Source of the DNA: Accumulibacter sp.
Lineage (GTDB): Bacteria > Pseudomonadota > Gammaproteobacteria > Burkholderiales > Rhodocyclaceae
Assembly: GCF_029255125.1 (NCBI RefSeq)
Contig: NZ_JAPUVR010000084.1
Coordinates: forward strand, 1 to 43,521
Direction of reading: 5' to 3'
Length of the DNA: 43,521 nucleotides
Position numbers and translations under genes: made by a program. Below, piece by piece: positions 1 through 43,521 of this stretch (positions are counted from its first letter, which is position 1; every line of letters begins with the position of its first letter). The notes beneath the pieces were generated by a model, which worked only from the letters and a program-made list of their open reading frames with translations, searched no databases and had not been told where the DNA came from.

Positions 1-471
1 ACGATCTCGCAACCCTTTGTGGTCGCCTTCATGACCGAGAAGCTGGCACCACGAGCAACCGACCGTGTGCTCGAAATCGGCACCGGCTCGGGCTATCAGG
101 CAGCCATCCTGGCCACCCTGGTAGACGAGGTCTACAGCATCGAAATTGTCAAGCCGCTGGCCGAGCGAGCACGTAGCGATCTGGCGAGACTCGGCTACCC
201 TAACGTCAGGGTACGCTACGGCGACGGTTATCAGGGCTGGCCCGAAGCCGCTCCGTTCGACGCGATCATCGTCACCTGTGCGCCGGATCACGTGCCGCAG
301 CCACTGGTCGAGCAACTCAAGGAGGGCGGTCGGATGGTCATCCCGGTGGGCGAGCACGGCGACCAAGACCTGTTCCTGCTGAGAAAACGAGGCAGCTCGC
401 TGCAGCGCGAGGCGATCCTGCCGGTGCGCTTCGTACCTATGACCGGCGCTGCCGAAAACCGGAACAGGTGA
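1..471 (+). CDS. pcm: Protein-L-isoaspartate O-methyltransferase, 5' end missing
   Basis: Repairs damaged proteins by methylating L-isoaspartyl residues with S-adenosylmethionine; cytoplasmic. The reading frame is open from base 1 (TISQPF, then VVAFMTEKL), which matches the family motif TISQP-x-x-VA-x-MTE, so the true start lies outside the window. Only about 156 C-terminal residues of a usual 210-230 are present. The SAM-binding motif [12 protein letters not shown] is at about residues 26-37 of the visible part, followed by the acidic post-I segment (VYSIEI) and the conserved DAIIVTCAP segment. A GTG at 19 is an internal codon, not the start. It converges on phoR, with 85 bp between the stops. 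The identity is secure; only the N-terminus is unknown. Confidence 0.95.
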
Positions 472-489
472 CTCACGCGAGCGGCACCG

Positions 490-557
490 GCCGGCAAGGA
501 CGCGGTGGATTCCGCCGGAGCACCCGGACGGGAAGCGCTGTTCACGACCTTGCCGGC
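490..557. terminator. Possible bidirectional hairpin between pcm and phoR
   Basis: A perfect 10-bp inverted repeat, GCCGGCAAGG (490-499) and CCTTGCCGGC (548-557), brackets the convergent intergenic space; the right arm touches the phoR stop codon. The 48-nt loop is long and there is no T-run on either strand, so this is not a typical intrinsic terminator. Function is inferred only from its position between two converging genes. Confidence 0.25.
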
Positions 558-1801
558 TAGGCACCAAGGCATCGGCTGGCCGGCAGTACGGCCGAGAAGA
601 TGCTGCCGCGTCCGATTTCCGACTGAATCGTCAGTCTGCCCTGGTGGCGTACCAGCACATGCTTGACGATCGCCAGACCGAGGCCGGTACCGCCGGTCGC
701 CGACGAGCGGCCTTTGTCGATGCGGTAAAAGCGCTCGGTCAGGCGCGGAATATGCTCGGCGGGGATGCCGATGCCGGTATCGCTCACCGAGAAGACAGGG
801 CATCCCTCAGCGACTTGCCACGCGAGCGTGACGGTGCCGCCCGCCGGGGTATAGCGCACGGCATTTGAAACCAGGTTGCCGAAGGCGCTCCTGATTTCAT
901 GACTGCTCCCGCGCAGCTTGCCAGCCGCGTTGCGACCGATCACGACAGTCAACTTGCCTTCGGCCAGGGCTTCTGCCTCGGCGCACAGCGTGTCGAGCAA
1001 CTCGTCCATCGGTATGATTTCATCGACCGGGGGCTGCGTGTCATTCTCCAGGCGCGACAGGGTCAGCAGGTCGGCGACCAGACTGATCATTCGTGTGGAT
1101 TGCTCGGCAATCAGGCGGTAGAAACGTTGCGCAGCGTCCCCGCTCGGTGGTGTCGCACCAGTGAACTGTTCGATGAAGCCTGAGATCACGGTCAGCGGGG
1201 TGCGCAATTCATGCGAGACGTTGGCCACGAAGTCGCGCCGCATCGCTTCGCTGCGTGCCCGTTCGGTGACGTCACGCGAGAGCAGGAGGGTTCCCGTTCC
1301 AGCGTAGGGAATCAGCGCGATCGAGACGATCTGTTCCGGCCCATTGCCGTTCAAGCGCAGCAGGAGCGGTTCGGGCGGACCGCCGCGCCGATCACTCGCG
1401 AGAAGCTGGTGAAAATCGCTGTGCCGGATCAGGTGACCGATCTGCGTCCCGATATCGCGCCAGGCATCCAGCGCGAAGTGGTGAGCCGCAGTTGCGTTCA
1501 GCCATTCGATGTGTTGGTCGCCGTCGAGCAGGATGACGCCATCCGGCAAAGCCTCGGCGGCGAGGCGAAAGCGCTCGAGTGAATTGGCCAGCGCCTGGTA
1601 AGCGCTTTGCTCGTCCTTGTGCAGTCTCTGCAGCTGTGAGAAGACGGCGCGCCATGCCCCAACGCCGTCGGGAACAGCACTCGCGTCGGGCGCCAATAGC
1701 CATTTGTGCAAAGCTACGCGTTGCCGAATCTGCCCGTACAAGAGCAGGGCGAGGATGGCGACGAGCAGCAGCAATCCGGGCCAGGTATCGCCGATGGACA
1801 T
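557..1801 (-). CDS. phoR: Phosphate regulon sensor histidine kinase PhoR
   Basis: Membrane-bound sensor kinase that phosphorylates PhoB when the Pst transporter reports phosphate shortage. 414 aa. One N-terminal hydrophobic segment (about residues 8-23) anchors it; a PAS-type region follows (about 78-180, from SLERFRLAAEALPDGVILLD). The dimerisation/phosphoacceptor helix has H197 in VSHELRTPL. The ATPase domain shows the N box (GNLVSNAVRYTP, about 308-319), G1 box DTGIGIP (341-347) and G2 box GGTGLGL (370-376). No periplasmic sensor domain is present, as expected for PhoR, which senses through PstSCAB-PhoU. It is the last gene of the operon; the phoB stop lies 3 nt upstream of its ATG, implying coupled translation. 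Confidence 0.96.
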   Translation of the reverse strand: MSIGDTWPGLLLLVAILALLLYGQIRQRVALHKWLLAPDASAVPDGVGAWRAVFSQLQRLHKDEQSAYQALANSLERFRLAAEALPDGVILLDGDQHIEWLNATAAHHFALDAWRDIGTQIGHLIRHSDFHQLLASDRRGGPPEPLLLRLNGNGPEQIVSIALIPYAGTGTLLLSRDVTERARSEAMRRDFVANVSHELRTPLTVISGFIEQFTGATPPSGDAAQRFYRLIAEQSTRMISLVADLLTLSRLENDTQPPVDEIIPMDELLDTLCAEAEALAEGKLTVVIGRNAAGKLRGSSHEIRSAFGNLVSNAVRYTPAGGTVTLAWQVAEGCPVFSVSDTGIGIPAEHIPRLTERFYRIDKGRSSATGGTGLGLAIVKHVLVRHQGRLTIQSEIGRGSIFSAVLPASRCLGA

Positions 1802-1804
1802 GGC

Positions 1805-2497
1805 TCACGGCGTCCGCACGAACTTGTAGCCGACTCCGCGCACGGTTGCGATCATCGCTTCGCCGGCCGTGCCGAGTCCGGCCCGCAGGCGGCGGATGTA
1901 GACGTCGATCGTGCGATCCTCGAGGAAAACGTGGTCGCCACGCAGGGCGTTGAGCAACTGGTCACGCGTCAGGGCGCGATTCGGATGGCTCATCAGATAG
2001 TGCAGGAGGTCGAACTCGGTCGGAGCAAGGTTGATCGCTTGCTGATTGCAGCTCACCGTGCGGGCTTGCGGATCGAGACGCAAGGCGCCGACTTCGACGA
2101 CATCACCCGCCAGATGGGGCGACCGCCGGCGGAGGACGGCGCGCATGCGGGCGATCAGTTCGCGCGGCGAGAAGGGTTTGGTCACGTAGTCGTCGGCGCC
2201 GATGTTCAGTCCGCCGATACGATCGGCCTCGTCGGCACGTGCCGTCACCATGATGATCGGCAACTCGCGCGTTCGCTCCTGGGAACGCAGGTGCCTGACC
2301 AGATTGATCCCCGACATGCCGGGCAGCATCAGATCGAGGAGGACGAGGCTGGGCAACTCGCTGCGGATCTCGCTCAGCGCCTGCTCCGCGCTGCTCACTA
2401 CGACAACTTCGAAGGGCGCCTGCTCAAGCGAGTAACGTAACAGTTCCTGGATTGCGATCTCGTCTTCGACGACCAGGACCCTGGGCCGGCTGCTCAT
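1805..2497 (-). CDS. phoB: Phosphate regulon response regulator PhoB
   Basis: DNA-binding response regulator of the Pho regulon; the phosphorylated dimer binds Pho boxes and recruits RNA polymerase. 230 aa, the usual length. The receiver domain (about 5-120) has the acidic pair E11/D12, phosphoacceptor D55 in LLDLMLPG and the conserved lysine in YVTKPFSPREL. The C-terminal OmpR/PhoB winged helix (about 130-228) includes TIDVYIRRLRAGL and TVRGVGYKF. Its ATG overlaps the phoU stop by 4 nt (ATGA), so it is translationally coupled to phoU. The Pho box upstream of pstS should place PhoB under its own control. Confidence 0.97.
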   Translation of the reverse strand: MSSRPRVLVVEDEIAIQELLRYSLEQAPFEVVVVSSAEQALSEIRSELPSLVLLDLMLPGMSGINLVRHLRSQERTRELPIIMVTARADEADRIGGLNIGADDYVTKPFSPRELIARMRAVLRRRSPHLAGDVVEVGALRLDPQARTVSCNQQAINLAPTEFDLLHYLMSHPNRALTRDQLLNALRGDHVFLEDRTIDVYIRRLRAGLGTAGEAMIATVRGVGYKFVRTP

Positions 2498-3201
2498 GGC
2501 ACATCCATTTCACGGACCAGTCCTTTCAGGCCAAGGTGACGCACGTCGCGCCCCTTGGCGATATAGATGACATCCTCGGCAATGTTCTTGCAGTGGTCGC
2601 CGACACGCTCGATCGACTTGGCAATGAAGATCACATCGAGCGCGGAGGAGATCGTGCGCGGATCTTCCATCATGTAGGTGATCAACTGGCGCACGGTCGC
2701 GCGGAAGTGCTGGTCGACCTCCTTGTCGCGGCGAACGATGTGAGCTGCGGCGGCGAAATCGAGGCGGACGAAGGCATCGAGGATTTCGTGCAGCATGCTG
2801 GCCGTCTGCTCACCCATGTGACGTACCTGCAGGACCTGCGCCAGACATCCTCCGTTGCCGCGTTCGATGATCTTGCGCGTCGCTTTGGCAATCTTCTTCG
2901 CCTCGTCGCCAATCCGCTCGAGGTCGGTGACGGTTTTGCTGACGGCCATCACCATGCGCAGGTCGATCGCCGTCGGCTGGCGGCGGGCGACGATGTTCGC
3001 GCAGGCTGTGTCGATCGCGACCTCGAGTTCGTCCACGCCCTTGTCGCGCTCGATGATCAGTCGGCTAAGCTCGTGGTCGCTTTCACCAAAGGCACTCAGG
3101 GCGCCGCGCAACTGCTCTTCGACCAGGCCGCCCATGCGCGTGACGTGGGCGCGAATTGAATCGAGCTCGGAGTCGAACTGCTTGGAAAGGTGCTCACTCA
3201 T
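2494..3201 (-). CDS. phoU: Phosphate transport regulator PhoU
   Basis: Cytoplasmic helical-bundle protein that links PstSCAB activity to PhoR and keeps the Pho regulon off when phosphate is plentiful. 235 aa, typical length. The N-terminus SKQFDSELDSIRAHVTRMGG and the repeated three-helix unit are recognisable, with the metal-site-type segments DLERIGDEAKKIA in the first half and SIERVGDHCKNIAEDV in the second. It starts 22 nt after pstB and overlaps phoB by 4 nt. In polyphosphate-accumulating bacteria loss of PhoU function is known to raise polyphosphate, so this gene is central to the phosphate physiology of the organism. Confidence 0.96.
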   Translation of the reverse strand: MSEHLSKQFDSELDSIRAHVTRMGGLVEEQLRGALSAFGESDHELSRLIIERDKGVDELEVAIDTACANIVARRQPTAIDLRMVMAVSKTVTDLERIGDEAKKIAKATRKIIERGNGGCLAQVLQVRHMGEQTASMLHEILDAFVRLDFAAAAHIVRRDKEVDQHFRATVRQLITYMMEDPRTISSALDVIFIAKSIERVGDHCKNIAEDVIYIAKGRDVRHLGLKGLVREMDVP

Positions 3202-3223
3202 GAATCGGCTCCCGTCAGGCCAA

Positions 3224-4021
3224 TCAACCGAATCGGCCGGTAATGTAGTCCTCGGTACGCTTGTCGCGCGGTTTGATGAAGATCTCTTCGGTGTAGCCGA
3301 ATTCGATCAGTTCGCCGAGATACATGTAGGCAGTGAAGTCGGAGACCCGCGCAGCTTGCTGCATGTTGTGCGTAACGATCAGGATGGTCACTTTCTCCTT
3401 CAACTGGTGGATCAGTTCCTCGATGCTCGCGGTGACGATCGGATCGAGCGCCGAGGTCGGTTCGTCGAAGAGAAGAACCTCTGGGTCGGTGGCCAGTGCA
3501 CGAGCGATGCACAGGCGCTGTTGCTGGCCACCGGAGAGAGCAAATGCCATGTCATGCAGGCGGTGTTTGACTTCGCCCCACAGTGCTGCGGCGCGCAGCG
3601 CTTCCTCGGCCTTGTCGTCGAGGACGGAACGTTTGGTGACGCCACGCACGCGCTGCCCGTAGATGACGTTTTCGTAGATCGACTTGGGAAACGGATTGGG
3701 CTTCTGGAAGACCATCGACAGCCGCATGCGTACCTCGATCGGATCGACACGTGGGTCAAGCAGATTGGTCTGGTCGGGATGCAGAATGATCTCACCACCG
3801 TAGCGATTGCCCGCATAGAGGTCGTGCATGCGATTGAACGAGCGCAAGAGCGTCGACTTGCCGCAGCCTGAAGGACCGATCAGCGCCGTGACCTTGCGCT
3901 CGCACAATGGCATCGTCACGTCCTTCAGCGCGTGGAATTCGCCGTAATGGAAATTGAAGTTGCGTACTTCCGCCTTGATCGGTAGTTCGCTGATCGCACC
4001 GCGTGATGGGTCCATGCTCAC
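3224..4021 (-). CDS. pstB: Phosphate ABC transporter ATP-binding protein PstB
   Basis: ATPase subunit that powers high-affinity phosphate import through PstA/PstC. 265 aa. Walker [10 protein letters not shown] (49-57), signature LSGGQQQR (162-169), Walker B LLFDEP (183-188) and switch histidine H218 (VTHNM) are all intact. The Q-loop segment [17 protein letters not shown] (about 103-119) is diagnostic of PstB. It follows the pstA stop with a 1-nt gap and precedes phoU by 22 nt, so it belongs to the same transcript. Confidence 0.98.
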
Positions 4022-4022
4022 C

Positions 4023-4955
4023 CTACCATTTGAGGTTTTTGCGCAGCCGGTAACGCAACCAGATCGCCAAGCCGTTCATCATCAGGGTCATCGCGACCAG
4101 GATGACGCTGGCGGCGGCAGCGTTCTGCTGAAAAGCCGCCTCCGGGCGCGATGTCCAGTTGAAGATCTGGATCGGCATGACGGTGAAGGGCGCTGACAGC
4201 CACTCGAAGTTGACAAAGGGCGGTGTTCCGACAAGCGGCGCTGGCGGCAGGAAAGCGATGAAGGTCAGTGCGCCGATCGTGATGATCGGTGCGGTCTCGC
4301 CGATTGCGCGCGCCATGCCGATGATAACGCCGGTAAAAATGCCGGGCATCGAGTAGGGCAGAATATGGTGCCTGACCATCTGCCATCGTGTGGCGCCAAG
4401 CGCATACGCTCCCTCGCGGATGCTCTGCGGAATACCGCGGATCGCCTCGCGCGTGGCGACGATGATCATCGGCAAGATCAGCAGTGCCAGCGTCAGGCCA
4501 GCCGTACGAATGCTTTGCCCAAGGCCGAAGGTATAGACGAACAGACCTAGCGCCAACAGCCCGTAGATGATCGACGGAACGCCAGCCAGATTGTTGATGT
4601 TGATTTCGATGATGTCGGTGAGCCAATGCTTCGGCGCGTACTCCTCCAGCCAAATTCCGGCGGCAACACCCAGCGGTACGGCCACGCTGGCCGTGACCAG
4701 CATGACCAGCAGGCTGCCAACCCAGGCTGAAAGGATTCCCGCCTGGCCCGCGCGGCGCGACGGAAAGCTGGTGAAAAACTCCGGCGTCAGACGGGCCCAG
4801 CCGTCGATCAACATGTTGATGAAGAGCGTCACGACGGTCAGCAGAGCGAGCGCCAGGGCGAGGACTCCGAGCGCGCCAAACCACAAGTCGCGGCGCTTGC
4901 GACGCCTGATTTCCGCACGGATGAGCGCGACGTCGCTGGGCGCTGATGACGACAT
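4023..4955 (-). CDS. pstA: Phosphate ABC transporter permease PstA
   Basis: Inner-membrane permease subunit, partner of PstC. 310 aa from the ATG at 4955. A longer frame begins with GTG at 4970, but the ATG is preceded by GAGAGG (4963-4968) with a 7-nt spacer and lies 1 nt after the pstC stop, so I prefer it. There are about six hydrophobic segments; the EAA-type cytoplasmic loop includes [20 protein letters not shown] and [14 protein letters not shown], the ABC-permease coupling region. The N-terminal RRRKRRD stretch before the first membrane helix fits the positive-inside rule. Confidence 0.95.
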
Positions 4956-4956
4956 G

Positions 4957-5886
4957 TCAATACCTCTCACGGTACTTCCGTTGCAGCCAGAAGCCCAGAA
5001 TGTTGAACAACAGCGTAAACAGCATCAGCGTCAGGCCGGCGGCAAAGATCGTCTGGTAGCCGATCGAGCCGTGCGGCAGATCGCCGAGCGCCACCTGGAC
5101 GATGAAGGCGGTGATCGTCGCCGCCGGTTCGCGCGGGTCGAACGTCAGCTTCGGCTGCATGCCGGCGGCGATGGCAAGGATCATCGTCTCGCCGACCGCG
5201 CGCGCAATGCCGAGGATATACGCTGCTCCGATCCCCGAGACGGCGGCCGGCAGGACGACGTAGAACGCCGTTTGCAGTCGCGTCGCCCCCATCGCATAGG
5301 AACCCTCGCGTAAGGCCATCGGCACGGCGCGCATCGCATCCTCGGCGATCGAGCTGACGATCGGGACGATCATGATGCCCATGACCAGGCCGGCCGAGAG
5401 CAGATTGAAGCCGGGCAGCTCGGGCATCAGTTCTTGCAGGAGTGGCGTGACGAACATCAGTGCGAAATAGCCGAAAACGACGGTCGGCATTCCGGCGAGC
5501 AGTTCGAGTATCGGTTTCGCCGTCTCGCGCGTTCGTTGGCTCGCGAATTCGGAGAGGAATATGGCGATCGTCGTGCCGATCGGGATGGCCACCGCCAAAG
5601 CGACCGTCGAGCTGACCGCGGTGCCGGAGAGCAGCACCAAGATTCCGAAGTGCGCATCGTCGAAAAGCGGAGTCCATTGCGTATCGCTCAGAAAGTCGAC
5701 GACCGGGACCTGCTGGAAGAAGGCTACCGATTCTCGCACCAGGATGAAAACGATAGCCACCGTGACAAAGATGGAGACCGCAGCGGCAGCAAACAGCGTG
5801 GCTTCGATGATGCGCTCGCTGATGTGGCGACTCGCCTTGCGGGCCAGCCGCTCACTGACTGCAGGACTCGACGACGATGGGCTCAC
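4957..5886 (-). CDS. pstC: Phosphate ABC transporter permease PstC
   Basis: Inner-membrane permease subunit of the Pst system. 309 aa, starting with GTG that overlaps the pstS stop (GTGA). About six membrane segments; the coupling loop reads REGSYAMGATRLQTAFYVVLP, followed by ILGIARAVGETMILAIAAG, which parallels the PstA motif. The large loop after the first helix (ESVAFFQQVPVVDFLSDTQWTPLF) is characteristic of PstC. Tight overlap with both neighbours shows translational coupling. Confidence 0.95.
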   Translation of the reverse strand: MSPSSSSPAVSERLARKASRHISERIIEATLFAAAAVSIFVTVAIVFILVRESVAFFQQVPVVDFLSDTQWTPLFDDAHFGILVLLSGTAVSSTVALAVAIPIGTTIAIFLSEFASQRTRETAKPILELLAGMPTVVFGYFALMFVTPLLQELMPELPGFNLLSAGLVMGIMIVPIVSSIAEDAMRAVPMALREGSYAMGATRLQTAFYVVLPAAVSGIGAAYILGIARAVGETMILAIAAGMQPKLTFDPREPAATITAFIVQVALGDLPHGSIGYQTIFAAGLTLMLFTLLFNILGFWLQRKYRERY

Positions 5887-6872
5887 AGCCTGGCTTCGCG
5901 CGCAAGAAGGTCTTCGATTCTCACGCCAACTTCGGCTTCGCCGCCGAACATGCTACCCAGTTTGCCCTGTTTCAGGTGCTCGGCGTTCAGCTCGTAGGCG
6001 CGCGCTGGAAGCGGCACGTATTTCACCTCCTGCGCCAGCTTGGCAGCGTTCTTGAGGTAAAACTCGACGAACTCACGCACTTCGGGTTTCTTGAAGCTCA
6101 ACTCGCTGAGGTAGATGAAGATCGGGCGTGAGAGCGGTTGGTAGAGGCCTTCCAGCACGGTCTTCAGCGAAGGTTCAACCGCCCTGCCGGTCTTCGGATC
6201 GACGATGGCCAGGGCTTTCAGCTTGTCCCGGTTCTCGCTGTAATAGGCGAAGCCAAAATAGGCGAGGGCGCCCGGATCACGCTGCACGCCCTGGACCAGA
6301 ACGTTGTCATCTTCGGAAGCGGTGAAGTCGCCACGCGAGGCTTTTGCCTTGCCGTTTATCGCTTCGGTGAAATAGTCGAAAGTGCCCGAATCGGCGCCCG
6401 GACCAAACAGTTTCAGCGCGGCATCCGGAAAGGCCGGGTTGACCTGCTTCCAGTTGGTGATCCTGTTTTGTGCGGCCGCTTCCCACATCGTCTTCAGGTC
6501 GGCCACCGTCACCTGCTTGAGCGGGTTCTTGGGATTAACCACGACGGTCAACGCGTCATAGGCGATTGGCAGTTCGAAGAACCTGATGCCGCCCTGCGCA
6601 CAGGCCTCCATCTCCTTCTTCAGAATCGGGCGGGAAGCGTTGGCAAGGTCGATTTCGCCGCGACAGAACTTCTTGAAGCCGCCACCGGTGCCGGAAATGC
6701 CGACGGTAACCTTGACGACGTTCTTTCTGGCTTTCTGGAACTCCTCGGCGACGGCTTCGGAGATGGGATATACCGTGGACGACCCGTCCAGCTTGACGAT
6801 CTGTGCCTGCGCGCTACCGACGGCCGACAGCGCGAGCAAGGCCGCCATCGTGGTCTTCCGTACCTGCTTCAT
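5883..6872 (-). CDS. pstS: Periplasmic phosphate-binding protein PstS
   Basis: Captures phosphate in the periplasm and delivers it to PstCA. 329 aa from the ATG at 6872, which has AGGAG (6880-6884) at a 7-nt spacing; the frame stays open upstream to 6950 but that extension lacks support. The signal peptide is MKQVRKTTMAALLALSAVGSAQA, cleaved before QIVKLDGSSTVYP. The phosphate-binding motif DGSSTVYPISEA and the ISGTGGGFKKFCRGEIDLANASRP segment (SPBP type 2 fold) are clear, as is GADSGTFDYF. First gene of the operon, with a Pho box upstream. Confidence 0.96.
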   Translation of the reverse strand: MKQVRKTTMAALLALSAVGSAQAQIVKLDGSSTVYPISEAVAEEFQKARKNVVKVTVGISGTGGGFKKFCRGEIDLANASRPILKKEMEACAQGGIRFFELPIAYDALTVVVNPKNPLKQVTVADLKTMWEAAAQNRITNWKQVNPAFPDAALKLFGPGADSGTFDYFTEAINGKAKASRGDFTASEDDNVLVQGVQRDPGALAYFGFAYYSENRDKLKALAIVDPKTGRAVEPSLKTVLEGLYQPLSRPIFIYLSELSFKKPEVREFVEFYLKNAAKLAQEVKYVPLPARAYELNAEHLKQGKLGSMFGGEAEVGVRIEDLLAREARL

Positions 6873-6901
6873 CGCGTTTCTCCTGTGAGACGATGGAACA
6901 G

Positions 6902-6935
6902 ATTCTCGTCGACCCCTGTTACAGCTTGATGACAG
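6902..6935 (-). promoter_or_regulatory. Pho box and -10 element of the pst-pho operon
   Basis: Read on the minus strand, 6935-6918 is CTGTCATCAAGCTGTAAC. This matches the Pho box of two 7-nt repeats separated by 4 nt (consensus CTGTCAT then CTGTCAY): the first repeat is perfect and the second differs at one base. Ten nt downstream is GAGAAT (6907-6902), a 4/6 match to a -10 element, at the spacing known for PhoB-activated promoters in which the Pho box replaces the -35. The pstS start is about 30 nt farther on. Confidence 0.82.
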
Positions 6936-7040
6936 GCCGGAGCGTACCAAGGAGCTCAGCGATCCGGCGGCGCCTACGCCCGCCGCGCACCGGCCGACCG
7001 AAAGCCGGCGGACAAGCGTAGCCCGCCAGCCAGCGTGGAT

Positions 7041-9119
<2,079 letters not shown>

Positions 9120-9794
9120 TCAATCGGCCAGCGCAATGAGCAAGGTGTCGTCAAGCATCGTAACCTTGTATGAGCTTTCCTTGTACGTCTTGTTGTCGGC
9201 CAGCAGCGTCGTCTTTACCGTGTATTTCTTGCCCTTTGCCGAGGCCGGCAACTTGAACTTCGAATTGGTCTGATACCTGCCGGCTCCATCGACGCTCGCC
9301 ACACGTTCGGTCTTTTCATCGACCAGTTTGTTGTTTTCATCGTATATCGCGTACTTCTGCGTCACCTCGGGCGCCTTGTCTCCGTAGCCGATGAGATCCG
9401 TATTCGAGGTCACCTTCACTTCGCGCTGCCCGTCGGTCTCCGGCGCACCGGTCTTGACGACGGTGTCGAACTTCACCGGTCGCACTTCACTCTTGGGAAT
9501 GACTTGCCCCCTCTTCTTGTATTCGGCGTTCAGCTGGCCGGCATCAGCCACCTTTTTCGACTCGAAATACCAGCCGATCATCAGGCCAACCGCAGCGCCG
9601 ACTGCGGCACCGACCAGGCAATTGTGCCCGGTTGCCGTGGCCAGGGCACAGCCGGCAGCGGCGCCGACGAGGGCACCGGTGGCCCGGTCGTCCATTCGCG
9701 TCGAGCCGTCCGGGTTGGTAACGCAAGCGCTGAGGAAGAAAATCCCTGCCAGACAAGCGGCAGTTCGACGCAAGGCAAAACGGTGATTGTCCAT
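9120..9794 (-). CDS. Glycine-zipper lipoprotein of unknown function
   Basis: 224 aa. The signal peptide ends in the lipobox LSAC, giving a lipidated C24. Residues about 38-75 form a glycine-zipper hairpin (GALVGAAAGCALATA then GAAVGAAVGLMIGWYF), a fold that inserts in or associates with the outer membrane. The rest (about 76-224) is a polar, Lys/Thr-rich, probably beta-rich periplasmic domain with two similar-looking segments (QKYAIYDENNKLVDEKTERV and KYTVKTTLLADNKTY). The ATG lies 24 nt after the WD40-caspase stop, so it is probably the last gene of that unit. The family is not one I can name beyond Gly-zipper; the role is inferred as an envelope partner of the caspase-like protein. Confidence 0.85.
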   Translation of the reverse strand: MDNHRFALRRTAACLAGIFFLSACVTNPDGSTRMDDRATGALVGAAAGCALATATGHNCLVGAAVGAAVGLMIGWYFESKKVADAGQLNAEYKKRGQVIPKSEVRPVKFDTVVKTGAPETDGQREVKVTSNTDLIGYGDKAPEVTQKYAIYDENNKLVDEKTERVASVDGAGRYQTNSKFKLPASAKGKKYTVKTTLLADNKTYKESSYKVTMLDDTLLIALAD

Positions 9795-9818
9795 TCCTGT
9801 TACTCTCCCTGAAAACTC

Positions 9819-12800
9819 CTACTGTGCCTTGACGGCGATCGGATCGTCTATGCCGACCGTGAAAATCACGGGTCGCTGCTCGCGCTTGGTGAGTTCTATA
9901 ACCCTGTCTGTCACATAGCTTTGTAGCGTCGATGGTCGGATTAGACCGTCTTTTCTAAAGTCGGCTCCCCCACGGAGGCCTTCGATGATCGCCTTGGTAA
10001 AGGCACCGTTTCCCCACGCCGGGTCTTCCTGCGAATACTCCTTGCCGGTAGACGATGCAAAGACGAGAACCCCTCGTTCTTCATTGATTTCGTTGAGGGC
10101 TTTGGTCAGGTCCGGATTCGTCGACGACTGGCCGGGACGGGCATTGACCCCCGAATGACAAGTATCGATGAAGAATGCGGAGCGCCCCTTCAGGCCGAGC
10201 AGAGTGCGCGAAATCTCCTCGCCGGGTACCCAGCGCCGTGGCGCATTCTGCTGTTTCCAGTTTTCGAATTCCTGCGGGTTCTTGAAGTCGGCACGCGAGG
10301 GCAGCACTTCGGGGTCTCCCGGGATGAAGTAATACGCCGCCCCTACGCGATCGCCGTGGCCAGCCATGAAGACGACGCCAGCGTCCTTCTCGCCGACGCT
10401 TTCGCGCAGCCAGCGCAGGCCATCGAGCACATTCTGCCGGCTGGCCTGCTCGTTGATCAACAGTCGCGGGACAGCGGTTCCGTAGAGTTTGCCCGCCTGG
10501 CGGACCATGTGGTGGTTGAAGTCACGCGCGTCCTTCTCAGCCAGATCAAGCTTCCACTCTTCCGGGTACTTGCTGACGCCGATGATCAGGAGATAGAGCG
10601 TCTCGAAGCGCGTCTCGGGAACCTTCACCGGTGCCGCGCTGCGCCGAACGCTGATCACCACCGGCTCCGACTTGCCGTTCTTGTTCGCGGCAAACAGCCT
10701 GATCTGGCTGTCCACCGGCGGGATCTCCACCTGCACCTCGTGCGCCTCGCCGCGAGTGCTGCGCAGGGCGCGGTTGTCGAGCGAGCGAACCAGCTTGTCG
10801 TTGACTCGCACCTTGACTTCACTGACCGGAGCATCGCTCGGGCTACGCAGCACAAAACGCACGGGTATCGTACTCGCTGAGGTTTCGAGTTCGCTCTCGG
10901 TCTGCAGATCGATCACCGGCGGCAGCAGATTGGCCACGTTGCCCTGCCCGCGTGCAGGCGGCGGCGCAACAGCAGGCGTTGACGGTGCCAGCACCGACGG
11001 ACGCGGAGGACTCTTGCTCGTTTCGACAGGCGGTGGCAGAGAACCAGGTTCACTCACACCAAGCGCGGCAAGCGCGCTGGCAGCTGCACGCACCGCTTCG
11101 CCTTCATCGCCGGTGCGCAGAATGCTCTGGATGATCTCCGGGCGGTAGAAACGATCGCGGAAGCGACCGACCGAGAAGAAGTCGGACGCGATGTTCGGAC
11201 CGCGATTGAGGTGCCAGCCAACAAGGTCTTCCCCTTCCAGCGACGTATCGTAGTAGCCGGACGGCGACCAGATGATCCAGCGCTTGCCGTCTATGTGGAC
11301 GAAGAGCGCGAGTTGCTCGCGCCCATCGCGCATACGGTACCAGCGAATCGTTCCGTCGCCCAGGCCGGCCACTACCCAGCGGCCATCGCTCGAGAGATTG
11401 GTTGCCCAGACCGCGGCCGGGGTGCGTTGTTCCCAAAGCGGGTTGCCGTCGACCGCATAAGCCCGCAGGTACCATTCAGTGCCCAGCACGAAACGCTGCT
11501 TGTCGGCGCTGATTGCCATGCTGCGCGATACTTCCCCGGGGCGCAACTCGAGCTGGCGCGAACCGATTTTGGGCGCGGAAGAATTCTTCCAGTTGCTCGG
11601 CCCGCCGCCCATCCAGCCTGGCTGGCGCGGCGATTCGAGTTTCGCTTCCGGGCCATAGGGGCGAACGTCACCTTTGGCAAGGTCAAAAAGCAGCATGTTG
11701 CCACCGGGAGCAAGCGGAAAGGCGACCCGCGCTGCATCTTCCGAGAGCATGAACTTGTCGTCCGCATCGCGATAGTCAGCCGTCTGCTGACGCGCGTAGA
11801 GCCGCCGGCTCCCCGCCGCGTCAAAACTCGCCCAGGAGGGCTCGGCGCTGCCTACCAGCACGCCGTCGCGCCAGGCGACAAGCGAGGTAACGATATTGCT
11901 GAATCCGGTGATCTCGCGTGCAGCCGCTCGTCCGCTGTCGGCAAAGGCGAAAACGGCAAAGCGGTCGCGCGCGCGCGCCGTACCGCCGCCATAGAGGATG
12001 CGGCCATCACTGCTCCAGGCGACGCGTCCCAAATTTCCCTCGCTGACCGGCGGAGTCGTATGGCGCGGCGTCAAGGTTGCCGCGTCGAGCACATCGATCC
12101 GGCCGCTATCCTGGTAGCCGACAGCCAGCATGCTGCCGTCAGGCGAAAACGCCAGTGAATACGGCTTGCCGGGCATCTGCTTGCGGGCGGTTCGCTGCAG
12201 CCCCTTGCGATCGATCCGGTAGAGGCGGATGCTGCCGTCCAGGCTGCATGTCGCGAGGCGCCCGTCGGCGGCAAAATCAGCGCCGTAGATCGCCTCGTTG
12301 TACTCCGGATCACTGCCAATGAAGCCTAGATTTCGTTGGAAAACACGTAGGCCGGACTGGCGCAGCCCCACCGCAAGCTGCTGGCTGTCCTTCGACCAGG
12401 CGACTTGCGTTACCGGTGCCTCCAATCCCGAAAGCGTACTCTTCGGCGGAAGCCGGCCGGAGGCTCGTTCGAAAAGGTAGAGCGAGTGCGTCCGTCCGTC
12501 GAAGCCGGCGTTACCACCCAAGGCGACCTGGCGCCCGTCCGGCGAAAGGGCGGCAGCGTAGATCGCGCCGACGCCTTCGGGTCCTACCGGCGGCCGGAAC
12601 ACGGTCAGCAGGCGCCCGGTCGCTGCGTCCCACAGGCGCGCAGTCTTGTCCTCTGACGCGCTGACAATCCACCGGCCCTGGCTATCGCTGCTGACACGCG
12701 TCACCAACGACAGATGGGCGCCTGCCTCGATGCGCAGAATCGGCTCGGTCGATACCTGAGCGGCCGCCGCCCGAACCAGACACAGCAGCAAACCGAACAC

Positions 12801-12830
12801 AAGCTGCCGGCAGGCGGCGCGCGCCCACAT
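9819..12830 (-). CDS. Exported WD40 beta-propeller and caspase-like (C14) protease
   Basis: 1003 aa from the ATG at 12830 (MWARAACRQLVFGLLLCLV, a convincing signal peptide ending AAAAQ). A TTG at 12875 would overlap the ompA-like gene and lacks a ribosome site. The N-terminal half is a WD40-type propeller: a canonical blade is SSDSQGRWIVSASEDKTARL with DAATGRLL, and further blades read LSPDGRQVALGG and FSPDGSMLAVGY. A proline-rich linker (about 600-640) and an Ig-like segment follow. The C-terminal domain is a caspase/metacaspase fold with catalytic H825 (FMAGHGD) and C891 (FIDTCHSG), both intact, and basic-residue-type specificity cannot be read. It is predicted to be periplasmic or surface-exposed. 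Family members are common in environmental bacteria, with poorly known substrates. It sits after FecR and OmpA-like genes. Confidence 0.92.
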   Translation of the reverse strand: MWARAACRQLVFGLLLCLVRAAAAQVSTEPILRIEAGAHLSLVTRVSSDSQGRWIVSASEDKTARLWDAATGRLLTVFRPPVGPEGVGAIYAAALSPDGRQVALGGNAGFDGRTHSLYLFERASGRLPPKSTLSGLEAPVTQVAWSKDSQQLAVGLRQSGLRVFQRNLGFIGSDPEYNEAIYGADFAADGRLATCSLDGSIRLYRIDRKGLQRTARKQMPGKPYSLAFSPDGSMLAVGYQDSGRIDVLDAATLTPRHTTPPVSEGNLGRVAWSSDGRILYGGGTARARDRFAVFAFADSGRAAAREITGFSNIVTSLVAWRDGVLVGSAEPSWASFDAAGSRRLYARQQTADYRDADDKFMLSEDAARVAFPLAPGGNMLLFDLAKGDVRPYGPEAKLESPRQPGWMGGGPSNWKNSSAPKIGSRQLELRPGEVSRSMAISADKQRFVLGTEWYLRAYAVDGNPLWEQRTPAAVWATNLSSDGRWVVAGLGDGTIRWYRMRDGREQLALFVHIDGKRWIIWSPSGYYDTSLEGEDLVGWHLNRGPNIASDFFSVGRFRDRFYRPEIIQSILRTGDEGEAVRAAASALAALGVSEPGSLPPPVETSKSPPRPSVLAPSTPAVAPPPARGQGNVANLLPPVIDLQTESELETSASTIPVRFVLRSPSDAPVSEVKVRVNDKLVRSLDNRALRSTRGEAHEVQVEIPPVDSQIRLFAANKNGKSEPVVISVRRSAAPVKVPETRFETLYLLIIGVSKYPEEWKLDLAEKDARDFNHHMVRQAGKLYGTAVPRLLINEQASRQNVLDGLRWLRESVGEKDAGVVFMAGHGDRVGAAYYFIPGDPEVLPSRADFKNPQEFENWKQQNAPRRWVPGEEISRTLLGLKGRSAFFIDTCHSGVNARPGQSSTNPDLTKALNEINEERGVLVFASSTGKEYSQEDPAWGNGAFTKAIIEGLRGGADFRKDGLIRPSTLQSYVTDRVIELTKREQRPVIFTVGIDDPIAVKAQ

Positions 12831-12855
12831 TGGGAAACCCAGGCGCGGCTTGGGC

Positions 12856-13449
12856 TTAACGAACGAGAATTTCAATTCGGCGATTTCTCGGCTCGGGCGT
12901 TTCGTCCGGAGTCGCGATCAAGGGTTCGCGTTCTCCGCGGCCCGCGGTCTGAATCGAGTCTTCCGGCTGACCCTGCTGTATCAGCCGCTTCTTGAACGAC
13001 TCGGCGCGGCGCAAGGCCAAGCGATCGTTGTCGGCAACGAGGCCAACCCGATCGGTGTGGCCAACGACCACGATGTCGGGAACCGGGCGCGCCTTGATCT
13101 CGGCAATGATCGCGTCCAGATCGCGTTTTGACGCGGTCGTCAGCTCGTCGCTGCCTTCAAGGAAGTACAACGTGAAACGTGCCGGTGGCGGCGGCGAGGC
13201 ATCGAGCGCTTCCCCGAATCGCTTCTTGACCTCCTGCTCGTTGCTGGTTCCCTGCTCAAACTTACCGCCGGTGGTGCGCGCGCTTTGATACGGGCGCTCG
13301 AGTTTGATTGCGTGACCGCCCTCGATGGCCTTGACGCTGAGCGTTCCCGCGTCGCCGGCACCACGGTTCGGTAGCAAGACGTAACTATCGCGGTTGGCGC
13401 AGGCGACGACGCTGAGTGAGACAGCAAGCACGATTGACAAGCTCTTCAT
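12856..13449 (-). CDS. OmpA-like peptidoglycan-binding lipoprotein
   Basis: 197 aa. The lipobox VVAC gives lipidated C17. Residues 18-85 have no recognised domain; the C-terminal OmpA/MotB-like domain (about 92-197) has FTLYFLEGSDELT, VVVGHTDRVG and the NDRLALRRAESFKKRL helix that binds the diaminopimelate of peptidoglycan, ending NRRIEILVR. It starts 3 nt after the FecR-like gene stop and ends 25 nt before the WD40-caspase start. Role inferred: anchoring the complex to peptidoglycan. Confidence 0.92.
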   Translation of the reverse strand: MKSLSIVLAVSLSVVACANRDSYVLLPNRGAGDAGTLSVKAIEGGHAIKLERPYQSARTTGGKFEQGTSNEQEVKKRFGEALDASPPPPARFTLYFLEGSDELTTASKRDLDAIIAEIKARPVPDIVVVGHTDRVGLVADNDRLALRRAESFKKRLIQQGQPEDSIQTAGRGEREPLIATPDETPEPRNRRIEILVR

Positions 13450-13452
13450 CGC

Positions 13453-13944
13453 TTATTCCCCAACACTGACTACATAATTCTTGGCCGTACCGCTGACTTC
13501 GGCCTTGGGCGTCACCATACGCATCGCCTCCGGCGTCTGCTTGGCAATGTTTCCGGCCTGCACCGACACCGTTCCGCGCTTGATGTACGCGTCGAAGGCG
13601 CCCATATACGTCGTCGAGTCGTAGGCATACCGTTGCAGCACGACTTCGGCGTCGGATCCAAGAGACAGGGTCGAATTGTCCTTGAACATGATACCCACCG
13701 AACCGTTACCGCCAGTCTGGATCGTGTCCTTTTCCTTCAAGCGCGCACCGACGACTCCCGGGTAGCGTTGGCCGTCGCGTTCAATGTTCACCACACCGCG
13801 CGACACTTTGACCTGAGCATCCCAGCCCGTGGCAGCCGCTGGGGTTGGCTCGGCAGCCATCAGGGGAGCCGCACAAAACGCGGCGGCGCACAGGGCGCTC
13901 GCCGCCAGGCCCGAGGCCCGCTTGTGTCTTGAAATCTGCAGCAT
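13453..13944 (-). CDS. Exported FecR-domain protein
   Basis: 163 aa. The signal peptide spans about residues 1-30 (ALCAAAFCAAPLMAAEP). The FecR-type domain follows (about 44-140), with KVSRGVVNIERDGQRYPG, LKEKDTIQTGGNGSVGIMF and STLSLGSDAEVVLQRY, the usual pattern of this beta-rich fold. No anti-sigma cytoplasmic domain or membrane anchor is present, so it is a stand-alone exported FecR protein and not a classic sigma regulator. GGGAAGG precedes the ATG. It is the first gene after the intrinsic terminator at 14089-14134 and has its own candidate promoter, so it opens a second transcription unit with the OmpA-like, WD40-caspase and Gly-zipper genes. Confidence 0.88.
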   Translation of the reverse strand: MLQISRHKRASGLAASALCAAAFCAAPLMAAEPTPAAATGWDAQVKVSRGVVNIERDGQRYPGVVGARLKEKDTIQTGGNGSVGIMFKDNSTLSLGSDAEVVLQRYAYDSTTYMGAFDAYIKRGTVSVQAGNIAKQTPEAMRMVTPKAEVSGTAKNYVVSVGE

Positions 13945-13977
13945 GAGAACCTTCCCAAAAAGTTTGGCGGGACACCA

Positions 13978-13990
13978 TGTCCGTCGGACA
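13978..13990. promoter_or_regulatory. TGTCCG/CGGACA palindrome at the predicted FecR transcript start
   Basis: TGTCCGTCGGACA is a perfect 6-1-6 inverted repeat just downstream of the candidate -10 box (13993-13998), where the transcript should start. This is a typical place for a repressor operator; no cognate regulator is in the window. Function inferred only. Confidence 0.3.
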
Positions 13991-13992
13991 TC

Positions 13993-14021
13993 AGTCTAGC
14001 GCGCAAGTGCCCCAGCGGCAA
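13993..14021 (-). promoter_or_regulatory. Candidate sigma-70 promoter for the FecR-OmpA-caspase unit
   Basis: On the minus strand, TTGCCG (14021-14016) and TAGACT (13998-13993) are separated by exactly 17 nt. Each hexamer matches 4/6 of the consensus. It lies between the intrinsic terminator and the FecR-like gene, where an independent promoter is needed. Two small inverted repeats (14017-14043 and 14045-14065) surround it. Confidence 0.4.
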
Positions 14022-14088
14022 CCTGCGTGGCTTCAGGGTTGCCCCTCCCGAGTAGGGAACGGGAGCTCCGGACAAGTGGGGGCCACTC

Positions 14089-14134
14089 AAAAAGCGAAAA
14101 GCCACCGCTGACGGTGACCCGTCAGCGGTGGCTT
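14089..14134 (-). terminator. Strong intrinsic terminator after the second repeat-protein gene
   Basis: A perfect stem, GCCACCGCTGACG (14101-14113) against CGTCAGCGGTGGC (14120-14132), extends by two A-T pairs to 15 bp with a 6-nt loop. On the minus strand it is followed by TTTTCGCTTTTT. It lies about 15 nt after the stop of the 97-aa repeat protein. It should end or strongly attenuate transcription, dividing the 19-9 kb cluster in two units. Confidence 0.92.
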
Positions 14135-14148
14135 CGTGCGCGACGAAA

Positions 14149-14442
14149 TTACTTCTTGGCGTCGCCGATCACGCCGGCTTCGTTGGTGGCGGTATTGCCC
14201 TTGCCGACAGCAACCGCGGCTGCGTTGGTCTGCTTGGCCTTGATGTCGGTACGGCCCTGAACAGAGGTCTTGCCCTTGATGGCGCCGGCCGTGTTGGCAG
14301 CCTTGTTGTCCTTGCCGACGGCTACCGCGGCGACGTTTTCCTGTTTGGCGTCGATGGTCGTCGTGCCCTTGACTTTGGTGTCCTGAGCAAAAGCGGGAGC
14401 AGCAGCAAAGGCGGCGGCGAGGATGATGGCGATAGTGCGCAT
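14149..14442 (-). CDS. Secreted two-repeat curlin-like protein
   Basis: 97 aa. The signal peptide is about residues 1-19 (AAFAAAPAFA, cleaved before Q20). The mature protein is essentially two copies of one repeat, starting about V24 and V61 (37-residue period). Both copies share GxTxIxAKQ, NxxAVAVGK, NxAxN and AGxI, with about 20 identical positions. Alternating small and hydrophobic residues with regular Asn/Gly resemble curlin or other beta-solenoid amyloid repeats, though not the exact CsgA pattern. It has an excellent ribosome site (AAGGAG, 7-nt spacer) and is followed at once by a strong terminator, as expected for an abundantly made subunit. Related to the protein at 15434-15760. Function is inferred; no database match was available. 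Confidence 0.85.
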   Translation of the reverse strand: MRTIAIILAAAFAAAPAFAQDTKVKGTTTIDAKQENVAAVAVGKDNKAANTAGAIKGKTSVQGRTDIKAKQTNAAAVAVGKGNTATNEAGVIGDAKK

Positions 14443-14474
14443 AGAGATTCTCCTTAGTTAATTTGTGGTTACTA

Positions 14475-14500
14475 GGTACTGCCTGGTACTACCGTACTGC
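14475..14500. repeat. Three tandem about 10-bp direct repeats upstream of the repeat-protein gene
   Basis: On the plus strand, GGTACTGCCT, GGTACTACC and GTACTGC follow each other (14475-14484, 14485-14493, 14494-14500). The about 10-bp period puts the same face of the helix forward, as in multi-site operators. It lies 33-58 bp before the ATG at 14442, in the only non-coding gap of the upstream unit apart from its promoter. Confidence 0.4.
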
Positions 14501-14515
14501 AATGGATGCTTGCCG

Positions 14516-15124
14516 TCAGCCGGCAACAACCTTGAACACCACGCGCCGGTTCTTTGCGTCGCGCGGATCCAGGTCCCTTAGTGGGTCGGTCGAGCCCTTG
14601 CCTACCGGCACCAGGCGTTTACGTTCGACCGACCCTTTGTCTACGATGAACTTCACTACGGCGTTGGCACGCTCGCGCGACAACGCCATGTTTTTCTCCG
14701 GATTCCCGTCCGCATCGGTGTGACCCTCGACGATCACGCAGCGATCGGGCGTCAGCGCCAGAATCTTGCCAATCTCGGTTAACGTGTTGCCCGATCCCGG
14801 CGTGATCACCGCACTGCCCGGACGAAACTGAATCGGGAACTGGACAGCGGTGGCACGAACGTCTGGCGGAAGCGCTGCACAGTCAGTCGCCCCGCCGCTG
14901 GCGGCTGGCGCTGCACTGGGTTGGGCCTGCGTTGCGTCGCCATCGAAGACGATCGCCCGCGTCCGCTTCTTCTTGGGCGCTTCAGACGGTTCAGTCATCG
15001 CACGACGAAGTTCCTCCAGGCCGGAGGCGTCGTCGTCCGCTGCGCTGGCAAGTGGAGCAAAGGTGACGCCGTTCAACAAGCTAACCAGCGCTACGGCGGC
15101 AACCCGTTTAAGATTCGCTTTCAT
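14516..15124 (-). CDS. Exported OmpA-like protein
   Basis: 202 aa from the ATG at 15124 (MKANLKRVAAVALVSLLNG, signal peptide ending PLASA). A second ATG at 15142 would overlap the upstream gene by 10 nt; neither has a strong ribosome site, so the start is uncertain by six residues. The region after the signal is charged and Ala/Pro-rich (about 30-85, including EAPKKKRTR). The C-terminal OmpA-like domain (about 95-202) has the FRPGSAVITPGS segment, VIVEGHTDADG and the NMALSRERANAVVKFIV helix. No lipobox cysteine. It follows the 104-aa gene by 8 nt and probably binds peptidoglycan. Confidence 0.9.
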   Translation of the reverse strand: MKANLKRVAAVALVSLLNGVTFAPLASAADDDASGLEELRRAMTEPSEAPKKKRTRAIVFDGDATQAQPSAAPAASGGATDCAALPPDVRATAVQFPIQFRPGSAVITPGSGNTLTEIGKILALTPDRCVIVEGHTDADGNPEKNMALSRERANAVVKFIVDKGSVERKRLVPVGKGSTDPLRDLDPRDAKNRRVVFKVVAG

Positions 15125-15132
15125 TGACTGTC

Positions 15133-15447
15133 TCACTTGCATACGTTGATGACTTCTTTGGTGGTCACGACGACGTCTTTCGGTGCCCTTTGTCCGGGCC
15201 GTCCCGTCTGGGCCGTACCTACATTAACGTTGCACGTGTTATTCCGTTTACTTCCGATGTTAACAACTCGCTTCTGCAGCGCCGGATCGTTCGGATTGCC
15301 ACCCTTTTGCCAGGCTTTGGCCATGGCATTGTTGACTTTCGTCTGGGAAGCCGCGTTGAGGTTCTGGACGGCGTAGGCCGCGCCTGCCGACAAGCAGACG
15401 AGCGCGACGACCAGGTTTCGCGCAATTCTGGGTTTACTTGCATTCAT
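15133..15447 (-). CDS. Small exported protein of unknown function
   Basis: 104 aa from the ATG at 15447 (a TTG at 15456 is possible). The signal peptide is MNASKPRIARNLVVALVCLS with cleavage near AYA-V. The mature part has a polar helical-looking segment (SQTKVNNAMAKAWQKGG) and a C-terminal half with two cysteines (NNTCNVNVG and the final INVCK), perhaps a disulfide. It overlaps the upstream repeat-protein gene by 14 nt. Like its neighbour it ends in -CK, and RNNTCNVNVGTA could be a decayed repeat, but this is weak. No family recognised; position argues for a minor component or chaperone of the repeat proteins. Confidence 0.75.
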   Translation of the reverse strand: MNASKPRIARNLVVALVCLSAGAAYAVQNLNAASQTKVNNAMAKAWQKGGNPNDPALQKRVVNIGSKRNNTCNVNVGTAQTGRPGQRAPKDVVVTTKEVINVCK

Positions 15448-15760
15448 CGCTGACAATCGCTCCTATATTGGTACACGCTTTTCTGTTCCTGCCCGCGGCC
15501 ACTGTCGTGACGTTGGTTGCAGAGACATTGATTCGTGTATTTCCCTTCTTATCACCTTGGATGACGCCGACCCGATTCCGGGCGACATTGTTGCTGCCTA
15601 TGGCAACCGCCGTCGTATTCTTGGTTGACGCGTTGATCTCGGTGTTCCCCTGGACACGGGTGGTTTTCTGAGCATGACATGACTGGGAAATGCTCAGCGC
15701 GGCAAACAAGGCAAAGCACACCTTGATTGACGATCCAGAAACGTGGGCGAACATACTCAT
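15434..15760 (-). CDS. Secreted two-repeat curlin-like protein (second paralogue)
   Basis: 108 aa. The ATG at 15760 overlaps the metallopeptidase stop (ATGA) and has AGGAG with a 7-nt spacer. Signal peptide about 1-30, ending SCHAQ. Two repeats of about 34 residues start near G38 and G73: GNTEINAS, then TAVAIGSNNVARN and GVI; and GNTRINVS, TTVAAGRN, then IGAI. They share the GxTxI, NxxxxVAxG and GxI framework with the 97-aa protein at 14149-14442, but carry more Arg/Asn and two cysteines in or after the second copy (C96, C107). Probably a minor or nucleator-like subunit versus the Ala/Lys-rich paralogue; inference only. Confidence 0.85.
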   Translation of the reverse strand: MSMFAHVSGSSIKVCFALFAALSISQSCHAQKTTRVQGNTEINASTKNTTAVAIGSNNVARNRVGVIQGDKKGNTRINVSATNVTTVAAGRNRKACTNIGAIVSDECK

Positions 15761-16704
15761 GGCGCATCTCCTGCCTTGACGTTGAGCGGCAGCCGAGTCG
15801 GCGGCCGTCCCTTTAGGAACGCTTCCCGCATTCCGGCCAGAGCCTTTTCCGTCACGCCGAGACGAGTTGCCGAAAACGACCCGGCGTCCGGCGTAAACAT
15901 CAGATAAGCCTGCATTTCATTGATCAGTAGTTCCTCGTTTTCAACCGCATAGCGCATGCTCGCCAGGAAACGCCGAAAGGCGTCCTTTTGCGTATCGGTC
16001 AGGCTGTCTTCCCAGAAGGCGCGGCAATACTTGTTGTAGGCAAGGTTCGTGTGAAACTCGCCGTGCGCCAGTTCGTGCAACAAAATCGCATAGCGCGCAT
16101 TGCTCGTCACTCCTGGCTCATTGCTGCGACGTTCCTGCACCTGCGGGATCGAGAGAATCATCGTGTGCGGCTTTTGCGCCTGATAGAAACCTCGCCATTC
16201 CTTCATCAGACCCTGTTCGACCAGGAAGTCGCGCAGGGCGTATTCCTCAGGGAACAGTTCGACCTTGTCGCGCTCGGCATAGTTGAAGAACTGAACCAAA
16301 TCAGAGACCCGCAGATCGTGTCCGGCAGCGAAACTGGCAAAAGTCCGGTTGGCTGCACCAATGTACTTGGTCAGCTCCTCGGTCGTCAGAACGCGCGGAT
16401 ACGGTTCGCTGTATTGATGTTCCTTGAGCTGCGTCACGCGGTTGAAGGTGCGACCAAGAACCTCGAGTCCGGGAACATCGATGATCCAAATCTCGCTGTT
16501 CGGCGTGTAGCGCCAAGCCACTGGCGCGTCGAGCCTGGTCTGCAGAATCGCCTTCATGTCGCCGTCTCTGACTTCGAAGGCTTGTGCCGTGACGTTGCCG
16601 AGCAGGACGACGATCAGGCTGAGCAGAAACAGCACACGGTTCAGCAGGTGCACCGGGCGCGACGCAGTACTTGCCATCGCCAGAGGATCTTTTCCAGGCT
16701 TCAT
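15757..16704 (-). CDS. Exported or membrane-anchored HExxH metallopeptidase
   Basis: 315 aa. An N-terminal hydrophobic segment (about 19-40, LLNRVLFLLSLIVVLLGNV) is a signal peptide or anchor. The zinc site is visible: H210-E211-x-x-H214 in HELAHGEFH and a likely third ligand E263 in NEMQAYLMF, 49 residues on, a gluzincin-like layout. The rest is not a family I can name. The ATG at 16704 overlaps the preceding gene (ATGA) and has GGAG upstream. Placed between the CsgG-like gene and the repeat-protein genes, it may process or clear exported subunits; this is inference. Confidence 0.82.
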   Translation of the reverse strand: MKPGKDPLAMASTASRPVHLLNRVLFLLSLIVVLLGNVTAQAFEVRDGDMKAILQTRLDAPVAWRYTPNSEIWIIDVPGLEVLGRTFNRVTQLKEHQYSEPYPRVLTTEELTKYIGAANRTFASFAAGHDLRVSDLVQFFNYAERDKVELFPEEYALRDFLVEQGLMKEWRGFYQAQKPHTMILSIPQVQERRSNEPGVTSNARYAILLHELAHGEFHTNLAYNKYCRAFWEDSLTDTQKDAFRRFLASMRYAVENEELLINEMQAYLMFTPDAGSFSATRLGVTEKALAGMREAFLKGRPPTRLPLNVKAGDAP

Positions 16705-17012
16705 TCAGTTTTCTCCGTTACGCTTGCGCCCTCACCCTTCTTACCCCAGCGGATTGAGTACGTCTTCCTGGTCTTCTTGGAGAAGTACTCGCCCACACCC
16801 CGATCGATTTTCGCCCCGTCGATATAAACGTCGTCGTTGATGATCAGCACACCTTCGATCACTGCGTCCTTGTCGACCTCGCCGGAGGTATTGGCGACAA
16901 AATTGTTCGACCCCCAGTCGATTTTCACGCTACCGCCGAACCCAGCGACTGCCACCCAGGCAACGACCACCAGTGTCAGCAACACCAGCAGGGAAGCAGC
17001 GGCCATCTTCAT
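16701..17012 (-). CDS. Small membrane-anchored protein of unknown function
   Basis: 103 aa. One N-terminal transmembrane segment (about 5-25, LLVLLTLVVVAWVAVAGF), then a periplasmic segment with GGSVKIDWGSNNFVANTSGE and INDDVYIDGAKI, and a basic C-terminus (KKTRKTY, RWGKKGEG). The mature part looks beta-rich. It overlaps the metallopeptidase gene by 4 nt and starts 26 nt after the upstream gene. No family recognised; the overlap argues that it works with the metallopeptidase. Confidence 0.8.
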   Translation of the reverse strand: MKMAAASLLVLLTLVVVAWVAVAGFGGSVKIDWGSNNFVANTSGEVDKDAVIEGVLIINDDVYIDGAKIDRGVGEYFSKKTRKTYSIRWGKKGEGASVTEKTE

Positions 17013-17038
17013 TGCTCGCCCCGTTCACGTCCTGGCGG

Positions 17039-17500
17039 TCAGTCATCACGCTTCCGATAAACGGTCGAACGGGCGCGATTGTCGTGCGCGCCCTGACCTT
17101 CGGCGGTGGAGTGCGAGTTCACGGTTCCCTGCGGAACAACGATCACGCTTTGCGCTGGATGGTTGTCATCGCGCGTTCGATTGGCGTTCGCCCGCGTCCG
17201 GTTGTAAGCCGCACCATTGGCCGCCGGAGTGCCGGTGGGCGTAGCTCCGTTGACCCCTTCAATGATGATTATGTTCGGCGTTCCCTCGAATTCGCCGCGA
17301 CGCCCTTCGATAGCGGCTCGCTGACGCGCTTCGCGGGCAGTAGCTGAACCGCCCGAGGCCGGACCTGGCGTCGGTCCGACGATGATCTCGCCCGCCGAAG
17401 GCTGGACATAGGAGAACATGCAAGCCGCCATCACTGCCACCTGACCGGCACTGCACAACCCGGCGAAGCGTCGACCCAACCACATGGTTTCCGTGTCCAT
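17039..17500 (-). CDS. Small exported Asn/Arg-rich protein of unknown function
   Basis: 153 aa from the ATG at 17500, which has AGGGA upstream; a TTG at 17518 is less likely. The N-terminus (about 1-38) carries a hydrophobic stretch (SAGQVAVMAACMFSYVQPSAG) that could be a signal peptide. The mature part is low-complexity: Pro/Gly/Ser-rich, a coiled-looking basic region (TAREARQRAAIEGRRGEF), a short hydrophobic strand (NIIIIEG), then Asn/Arg-rich sequence (NRTRANANRTRDDN). It is the second gene of the cluster, 32 nt after the CsgG-like gene. Composition fits a secreted fibre or adhesive protein, but no function can be assigned. Confidence 0.72.
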   Translation of the reverse strand: MDTETMWLGRRFAGLCSAGQVAVMAACMFSYVQPSAGEIIVGPTPGPASGGSATAREARQRAAIEGRRGEFEGTPNIIIIEGVNGATPTGTPAANGAAYNRTRANANRTRDDNHPAQSVIVVPQGTVNSHSTAEGQGAHDNRARSTVYRKRDD

Positions 17501-17532
17501 TTCATTCCCTGGGCGCAAATCAACTTCAAGGC

Positions 17533-19092
17533 CTAAGGCGCAACCGTGATATCGACGATGCTGGTCACTGCCGTCGGGTTATTCTGCTTGTACTGACCAA
17601 TAATGTCGTCAACCGATTTGGCCGCCAGCGGGGAGAGATCGCGCGCGCCGCGCAAGCTGCTCGGAATGATCAGCTCGCGATCCGAGGCGATGCACGCAAC
17701 GCGTTCTGCTCCGGGTTTGTCGAAGCGGATCTTGAATCCACCCGAAGGCAGCCTGATTCCCGCCCCTGCTGGAACCGACGAGTCGGGACGGAACTGGTTG
17801 GGGAAGATGCGCGCGGTCGTGCGCGAAACGTCTTCGTAGTAGCAATAGGCCGTGCCTTGCGCGTTCAAAGACAGGGTCATATTGAGGAACTCGCCGACCT
17901 TGTAGGACGGCTTGGATCCCCGATCAGTGTCCAGCTTCAGCCGGAAGACCGGATTCGGCGCGGTGGCCGGCGTCGCCACCGGCGTCGCCACAACCTGGGC
18001 AGCGGCCGGTGGTTTGGCCGACGCGCTGACGCCGGGCACGTAATTGGATTTCGGACCGCCGGCCGCCGGCAGGGCGGCAATTTGGTTCTGCAGATCGTCC
18101 AGCAGGCTGGCGTAGAGGTCGAAGTTCAGCGCCCCGTCGGCCACCAAGCCGGCCGCAGCCTGATACTCGGCGACCGCCGTCTTCAGCGCTGGACTCGGCG
18201 CGCCGTTCAACGGCCCGGCAAAACGACCCATGCCGGCGAGCTTGCGCTGCACGAAGAGAATTCTGTCGCTCTCCTTGGCACCGTCATACCACTCTCTGGC
18301 CTGCTCGCGAATCAAGGGATTGGTAACGTCGGTGTCCAGGCACTTCCAATAGGGCACCTGTGTGAATTTCCCTAGCGCCTCGATCAGCCCAAGCTCGACC
18401 AGCGTGCGCGTCGCCGCGCCGACGCCCTCGTTGCGACTGATGTCGATGTTGAAGCTCAGGCCAAGCTTGCCGATCTTCCCTCCACCCTCGCCAGCGACAC
18501 CGCCTTTCAGGAGCACCAGCGTATTCGACGTACTGGTAATCGGGATGATCTTGCGTGTCGCCGCGTTACCGATGCTGATATCCATGCTGATCAGGTCGTA
18601 CGAATCGTCTTTCGAGGCGCCGAAGTCGAGAAACGGTAGAGAGAAGCCGGCACCTTTGTTCTTGCGCACCGTACTGTCGTCCATCTGCGTGATCGAGCCG
18701 CGGATGTAATAGTCGGGCATGGTCCGGCTTTCTTCCCCGCGTGCCGCAAAGAGCGCTGCCAAGTCGTCTGCGGCAGAGTGAAAATCAATGAAATCAAATG
18801 CGTTGCTCTTAACGGTCATTTTCGAGACGGCCGTGATCAACATTTCCTTGGTGCCCGTCTTGACCTTCCCGGTTTCGTCGGGGATGCCGGCCGAGGTGAT
18901 TGCGATGCCCTGTTTGCCGTATGCATAAAACAGTTCATCCATACAGCGCAGTGACTGGGTGAAGTTGGTGATTGTCTTGATCGCCGGGGTCTTGGGCGCC
19001 GCACTTCCGGCGACTTCAGCGCCGATATCCTGACACAACCCAGCTACTGGCAACAGCGACAACGCGAGCAAAGACCGGCTTAAGGTTTTCAT
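17533..19092 (-). CDS. CsgG-like exporter domain fused to peptidoglycan-binding-like and DUF4384-like domains
   Basis: 519 aa; ATG at 19092 with AGGGG upstream. Signal peptide about 1-20; the sequence AGLC lacks a proper lipobox, unlike the CsgG lipoprotein. Residues about 35-270 look CsgG/HfaB-like: MLITAVSKM, DYYIRGSITQMDD, the membrane-strand-like MDISIGNAATRKIIPITSTS and the closing TRTLVELGLIEALGKF. Residues about 275-340 resemble a PG_binding_1 domain (FVQRKLAGMGRFAGPLNG, ALKTAVAEYQAAAGLVADG). After an Ala/Pro linker, residues about 385-470 match DUF4384 (GSKPSYKVGEFLNMTLSLN, GTAYCYYEDVS). CsgG proteins export curli subunits across the outer membrane; the same job for the repeat proteins encoded downstream is inferred. 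First gene of the cluster. Confidence 0.82.
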   Translation of the reverse strand: MKTLSRSLLALSLLPVAGLCQDIGAEVAGSAAPKTPAIKTITNFTQSLRCMDELFYAYGKQGIAITSAGIPDETGKVKTGTKEMLITAVSKMTVKSNAFDFIDFHSAADDLAALFAARGEESRTMPDYYIRGSITQMDDSTVRKNKGAGFSLPFLDFGASKDDSYDLISMDISIGNAATRKIIPITSTSNTLVLLKGGVAGEGGGKIGKLGLSFNIDISRNEGVGAATRTLVELGLIEALGKFTQVPYWKCLDTDVTNPLIREQAREWYDGAKESDRILFVQRKLAGMGRFAGPLNGAPSPALKTAVAEYQAAAGLVADGALNFDLYASLLDDLQNQIAALPAAGGPKSNYVPGVSASAKPPAAAQVVATPVATPATAPNPVFRLKLDTDRGSKPSYKVGEFLNMTLSLNAQGTAYCYYEDVSRTTARIFPNQFRPDSSVPAGAGIRLPSGGFKIRFDKPGAERVACIASDRELIIPSSLRGARDLSPLAAKSVDDIIGQYKQNNPTAVTSIVDITVAP

Positions 19093-19164
19093 TAGTCCCC
19101 TCTGAACATGTGAGCGTCAGCTTCCCCGGCCGGCAGGCACAATGCCGCCGGATGGTCACTCTGC

Positions 19165-19195
19165 AGTATAGCCTGTCTCCGCTGCGCCAGCGCAA
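19165..19195 (-). promoter_or_regulatory. Candidate sigma-70 promoter for the CsgG-like operon
   Basis: On the minus strand TTGCGC (19195-19190) and TATACT (19170-19165) are separated by 19 nt; the -10 matches 5/6. The spacing is long, which fits an activator-dependent promoter, and a CRP-like site lies just upstream. The predicted transcript start near 19158 leaves a leader of about 65 nt before the ATG at 19092. Confidence 0.42.
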
Positions 19196-19214
19196 GCGCC
19201 CGCGATGGCCGCCG

Positions 19215-19230
19215 CGTGAAGAAAGTCACA
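19215..19230 (-). promoter_or_regulatory. CRP/FNR-family binding site candidate
   Basis: TGTGACTTTCTTCACG on the minus strand matches the CRP core TGTGA-N6-TCAC at nine of nine core positions (the last base of the right arm differs). Its centre is about 64 bp upstream of the predicted transcript start, near the class I position (-61.5). A cyclic-nucleotide-responsive regulator of the CRP family could therefore control this cluster. Inference from pattern and position only. Confidence 0.5.
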
Positions 19231-19575
19231 CTTTTCGTGTTCCAATGTGCGCTCGATCCCGACTCGCCAAAGGCATCGGCAAACAGACCACGCCACCAAC
19301 ACGACATCTGAGCGTCATGCTGCGGCCGCCTACCACGTCCTGTGGTCTGAATAACGCACCCCAGCTTCCGCGGTTGACTGTGCACCAGCCCGCCCATCGC
19401 GCACCGGCGGCTGGCAGAAAAAGCGTCCAAAACGGCGTAGCCTCCCCAGCGCGTACCTCTTTGTGGGGTTAACGGCCCCTGCTGGCAAAACTTTAGGCAA
19501 CGGCGCGGGCAGTTTGGCGATCAGGACAAGTCGCTAGCCGGCTGGCGCCAACGCTTGGCGAAGCTGCGGCAGCGT

Positions 19576-21525
<1,950 letters not shown>

Positions 21526-21558
21526 TTCCCGGATACTTTGTCGTGGAAAAACTCTATA

Positions 21559-23322
21559 TTATAGCGCAGAGTGCCAGCCGCCGCCGGATCCACTGCCAAC
21601 GCCAATCGCCGTCAGGTACTGCTGCTTTTCCTCACTCGACAAGCCAGCAAGACCGAGCTTCTGTATCTTCGCCTGCAGCAGAGAAAACGCGCGTCTCCCG
21701 GCGTGCTCGCGCAGCCGCGCCAGTGCGCCCTCGAACTCCGCTTCAACCTCGTCTTCGGCCAACTGCTGTTGCATTAGTTCAGCCGCCGCCTCCTGCAGGA
21801 CAGACTCGTCGTCCTTGCCACGCAGGCACTCCAACAGACTTGCGTAGCCAGCATCCGCCGGCGTCTTGCCAGCACCTGCCAACTGGCCAAGCAGCCGTAC
21901 GACGCGCGCCTCGGCCGATGCCTCCGGCAGCAGGTCGAGCGGTACGCGATGAATCAACTGCGGTCGCTGCAGAAGAATGCGCAAGAGCTTTCTGGGCAGA
22001 GACGGCGGGCGCCGCGACGGGTAGGCGGGCGGCAGCTGTCGAGTGACCGCCGGCAGCCCGTACAGGCTCTCGACCTCACTCTGCGCCAAGCCGCTTAGCT
22101 TGGCCAAGCGCTTGACGAGCTGCAGTCGCAGCAACGGTGACGACAAGCGGGCAAGCATCGGCCGCGCTTCGGCAAGCAGTCTGGCGCTTCCTTCGGCGCT
22201 CGCCAGATCGCAGCGACCGGCCAGCTCGCGCAGCATATACTCGGAGAGTGGTGTCGCACGCTCGACCAACTGGCCGAGCGCGGCCGTGCCATTGCGCCGG
22301 ACAAAACTGTCCGGGTCATCGCCTTCCGGCAGGAAGACAAAACCGATTTCTTTCTGCTCGGGCAATACTTCGAGGCTGTTCTCGAGCGCCCGCCACGCTG
22401 CCTTGCGGCCCGCTGCGTCGCCATCGAAGCAGAAGATGATCTTGTCGGCCTGGCGCAAGAGCTTCTGCACGTGGGCAACTGTAGTCGCCGTACCAAGCGC
22501 GGCCGCGACGTTGTCGATCCCATGCTGCGCCAAGGCGACCACATCCAGGTAACCCTCAACCACGATTACCTGGTTGCGCGCACGTATCGCCAAGCGCGCC
22601 TGCGGCAGACCGTAGAGCTCATGGCCTTTATGAAAAAGCGGGGTTTCTGGCGAGTTCAGGTATTTCGGCTCGCCTTGCCCGACGACGCGACCACCGAAGG
22701 CGATGACTTCGCCGCGCAGATTGATGATCGGAAACATCACCCGATCACGAAACCGGTCGTACAAGCGTCCTTGTTCGTTCCTGGTGACCAAGCCCAGTGC
22801 CTGCAGTTGCGGGCTAGCGTACTCGGCAAAAGCTCCGGCAAGCGCCTGGCCCGCGTCCGGCGAATAGCCGAGGCCGAAACGACGCGCGACCTCGCCACTC
22901 ACGCCGCGCGCCTTGAGGTAAGCAATCGCTTTGTCCGAGCTTTTGAGCTGCTCGCGGTAGAAGCGCGCGGCGCGCGCCATCAGTTCAGCCAGCCCCTGGG
23001 TCGGTGCTGCCGGCGCTGGCGCGACCCCGTGCTGCTCGGGCAGAGAAAGCCCAACCCGAGCGGCCAAATCCTTGACGGCATCCTGGAAGCCAACCCCGGC
23101 GTAAGCCATCATGAAACCGATGGCAGTCCCGTGCGCTCCACAGCCAAAGCAGTGGTAGAACTGTTTGCTTGGGCTAACGGTGAAAGACGGGGACTTCTCG
23201 TTGTGGAACGGACAACAAGCCGCGAAATCGGCGCCGTGTCTTTTCAGCGGGACATAGCCATCGATCAGTTGAACCAGATCAACGCGCTGGAGCAGTTCGT
23301 GAATGAACGATTCCGGAATCAT
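21559..23322 (-). CDS. dnaG: DNA primase DnaG
   Basis: Makes RNA primers at the replication fork. 587 aa from the ATG at 23322, which aligns with the usual family start (MIPESFIHELLQRVDLVQLI); an ATG at 23337 would add five residues but sits inside the sequence next to a stable hairpin. The CHC2 zinc ribbon has C37, H40, C58 and C61 (CPFH and CFGC). The catalytic core has the TOPRIM motif (VVEGYLDVVALAQHG) and the acidic FCFDGDAAGRKAAWRALE segment. The C-terminal helicase-interaction region follows a proline/arginine-rich linker (PPAYPSRRPPSLPRK). Confidence 0.97.
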   Translation of the reverse strand: MIPESFIHELLQRVDLVQLIDGYVPLKRHGADFAACCPFHNEKSPSFTVSPSKQFYHCFGCGAHGTAIGFMMAYAGVGFQDAVKDLAARVGLSLPEQHGVAPAPAAPTQGLAELMARAARFYREQLKSSDKAIAYLKARGVSGEVARRFGLGYSPDAGQALAGAFAEYASPQLQALGLVTRNEQGRLYDRFRDRVMFPIINLRGEVIAFGGRVVGQGEPKYLNSPETPLFHKGHELYGLPQARLAIRARNQVIVVEGYLDVVALAQHGIDNVAAALGTATTVAHVQKLLRQADKIIFCFDGDAAGRKAAWRALENSLEVLPEQKEIGFVFLPEGDDPDSFVRRNGTAALGQLVERATPLSEYMLRELAGRCDLASAEGSARLLAEARPMLARLSSPLLRLQLVKRLAKLSGLAQSEVESLYGLPAVTRQLPPAYPSRRPPSLPRKLLRILLQRPQLIHRVPLDLLPEASAEARVVRLLGQLAGAGKTPADAGYASLLECLRGKDDESVLQEAAAELMQQQLAEDEVEAEFEGALARLREHAGRRAFSLLQAKIQKLGLAGLSSEEKQQYLTAIGVGSGSGGGWHSAL

Positions 23323-23338
23323 TTCACCAACAAACATA

Positions 23339-23362
23339 GCCGCCTATCGACAGACAGGCGGC
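23339..23362 (-). other. Hairpin immediately upstream of dnaG
   Basis: GCCGCCT (23339-23345) pairs perfectly with AGGCGGC (23356-23362), with a 10-nt loop. It ends one base from the ATG at 23337 and 16 bases from the ATG at 23322. It would bury a start at 23337 and leave 23322 usable; it may also lower dnaG translation relative to rpsU, as expected for a scarce enzyme. Inferred from sequence only. Confidence 0.4.
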
Positions 23363-23405
23363 CGCTCTGGGACGAAAAGCAGCGACGCGAGGGCGGCTGC
23401 TAGGG

Positions 23406-23618
23406 CTAGTACAGCTTGGGCGGCAAGGTCTGGCTGCGCATCCGCTTGTGATGCCGTTTGACGGCTGCTGCCAGTTTGCGCTTACGTTCGGCCGTCGGCT
23501 TTTCGTAGAACTCGCGCGCTCTCAGCTCGGTGAGCAAACCGGTCTTTTCGACGGTGCGTTTGAAACGGCGAATGGCAACTTCGAACGGCTCGTTTTCCTT
23601 TACGCGAATGGCAGGCAT
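23406..23618 (-). CDS. rpsU: 30S ribosomal protein S21
   Basis: Small-subunit protein that contacts the 3' end of 16S rRNA during initiation. 70 aa, the usual length. The sequence [20 protein letters not shown] with [20 protein letters not shown] and a basic C-terminus is typical of proteobacterial S21. It heads the rpsU-dnaG-rpoD operon, with a good promoter about 55 bp upstream. Confidence 0.98.
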
Positions 23619-23673
23619 CGACTCATCCCAGGCTAGAAATCAAAAGTGGATCATACACACAGGCAAGCGTTCG

Positions 23674-23703
23674 ATTGTAAACTGAAACGGGGATGGCTTT
23701 CAA
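23674..23703 (-). promoter_or_regulatory. Promoter of the rpsU-dnaG-rpoD operon
   Basis: TTGAAA (23703-23698) and TACAAT (23679-23674) on the minus strand, each matching 5/6 of the consensus, separated by 18 nt. The predicted transcript starts near 23667, about 50 nt before the rpsU ATG. I saw no LexA box, unlike the E. coli operon. Confidence 0.65.
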
Positions 23704-23743
23704 CACCCGAGAACGGCTTGATCGCTCGATCATGCTCGATTCA

Positions 23744-23772
23744 TTGACCAGCCTGACGACTTGTGCTGTAAT
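23744..23772 (+). promoter_or_regulatory. Promoter of the tRNA-Val gene
   Basis: TTGACC (23744-23749) and TGTAAT (23767-23772), 5/6 matches each, with an optimal 17-nt spacer. A GC-rich discriminator (CCGGGC) follows, as in stringently controlled stable-RNA promoters, and transcription would begin about 9 nt before the tRNA. It is divergent from the rpsU promoter, about 40 bp away. Confidence 0.7.
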
Positions 23773-23788
23773 CCGGGCTTCGACGAAC

Positions 23789-23863
<75 letters not shown>

Positions 23864-24010
23864 GCCTCATCGGCTCGCTTAAGAGGATGCTGAGGGTCTG
23901 GTCACAAGCGCGTTGAACGCAGGGCGAACCGGGAGCGATCGCCGCAAGCGCCGGCTCAGCAGACGAGCAGGCCAGACGACCGAGAACGCGCCGCGGACGA
24001 GGCCAGCCAG

Positions 24011-24892
24011 CTAGGCCGAGTTGCGCCTCAGCGCCAGCGCGACAAAGACCGAAATCAGGCCAGCCAACGTCCCAGCGACGAAGCCAACCGTAAGCAGCAG
24101 TCCTTTTTTCGGACTGACCGGTTTTTCCCACACAAAGATGTCTTCGATGACCTTCGGCCCTTGCGTCGCTGGCGGGTCCAGTGCGGTTTCCAGCGCCATG
24201 ATACTCTGACGCTCATTGAAAAGCTGGCTCTCTTTCTGGACACGCAGAGCAGTCATCAGCGAAAGCTGTGTAAAGCGATCGTCCTTGACGCCGACGTTGG
24301 CAACCACCTTTCCCAACACAGTCAGTTCCTTCTCCGCGCTTGCCAGCCGTTCGCGGGCAATCGTCAGATCCAGGCGCATGCGATCAAGTGCCGGCTTGGC
24401 GATCTCGGCGTGCTTCTTCGCCAGTTCGGCGACGGCGCCATCAACAATTCGGCGCGCACCGTCGATCGTCTCGGCTCTCGCCCTGATCTCGATGAGCGCG
24501 CTGTTGCCCATCGCCGACGTGCTCTTGGCCACGTTCAAGGACAGGTGTTCGCCATCGGCGACTCCCTTTTGCGAGCGCCTCAGGTCGGCCAGCCATTCGC
24601 CGTGTCCAAGCATTTCGGCGACCCGCAGTTGAAAGGCCGGCGTTCGCATGCGCTCGACCGCCTGGGTCGCGGCTTCGACCGGAGCGCTGGCCAATTGTCC
24701 GACCACGCCGATCTGACCGACCTGCACCATCGCCATCGCCTCATACTTGGGTGTGATCAGCCAGATGGCCAAGCCGCCGGCAGCAAGGCCGGCCAGCGCC
24801 CAACCAGTCACCAAGCGCCAGCGCTGCCGCACGTCCTGCCATAGTTCCGGCAAACCAACCGCCGCTTGCGCGGGCCGCTCGTTCTGTGTCAT
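24011..24892 (-). CDS. Wzz-type chain-length determinant
   Basis: Inner-membrane polysaccharide co-polymerase that sets O-antigen or capsule chain length with Wzy. 293 aa. Two membrane segments bracket a periplasmic domain: TM1 about 27-46 (LVTGWALAGLAAGGLAIWLI) and TM2 about 264-288 (GLLLTVGFVAGTLAGLISVF). The TM1-proximal ITPKYEAMAMVQVGQ and the proline motif before TM2 (KPVSPKKG) are characteristic; the periplasmic part is largely helical. No tyrosine-kinase domain is fused. It is the promoter-distal end of the locus, 31 nt after the dehydratase gene. Confidence 0.88.
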   Translation of the reverse strand: MTQNERPAQAAVGLPELWQDVRQRWRLVTGWALAGLAAGGLAIWLITPKYEAMAMVQVGQIGVVGQLASAPVEAATQAVERMRTPAFQLRVAEMLGHGEWLADLRRSQKGVADGEHLSLNVAKSTSAMGNSALIEIRARAETIDGARRIVDGAVAELAKKHAEIAKPALDRMRLDLTIARERLASAEKELTVLGKVVANVGVKDDRFTQLSLMTALRVQKESQLFNERQSIMALETALDPPATQGPKVIEDIFVWEKPVSPKKGLLLTVGFVAGTLAGLISVFVALALRRNSA

Positions 24893-24923
24893 CGATGTAG
24901 CACTCCCCGTCGAATTGCCGTGC

Positions 24924-26849
24924 TCAATGCAAGGCTACTCCCGCCCCTGGCAAGCGCGCAAAGGCGCGCCAGAGCAGTTTCCCATCGCCGTGCCGAGCGG
25001 GTGCGTACTCCTGGACCATCGACTGCAGCAAGGCAAGCACTCTTTCGTAGTCAAACGCCTGACACGCGTCCTCGAGGTTCGCCAAGTGATCCCGCAAGAC
25101 CGCCCATGGAACCTCGTGCTCATAGGCGCGCATGATCAGCGGATGCGTTGTTCCCTCCACATGTTCACCGATCAGAAGTTCTTCGTAGAGCTTTTCGCCG
25201 GGCCGCAAGCCTACGATCTCGATCGCGATGTCGCCGTCGGGATGTTGCTCGTCGCGCAGCTCGAGACCGCTCAGGTGCACCATCCTTCGCGCCAGATCGA
25301 TGATCTTCACCGGCTTACCCATATCGAGGACATAGACCTCGCCCCCCTGACCCATCGCGCCCGCCTGGATCACCAGTTGCGCCGCCTCGGGAATCGTCAT
25401 GAAATAGCGGGTAATCTCCGGATGGGTCAGGGTGATCGGGCCGCCGCTGGCAATCTGCTTGCGAAAGAGCGGCACGACTGAGCCCGACGAACCAAGTACG
25501 TTGCCGAAGCGAACCATGCAGAAGCGCGTTTTGGCACCGCTTCTGGCCAGCGCCTGCAGAATCAGTTCCGATAGCCGCTTGCTCGCGCCCATCACGTTGG
25601 TTGGCCGTACTGCCTTGTCGGTCGAGATGAGGACAAAGGTTTCGACGCCGGCGGCCAGTGCTGCTTCGGCCATGCAGCGCGTCGCCACGGCATTGTTGCG
25701 CAAGCCTTCGATCGGATTGTGCTCGACCAATGGAACGTGCTTGTAGGCCGCTGCGTGATAGACCGTCTGCACGCTGAAGCTGGTCATGATCATCTGGTTG
25801 CGCCGCTGATGACTGACCGACCCGAGCAGCGGCACCACCTCGACGCGCAGCTTGCGCGCGGCGCACAGCGAGCTGAGCTCCTGATCGATCGAGTAGAGCG
25901 CGAATTCGGTCAGATCCATCAGGACCAGGCGCAGCGGGCGAAGGAGAACGAGCTGGCGACAGAGCTCCGACCCGATCGACCCGCCGGCACCCGAGACGAG
26001 AACGACCTTTCCCGTCACGCACTGGCTGAGCAATTGCGGATCAGGGGCAGCCGACTCGCGTCCGAGCAGATCCTCGATCTCGATCTCCCTGATTGCATCC
26101 ACAGAAATGCGGCCGTCGACCACATCGGCCATTCCCGGAACCAGCTTGACCCTGCAGTGCAGGCCTTCCAGACGCTCGATGATTTCCGCGCGCCGTGCGC
26201 GGGTGAGCGACGGTATTGCCAGGAGGACTTCGTCTATCCTCTTGCTGGCGACCAGCCGCTCGAGACTGTCGGGCGAATAGACACGCAGCCCGGCGACATC
26301 GGTGCGCTGCAAGGCTGGATTGTCGTCGCACAGCGCGAGCGGCGCGTACTCGCGACCGGCACGCAGCGCGCTGGCCAACTGCATCCCGGCGCTGCCGGCA
26401 CCGTAAATGACGACGCGCTTGCGCACGTCGGGCCCGCGCTCGGAGCGCACGACGAAACTGCGCGCCAGGAAGCGGGTGGCGCCAACGTAGACGATCGCCA
26501 GCAACCAATAGATCGCCAGGACGCCACGCGACAACCCGGGGGTGTGTGTCAGGGCGATGCCGGCCGCGAGCAGCAGGACTGAAACGGTGACGCCGCCCGC
26601 GACGACGAAAACCACCGTGCCTTCCATGAACCGGACGACCGCGCGGTAGAGCCCCAGGCGGACGAAAACGGGAATCGCCAGCACCGGTGCCGCCAGCATC
26701 TGCCACCCGTAGCCGTCCAGGTCAGGGCGCAGCGTTTCGAAACGTACGACGAGCGCCGACCAGAAGGCAAGCACCAGCAAGACGTAGTCCGCCGCCATGG
26801 CGACGAACTGCTTCTGCTTGCGCGGCAGCGCCAGGAAGCGCCTCAGCAT
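24924..26849 (-). CDS. Membrane-bound nucleotide-sugar 4,6-dehydratase (CapD/WbpM family)
   Basis: 641 aa. Four N-terminal membrane helices (about 15-125) are followed by a first Rossmann-like domain (VVIYGAGSAG, 146-155) and a second extended-SDR domain with the NAD-binding motif SGAGGSIGSE (286-295). The conserved AAYKHVPLVE, LISTDKAVRPTNVMGASKR and FCMVRFGNVLGSSGSV segments identify the CapD/WbpM family, which converts UDP-GlcNAc to a 4-keto-6-deoxy sugar, the precursor of FucNAc, QuiNAc and related residues. Its start overlaps the aminotransferase end by 7 nt. The exact product cannot be read from sequence. Confidence 0.93.
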   Translation of the reverse strand: MLRRFLALPRKQKQFVAMAADYVLLVLAFWSALVVRFETLRPDLDGYGWQMLAAPVLAIPVFVRLGLYRAVVRFMEGTVVFVVAGGVTVSVLLLAAGIALTHTPGLSRGVLAIYWLLAIVYVGATRFLARSFVVRSERGPDVRKRVVIYGAGSAGMQLASALRAGREYAPLALCDDNPALQRTDVAGLRVYSPDSLERLVASKRIDEVLLAIPSLTRARRAEIIERLEGLHCRVKLVPGMADVVDGRISVDAIREIEIEDLLGRESAAPDPQLLSQCVTGKVVLVSGAGGSIGSELCRQLVLLRPLRLVLMDLTEFALYSIDQELSSLCAARKLRVEVVPLLGSVSHQRRNQMIMTSFSVQTVYHAAAYKHVPLVEHNPIEGLRNNAVATRCMAEAALAAGVETFVLISTDKAVRPTNVMGASKRLSELILQALARSGAKTRFCMVRFGNVLGSSGSVVPLFRKQIASGGPITLTHPEITRYFMTIPEAAQLVIQAGAMGQGGEVYVLDMGKPVKIIDLARRMVHLSGLELRDEQHPDGDIAIEIVGLRPGEKLYEELLIGEHVEGTTHPLIMRAYEHEVPWAVLRDHLANLEDACQAFDYERVLALLQSMVQEYAPARHGDGKLLWRAFARLPGAGVALH

Positions 26850-28075
26850 GCCGCCTCCCGCGTGCTCGGGCGTGCGGCCTCGCCAGCAACCTGATCGAGT
26901 ACCCGGCAGGTTTCGACGATATCGCCTGCGGTCAAGGTCGGGTGTACGAGCAACATCAACGAGCTTTCCCCGAGCATGCGCGCCACTGGCAGCCGCTGCG
27001 CCGGTCGCCCACCGCCGTCGAAGGCCTTTTCCATATACACCTCAGGGCACGAACCGTGGTAGCAGGGGACGCCGCGCCGGTTGATCTCCTCGACCAGGCG
27101 GTCGCGCGTCCAGCCATCGGCAAGCTGCTCCGCCCGGACGTAGGCGTAGAACTTGTACTGCGCGTGCGCGCAAGCCTCGGCTTGCGCACAACGCGCAGGG
27201 CAATCGACGCGGCAGGCAAAGGTCGGCACATGCAACACCGGGTGCCGCGCACAGACCTCGGCGATAGCGCGCGCGTTGGCGTTGCGCTGCGCCGTCCAGG
27301 CGGCCATCCGGCGCAACTGGATCCGCCCGATCACCGCCTGGACTTCCAACATGCGAAAGTTGCTGCCGAAGCCGTCGTGCAACCAGCGGAAGCCCGGCGG
27401 GTGGCGGCGCTCATACACCGACTCCCAGCTCTTGCCGTGATCCTTGTACGACCACATCGCTGCCCACAAGCCGCGATCGTTGGTGGTCACCATGCCGCCC
27501 TCGCCGCCGGTGCTCATGATCTTGTCCTGGCAGAACGACCACGCGCCGATGTGCCCGAGCGTTCCGACGCTTCGCCCGCGATAGCGCGCGCCGTGCGCCT
27601 GCGCGCAATCCTCGATGACTTTCAGGCCGTGCTCCTCGGCGAGTGCCATGATGCCGTCCATGTCACAGGGCCAGCCGGCCAGGTGAACGCAGACGATGGC
27701 CTTCGTCCGCGCGCTGAGAACGGCGGCGATCGTGCGGGCAGAGATGTTCCCGCTGGCCGCCTCGACGTCGGCAAAGATGGGCCGCGCTCCGGCGTTCACC
27801 ACGCAGGAAACCGACGCCATGAAGGTACGCGGGGTGACGACGACCTCGTCGCCGGGACCGACTCCCAGCGCCTTGAGCGCCAAGTCGAGCGCCAGCGTAC
27901 CATTGGCCAGAGCGATCGCGTATTGCGCGCCGCACCACGCAGCGAATTCTTTCTCGAACTCGCGACACTCGCCACCTGTCCAGTAGTTCACCCGGTTCGA
28001 GAGGATGACGCGACGAACGGCGTCGGCTTCTTCATCGGTGAAACTTGGCCACGGGGAAAACGCAGTATCCAGCAT
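26843..28075 (-). CDS. DegT/DnrJ/EryC1/StrS sugar aminotransferase with a Cys-rich insert
   Basis: PLP-dependent enzyme that aminates a keto sugar nucleotide, probably the product of a dehydratase. 410 aa. The PLP-binding lysine is K185 in FCQDKIMSTGGEGGM; the EDCAQAHGARY segment (155-165) is the cofactor-ring site, and NRVNYWTGGE near the N-terminus is typical. Near residues 278-296 there are four cysteines (FACRVDCPARCAQAEACAH), spaced C-x3-C-x3-C-x5-C, in the loop before HAQYKFYAYV; this could bind metal. It lies between the shortened acetyltransferase (4-nt gap) and the dehydratase. Confidence 0.93.
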   Translation of the reverse strand: MLDTAFSPWPSFTDEEADAVRRVILSNRVNYWTGGECREFEKEFAAWCGAQYAIALANGTLALDLALKALGVGPGDEVVVTPRTFMASVSCVVNAGARPIFADVEAASGNISARTIAAVLSARTKAIVCVHLAGWPCDMDGIMALAEEHGLKVIEDCAQAHGARYRGRSVGTLGHIGAWSFCQDKIMSTGGEGGMVTTNDRGLWAAMWSYKDHGKSWESVYERRHPPGFRWLHDGFGSNFRMLEVQAVIGRIQLRRMAAWTAQRNANARAIAEVCARHPVLHVPTFACRVDCPARCAQAEACAHAQYKFYAYVRAEQLADGWTRDRLVEEINRRGVPCYHGSCPEVYMEKAFDGGGRPAQRLPVARMLGESSLMLLVHPTLTAGDIVETCRVLDQVAGEAARPSTREAAC

Positions 28076-28079
28076 CGGC

Positions 28080-28418
28080 TCAGACCTTTACCAAGAGTGT
28101 GGCCGGATTGCCGACCACCGTTGCCCCAGGCGCGACGTCTTTCGTCACCACCGCGCCCACGCCAACCACTGCGCCCCAGCCGATGACCAGCGGCTTGCCC
28201 GGCCTCACCTGTTTCAAAACGGCGCTAGAGCCGATGTACGCGTGATCCTGATAGGCCAGCACACGCCGGCCGTTGACCACCGCTGCGGAGGGGCGGTCGT
28301 CGACAACGACCCGCCTTTCCGACGGCACGCCCAGCCGGCGCAACTGCTGCTCGGCGATCGGCATCACGCCCCGACCGCAGCCGCTCGCCCCATAGACCGC
28401 AAACAAGTCGGCGTTCAT
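28080..28418 (-). CDS. Shortened NeuD/PglD-type sugar O/N-acyltransferase
   Basis: 112 aa, about half the usual length of about 210. The N-terminal GASGCGRGVMP segment (about 10-20) is the nucleotide-sugar-binding part, and the C-terminal GWGAVVGVGAVVTKDVAPGA with TVVGNPA is the end of the left-handed beta-helix. The middle of the beta-helix, where the catalytic histidine usually lies, is missing: LAYQDHAYIG joins the two ends in frame. The frame is intact and the ATG overlaps the sugar transferase stop (ATGA), so the gene may be translated, but activity is doubtful. An internal in-frame deletion explains the layout. Confidence 0.7.
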   Translation of the reverse strand: MNADLFAVYGASGCGRGVMPIAEQQLRRLGVPSERRVVVDDRPSAAVVNGRRVLAYQDHAYIGSSAVLKQVRPGKPLVIGWGAVVGVGAVVTKDVAPGATVVGNPATLLVKV

Positions 28419-29023
28419 TCGCGTTCCCTGACCGCCGAGCCCGAGAAACGTGGCATCGTCGCTTCACCGGCGGCGCTGATACCGTCGCGCAGAACGACCT
28501 TCCTGACCGTTAACCAGAGAATCTTCAAGTCGAGCGCTAGCGACCGGTTGTCCACGTACCACACGTCGAGAGCAAATTTCTCCTCCCAGGTCAGCGCGTT
28601 GCGACCGTTGACCTGGGCCCAGCCGGTAATCCCCGGGCGTACGGCGTGACGGCGAAGCTGTTCGGGGGTGTACAGTGGAAGGTACTCCATGAGGAGCGGA
28701 CGCGGCCCGACGAGGCTCATCTCGCCGCGCAATACGTTCCAAAGCTCGGGTAGTTCGTCAAGGCTGCTTGCCCGTAACCAGCGGCCAAAGCGCGTCAGCC
28801 GCGCGGCGTCCGGCAAAGGCTCGCCGTCAGTCCCAACGGCCACAAGCATACTACGGAATTTTATCATCTTGAACGGCTGCCCATGCAGCCCGGGCCGCAA
28901 CTGGCTGAAAAGAACGGGGCTGCCAAGGCGAGCACGGACGAGGATACAAAGAACGACAAGAACCGGCGCCAGCGCGACCAGTGCGACGAGCGCGACGAGA
29001 AAATCAAACAGCCGCTTGCCCAC
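28415..29023 (-). CDS. Undecaprenyl-phosphate sugar phosphotransferase (initiating enzyme)
   Basis: Transfers the first sugar-1-phosphate to the lipid carrier to begin each repeat unit. 202 aa from a GTG at 29023, which has AAGG eight nt upstream; the frame extends upstream to 29212 but overlaps the glycosyltransferase gene. The N-terminal membrane helix (GKRLFDFLVALVALVALAPV) and the PglC-type catalytic segment ASSLDELPELWNVLRGEMSL (D89, E90) plus VGPRPL are intact, as is the FKMIKFRSM segment. The short length matches the PglC/WcaJ C-terminal-type enzymes. The gene overlaps its upstream neighbour by 20 nt. Confidence 0.9.
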   Translation of the reverse strand: MGKRLFDFLVALVALVALAPVLVVLCILVRARLGSPVLFSQLRPGLHGQPFKMIKFRSMLVAVGTDGEPLPDAARLTRFGRWLRASSLDELPELWNVLRGEMSLVGPRPLLMEYLPLYTPEQLRRHAVRPGITGWAQVNGRNALTWEEKFALDVWYVDNRSLALDLKILWLTVRKVVLRDGISAAGEATMPRFSGSAVRERE

Positions 29024-30254
29024 GATGGACACCTTCGATGACACGCAGCCAGTCTTCCGCCAGTTGGCGCCGGTCGAAACGCCGTTCGGCCAGGCTGCGC
29101 GCCGCTCGTCCCATCGCCGCCAGCGTCGCGCGCTGCTCGGCGAGCTGGCACAAGGCGTCGGCAAAGGCCGCCGGGTCTTCGGGCGCAACCGCCACGCCAC
29201 AAGCGCTCTCATTGATCAGATCGGCTACCCAGCCCGGATAGTTGGTCAGCACCGGCTTGCCCGCCGCCAGATAGTCGAAGAACTTGTTTGGCGACGTCCC
29301 GTAGTAAAAGGCTTCAACGTTGTCGAGAATCATCAGGCCGACATCGACGCGCGCATGCATGAGGACGGCCAACTGCTTCTTCGGCAGCGGCGGGAGGAAA
29401 ACGCAGTTGTCGAGCCCCTCGCGCTGCGCTCGCGCGAGGAGCGCCGGCTTCAGCTTGCCGTCGCCAACGAAGAGCAGGGTCACGTCGCGCCGCCCGCGTC
29501 GCTTCAGTTCGCCGGCGGCATCGAGGACTGCGTCGAGGCCGTTGGCAATGCCGTGCGAGCCGGTGAAGGCGGCAACCAGCGCATTCGGCGGAAGCGCCCG
29601 GACGACTTCGGCGGGCAGTTCGAGAGCCTGCTCTTCGCCCGAGAAGAGCGCCAGATCGCAGCCGTTCGGCACCAGATGCACGCGTTCCGGCGCTATGCCA
29701 CGACGCCGGATGCCGCGCACGATGCCCGGCGACAGGCCGATGCAGGCCTGCGCCGAGTGGTAGCACGACCACTCCAGCCAGTCCATCGCGCGCAGAACGA
29801 GCGGATTGCGGATGACCCCCATTTCGCGCGGCAGTTCAGGCCACAGGTCGCGCACTTCGAAGACGAAACGCTGCCCTTTGAGCCAGCGCGCGACGATACC
29901 GGGAATTCCGGCAGTGAGCGGCGTCGACGTGGCAAACAGCACGTCGTGGCGTTCGAGCAGGGCGACCAGAACGCTGCGCCAGGCAAAGCGCAGAAAGGTC
30001 AGGGTCCGTTTCACGAAGCCGTCGGCGTTGGAGTACGGCAGCTCGAACTCGATCACCCGGATGCCCGCGACGATGCCCTCGCGGCGGCCCTTGACGAAGG
30101 CGTCGTGCAGGCCGGTCCGCCCGCCAGCGTAGGAACCGCAGACCATCGTCACCTGATGGCCGGCAGCGATCAGCCGGCAGGCGTTCTCGTACGAACGCGT
30201 GCCCGAAGCGCCGTCCGGCGTCGTGAAATGCTGGTGATAGTAGAGAACTCGCAT
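29004..30254 (-). CDS. Glycosyltransferase, GT4 type (WbuB-like)
   Basis: 416 aa from the ATG at 30254 (MRVLYYHQHFTTPDGASGTR), which is 5 nt after the heparinase-like stop; the longer open frame upstream is not coding. The N-terminal Rossmann domain has SYENACRLIAAGHQVTMVCG and DLWPELPREMGV, typical of WbuB-like N-acetyl-amino-sugar transferases; the C-terminal domain has FVGDGKLKPAL and the donor-binding segment YYGTSPNKFFDYLAAGKPV. It probably adds an amino sugar at the cytoplasmic face. Confidence 0.9.
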   Translation of the reverse strand: MRVLYYHQHFTTPDGASGTRSYENACRLIAAGHQVTMVCGSYAGGRTGLHDAFVKGRREGIVAGIRVIEFELPYSNADGFVKRTLTFLRFAWRSVLVALLERHDVLFATSTPLTAGIPGIVARWLKGQRFVFEVRDLWPELPREMGVIRNPLVLRAMDWLEWSCYHSAQACIGLSPGIVRGIRRRGIAPERVHLVPNGCDLALFSGEEQALELPAEVVRALPPNALVAAFTGSHGIANGLDAVLDAAGELKRRGRRDVTLLFVGDGKLKPALLARAQREGLDNCVFLPPLPKKQLAVLMHARVDVGLMILDNVEAFYYGTSPNKFFDYLAAGKPVLTNYPGWVADLINESACGVAVAPEDPAAFADALCQLAEQRATLAAMGRAARSLAERRFDRRQLAEDWLRVIEGVHRGQAAV

Positions 30255-30259
30255 GTCGG

Positions 30260-32143
30260 TCAGTGAAACTCGATGGTCGTCCTGAGCACGGTCGCCCGTT
30301 GCGTCCTCACTTCGATCACCGGCAGCCCCGACTGCTCGCCGTAGCACCTGGACTCGGCGCCGTTCGTTTGCCGCAGATCGAGGGGAACGTCGGCCGTCAC
30401 GGTCAGGCGGGCAAGCGCCGAGCTGACGCCGCCCGGAATATCCTGCCAGTTGGCGTGCACCAGACGCCAGCGCAGACAGGCGCTGCGGGCGAAGCCGGAA
30501 ACCTCGTCGTCGACTTCGATACGGTCGGGTTGCCAGCGAACCGTCCGCCGATGGCGTGCTCCGCACCAGTCGACGTACTCGGCAGCCACCTCGTCAGGCC
30601 GCGCTTCGTCGTAGGTGAGGGCGCTCAGATCCAGCCACTCGCCGAACAGGAAACGGCCGATACGCGGCATCTGGTCGCGCTCGTCAAACTCTACCGTGTT
30701 GTGCGCCACCGTTCCTGGAAAATACGCCGCGGCTTCCGGCGCCGCCGGCCGATAGCTGAAAGTGCCGCCGTCGCGCAAGACGTTGACGCCGTCCGCCCAG
30801 ACGTCCAGATGCAGGCCGTCGGCATGCGAGGGGCGAAAGCGATACCTGGGCAGACGCAGCAGCGCCCAGCGCTGAGCTTGCCCAAGGCGCACGTAGCCGC
30901 CAAACGGAAACAGCCGACGAGTGGTCGGCAGATGGCCGGCGGGCGGCGCAGGCATGTCGGCAAACCAGGTGGACAGCGTCGCCGACTCGCCAGACGGCGG
31001 CGTGGCGCCAGCCAGGACGTTCGCCGCCCAGGCGAGGCTGGGCCGAAAATCTCGATAGGGGGTGAGGCTCAGCGGCAGTAGCCGAGCCCCATCGTTCGCG
31101 CCAAGGTTAGGCGCGTCGCCCGAAAGCGGGTCGGTGACTGCGCGCAGCCAGGCGAGGGCGAGGCTGGCACGCTCGTACCAGGAAGCGCTGAACGGCTGAT
31201 CGTCAAAGTGGCGACGCCAGTTCTCGGCGAGTGTCAGTGCATCGAGCAACAGCCTATGGTAGGTCACCGAATGCTGCGCAAAACTACCGTCTGGCATGAC
31301 CAGTTTAGCCACGCGTTCCTCCAGCACCTGGCGCCCGCGACGCTGCCAGGCGCGCGCCGCATCGGCGAGCGGCGTGGGCAGCGAAGGCTGGCTGCGCAGC
31401 CAGAGGCCACCCATGTAGAGCGCCGCCGCCTCCGAGGTCGCATGATTGTTGTCCTGCGCCACGGCATAGAGCAGTGTTGGCCGGATGCGGCGGCAGTGTT
31501 CGGCGACGAAGCGCTGCAGTGGCGGCAGCGCGCGGGCTCCGGCATGACGCGCCAGCCACTCGGCAACGAGCAGCGTGTGCATCAGGCGGATTCCGGTCTC
31601 CTGACCGCATTTCCAGTTGACGCCAAGGTTGAATGGATTGGCCGCCACCCAACTGCTCAGCCAGCGCTCGATTCCCTCAGCGAAACGAGTTTCGCCACTC
31701 AGGATCCACGCCTGCGCCAGCCAGAGGAGGCCATCAAAACGCGACGGCTCCCACAGATACTTGACGTCGCCAGCGGCGAGGGCGAACTCGTTCAGCACCG
31801 TCCAGTGCGCGAGCTGCGCGGCACGAAGTCCGTTGTCCGCGTTGCACAGCCAATCAGGGGGAAAGCCGGTCGCCCGTTCGCCCGCAGAAAAGAAAGGCAG
31901 CCAGCCGGCGAGGACGCGCTCGGCGCGCTGGATCAGCGCCTGCCGTTCTCCTTCCGGCAACTCGGGGGAAGTCAGCGGCCGCCCGGGGAAATCGAAAAAA
32001 GGTCCCGCGTAGGACAGACCGACAGGCAGTAGTCGACGATAGACACCGCTACGGCAGAGCAGCCTGTAGGCGACGACCCGCGCCGCGTTGCCGACGCCCA
32101 AGCGTGGCAGCGCACGCAACAGTCTGCTGGCGCGTCTCAGCAC
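30260..32143 (-). CDS. Heparinase II/III-like protein
   Basis: 627 aa from a GTG at 32143, preceded by GGAG with a 7-nt spacer and overlapping the oxidoreductase stop by 7 nt. The helical toroid domain covers about 60-350 (WKCGQETGIRLMHTLLVAEW, QDNNHATSEAAALYM with the N and H expected at the active site, then SFAQHSVTYHRLLLD). The C-terminal beta domain starts near 430 (RFRPSHADGLHLDVWADGVN) with GTFSYRP and VAHNTVEFDERDQMPR. Such genes are common in O-antigen and exopolysaccharide loci and may trim acidic polysaccharide, but the substrate is unknown. No signal peptide is obvious. Confidence 0.88.
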   Translation of the reverse strand: MLRRASRLLRALPRLGVGNAARVVAYRLLCRSGVYRRLLPVGLSYAGPFFDFPGRPLTSPELPEGERQALIQRAERVLAGWLPFFSAGERATGFPPDWLCNADNGLRAAQLAHWTVLNEFALAAGDVKYLWEPSRFDGLLWLAQAWILSGETRFAEGIERWLSSWVAANPFNLGVNWKCGQETGIRLMHTLLVAEWLARHAGARALPPLQRFVAEHCRRIRPTLLYAVAQDNNHATSEAAALYMGGLWLRSQPSLPTPLADAARAWQRRGRQVLEERVAKLVMPDGSFAQHSVTYHRLLLDALTLAENWRRHFDDQPFSASWYERASLALAWLRAVTDPLSGDAPNLGANDGARLLPLSLTPYRDFRPSLAWAANVLAGATPPSGESATLSTWFADMPAPPAGHLPTTRRLFPFGGYVRLGQAQRWALLRLPRYRFRPSHADGLHLDVWADGVNVLRDGGTFSYRPAAPEAAAYFPGTVAHNTVEFDERDQMPRIGRFLFGEWLDLSALTYDEARPDEVAAEYVDWCGARHRRTVRWQPDRIEVDDEVSGFARSACLRWRLVHANWQDIPGGVSSALARLTVTADVPLDLRQTNGAESRCYGEQSGLPVIEVRTQRATVLRTTIEFH

Positions 32144-34296
32144 CCGGCCGCTCCACCGCTCTGACGCTCGGCGATCTCGATCGACAGGCGCGACACTTCC
32201 AGCAGCTCGGCAAAAGCGATCGGCGCTCCGCTGCCGCCGCGAATCCCGTCGATGAACGCCTTGGCGCAGGCGTCCTGCCCTTTGTCCTGCTTCCACAGCC
32301 GCTCGTTGCGAAAGCCGGGCCAGCCGTAACCGTCGAGGCGCAGGAAGTTGTTCAACTGGAGTACGGCATCGCCGGCGAAGACCTCCAGGCGCTCTTTCGG
32401 GAAAACCTTGCCGCCGGTCGCCAAGTAATGGACGGTCGCCAGCGAGCCGTCGGCGAAATCGAGCGTGATCGTCGCGCTATCCTTGGCTGCCGCGCGGCCG
32501 CAACGCGCGCCGAGCGTCGCCACCGTCCACTCGGCAATCGGCACGCCGATCAGGTAGCGAGCCAAGTCGATGAAATGGCACGCTTCGCCCAGAATGCGAC
32601 CGCCACCGACGCTGCGATCCTGCGTCCAGTGCTCAGCCGGAATGGCACCGGCATTGACCGTGTAGACCAGCGACTTCGGTCCGGCCAGCCCTTTCAGCAA
32701 CTGCTGCAGGCGTTGCACGAGCGGAGCAAAACGCCGGTTGAAGCCGACCATCACCGCGGGTGCGCGGCCTTGCGCAAGTTGTCCCTCGTAGGCAGTCTGA
32801 ATGGCGGTCAACTCGTCGAGCGTCAAGGCCATGGGCTTCTCGACGAAAACGTGCTTGCCGACTTCGAGCGCGCGGACGACGAAAGCCGCGTGCGTATCGT
32901 GTCGGGTTGCGATCACCACCGTGTTGATCTGGTCGTCGGCGAAGATGTCGGCTTCATCGGTCGTCGCCTGCGTGAATCCGGCCTTGCGCCCGTGGTGCAC
33001 ACCGCTCACGCCGCCGCTCGTGAGGATCGTCGTCAGTTGCGCGCCTGCTTTGCTGAACGCCGGGATCAGCATGCGCGAAGCGTAGTTGCCAGCACCGATC
33101 ACGCCCAGCGACGGCTCGCCCGGCGCGCAGGCGGCGGGCGAACCGCCGTGCAGGCTGACGCGCGCGCTCAGTGCCCGGTCCAGTTCCGCCTGCGGGTACT
33201 CGAGGACGATGCCCAGCGCCGACTTGTCCTTGAGCAGCGCGTCATACGCTGCGAGCGCATCGTCGAAGGCGAAACGGCGCGAAATCAGCGGCCCGACCGC
33301 TAGCCGCTGCTCGGCCATCATCCCCAAAATGGCCTCGAAGTTGCGCTGCTCGGTCCATCGCACGAAGGCCGGCGGATAGTCCCGCCCCTGTTGCTCGTAC
33401 GCCGGATCGTAGCGTCCAGGGCCGTACGAACACGAGACCTGGAAGCTCAACTCCTTCTCGTAGAATTCACTGCGCTTCAACTCGAGACCCGTTACGCCGA
33501 CGAGAACGATGCGCCCGCGCTTGCGGCACATGCGTGCCGCCTGGCTGATTGGCTCGCTCGACGAAGTCGAGGCCGTGACGATCACCGCGTCAACGCCGCG
33601 CCCGCCGGAGAATGCCATCCCCATCGCCAGCACGTCGGCTCCCGCCGCCGGATTGCAGGTGACGGCGCCAAACTGGCGGGCCAGCGCCAGTTTGGACTCG
33701 TCGAAATCGATCCCCAGGACATGACAACCGTGCGCCCGCAACAACTGCGTCGTCAGCAGGCCGATCAGTCCAAGGCCGGTGACCACGACGTATTCACCCA
33801 GCGTCGGCTGAACCAGGCGGATTCCCTGTAGCCCGATCGCAGCGAGAACGGTGAACGCAGCATCGGCGCTGTCCACCGTGTCCGGAATTCGCGCGCACAG
33901 GTTCTTTGGTACGCGCACAATGTCGGCATGCGGACCGTTCGAGACGACGCGGTCGCCGATCGAGAAACCTTCGACACCGTCGCCGACGGCCAGTACGACG
34001 CCGACGTTGCAGTAGCCGAGCGGCAGCGGTTGGTCGAGCTTGCTGCGCACCGCATCGATGGTTGTCAGCAGTCCTTCGCTGCGAATCTTGTCGAGCACCA
34101 TCTTGACCTTTTCGGGCTGCTGACGCGCCTTGTCGAGCATCGAGGCGCGCCCGAAGTCCACCAGCATGCGCTCGGTCCCCGCCGAAATCAGGCTGTAGGT
34201 GGTGCGGATGAGCAGGCTGCCGGGCTGCACCCGAGGCGCCGGCGCTTCGATCAGCAATGTTTCACCATTGCCCATGTTCTGCAGGATCTGTTTCAA
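32137..34296 (-). CDS. Bi-domain oxidoreductase: zinc-type dehydrogenase fused to Gfo/Idh/MocA
   Basis: 719 aa. Residues about 1-370 form an MDR alcohol-dehydrogenase-like domain (GYCNVGVVLAVGDGVEGF, VVVTGLGLIGLLTTQLLRAHG); the usual catalytic zinc cysteine is not evident. From about 397 (SLGVIGAGNYASRMLIPAF) to the end is a Gfo/Idh/MocA domain with the EKP motif (HVFVEKPMALTLDEL) and HFIDLARYL. This fusion is a known family of O-antigen and capsule loci, often next to the heparinase-like gene, as here. It probably oxidises or reduces a sugar nucleotide; the exact reaction is unknown. The 55 nt before its ATG are non-coding. Confidence 0.92.
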   Translation of the reverse strand: MKQILQNMGNGETLLIEAPAPRVQPGSLLIRTTYSLISAGTERMLVDFGRASMLDKARQQPEKVKMVLDKIRSEGLLTTIDAVRSKLDQPLPLGYCNVGVVLAVGDGVEGFSIGDRVVSNGPHADIVRVPKNLCARIPDTVDSADAAFTVLAAIGLQGIRLVQPTLGEYVVVTGLGLIGLLTTQLLRAHGCHVLGIDFDESKLALARQFGAVTCNPAAGADVLAMGMAFSGGRGVDAVIVTASTSSSEPISQAARMCRKRGRIVLVGVTGLELKRSEFYEKELSFQVSCSYGPGRYDPAYEQQGRDYPPAFVRWTEQRNFEAILGMMAEQRLAVGPLISRRFAFDDALAAYDALLKDKSALGIVLEYPQAELDRALSARVSLHGGSPAACAPGEPSLGVIGAGNYASRMLIPAFSKAGAQLTTILTSGGVSGVHHGRKAGFTQATTDEADIFADDQINTVVIATRHDTHAAFVVRALEVGKHVFVEKPMALTLDELTAIQTAYEGQLAQGRAPAVMVGFNRRFAPLVQRLQQLLKGLAGPKSLVYTVNAGAIPAEHWTQDRSVGGGRILGEACHFIDLARYLIGVPIAEWTVATLGARCGRAAAKDSATITLDFADGSLATVHYLATGGKVFPKERLEVFAGDAVLQLNNFLRLDGYGWPGFRNERLWKQDKGQDACAKAFIDGIRGGSGAPIAFAELLEVSRLSIEIAERQSGGAAGC

Positions 34297-34351
34297 GTCG
34301 GCCTCATTGTTTCTTCACATCGCCGCCAAAGAGTGCGGGACACGCGGAGGT

Positions 34352-35122
34352 TCAGGCGCCGGCCGGGCGGACGCCAGGCGGACGGTCATAATTGATCAGG
34401 ACCGCCCGATACGGCCCCTGAAAGACGAATAGGCTGCCCGCAACGGCACCGACGACACCTACCGCATCGATCAGCGCCTGCATGTGGTCGCGGCTGCCGG
34501 CGCCACCGACGAAAGAGATCGGGCAAGTGACCGCAGCGCGCACCTGTCGCGCCAGATCAAGGTCGTAGCCGTTCATCGCACCGTCGCGGTCGATCGAATT
34601 GATCACGATTTCACCCGCACCCAGGTCGACCGCCTGCCGGCAGAACGCGATGAGGTCGGTCTTCTGCTTCTTGCGTCCGTTGTGGGTATACACCGAGTAG
34701 CCAGGGAAAAGCGCGTTGCGTCTCACGTCGAGCGTAACGACGACGCTTTGCGAACCAATCGCGCTCGCCATCTCGCCGATCAGCGCCGGGCGCGCCAACG
34801 CCGCGGCGCTGATCGATACCTTCTCGAAGCCGAGCGAGATCACCTCGACCGCCTGCGCGGCACTGGTGATTCCTCCGCCATAGCAAAGGGGCATCCTGGA
34901 CTCGACGGCAATCGTCTTCAGACGGGCGAAGTCCGGCTGGCGCTGCTCGCTGGTGGCGTCGATGTCGAGCAGAATCAGCTCGTCGACCTCCTTTTCATTG
35001 AAGATCTTGACCGCGTTCAATGCGTCGCCGACGTACTTGCCCTCCTTGAACGCCTTGGTCTTCACCAAGCCGCCGTCGTGCAGCAGGAGACAGGGGACGA
35101 TCCGTGAACGAAGCATGTTCAT
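34352..35122 (-). CDS. HisF2/AglZ-type protein for acetamidino-sugar synthesis
   Basis: HisF paralogue that works with HisH2 and the amidotransferase to deliver ammonia for acetamidino sugars. 256 aa, TIM barrel. Residue 13 is Leu (VPCLLLHDGG) where histidine-pathway HisF has a catalytic Asp (CLDV), whereas the second Asp is kept (VTLDVRR). This swap is characteristic of the HisF2 branch and excludes a role in histidine synthesis. The phosphate-binding segments SFVGGAGSRDHM and AVAGSLFVFQG remain. The ATG overlaps the hisH2 stop (ATGA). Confidence 0.9.
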   Translation of the reverse strand: MNMLRSRIVPCLLLHDGGLVKTKAFKEGKYVGDALNAVKIFNEKEVDELILLDIDATSEQRQPDFARLKTIAVESRMPLCYGGGITSAAQAVEVISLGFEKVSISAAALARPALIGEMASAIGSQSVVVTLDVRRNALFPGYSVYTHNGRKKQKTDLIAFCRQAVDLGAGEIVINSIDRDGAMNGYDLDLARQVRAAVTCPISFVGGAGSRDHMQALIDAVGVVGAVAGSLFVFQGPYRAVLINYDRPPGVRPAGA

Positions 35123-35733
35123 ATCTCTGCGAAGTTGCGGAAGATCGCCATTCCATTTGAATGGCTTTTCTCCGGGTGAAACTGGAGGCCGTAGACGTTG
35201 CCGCGTCCGACGGCACAGGGAAGCTCGTCGCCATAGCTGACCGTCGCCAGCACGCTGGCCGGGTCACTGGCGGCAAAATAGTAGCTGTGCAGGAAATAGA
35301 AGCCACGCTCGACATCGATTCCGCGGAAAAGTGGGTTGTCCGCCTGCAGGTGGATCGAGTTCCACCCCATATGCGGCAGTCGCGGGGAGGCGACCAGACG
35401 ACTGGCGTCGATCTTCTTCACTTTTCCCGCGATCCACCCCAAGCCCGACAGGCTGCCTTCCTCACTCGACTCGGCCAGGATCTGCATGCCGACGCAAATC
35501 CCCAGCACCTTCTTGCCGTGACCAACGACTTCCTGAACGAGCACGTCCAGCATGCCGGACGACGCGAGATGCTGCATCGTCGCGTCGAAGGCGCCGACGC
35601 CGGGCAGGATGTAGCGTTCAGCCTGCGCCAAGTCGCTCGCCTGGTCGCAGATCAGATAGGGAATCCTGAGCTGCTTGTAGATGTTGGCAATCGCCGCGAT
35701 GTTTCCCGAGCCATAGTTGATGATCGCGATCAT
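35119..35733 (-). CDS. HisH2-type glutamine amidotransferase subunit
   Basis: 204 aa from the ATG at 35733, which overlaps the amidotransferase stop (ATGA). The longer frame to 36321 is the shadow of that upstream gene. Class I glutaminase: nucleophile C80 in LGICVGMQIL, and H186 with E188 in FHPEKSHSNGMAIF. It releases ammonia from glutamine and channels it to HisF2. The genomic partner set (HisF2 and WbpG-like) shows that it serves acetamidino-sugar formation and not histidine synthesis. Confidence 0.93.
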   Translation of the reverse strand: MIAIINYGSGNIAAIANIYKQLRIPYLICDQASDLAQAERYILPGVGAFDATMQHLASSGMLDVLVQEVVGHGKKVLGICVGMQILAESSEEGSLSGLGWIAGKVKKIDASRLVASPRLPHMGWNSIHLQADNPLFRGIDVERGFYFLHSYYFAASDPASVLATVSYGDELPCAVGRGNVYGLQFHPEKSHSNGMAIFRNFAEI

Positions 35734-36863
35734 CGCTTGATCGCCCTCTCGATGCCGAGCAGGTGCAAGGTCTTCGCACCCAGGTCGAAAAGCCACTCCT
35801 GGTTGGCGTAGTCGCGATACGTCTTGAGTGGCATCGTATGGTACTGGCGCAATTCCGCCGCGCTGATGCCCAGCTTGCTGGCGATGTATTCGAAATCCTC
35901 GTCGATCGTGGCCGGGTCGTAAGCTGGCGCGGCGAGCTTTTCCAGCGCCTCGTCGCGCGTCATCTGGCCGGTGAGAATCAGGCTGGAATACTGCACGCGC
36001 CGTGTGTCGTAACCGAAACGCGTCGGTAGCCAGTAACCCTCGTAGAAGCGGGTAAAGCGCGACTCGAAATGCTTTTGTGGATAAGGCCGCCAGCCGTAGG
36101 CTTGCGCCAACACCTCGGCGGCCAGCGCCTTCGTGTAGGGCAAGTAGTTCAGCGGCTTGACCACCTGTACGCCCTTCAGATAGCGCAGATAGAACTTGTG
36201 GAACAGGATGCTGCTGAACGGATAGGTCTTCAGTGCGCGACTCCCGAAGCGGCCATGGATATCGCGAATCTGCGTCATGTCGGTTCCGTAATACAGCCAT
36301 TCGAGCGGATTGCGCACGCATTCGGTAGCGAAGTTTCCGCCGTTCAGGATGTACTTGATTCCGTGCTGGTTGGCAAAGTGGTACAGGGTGGCGACGAAGG
36401 CGTGATCCTGGGGTATGTCCAGGTGCGGGACACCGGCCTTGAAGAAAGCCAGTTGCAAGTCCTTCATCTCTTCCCAGTTGATGACTTCGGTATAGAGATC
36501 AAGCCCCAATCCCTTGATCAGCGACTGAATGTTGCTCACCGCGATGTCCGTGTTCCAGCCCCCATCGACATGGAAAACCAGCGGTCGAAGGCGAAACTCG
36601 GTCACCACCAAGTGCAAGAGGTACGAGCTGTCCATTCCTCCGCTCATCCCCATGATGCAGTCGAAGGGTTTGCCTGATCCAGCGGCCCTGATGCGCTCCG
36701 CTTGCTGCGCGAAGAGCGCTTTTCCCCGCTCGTTCGGGTGCCAGTTCGGCAAGACGTCGCGCGTGAAGCCGATGCAGTGGTCGCAGACACCCGATTCGTC
36801 GAAGACGATCTTCGAATCGCTCGTGTCCATTACACAATTGCTGCACACCTGATACTGCCGCAT
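35730..36863 (-). CDS. N-acetyl sugar amidotransferase (WbpG/PseA-like)
   Basis: 377 aa from the ATG at 36863 with GGGA upstream; a TTG at 36881 is weaker. Zinc-type cysteine pairs C7/C10 and C27/C30 (CSNC, CDHC) and the PP-loop ATPase motif SGGMDSS (74-80) identify the family, which turns an N-acetyl group into an acetamidino group using ammonia from HisH2/HisF2. In Pseudomonas this trio modifies 2,3-diacetamido mannuronic acid; other sugars are possible. The genes for that precursor are not in the window. Confidence 0.92.
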   Translation of the reverse strand: MRQYQVCSNCVMDTSDSKIVFDESGVCDHCIGFTRDVLPNWHPNERGKALFAQQAERIRAAGSGKPFDCIMGMSGGMDSSYLLHLVVTEFRLRPLVFHVDGGWNTDIAVSNIQSLIKGLGLDLYTEVINWEEMKDLQLAFFKAGVPHLDIPQDHAFVATLYHFANQHGIKYILNGGNFATECVRNPLEWLYYGTDMTQIRDIHGRFGSRALKTYPFSSILFHKFYLRYLKGVQVVKPLNYLPYTKALAAEVLAQAYGWRPYPQKHFESRFTRFYEGYWLPTRFGYDTRRVQYSSLILTGQMTRDEALEKLAAPAYDPATIDEDFEYIASKLGISAAELRQYHTMPLKTYRDYANQEWLFDLGAKTLHLLGIERAIKR

Positions 36864-36957
36864 GATTCCCACTCCACTCAAAATCCGTGTTCTCGTCCGG
36901 CAGAACCATCAACTGGCTTGCCTTACTCCGAAATGCTCGATTGCCGTCAATCGCTGG

Positions 36958-37782
36958 CTAACCGAAAATCTTCACATACTTTCTGTATTCGCGGTGCGCG
37001 TCCCTGGCTAGTGCCCAGCGCCGCTTGTTGGGCAAATCGTTCAGGGCGCCGTGCCAATGGTGGATCACCCGGATAGCCGGATCGTAGTACGCCTGATGGC
37101 CCGCATCCGCAAGCTGCTTGCTCAGGAAGAACTCCTCGCTCATCAGCAGAGTTGGCGCCCAGAGTTCTTCGAACAGCGAGAAGAAAGCCGGGCCGAGCAG
37201 ATAACACGAACCATGCCCTTGATAAATCGGGCGGGGAATCTCCCACTCACTCTCGTCAGAACGGTCGGAAAAAGACCGAAAGCGCATGGCCAGTCGATGA
37301 ATCAGCAGGCCGAGGAAATAGTTCGAATAATAGAGGCTATAAAATACTTCGCGCAGCGGGCTGATTCCGCTGATCACGTGCGGGTTCTGGTGCTCGCCCG
37401 CCGGCGTGACGATATCGGGGCAAACCACCGGAAACCTGCGCCAACACTCGCTGTTGCTTTCCAGACGATCGGCAAAATCGGCGGGAAACTCGAGATCGTT
37501 GTTACCGACGACCATCCACTCGATATCCGGTCGTGTACGGCGCAGGTGTGCGATTCCAAGATTGAGTCCGCGGAAATACCCGACATTGTCCTGATTCAGG
37601 ATCAGATGAACGTCGGGAAAATCGGCCGCCAAAGCTTGCAGTTCGGCAATCGATGGCGCTGCCGAAGCGTTGTCCACAATGACTATCGCGTATGAGTGAC
37701 CGGTGTTGAGCAGCAAGCTGCGCACCGCCTCGCGCGAGTAGTGCGTGTTGTTGTAGTTGGTACAAACGTAAGCTATTTTCAC
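36958..37782 (-). CDS. Glycosyltransferase, GT2-like
   Basis: 274 aa; GTG start with AGGA upstream. GT-A fold: the N-terminal IAYVCTNYNNTHYSREAVRS, the uridine-binding VIVDNASA and the metal-binding VVGNNDLEFPADF (a variant DxD-like site) are visible, and the acceptor region includes LLMSEEFFLSKQLADAGHQ. The C-terminus HHWHGALNDL fits rhamnosyl- or similar transferases. It lies alone, with 94 bp to the amidotransferase and 100 bp to the polymerase; both gaps show nothing further. Confidence 0.88.
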   Translation of the reverse strand: MKIAYVCTNYNNTHYSREAVRSLLLNTGHSYAIVIVDNASAAPSIAELQALAADFPDVHLILNQDNVGYFRGLNLGIAHLRRTRPDIEWMVVGNNDLEFPADFADRLESNSECWRRFPVVCPDIVTPAGEHQNPHVISGISPLREVFYSLYYSNYFLGLLIHRLAMRFRSFSDRSDESEWEIPRPIYQGHGSCYLLGPAFFSLFEELWAPTLLMSEEFFLSKQLADAGHQAYYDPAIRVIHHWHGALNDLPNKRRWALARDAHREYRKYVKIFG

Positions 37783-37882
37783 CGGAATTCCTGGAAACGC
37801 TGCCTCGGCTACTCGCCAGCAGCAGACGCGCGCCGGCTTCGCTCGCGCCGCCGCGCAGGGGGTCGCGAATTATATGTCAAGG

Positions 37883-39253
37883 CTAGGGCTTACTGCAAAC
37901 TGCCGGTGGTGCCGCTCCCGGCGCCGGGCTGTCGGCAGGTGCGCGGCGCCGGCAACGTTCGTCATTAAGGCGCAGGAAGAGCGCAAGCAGTAGGAAGCCG
38001 GCATAAACGTTGTTCCAGATCAGCAAACTGATAATGAAAGAAGTATAGAAATAGGCGACGGAGAAAACGAAGACGGCGGCTGAAAGGATAGGCTTTCCGC
38101 AAACGAGCAACCGCCAGTAAGACCAGTGAAGCAGAAATCCGCTACAAGTGATCAGGCACAGTGCACCACCAACACTGAAGTCCTGGATCAGACCCCGGAA
38201 AAAGGTATAGATGTTGGTCTGCAAAAGGTCAGCATAGACGAAGTACTCGTCGTAAACGCCCATCGGTACGGTTTTGCTACTGCCGGCCAGCTTGAAAAGC
38301 GCCATGAAGGTATAGAATCCGTAAGCGTCCTCGTCCTGCTGATATTCCATCACGCTGTTGCCCAGTGTCCAATAGCAGAACCAATCGGAAAAGGCGTAGA
38401 GATGGGCAGACGTGTAGGAGGCAAAGTATCTCACCAGTTGCTGCACAATCTCTGCCCCGCCGTCCAGGCTGTCGAGCATGCGCGAGAGAAAGGAAACGAG
38501 CAGGAACGGAAAGGCAAGCAGGCAATAGAAGAGCAGGCGCTTTATCCCGGCTTGGTCAATCAGCGTGAACTCGCCGCGCTCGATCCGGGTCAGGAGAACG
38601 CCGCCCCAGATCATGAAGACCGCCAGGAAGACGGTGCCTTTGGCGCCCTGAATCAGCATCATCGCCAACGAGGGGAGTACGGCAAGGAGAAGAGTCCGGT
38701 AGCCGGGCTGGCCCTGGGCGCGTGCGCCGTAGCGCAGACCACCCATGGTCGCCGCCGGATAGGCAAGGAGCAATCCGAGTTGCGCAAAGACGTTCTTTTC
38801 CAGGTCCTCCGCGTAGCGGCGCGCGGTGTACTCGGCCGCAGTCCCCAGCGGATTGAGCACGACATCCATTGGCGAGAAGCCCTGGATCAGCAGGTCGGCC
38901 AACTGGCAAAGCAGAACGAGGGCAGTCGTCGCATGGAAGAGGCGGCGCAGAAAAGGCGTGTCGTAGCGGAATCGGGCGCCGGCGTTCTGTCGCACACGCA
39001 TTGCCGCGTGCCAGTCGGGACCGAGTGCGGTCAGCGAAAAGAGCGTGCACGCAAGGAGTATGTAGGCGATCGCCAAGGGCTCGATCGGCACCACGAACAG
39101 GGCAACGAGGGGAACGAAGGTGTAGGCGAACCAGAAAAGCGAGAAGATGCACGCGGGAATCAACCATGTCCCGACCAGACGGCGAATGACGATCGCTTGG
39201 CCGAGAATGGCCAGCGAAAACACGATGGCGAGCAGCTTTTCGAGGACTTCCAC
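37883..39253 (-). CDS. O-antigen polymerase (Wzy-like)
   Basis: 456 aa; GTG start. About ten to twelve hydrophobic segments with long loops, as in oligosaccharide repeat-unit polymerases. Characteristic are VFLAVFMIWGGVLL, the large periplasmic loop with SAHLYAFSDWFCYWTLGN and YDEYFVYADLLQTN, and the arginine-rich cytoplasmic tail. Wzy proteins diverge greatly, so the call rests on topology and on sitting between the flippase and glycosyltransferases. It would polymerise the repeat units in the periplasm under Wzz control. Confidence 0.82.
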   Translation of the reverse strand: MEVLEKLLAIVFSLAILGQAIVIRRLVGTWLIPACIFSLFWFAYTFVPLVALFVVPIEPLAIAYILLACTLFSLTALGPDWHAAMRVRQNAGARFRYDTPFLRRLFHATTALVLLCQLADLLIQGFSPMDVVLNPLGTAAEYTARRYAEDLEKNVFAQLGLLLAYPAATMGGLRYGARAQGQPGYRTLLLAVLPSLAMMLIQGAKGTVFLAVFMIWGGVLLTRIERGEFTLIDQAGIKRLLFYCLLAFPFLLVSFLSRMLDSLDGGAEIVQQLVRYFASYTSAHLYAFSDWFCYWTLGNSVMEYQQDEDAYGFYTFMALFKLAGSSKTVPMGVYDEYFVYADLLQTNIYTFFRGLIQDFSVGGALCLITCSGFLLHWSYWRLLVCGKPILSAAVFVFSVAYFYTSFIISLLIWNNVYAGFLLLALFLRLNDERCRRRAPADSPAPGAAPPAVCSKP

Positions 39254-39322
39254 GGTAGCTGCTCGCTCAGAACCCGAAGCAGCGAGGGTAGGGCGGGAAG
39301 CCTGGCGGGCGGCGCGAACGAA

Positions 39323-40564
39323 TCATAGGATGTACTTGCGCACGATCAGGGCAAAGAGGCACAGCTCGGCGAGGACGAAACTGACCGCGGCGCCGAGTTC
39401 GCCGTGCAGCCAACCGAGTGTGAAGCACGCGGCGAGGCTGCACGCGGCGGTCGCGAGAATCGCCCGAAAGAGGTAGCTGCGCTGCTGCATGGCGTTCAAA
39501 CCGGCAACGCCGAACATGAAGTTGGAAATTCCAAAAAAACTCGCCAGCGACATCAGTCCGACGAGCAAGACGACGCGCTGCACATCCTGAATACGGTTCA
39601 GCCACGGCAGATTCTCGCCAACGGCGGCATAGGCGGCAAAACCCGTCGCCAGGAAAGCGGCAAGCGCGCCTAGTTGCGGCCAGGTCAGCCGCAGCAACTG
39701 GCGCAACACGGTCGGACTGGGCTTGCTCGCCGACCTGGCAAGGTGCAAGGCGCGGGGAAAAAAGAGCTGGTTCAGCGGGCGCATCGCTGCTTGAATGCTC
39801 TTCGCGATCTTCTCAGCGAGCGAATAGCTGGCGACGGCCGCGGCCGAGGTGCCGAGTACGCCGAGAACGACAACGTTCATGTCACGATAGAGGAGCACGC
39901 CAAAGTTGCCAAGGAAAATCTCCTTTCCCGAGCAGAGCGCGGCGCGCAGGTGGGCGTAGGGTACAGCGACGAAGCGGACGCCCAAGGCGGATCGCGCGTG
40001 GTACATGGCGGCGAGCGAGCCGGCGACATACGCGCCACCAACGAGAAGCGGAACGAGCAGGTAGTCCGCCTCACCGCGCACCAGCGCAAAGACCAGTCCA
40101 ACCGCTGCGACCCGACTCGTTGCCGTGCACACGGCAATCGGCGCATTTCGCTCCAGCCCCTGGTAAAGCCAACCCGGCTGCAGCGCGTAACTCAGGGGTA
40201 CGAGTAGCCAGCAAGCAAGGAGCGCTGCCAGTTGAGGGTCGAAGACAACGACGCCAGCGGTCAGCAGAAGACCTGCGGCGGCAAAGAGCGCCAATCGCAG
40301 GTAGGCGATCGTGCTGAAGACGCGAGAGATTTCGGCATGATCCCGGTGCGCGTCGAGGCCGACGACCTGCGCCACGCCGTCCACCTCGAAGCTGTACAGA
40401 ACGACGGTGAGCAGTGCGATGGCCAGCGCCTCGGCAAGCACCAGTTGCGAGTAATGTTGCTGACCGACGACGGCCAGGGCGAAGGGAAAGATCAATAGCG
40501 GGAGCAAGGCATTGCAGACCTGGATGCTGGTCAGCGACACGAGATTGACCGTCCGGTTGCGCAT
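39323..40564 (-). CDS. Polysaccharide repeat-unit flippase (Wzx-like)
   Basis: 413 aa from the ATG at 40564 (TTG at 40567 possible). About twelve hydrophobic segments, beginning NLVSLTSIQVCNALLPLLIF and including VASYSLAEKIAKSIQAAMRP and LNQLFFPRAL, typical of the MATE/Wzx superfamily. It moves lipid-linked repeat units across the inner membrane. First gene of the O-antigen locus; the unknown gene upstream ends 22 bp earlier, so read-through from the J-domain operon is possible. Confidence 0.9.
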   Translation of the reverse strand: MRNRTVNLVSLTSIQVCNALLPLLIFPFALAVVGQQHYSQLVLAEALAIALLTVVLYSFEVDGVAQVVGLDAHRDHAEISRVFSTIAYLRLALFAAAGLLLTAGVVVFDPQLAALLACWLLVPLSYALQPGWLYQGLERNAPIAVCTATSRVAAVGLVFALVRGEADYLLVPLLVGGAYVAGSLAAMYHARSALGVRFVAVPYAHLRAALCSGKEIFLGNFGVLLYRDMNVVVLGVLGTSAAAVASYSLAEKIAKSIQAAMRPLNQLFFPRALHLARSASKPSPTVLRQLLRLTWPQLGALAAFLATGFAAYAAVGENLPWLNRIQDVQRVVLLVGLMSLASFFGISNFMFGVAGLNAMQQRSYLFRAILATAACSLAACFTLGWLHGELGAAVSFVLAELCLFALIVRKYIL

Positions 40565-40586
40565 CAACTTTTACCCGCGAGATGGT

Positions 40587-41828
40587 TCATTTGCGCGCCG
40601 CCGCCGTCCGTCGATCCGGGTGGAGGACGCAGTTCTCGTCGAGAAACTCGAGTGCGGCACTCAGTGTGTCGTCGGAGGCGTCGAGCAGATAGCTCGACGC
40701 CTCCGGGAAGAACTCGATCCACAGTGCAGCGAGATCGTCCTGCATGGCATCGGGCGCGAACGAGCGGATGAAGGCAAGCACCGGTTCGCGCTGCAGCCCG
40801 TCGCGCCGCGCTTGGCGCAACAGCTTGCGCGCCTCGCTGCGCGTCAAAGCGGGCTTGCCGGGGAGCCCGGCGGCGACACAGACGAAGACGGTCAGTAGCG
40901 AGCTGTCGTCGGTCTTGCCGGCGGTCATCCGTTGCCATTCGCGCGAGGCCGCAACAAGCAACTGACCGGACTCGGCGGCGTCGAACTCGCGCAGGAAGTA
41001 CAGCGGTTCGAGATCGCGAACGAGCTTACCCAGGGCAAGCGACGCGTCGACGATACACGGCAGGTTCTCTGCCAGAAATTTGCGCAACTCGCGCTCGGCC
41101 GGCTCGTGATGGGGCTGTGGCAGATCCGGCCAGAGATCATCGAGAGCGCTTCGCCGACTGGCGGGTCGACCTTTCCGACGGAGGTTTTCGAGCATGCTGG
41201 CAAACTCGCCAAGGCTGGGCATCGTCTTCAACTTGCTGCCGGAAAGGCGGACGAGCAGTGCGCTGCGGATCACCGATTCGGCAGCAATCGTCGACAGGTC
41301 GGACGGCCTGACACCAAGCTGTTCGGCGAACCAGAGGGCGGCCGAGATCGTCGACTGGTACTTCTGCCGCTGGGCAAGACCCTCGCGATACGCGGCCAGC
41401 GTGCGCAGCGACCAGACGGCGAGAAAATCCTTCTGCGATTGCCGACTCAACAAACCATGCGAGCTGTCCTCGGGCATCGCCCACAGCCGCTTGAGCATCT
41501 CGGAACCGCCGCGCGAGTGCGAGAGGAAGCTGTTGTCGCGCAGCGAACGCGCGGCGCGTGCCAGGTCGCCGCCGCTGCGATCTTCGAGATACAGGCTGAC
41601 CAGATTGACCATCCGCGAGCGCGCTTCTTCGATGTTGGCGCGCAGATACTGCGTCCCGAAATACTCGGCAATCTGCACCATCCCTTTCGGCGCGTCGTTC
41701 CGGATGTGCTGCAGACGTTCGGCGTCGATGATGCCATGGCGACAACCGTAAACGAGCGCCCGTTCGAAAAACGGCCGATCGTCGAAAATGGCGACGCGGC
41801 GGTCTTCCTCCGCCTGGCTCCCTGACAT
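40587..41828 (-). CDS. Large protein of unknown function in the J-domain operon
   Basis: 413 aa from the ATG at 41828 (MSGSQAEEDRRVAIFDDRPF); the open frame to 41963 is not supported. No signal peptide or membrane segment; predicted mostly helical. Recognisable features are a conserved-looking RPFFERALVYGCRHGIIDAE, the SSHGLLSRQSQKDFLAVWSL segment, and a helical C-terminal half ending in DDTLSAALEFLDENCVLHPD. It starts 34 nt after the 244-aa gene. I do not recognise the family; cytoplasmic and linked to J-domain chaperone function by context. Confidence 0.78.
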   Translation of the reverse strand: MSGSQAEEDRRVAIFDDRPFFERALVYGCRHGIIDAERLQHIRNDAPKGMVQIAEYFGTQYLRANIEEARSRMVNLVSLYLEDRSGGDLARAARSLRDNSFLSHSRGGSEMLKRLWAMPEDSSHGLLSRQSQKDFLAVWSLRTLAAYREGLAQRQKYQSTISAALWFAEQLGVRPSDLSTIAAESVIRSALLVRLSGSKLKTMPSLGEFASMLENLRRKGRPASRRSALDDLWPDLPQPHHEPAERELRKFLAENLPCIVDASLALGKLVRDLEPLYFLREFDAAESGQLLVAASREWQRMTAGKTDDSSLLTVFVCVAAGLPGKPALTRSEARKLLRQARRDGLQREPVLAFIRSFAPDAMQDDLAALWIEFFPEASSYLLDASDDTLSAALEFLDENCVLHPDRRTAAARK

Positions 41829-41862
41829 GCCGGACAATTTCCCGATCTCGCCGACTTTGGCC

Positions 41863-42597
41863 TCAGAGCGCCGACTCTTCCTCCGCCTCGGCGGCCGAAG
41901 CGGGTCGGTCGCTGCCACCGCGAGCGACGCCTTCGTCGTTCCCCTGGCGCAGCGCCTCCGCATTGCTGCGCGCGCGCAGAATGAGCAGAACGTCCCGGAA
42001 AACCTCGGGATGGTCGTAGCGCAAGGTCCAGCTCAGCTCGAGCCAGTCGTGGTCGTTGACTTCGCTGTGCTCAAGAAACGGGCGATTGATCTCGGGATCG
42101 GACAAGGCGTCCAGGCATTCGGCGTCGCTCATGCCGACCGTGGCATCATCACCCTCGGAGAAGAAGTCGAAGGTGCCGTGCCGGAAGAAGTGTTCGAGGC
42201 TTTCCAGGCGATCGCTCAGGTAATCGGCGAGCACATCGCATCCGCCATCGAGTGCGGCAATCGCCTCGATGAACTCGCCCGGGTCACCACCGGCGCGGAA
42301 AACAACCGAGTTGATCATGCCGTGCAAACGCTCGTGACTGGCGTCACCGTAGCGCCGCTCGAGAACGACTGCGCGAGCAAACTGTTCGGGCGAAACCAGC
42401 AGGTTGACCACCGATTCGCGCGAGGCGTCAAAATCGCGCAGTACCGCCAGGAGATCCTTGGCCGGCAACTCGTCCATGGCGACGACCAACGCCTGGTCGC
42501 CGTCGGTTTCGACGAGCGAAGCCAGCGCGGTCTCGGCGCCAACGATGTCGCCCGCGTGTATCAGCCTGGCCGCTTTGACAACGACTGGATGGTTCAT
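41863..42597 (-). CDS. Acidic helical protein of unknown function in the J-domain operon
   Basis: 244 aa; ATG at 42597 with AGGTGA eight nt upstream, 3 nt after the previous stop. No signal peptide. The first 80 residues look like paired helices (KAARLIHAGDIVGAETALAS, DELPAKDLLAVLRDFDAS), resembling TPR or HEAT-type packing. The middle is acidic (FDFFSEGDDATVGMSDAECL) and the C-terminus is low-complexity (GGSDRPASAAEAEEESAL). No family recognised. The helical-repeat look would suit a scaffold or substrate-adaptor, by inference. Confidence 0.78.
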   Translation of the reverse strand: MNHPVVVKAARLIHAGDIVGAETALASLVETDGDQALVVAMDELPAKDLLAVLRDFDASRESVVNLLVSPEQFARAVVLERRYGDASHERLHGMINSVVFRAGGDPGEFIEAIAALDGGCDVLADYLSDRLESLEHFFRHGTFDFFSEGDDATVGMSDAECLDALSDPEINRPFLEHSEVNDHDWLELSWTLRYDHPEVFRDVLLILRARSNAEALRQGNDEGVARGGSDRPASAAEAEEESAL

Positions 42598-42600
42598 CGC

Positions 42601-43134
42601 TCAATCACCTGAAAAACGATCGCGCCGTTCGAAACCCTGCTCGGCCAGCCAGTCGGTGCCGTCGTCGGCCAGGTCTCCGTCTTCGCCGGCGTCGTCACCA
42701 TCGGCATCGTCGGCGCTCTCCTCGGTGAGCGCCTGCGACGACGAATCCGGGCGACCGTGCAGATACTCGAGGCACGCGGCGATGACCAGGAAACGGTCGC
42801 CAGCCGCGTCGCCCAGGACGATTTCGGCGAGTTTCTCGGCCCACGGCGTCAACCGGACGGCGTCGCCGATTGCCGTCCAGGACGGCAGCGTGTGCGGCTC
42901 GCGCCCGACCAGTTCGCTGATCACCTGCGGTTGGGTAAAGAAGACGCCGCCATGAAACGCAGCCGCGACCATCTCCGGACTGACCTCTAGCATCGGCAGA
43001 AGTTGTGCGAGCTGGCCACGCTTGGTGCGCAGGCGTTCGTCGAGGACGTCCTTACCGGCAGAATCGGTGCTCAGATCCTCGAGTTCGGCTTCGTAAGCCG
43101 ATTTCATCTCGGCGAAGAAAGGGGACAGCTTCAA
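42601..43134 (-). CDS. Small acidic-tailed protein of unknown function in the J-domain operon
   Basis: 177 aa. It starts with TTG (43134) overlapping the J-domain stop (TTGA); a strong AGGAG at a 7-nt spacing supports this over the ATG at 43107. The N-terminal helices (KSAYEAELEDLSTDSAGKDV, RTKRGQLAQLLPMLEVSP) look coiled; the C-terminus is strongly acidic (DDADGDDAGEDGDLADDG), as in some co-chaperones. A WTAIGDAVRLTPWAEKLAEI segment is in the middle. Unrecognised family. Confidence 0.75.
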   Translation of the reverse strand: MKLSPFFAEMKSAYEAELEDLSTDSAGKDVLDERLRTKRGQLAQLLPMLEVSPEMVAAAFHGGVFFTQPQVISELVGREPHTLPSWTAIGDAVRLTPWAEKLAEIVLGDAAGDRFLVIAACLEYLHGRPDSSSQALTEESADDADGDDAGEDGDLADDGTDWLAEQGFERRDRFSGD

Positions 43135-43409
43135 GAGAGCACTCCTGCAAGATAGTGATTCCAGATTTCCTGCGCCGTTTCGAGCGGCTTCTCGAGTAGA
43201 TTGCGCCGACGGTTTTCGTCGTAATCATGCCGGCGACGGACATCGGACAAGGTTTCGTAAGCCTCCTGGACGTCGCGAAACCGCTCCGGGGCTTCCGGCG
43301 AACGGTTCCGGTCGGGGTGGTACTGCTGGGCACTCCGGCGATACGCCTGCCTGATTTCGGCGAGCGGCGCGTCGCTGGCAATACCGAGCACGGCGTAGTA
43401 GTCCTTCAT
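43131..43409 (-). CDS. Short J-domain co-chaperone (DnaJ-like)
   Basis: 92 aa. The J domain (about 2-68) has the HPD motif at residues 31-33 (YHPDRNRS) needed to stimulate Hsp70 ATPase. There is no Gly/Phe region, zinc finger or substrate domain, so it is not a full DnaJ; the last 25 residues form a short helix-like tail (ETAQEIWNHYLAGVLS). It heads a coupled operon with three unknown proteins, which may supply the client specificity that this protein lacks. An Hsp70 partner is not in the window. Confidence 0.93.
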   Translation of the reverse strand: MKDYYAVLGIASDAPLAEIRQAYRRSAQQYHPDRNRSPEAPERFRDVQEAYETLSDVRRRHDYDENRRRNLLEKPLETAQEIWNHYLAGVLS

Positions 43410-43416
43410 GGTCGCG

Positions 43417-43521
43417 TCAAGCGCTCAGAGGTTGTGAATTTTTCGTTTCAGCACTGCCACCCGGGGCAGCGGGCGCCGATGTCGCGCGGAAGGGAACAAT
43501 TCTGCGGTGGCGTAGAAAGCG
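43417..43521 (-). CDS. Possible C-terminal end of an upstream gene, cut by the window
   Basis: A frame is open from the window edge to a TGA at 43417-43419, 7 nt before the J-domain gene. It would give a 34-residue tail rich in Ala, Pro, Arg and Ser (PFRATSAPAAPGGSAETKN), compatible with a disordered C-terminus such as those of Hsp70-type proteins. It may equally be chance; no domain is visible. Confidence 0.3.
   Translation of the reverse strand, partial: RFLRHRRIVPFRATSAPAAPGGSAETKNSQPLSA

Follow-up and report, generated by a model that had tools for sequence, protein, structure and literature searches.

Eleven consecutive genes occupy positions 9819-19092 on the minus strand of the window, a 43,521-nt stretch of Accumulibacter sp. 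DNA (Table 1). They fall into two adjoining units. Unit 1 (14149-19092) encodes, in this order, a CsgG-like exporter (g1), two small proteins (g2 and g3), an HExxH peptidase-like protein (g4), a repeat protein (g5), a 107-aa protein (g6), an OmpA protein (g7), and a second repeat protein (g8), and beyond it lie genes for a FecR-domain protein (g9), a second OmpA protein (OmpA2, g10), and a WD40-caspase (g11). Families above Pfam cut-offs in the locus are OmpA (twice), FecR, PG_binding_1, and DUF4384. Neighboring genes overlap by 4, 4, 23, 10, and 20 nt with the listed starts; the range of 4 to 14 nt given in the original prediction depends on start choice and is about right, because an internal Met start of g6 turns the 23-nt overlap into one of 14 nt.

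The cluster had also been predicted to encode almost only exported proteins, and a simple hydropathy test (a 10-residue stretch of mean hydropathy ≥2.0 near the N-terminus, with no signal-peptide predictor) agrees: export-type N-termini are present in 12/12 genes (the eleven cluster genes and 9120-9794) vs. 4/10 of the remaining window genes. Those other four appear by eye to be membrane proteins. A hairpin scan of 12800-19600 returned 11 terminator-like sites, compared with 8.2 expected in shuffles, and the strong hairpin directly after unit 1 has the most pairs of all. A sigma-70 promoter scan of the same interval found none.

Table 1. Genes and other features of the locus, with the evidence for each
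Feature	Position	Strand	Evidence
g1, predicted CsgG-like outer-membrane exporter, 519 aa	17533..19092	-	CsgG-type domain + PG_binding_1 + DUF4384; no lipobox
g2, 159-aa exported protein (by hydropathy), poorly conserved	17039..17518	-	tblastn matches in 8/31 loci
g3, 103-aa exported protein (by hydropathy)	16701..17012	-	same 13/121 genomes as the rest
g4, exported metallopeptidase-like protein	15757..16704	-	invariant HExxH (H210-E211-H214), alignment A5 of 14 sequences
g5, 108-aa repeat protein, two repeats, Cys pair conserved in last repeat; proposed minor or nucleating subunit	15434..15760	-	alignment A1
g6, 107-aa exported protein, proposed partner of the exporter	15133..15456	-	two invariant Cys, alignments A3/A7
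g7, OmpA-domain protein, likely peptidoglycan anchor	14516..15142	-	Pfam OmpA 1.6e-18; in 20/24 close loci
g8, 97-aa repeat protein, two 37-residue repeats; proposed major fiber subunit	14149..14442	-	alignment A1
Terminator-like hairpin after unit 1	14098..14135	-	17 pairs, 11 GC
g9, FecR-domain protein, accessory module	13453..13944	-	Pfam FecR 6.2e-6; 7/24 close loci
g10, second OmpA protein (OmpA2), probable lipoprotein, accessory module	12856..13449	-	Pfam OmpA 3.2e-17; lipobox-like motif; 7/24 close loci
g11, WD40 + caspase (Peptidase_C14), accessory module	9819..12875	-	Peptidase_C14 E 9.3e-15, WD40; 6/24 close loci

The predicted exporter, the repeat proteins, and their partners

Pfam finds DUF4384 (8.8e-13) and PG_binding_1 (8.3e-7) in g1 but CsgG only below the cut-off (E = 0.15), and a PDB sequence search with the exporter profile gave nothing useful. 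The earlier label of CsgG-like is nevertheless upheld by fold search and profile comparison. In a Foldseek search of the PDB with the g1 model (mean pLDDT 61.5), ranks 1-22 are all CsgG entries (E 3.4e-7 to 2.5e-4), with modest target TM scores (0.38-0.48) and large rmsd; they include the membrane-bound 4uv3 and CsgG-CsgF complexes. Hhalign matched g1 to CsgG at 95.1% (E 3.3e-8) over CsgG 45-259, which we take to include the part that forms the membrane hairpins. By profile comparison and by predicted fold, then, g1 is CsgG. CsgG itself has a lipobox; with script-chosen starts, this motif is absent in 18/20 loci of the closest clade.

Both small repeat proteins are real by period tests against shuffles: g8 has period 37 at 55% identity (P ≤ 0.003) and g5 period 35 at 30% (P ≤ 0.010). 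The motif GxxNxA is present in both g8 repeats and five times each in CsgA and CsgB (against shuffles, P = 0.008 for g8 and 0.137 for g5), while QxGxxN does not occur in the window repeats. The g8 protein is predicted to be all-beta; of its five models, the best has pLDDT 77.7 and the worst 55.2. Its fold search gave 25 weak, nonsignificant matches (E 0.22-1.7, probability 0.02-0.03, query TM 0.11-0.15), of which the top three are FapC, FapC, and CsgA fibrils. PDB sequence searches with profiles of the repeat proteins and of the single repeat unit gave nothing useful. By the terms of the original prediction, membership of these proteins in an unrelated, well-known family would have refuted it; a Pfam scan of 36 members found no family above the cut-off among the matches listed (cut-offs shown for the first member only; best E 0.0029). 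Two repeats per protein is short, which counts against a fiber subunit.

Among the partners, g2 and g3 have no family above cut-off in Pfam or NCBIfam. Pfam matches g4 to M90 at only E 0.049, and the g4 profile has no significant relative among PDB sequences; the g4 frames are open in two relatives, where the flagged stops are the natural end or lie outside the gene. A Pfam scan of 20 g6-type proteins likewise found no family above the cut-off among the matches listed (cut-offs shown for the first member only; best E 0.018). Homology of g6 to CsgF or CsgE was considered and rejected, with hhalign probabilities below 1% for A3 and A7. The best A3 stretch falls at CsgF 40-52 and is not used as evidence.

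Distribution of unit 1 among relatives

Five unit 1 families are conserved together: the same 13/121 family genomes hold the CsgG-like gene (E < 1e-138), g3, g4, g6, and the repeat genes, the exceptions being weak or divergent matches. Within five genera (genus labels g2, g19, g22, g29, and g52), the set is present in one of the sampled genomes and wholly missing from another (for example, G069 and G117 vs. G001). In 4/24 close loci (L045-L048), g1-g3-g4 run divergently from g5-g6, and also from g7-g8 if the stretch extends that far, so the gene link survives rearrangement. As counterexamples, L037 and L038 each contain a close CsgG-like gene but none of the partners; a full locus is present elsewhere in the same MAGs.

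Beyond the family, g6 is found in 11/300 order genomes with profile A7, which was built partly from genomes later found with it; all 11 belong to the 13 genomes in which the CsgG-like match is strong, and in G325 and G354 the exporter is matched but g6 is missing. Divergent relatives in other families keep the exporter and g6 beside repeat proteins, and 12/16 inspected divergent loci have g6 plus an adjoining secreted repeat protein. QxGxxN is commoner than in shuffles in 5/13 of these relatives' repeat proteins (P ≤ 0.017) and absent from the other 8, and 4-9 curli-motif repeats are seen in some of the relatives' proteins. A Pfam scan of ten repeat proteins of relatives found no family above the cut-off among the matches listed, with one ribosomal L28e match (5.5e-5) below it. 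Homology between the window repeat units and the relatives' QxGxxN units was rejected, their profile comparison lying within shuffled controls. The best reading is that the system is centered on Rhodocyclales and that the window is Accumulibacter-like.

Likeness to curli, Fap, and Hfa

Curli (Csg) is the type VIII secretion system, with Pfam models for CsgG (PF03783) and the curlin repeat (Curlin_rpt, PF07012). Unit 1 shares with it a CsgG-fold exporter (by fold and profile-profile comparison, not at the Pfam cut-off), two or more kinds of small tandem-repeat protein that are probably Sec-exported, and repeat motifs: GxxNxA in the window and, in several relatives, QxGxxN, around which the minimal curli repeat X6QXGX2NX10 given in PMC3521004 is built. 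It differs in that the exporter carries PG_binding_1 and DUF4384, mostly without a lipobox in its clade, and in having its own partner g6, an OmpA protein, and an HExxH peptidase-like protein. The original prediction that CsgA/B/E/F are not recognizable here was supported for the families compared: PF07012 matched in 0/121 family genomes, the window's own included (E. coli control positive), and profiles of the repeats, g3, g4, and g6 had no match to E. coli CsgE or CsgF (three sequences each). Repeat-level homology to curlin was rejected as well, the unit profile comparison falling within shuffled controls.

The Fap system of Pseudomonas (FapA-F) has a protease in its locus, the cysteine protease FapD, and repeats with conserved Gly and Asn, as here. 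Its repeats are of similar length (38-39 residues in the account of PMC12392863, vs. 37), but the window repeats do not follow the minimal FapB/C repeat X15GX4NX3GX6NX7 given in PMC3792158. Furthermore, the exporter here is CsgG-type and not FapF, the peptidase is of HExxH type, and there are two repeats per protein rather than three; no Pfam match to the FapF porin or the FapD C39 protease was found among the ten locus proteins scanned. The holdfast anchor (Hfa) of Caulobacter also has a CsgG-family exporter, HfaB, but the NCBIfam HfaB model matches only at E 0.03, with 13.5 bits vs. a 300-bit cut-off. As originally suspected, no description of this gene set was found in the literature searched. 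Curli machinery exports small repeat proteins that assemble into sticky fibers; unit 1, conserved in this sludge-granule bacterium and its relatives, resembles a related but unnamed system without recognizable CsgA/B/E/F in the locus.

Proposed mechanism and alternatives

We favor, with some reserve, the reading that unit 1 is a curli-like export and fiber-assembly system. All of its products would be exported by Sec, and g1 would assemble into an oligomeric pore in the outer membrane, tethered to peptidoglycan both through the PG-binding domain of g1 and through g7, the latter role being predicted from the OmpA domain. The repeat proteins would cross this pore unfolded and, once outside, stack into a fiber of beta-solenoid or amyloid-like type, with g6 as a dedicated pore cofactor, the role held by CsgE/CsgF in curli, and g4 putatively clearing trapped or misfolded subunits. 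The Cys-paired g5 could be a minor or nucleating subunit. For g8, 12/24 close loci have at least two copies (one in the window), in 5 of these 12 loci with ≥90% identity across the final 74 residues, and several genomes have extra copies elsewhere, which fits a bulk subunit; against the fiber reading, no more than two repeat genes are present in the genome of the window.

These same copies weigh against the strongest alternative, which we regard as unlikely: that the exporter releases the repeat proteins without polymerization, the products acting as small beta-solenoid adhesins or binding proteins, either soluble or attached to the surface, and that the OmpA and PG-binding parts serve solely to keep the pore in place. 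The presence of ice-binding proteins, bactofilin, and putative adhesins among the weak g8 fold matches would suit this view, as would the conserved Cys pair of g5 and a solenoid made very short by having two repeats, whereas the 4-9 curli-motif repeats of some relatives argue for a fiber. Less probable still is that g1 is a non-pore periplasmic envelope protein of the PelC/FlgT/LpoB type, which has the same fold, with the small proteins as periplasmic cofactors or cell-wall binders. FlgT and PelC do appear in the g1 fold list, and a link to the cell wall is suggested by the PG-binding domain, the OmpA partner, and the lack of a lipobox; however, FlgT and PelC come at ranks 23 and 31, below a run of CsgG entries that includes membrane-bound and CsgF-bound structures, and the profile alignment crosses the presumed hairpin region.

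The original view that all eleven genes form one surface system with built-in proteolysis is very improbable: the shared strand and tight spacing in the window favor it, as do L026, L028, and L041, where FecR, OmpA2, and the caspase all follow the cluster, and L029, where FecR and OmpA2 do, but the hairpin separates the two parts, the module is not found at the locus in 17/24 close loci (some cut by contig or stretch ends) and is inverted in three, and full-length caspase matches (≥50% identity) occur in only 4/13 system genomes, one on another contig. What stands of that view is a dedicated CsgG-like exporter conserved together with repeat proteins. All four genomes with the caspase match hold the system, so the WD40-caspase may be an accessory.

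A survey of curli genes reports many CsgG matches outside curli systems and interprets them as likely paralogues belonging to a larger family (PMC3521004). One such non-curli branch here has a conserved partner and candidate substrates. We tentatively suggest, as an idea somewhat short of probable, that the CsgG-like protein and g6 mark a second, separate lineage of CsgG-dependent fibers that extends over several families of Burkholderiales, each having a repeat subunit of its own. Such a lineage would account for some of the CsgG paralogues found away from curli operons, and its Accumulibacter member would form a protein scaffold of the phosphate-removing granules. Granules formed by Accumulibacter serve to remove phosphate from wastewater. 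In two recent omics papers on these granules, curli protein is attributed only to Flavobacterium, with other community members suggested to supply potential amyloid-like proteins (PMC12019908), and curli transcripts only to Kaistella (PMC12016536). The products of unit 1 could be a matrix component missed by searches for known curli genes: curlin models do not detect g5 and g8, so existing proteome data could be re-examined for them.

Division of the Cluster

Eleven consecutive minus-strand genes are present as the original prediction described, and their products look exported, as it also claimed: by a simple hydropathy test, export-type profiles characterize 12/12 cluster products (counting the adjoining gene at 9120–9794), versus 4/10 remaining window genes. 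Its proposal that all eleven form one surface-fibre system is not supported, given a terminator-like hairpin directly after the second repeat gene and the presence of accessory genes at few relatives' loci. These two observations therefore delimit a first unit of eight genes, from the CsgG-like exporter to the second repeat gene (g1–g8), while the remaining genes are an accessory neighbor in some lineages. Apparent rpoD and dnaG genes (by eye) and a tRNA-Val gene separate the cluster from polysaccharide biosynthesis genes (Polysacc_synt_2, DegT aminotransferase, glycosyltransferase, and Polysacc_synt).

Conservation Across the Family

We compared 31 loci, every one found via its CsgG-like gene, of which 24 (L025–L048, 22 genomes) belong to close relatives, with exporter identities of about 47–87%. 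The five nearest records to the exporter gene match at 81–87%, including three named Accumulibacter (81–83%), so the window comes from that genus or a very close relative of it. Among the close loci, matches beside the exporter include the 103-aa protein g3 (22/24), the metallopeptidase-like protein g4 (22/24), the 107-aa partner g6 (21/24), the repeat proteins (21/24), and the OmpA protein g7 (20/24). L037 and L038 have an exporter without any partner; every remaining absence falls where a contig or the compared stretch runs out. The exporter and repeat halves are divergently oriented in 4/24 loci. FecR and the second OmpA protein occur at 7/24 and the WD40-caspase at 6/24; these genes and a glycine-zipper protein travel together as a block, which is inverted in three loci (L031, L039, and L042).

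Co-occurrence was assessed in one set of 121 family genomes for all protein families. The exporter is found in 19 (13 at E < 1e-138, six weaker, 4.8e-61 to 9.3e-4), the repeat proteins in 14 (one, G087, weak at 6.5e-10), and g3, g4, and g6 in 13 each. Joint conservation in other genomes, a check proposed with the original prediction, is borne out: exporter, repeat proteins, g3, g4, and g6 occur in the same 13/121 genomes. A random draw would give two identical sets of 13 with P of about 1e-17, a value that ignores kinship; because the genomes are related, presence and absence of the gene set within each of five genera (labeled g2, g19, g22, g29, and g52) is more telling. Full-length caspase matches with at least 50% identity occur in 4/121 genomes (G000, G008, G069, and G083), all with the system, and in G008 the match lies on a different contig from the system locus. 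In G104, whose sole exporter match is divergent, caspase identity drops from 53% in the first half to 41% in the second.

A CsgG-Like Exporter and Candidate Fibre Subunits

Pfam CsgG scores below cut-off on the exporter (E 0.15) and finds no match in its own genome at E ≤ 0.001. Profile–profile comparison of E. coli CsgG and 12 class relatives with the exporter gave 95.1% and E 3.3e-8 over CsgG residues 45–259, and for a predicted AlphaFold2 model (pLDDT 61.5) the PDB matches ranked 1–22 are all CsgG (E 3.4e-7 to 2.5e-4), with modest target TM-scores of 0.38–0.48. Unlike CsgG, the exporter carries additional PG_binding_1 and DUF4384 domains. A lipobox is absent in 18/20 loci of its clade (L025–L044) and present in L045–L048 (4/4) and in 12/15 divergent loci, the latter count excluding one match within the L113 domain.

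Each repeat protein (g5, 108 aa; g8, 97 aa) contains two repeats with the consensus IQGNTxIxAxQxNxTAVAxGxNNxAxNxAGxIxG, and neither matched a sequence family. The predicted structure of g8 is all-beta with an identical strand pattern in both repeats; its fold hits are insignificant, the first three being FapC, FapC, and CsgA fibrils. At least two g8 copies occur in 12/24 close loci, and in 5 of those 12 the copies share 90% identity or more across their final 74 residues. A 180-aa g5 homologue in L045 with more than two repeats (about four by eye) suggests that repeat number varies in this family. Several genomes hold repeat genes off the locus, and the three inspected are lone genes (Table). 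One of these lone genes lies in G079, a genome labeled as the same genus, in whose main locus (L029) no g8 was seen.

On the model of curli, for which PMC3521004 sets out the components and what each does, products would be exported through Sec, unfolded subunits would then pass the CsgG-like pore, and assembly would occur outside the cell. We infer roles for g6, g4, and g7 from linkage, motif, and domain. A fibre-forming, curli-like system is somewhat the likelier reading. PMC3521004 also reports two curli systems in Burkholderiales, detected with Csg models. Our literature search found nothing tying CsgG to Accumulibacter or Rhodocyclales, or CsgG and curli to DUF4384, which is weak evidence of novelty because most subscription papers lay outside the search.

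Table. Positions of features in the window and in compared loci
Feature	Location	Strand	Remarks
First unit (g1–g8)	window 14149–19092	−	
Terminator-like hairpin	window 14135–14098	−	17 pairs, T-rich tail; terminator scan
Accessory block	window 9120–13944		
Polysaccharide genes	window 24011–41963		
g5 homologue	L045 14999–15539		180 aa
Lone repeat-subunit genes	L170 4528–4845; L171 4462–4794; L172 4913–5248		far from exporter locus; three genomes
Secreted proteins, 4–9 tandem repeats	L050, L110/L174, L111/L178, L112, L113/L179, L173		type SNVxAxNxxQxQSGLLNxQxMxIGNAxG; other Burkholderiales families
Small exported RCWQxGR protein	L050 11396–12443; L051 16308–17371; L110/L174, L112, L113/L179, L173, L178		downstream of divergent exporters

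Divergent Systems Beyond the Family

Among 300 order genomes, the exporter profile matches 16 (13 strongly, E < 1e-40) and the repeat profile only the three family members. The g6 profile, which several of the matched genomes had seeded, finds 11, all among the 13 strong exporter genomes (G325 and G354 are missing). An iterated profile places a g6-type gene in 10/15 divergent loci; an eleventh, spotted by eye in L113, was borne out by the longer stretch L179 (E 3.2e-12), and a sixteenth divergent locus, L173, also has one. None was found in L049, L053, L055, or L117, the L053 contig beginning inside the exporter gene.

A secreted repeat protein adjoins g6 in 12/12 g6-bearing divergent loci, with weak periodicity in two (L114, P = 0.017; L115, P = 0.043). 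QxQxGxxNxQ-like units recur in six repeat proteins from five systems, and likewise, one residue longer, in L112. In L174, a 10-kb span encodes the exporter together with g6, a g4-type protein (E 9.5e-66), an OmpA protein, and a pair of repeat proteins. The proteins with 4–9 tandem repeats, none of which exceeded the Pfam cut-off among those tested, are probable fibre subunits of sister systems. Some loci with the RCWQxGR protein also encode a GIN-like protein; that of L050, the only one tested, matches Pfam DUF2807 at E 8.3e-38.
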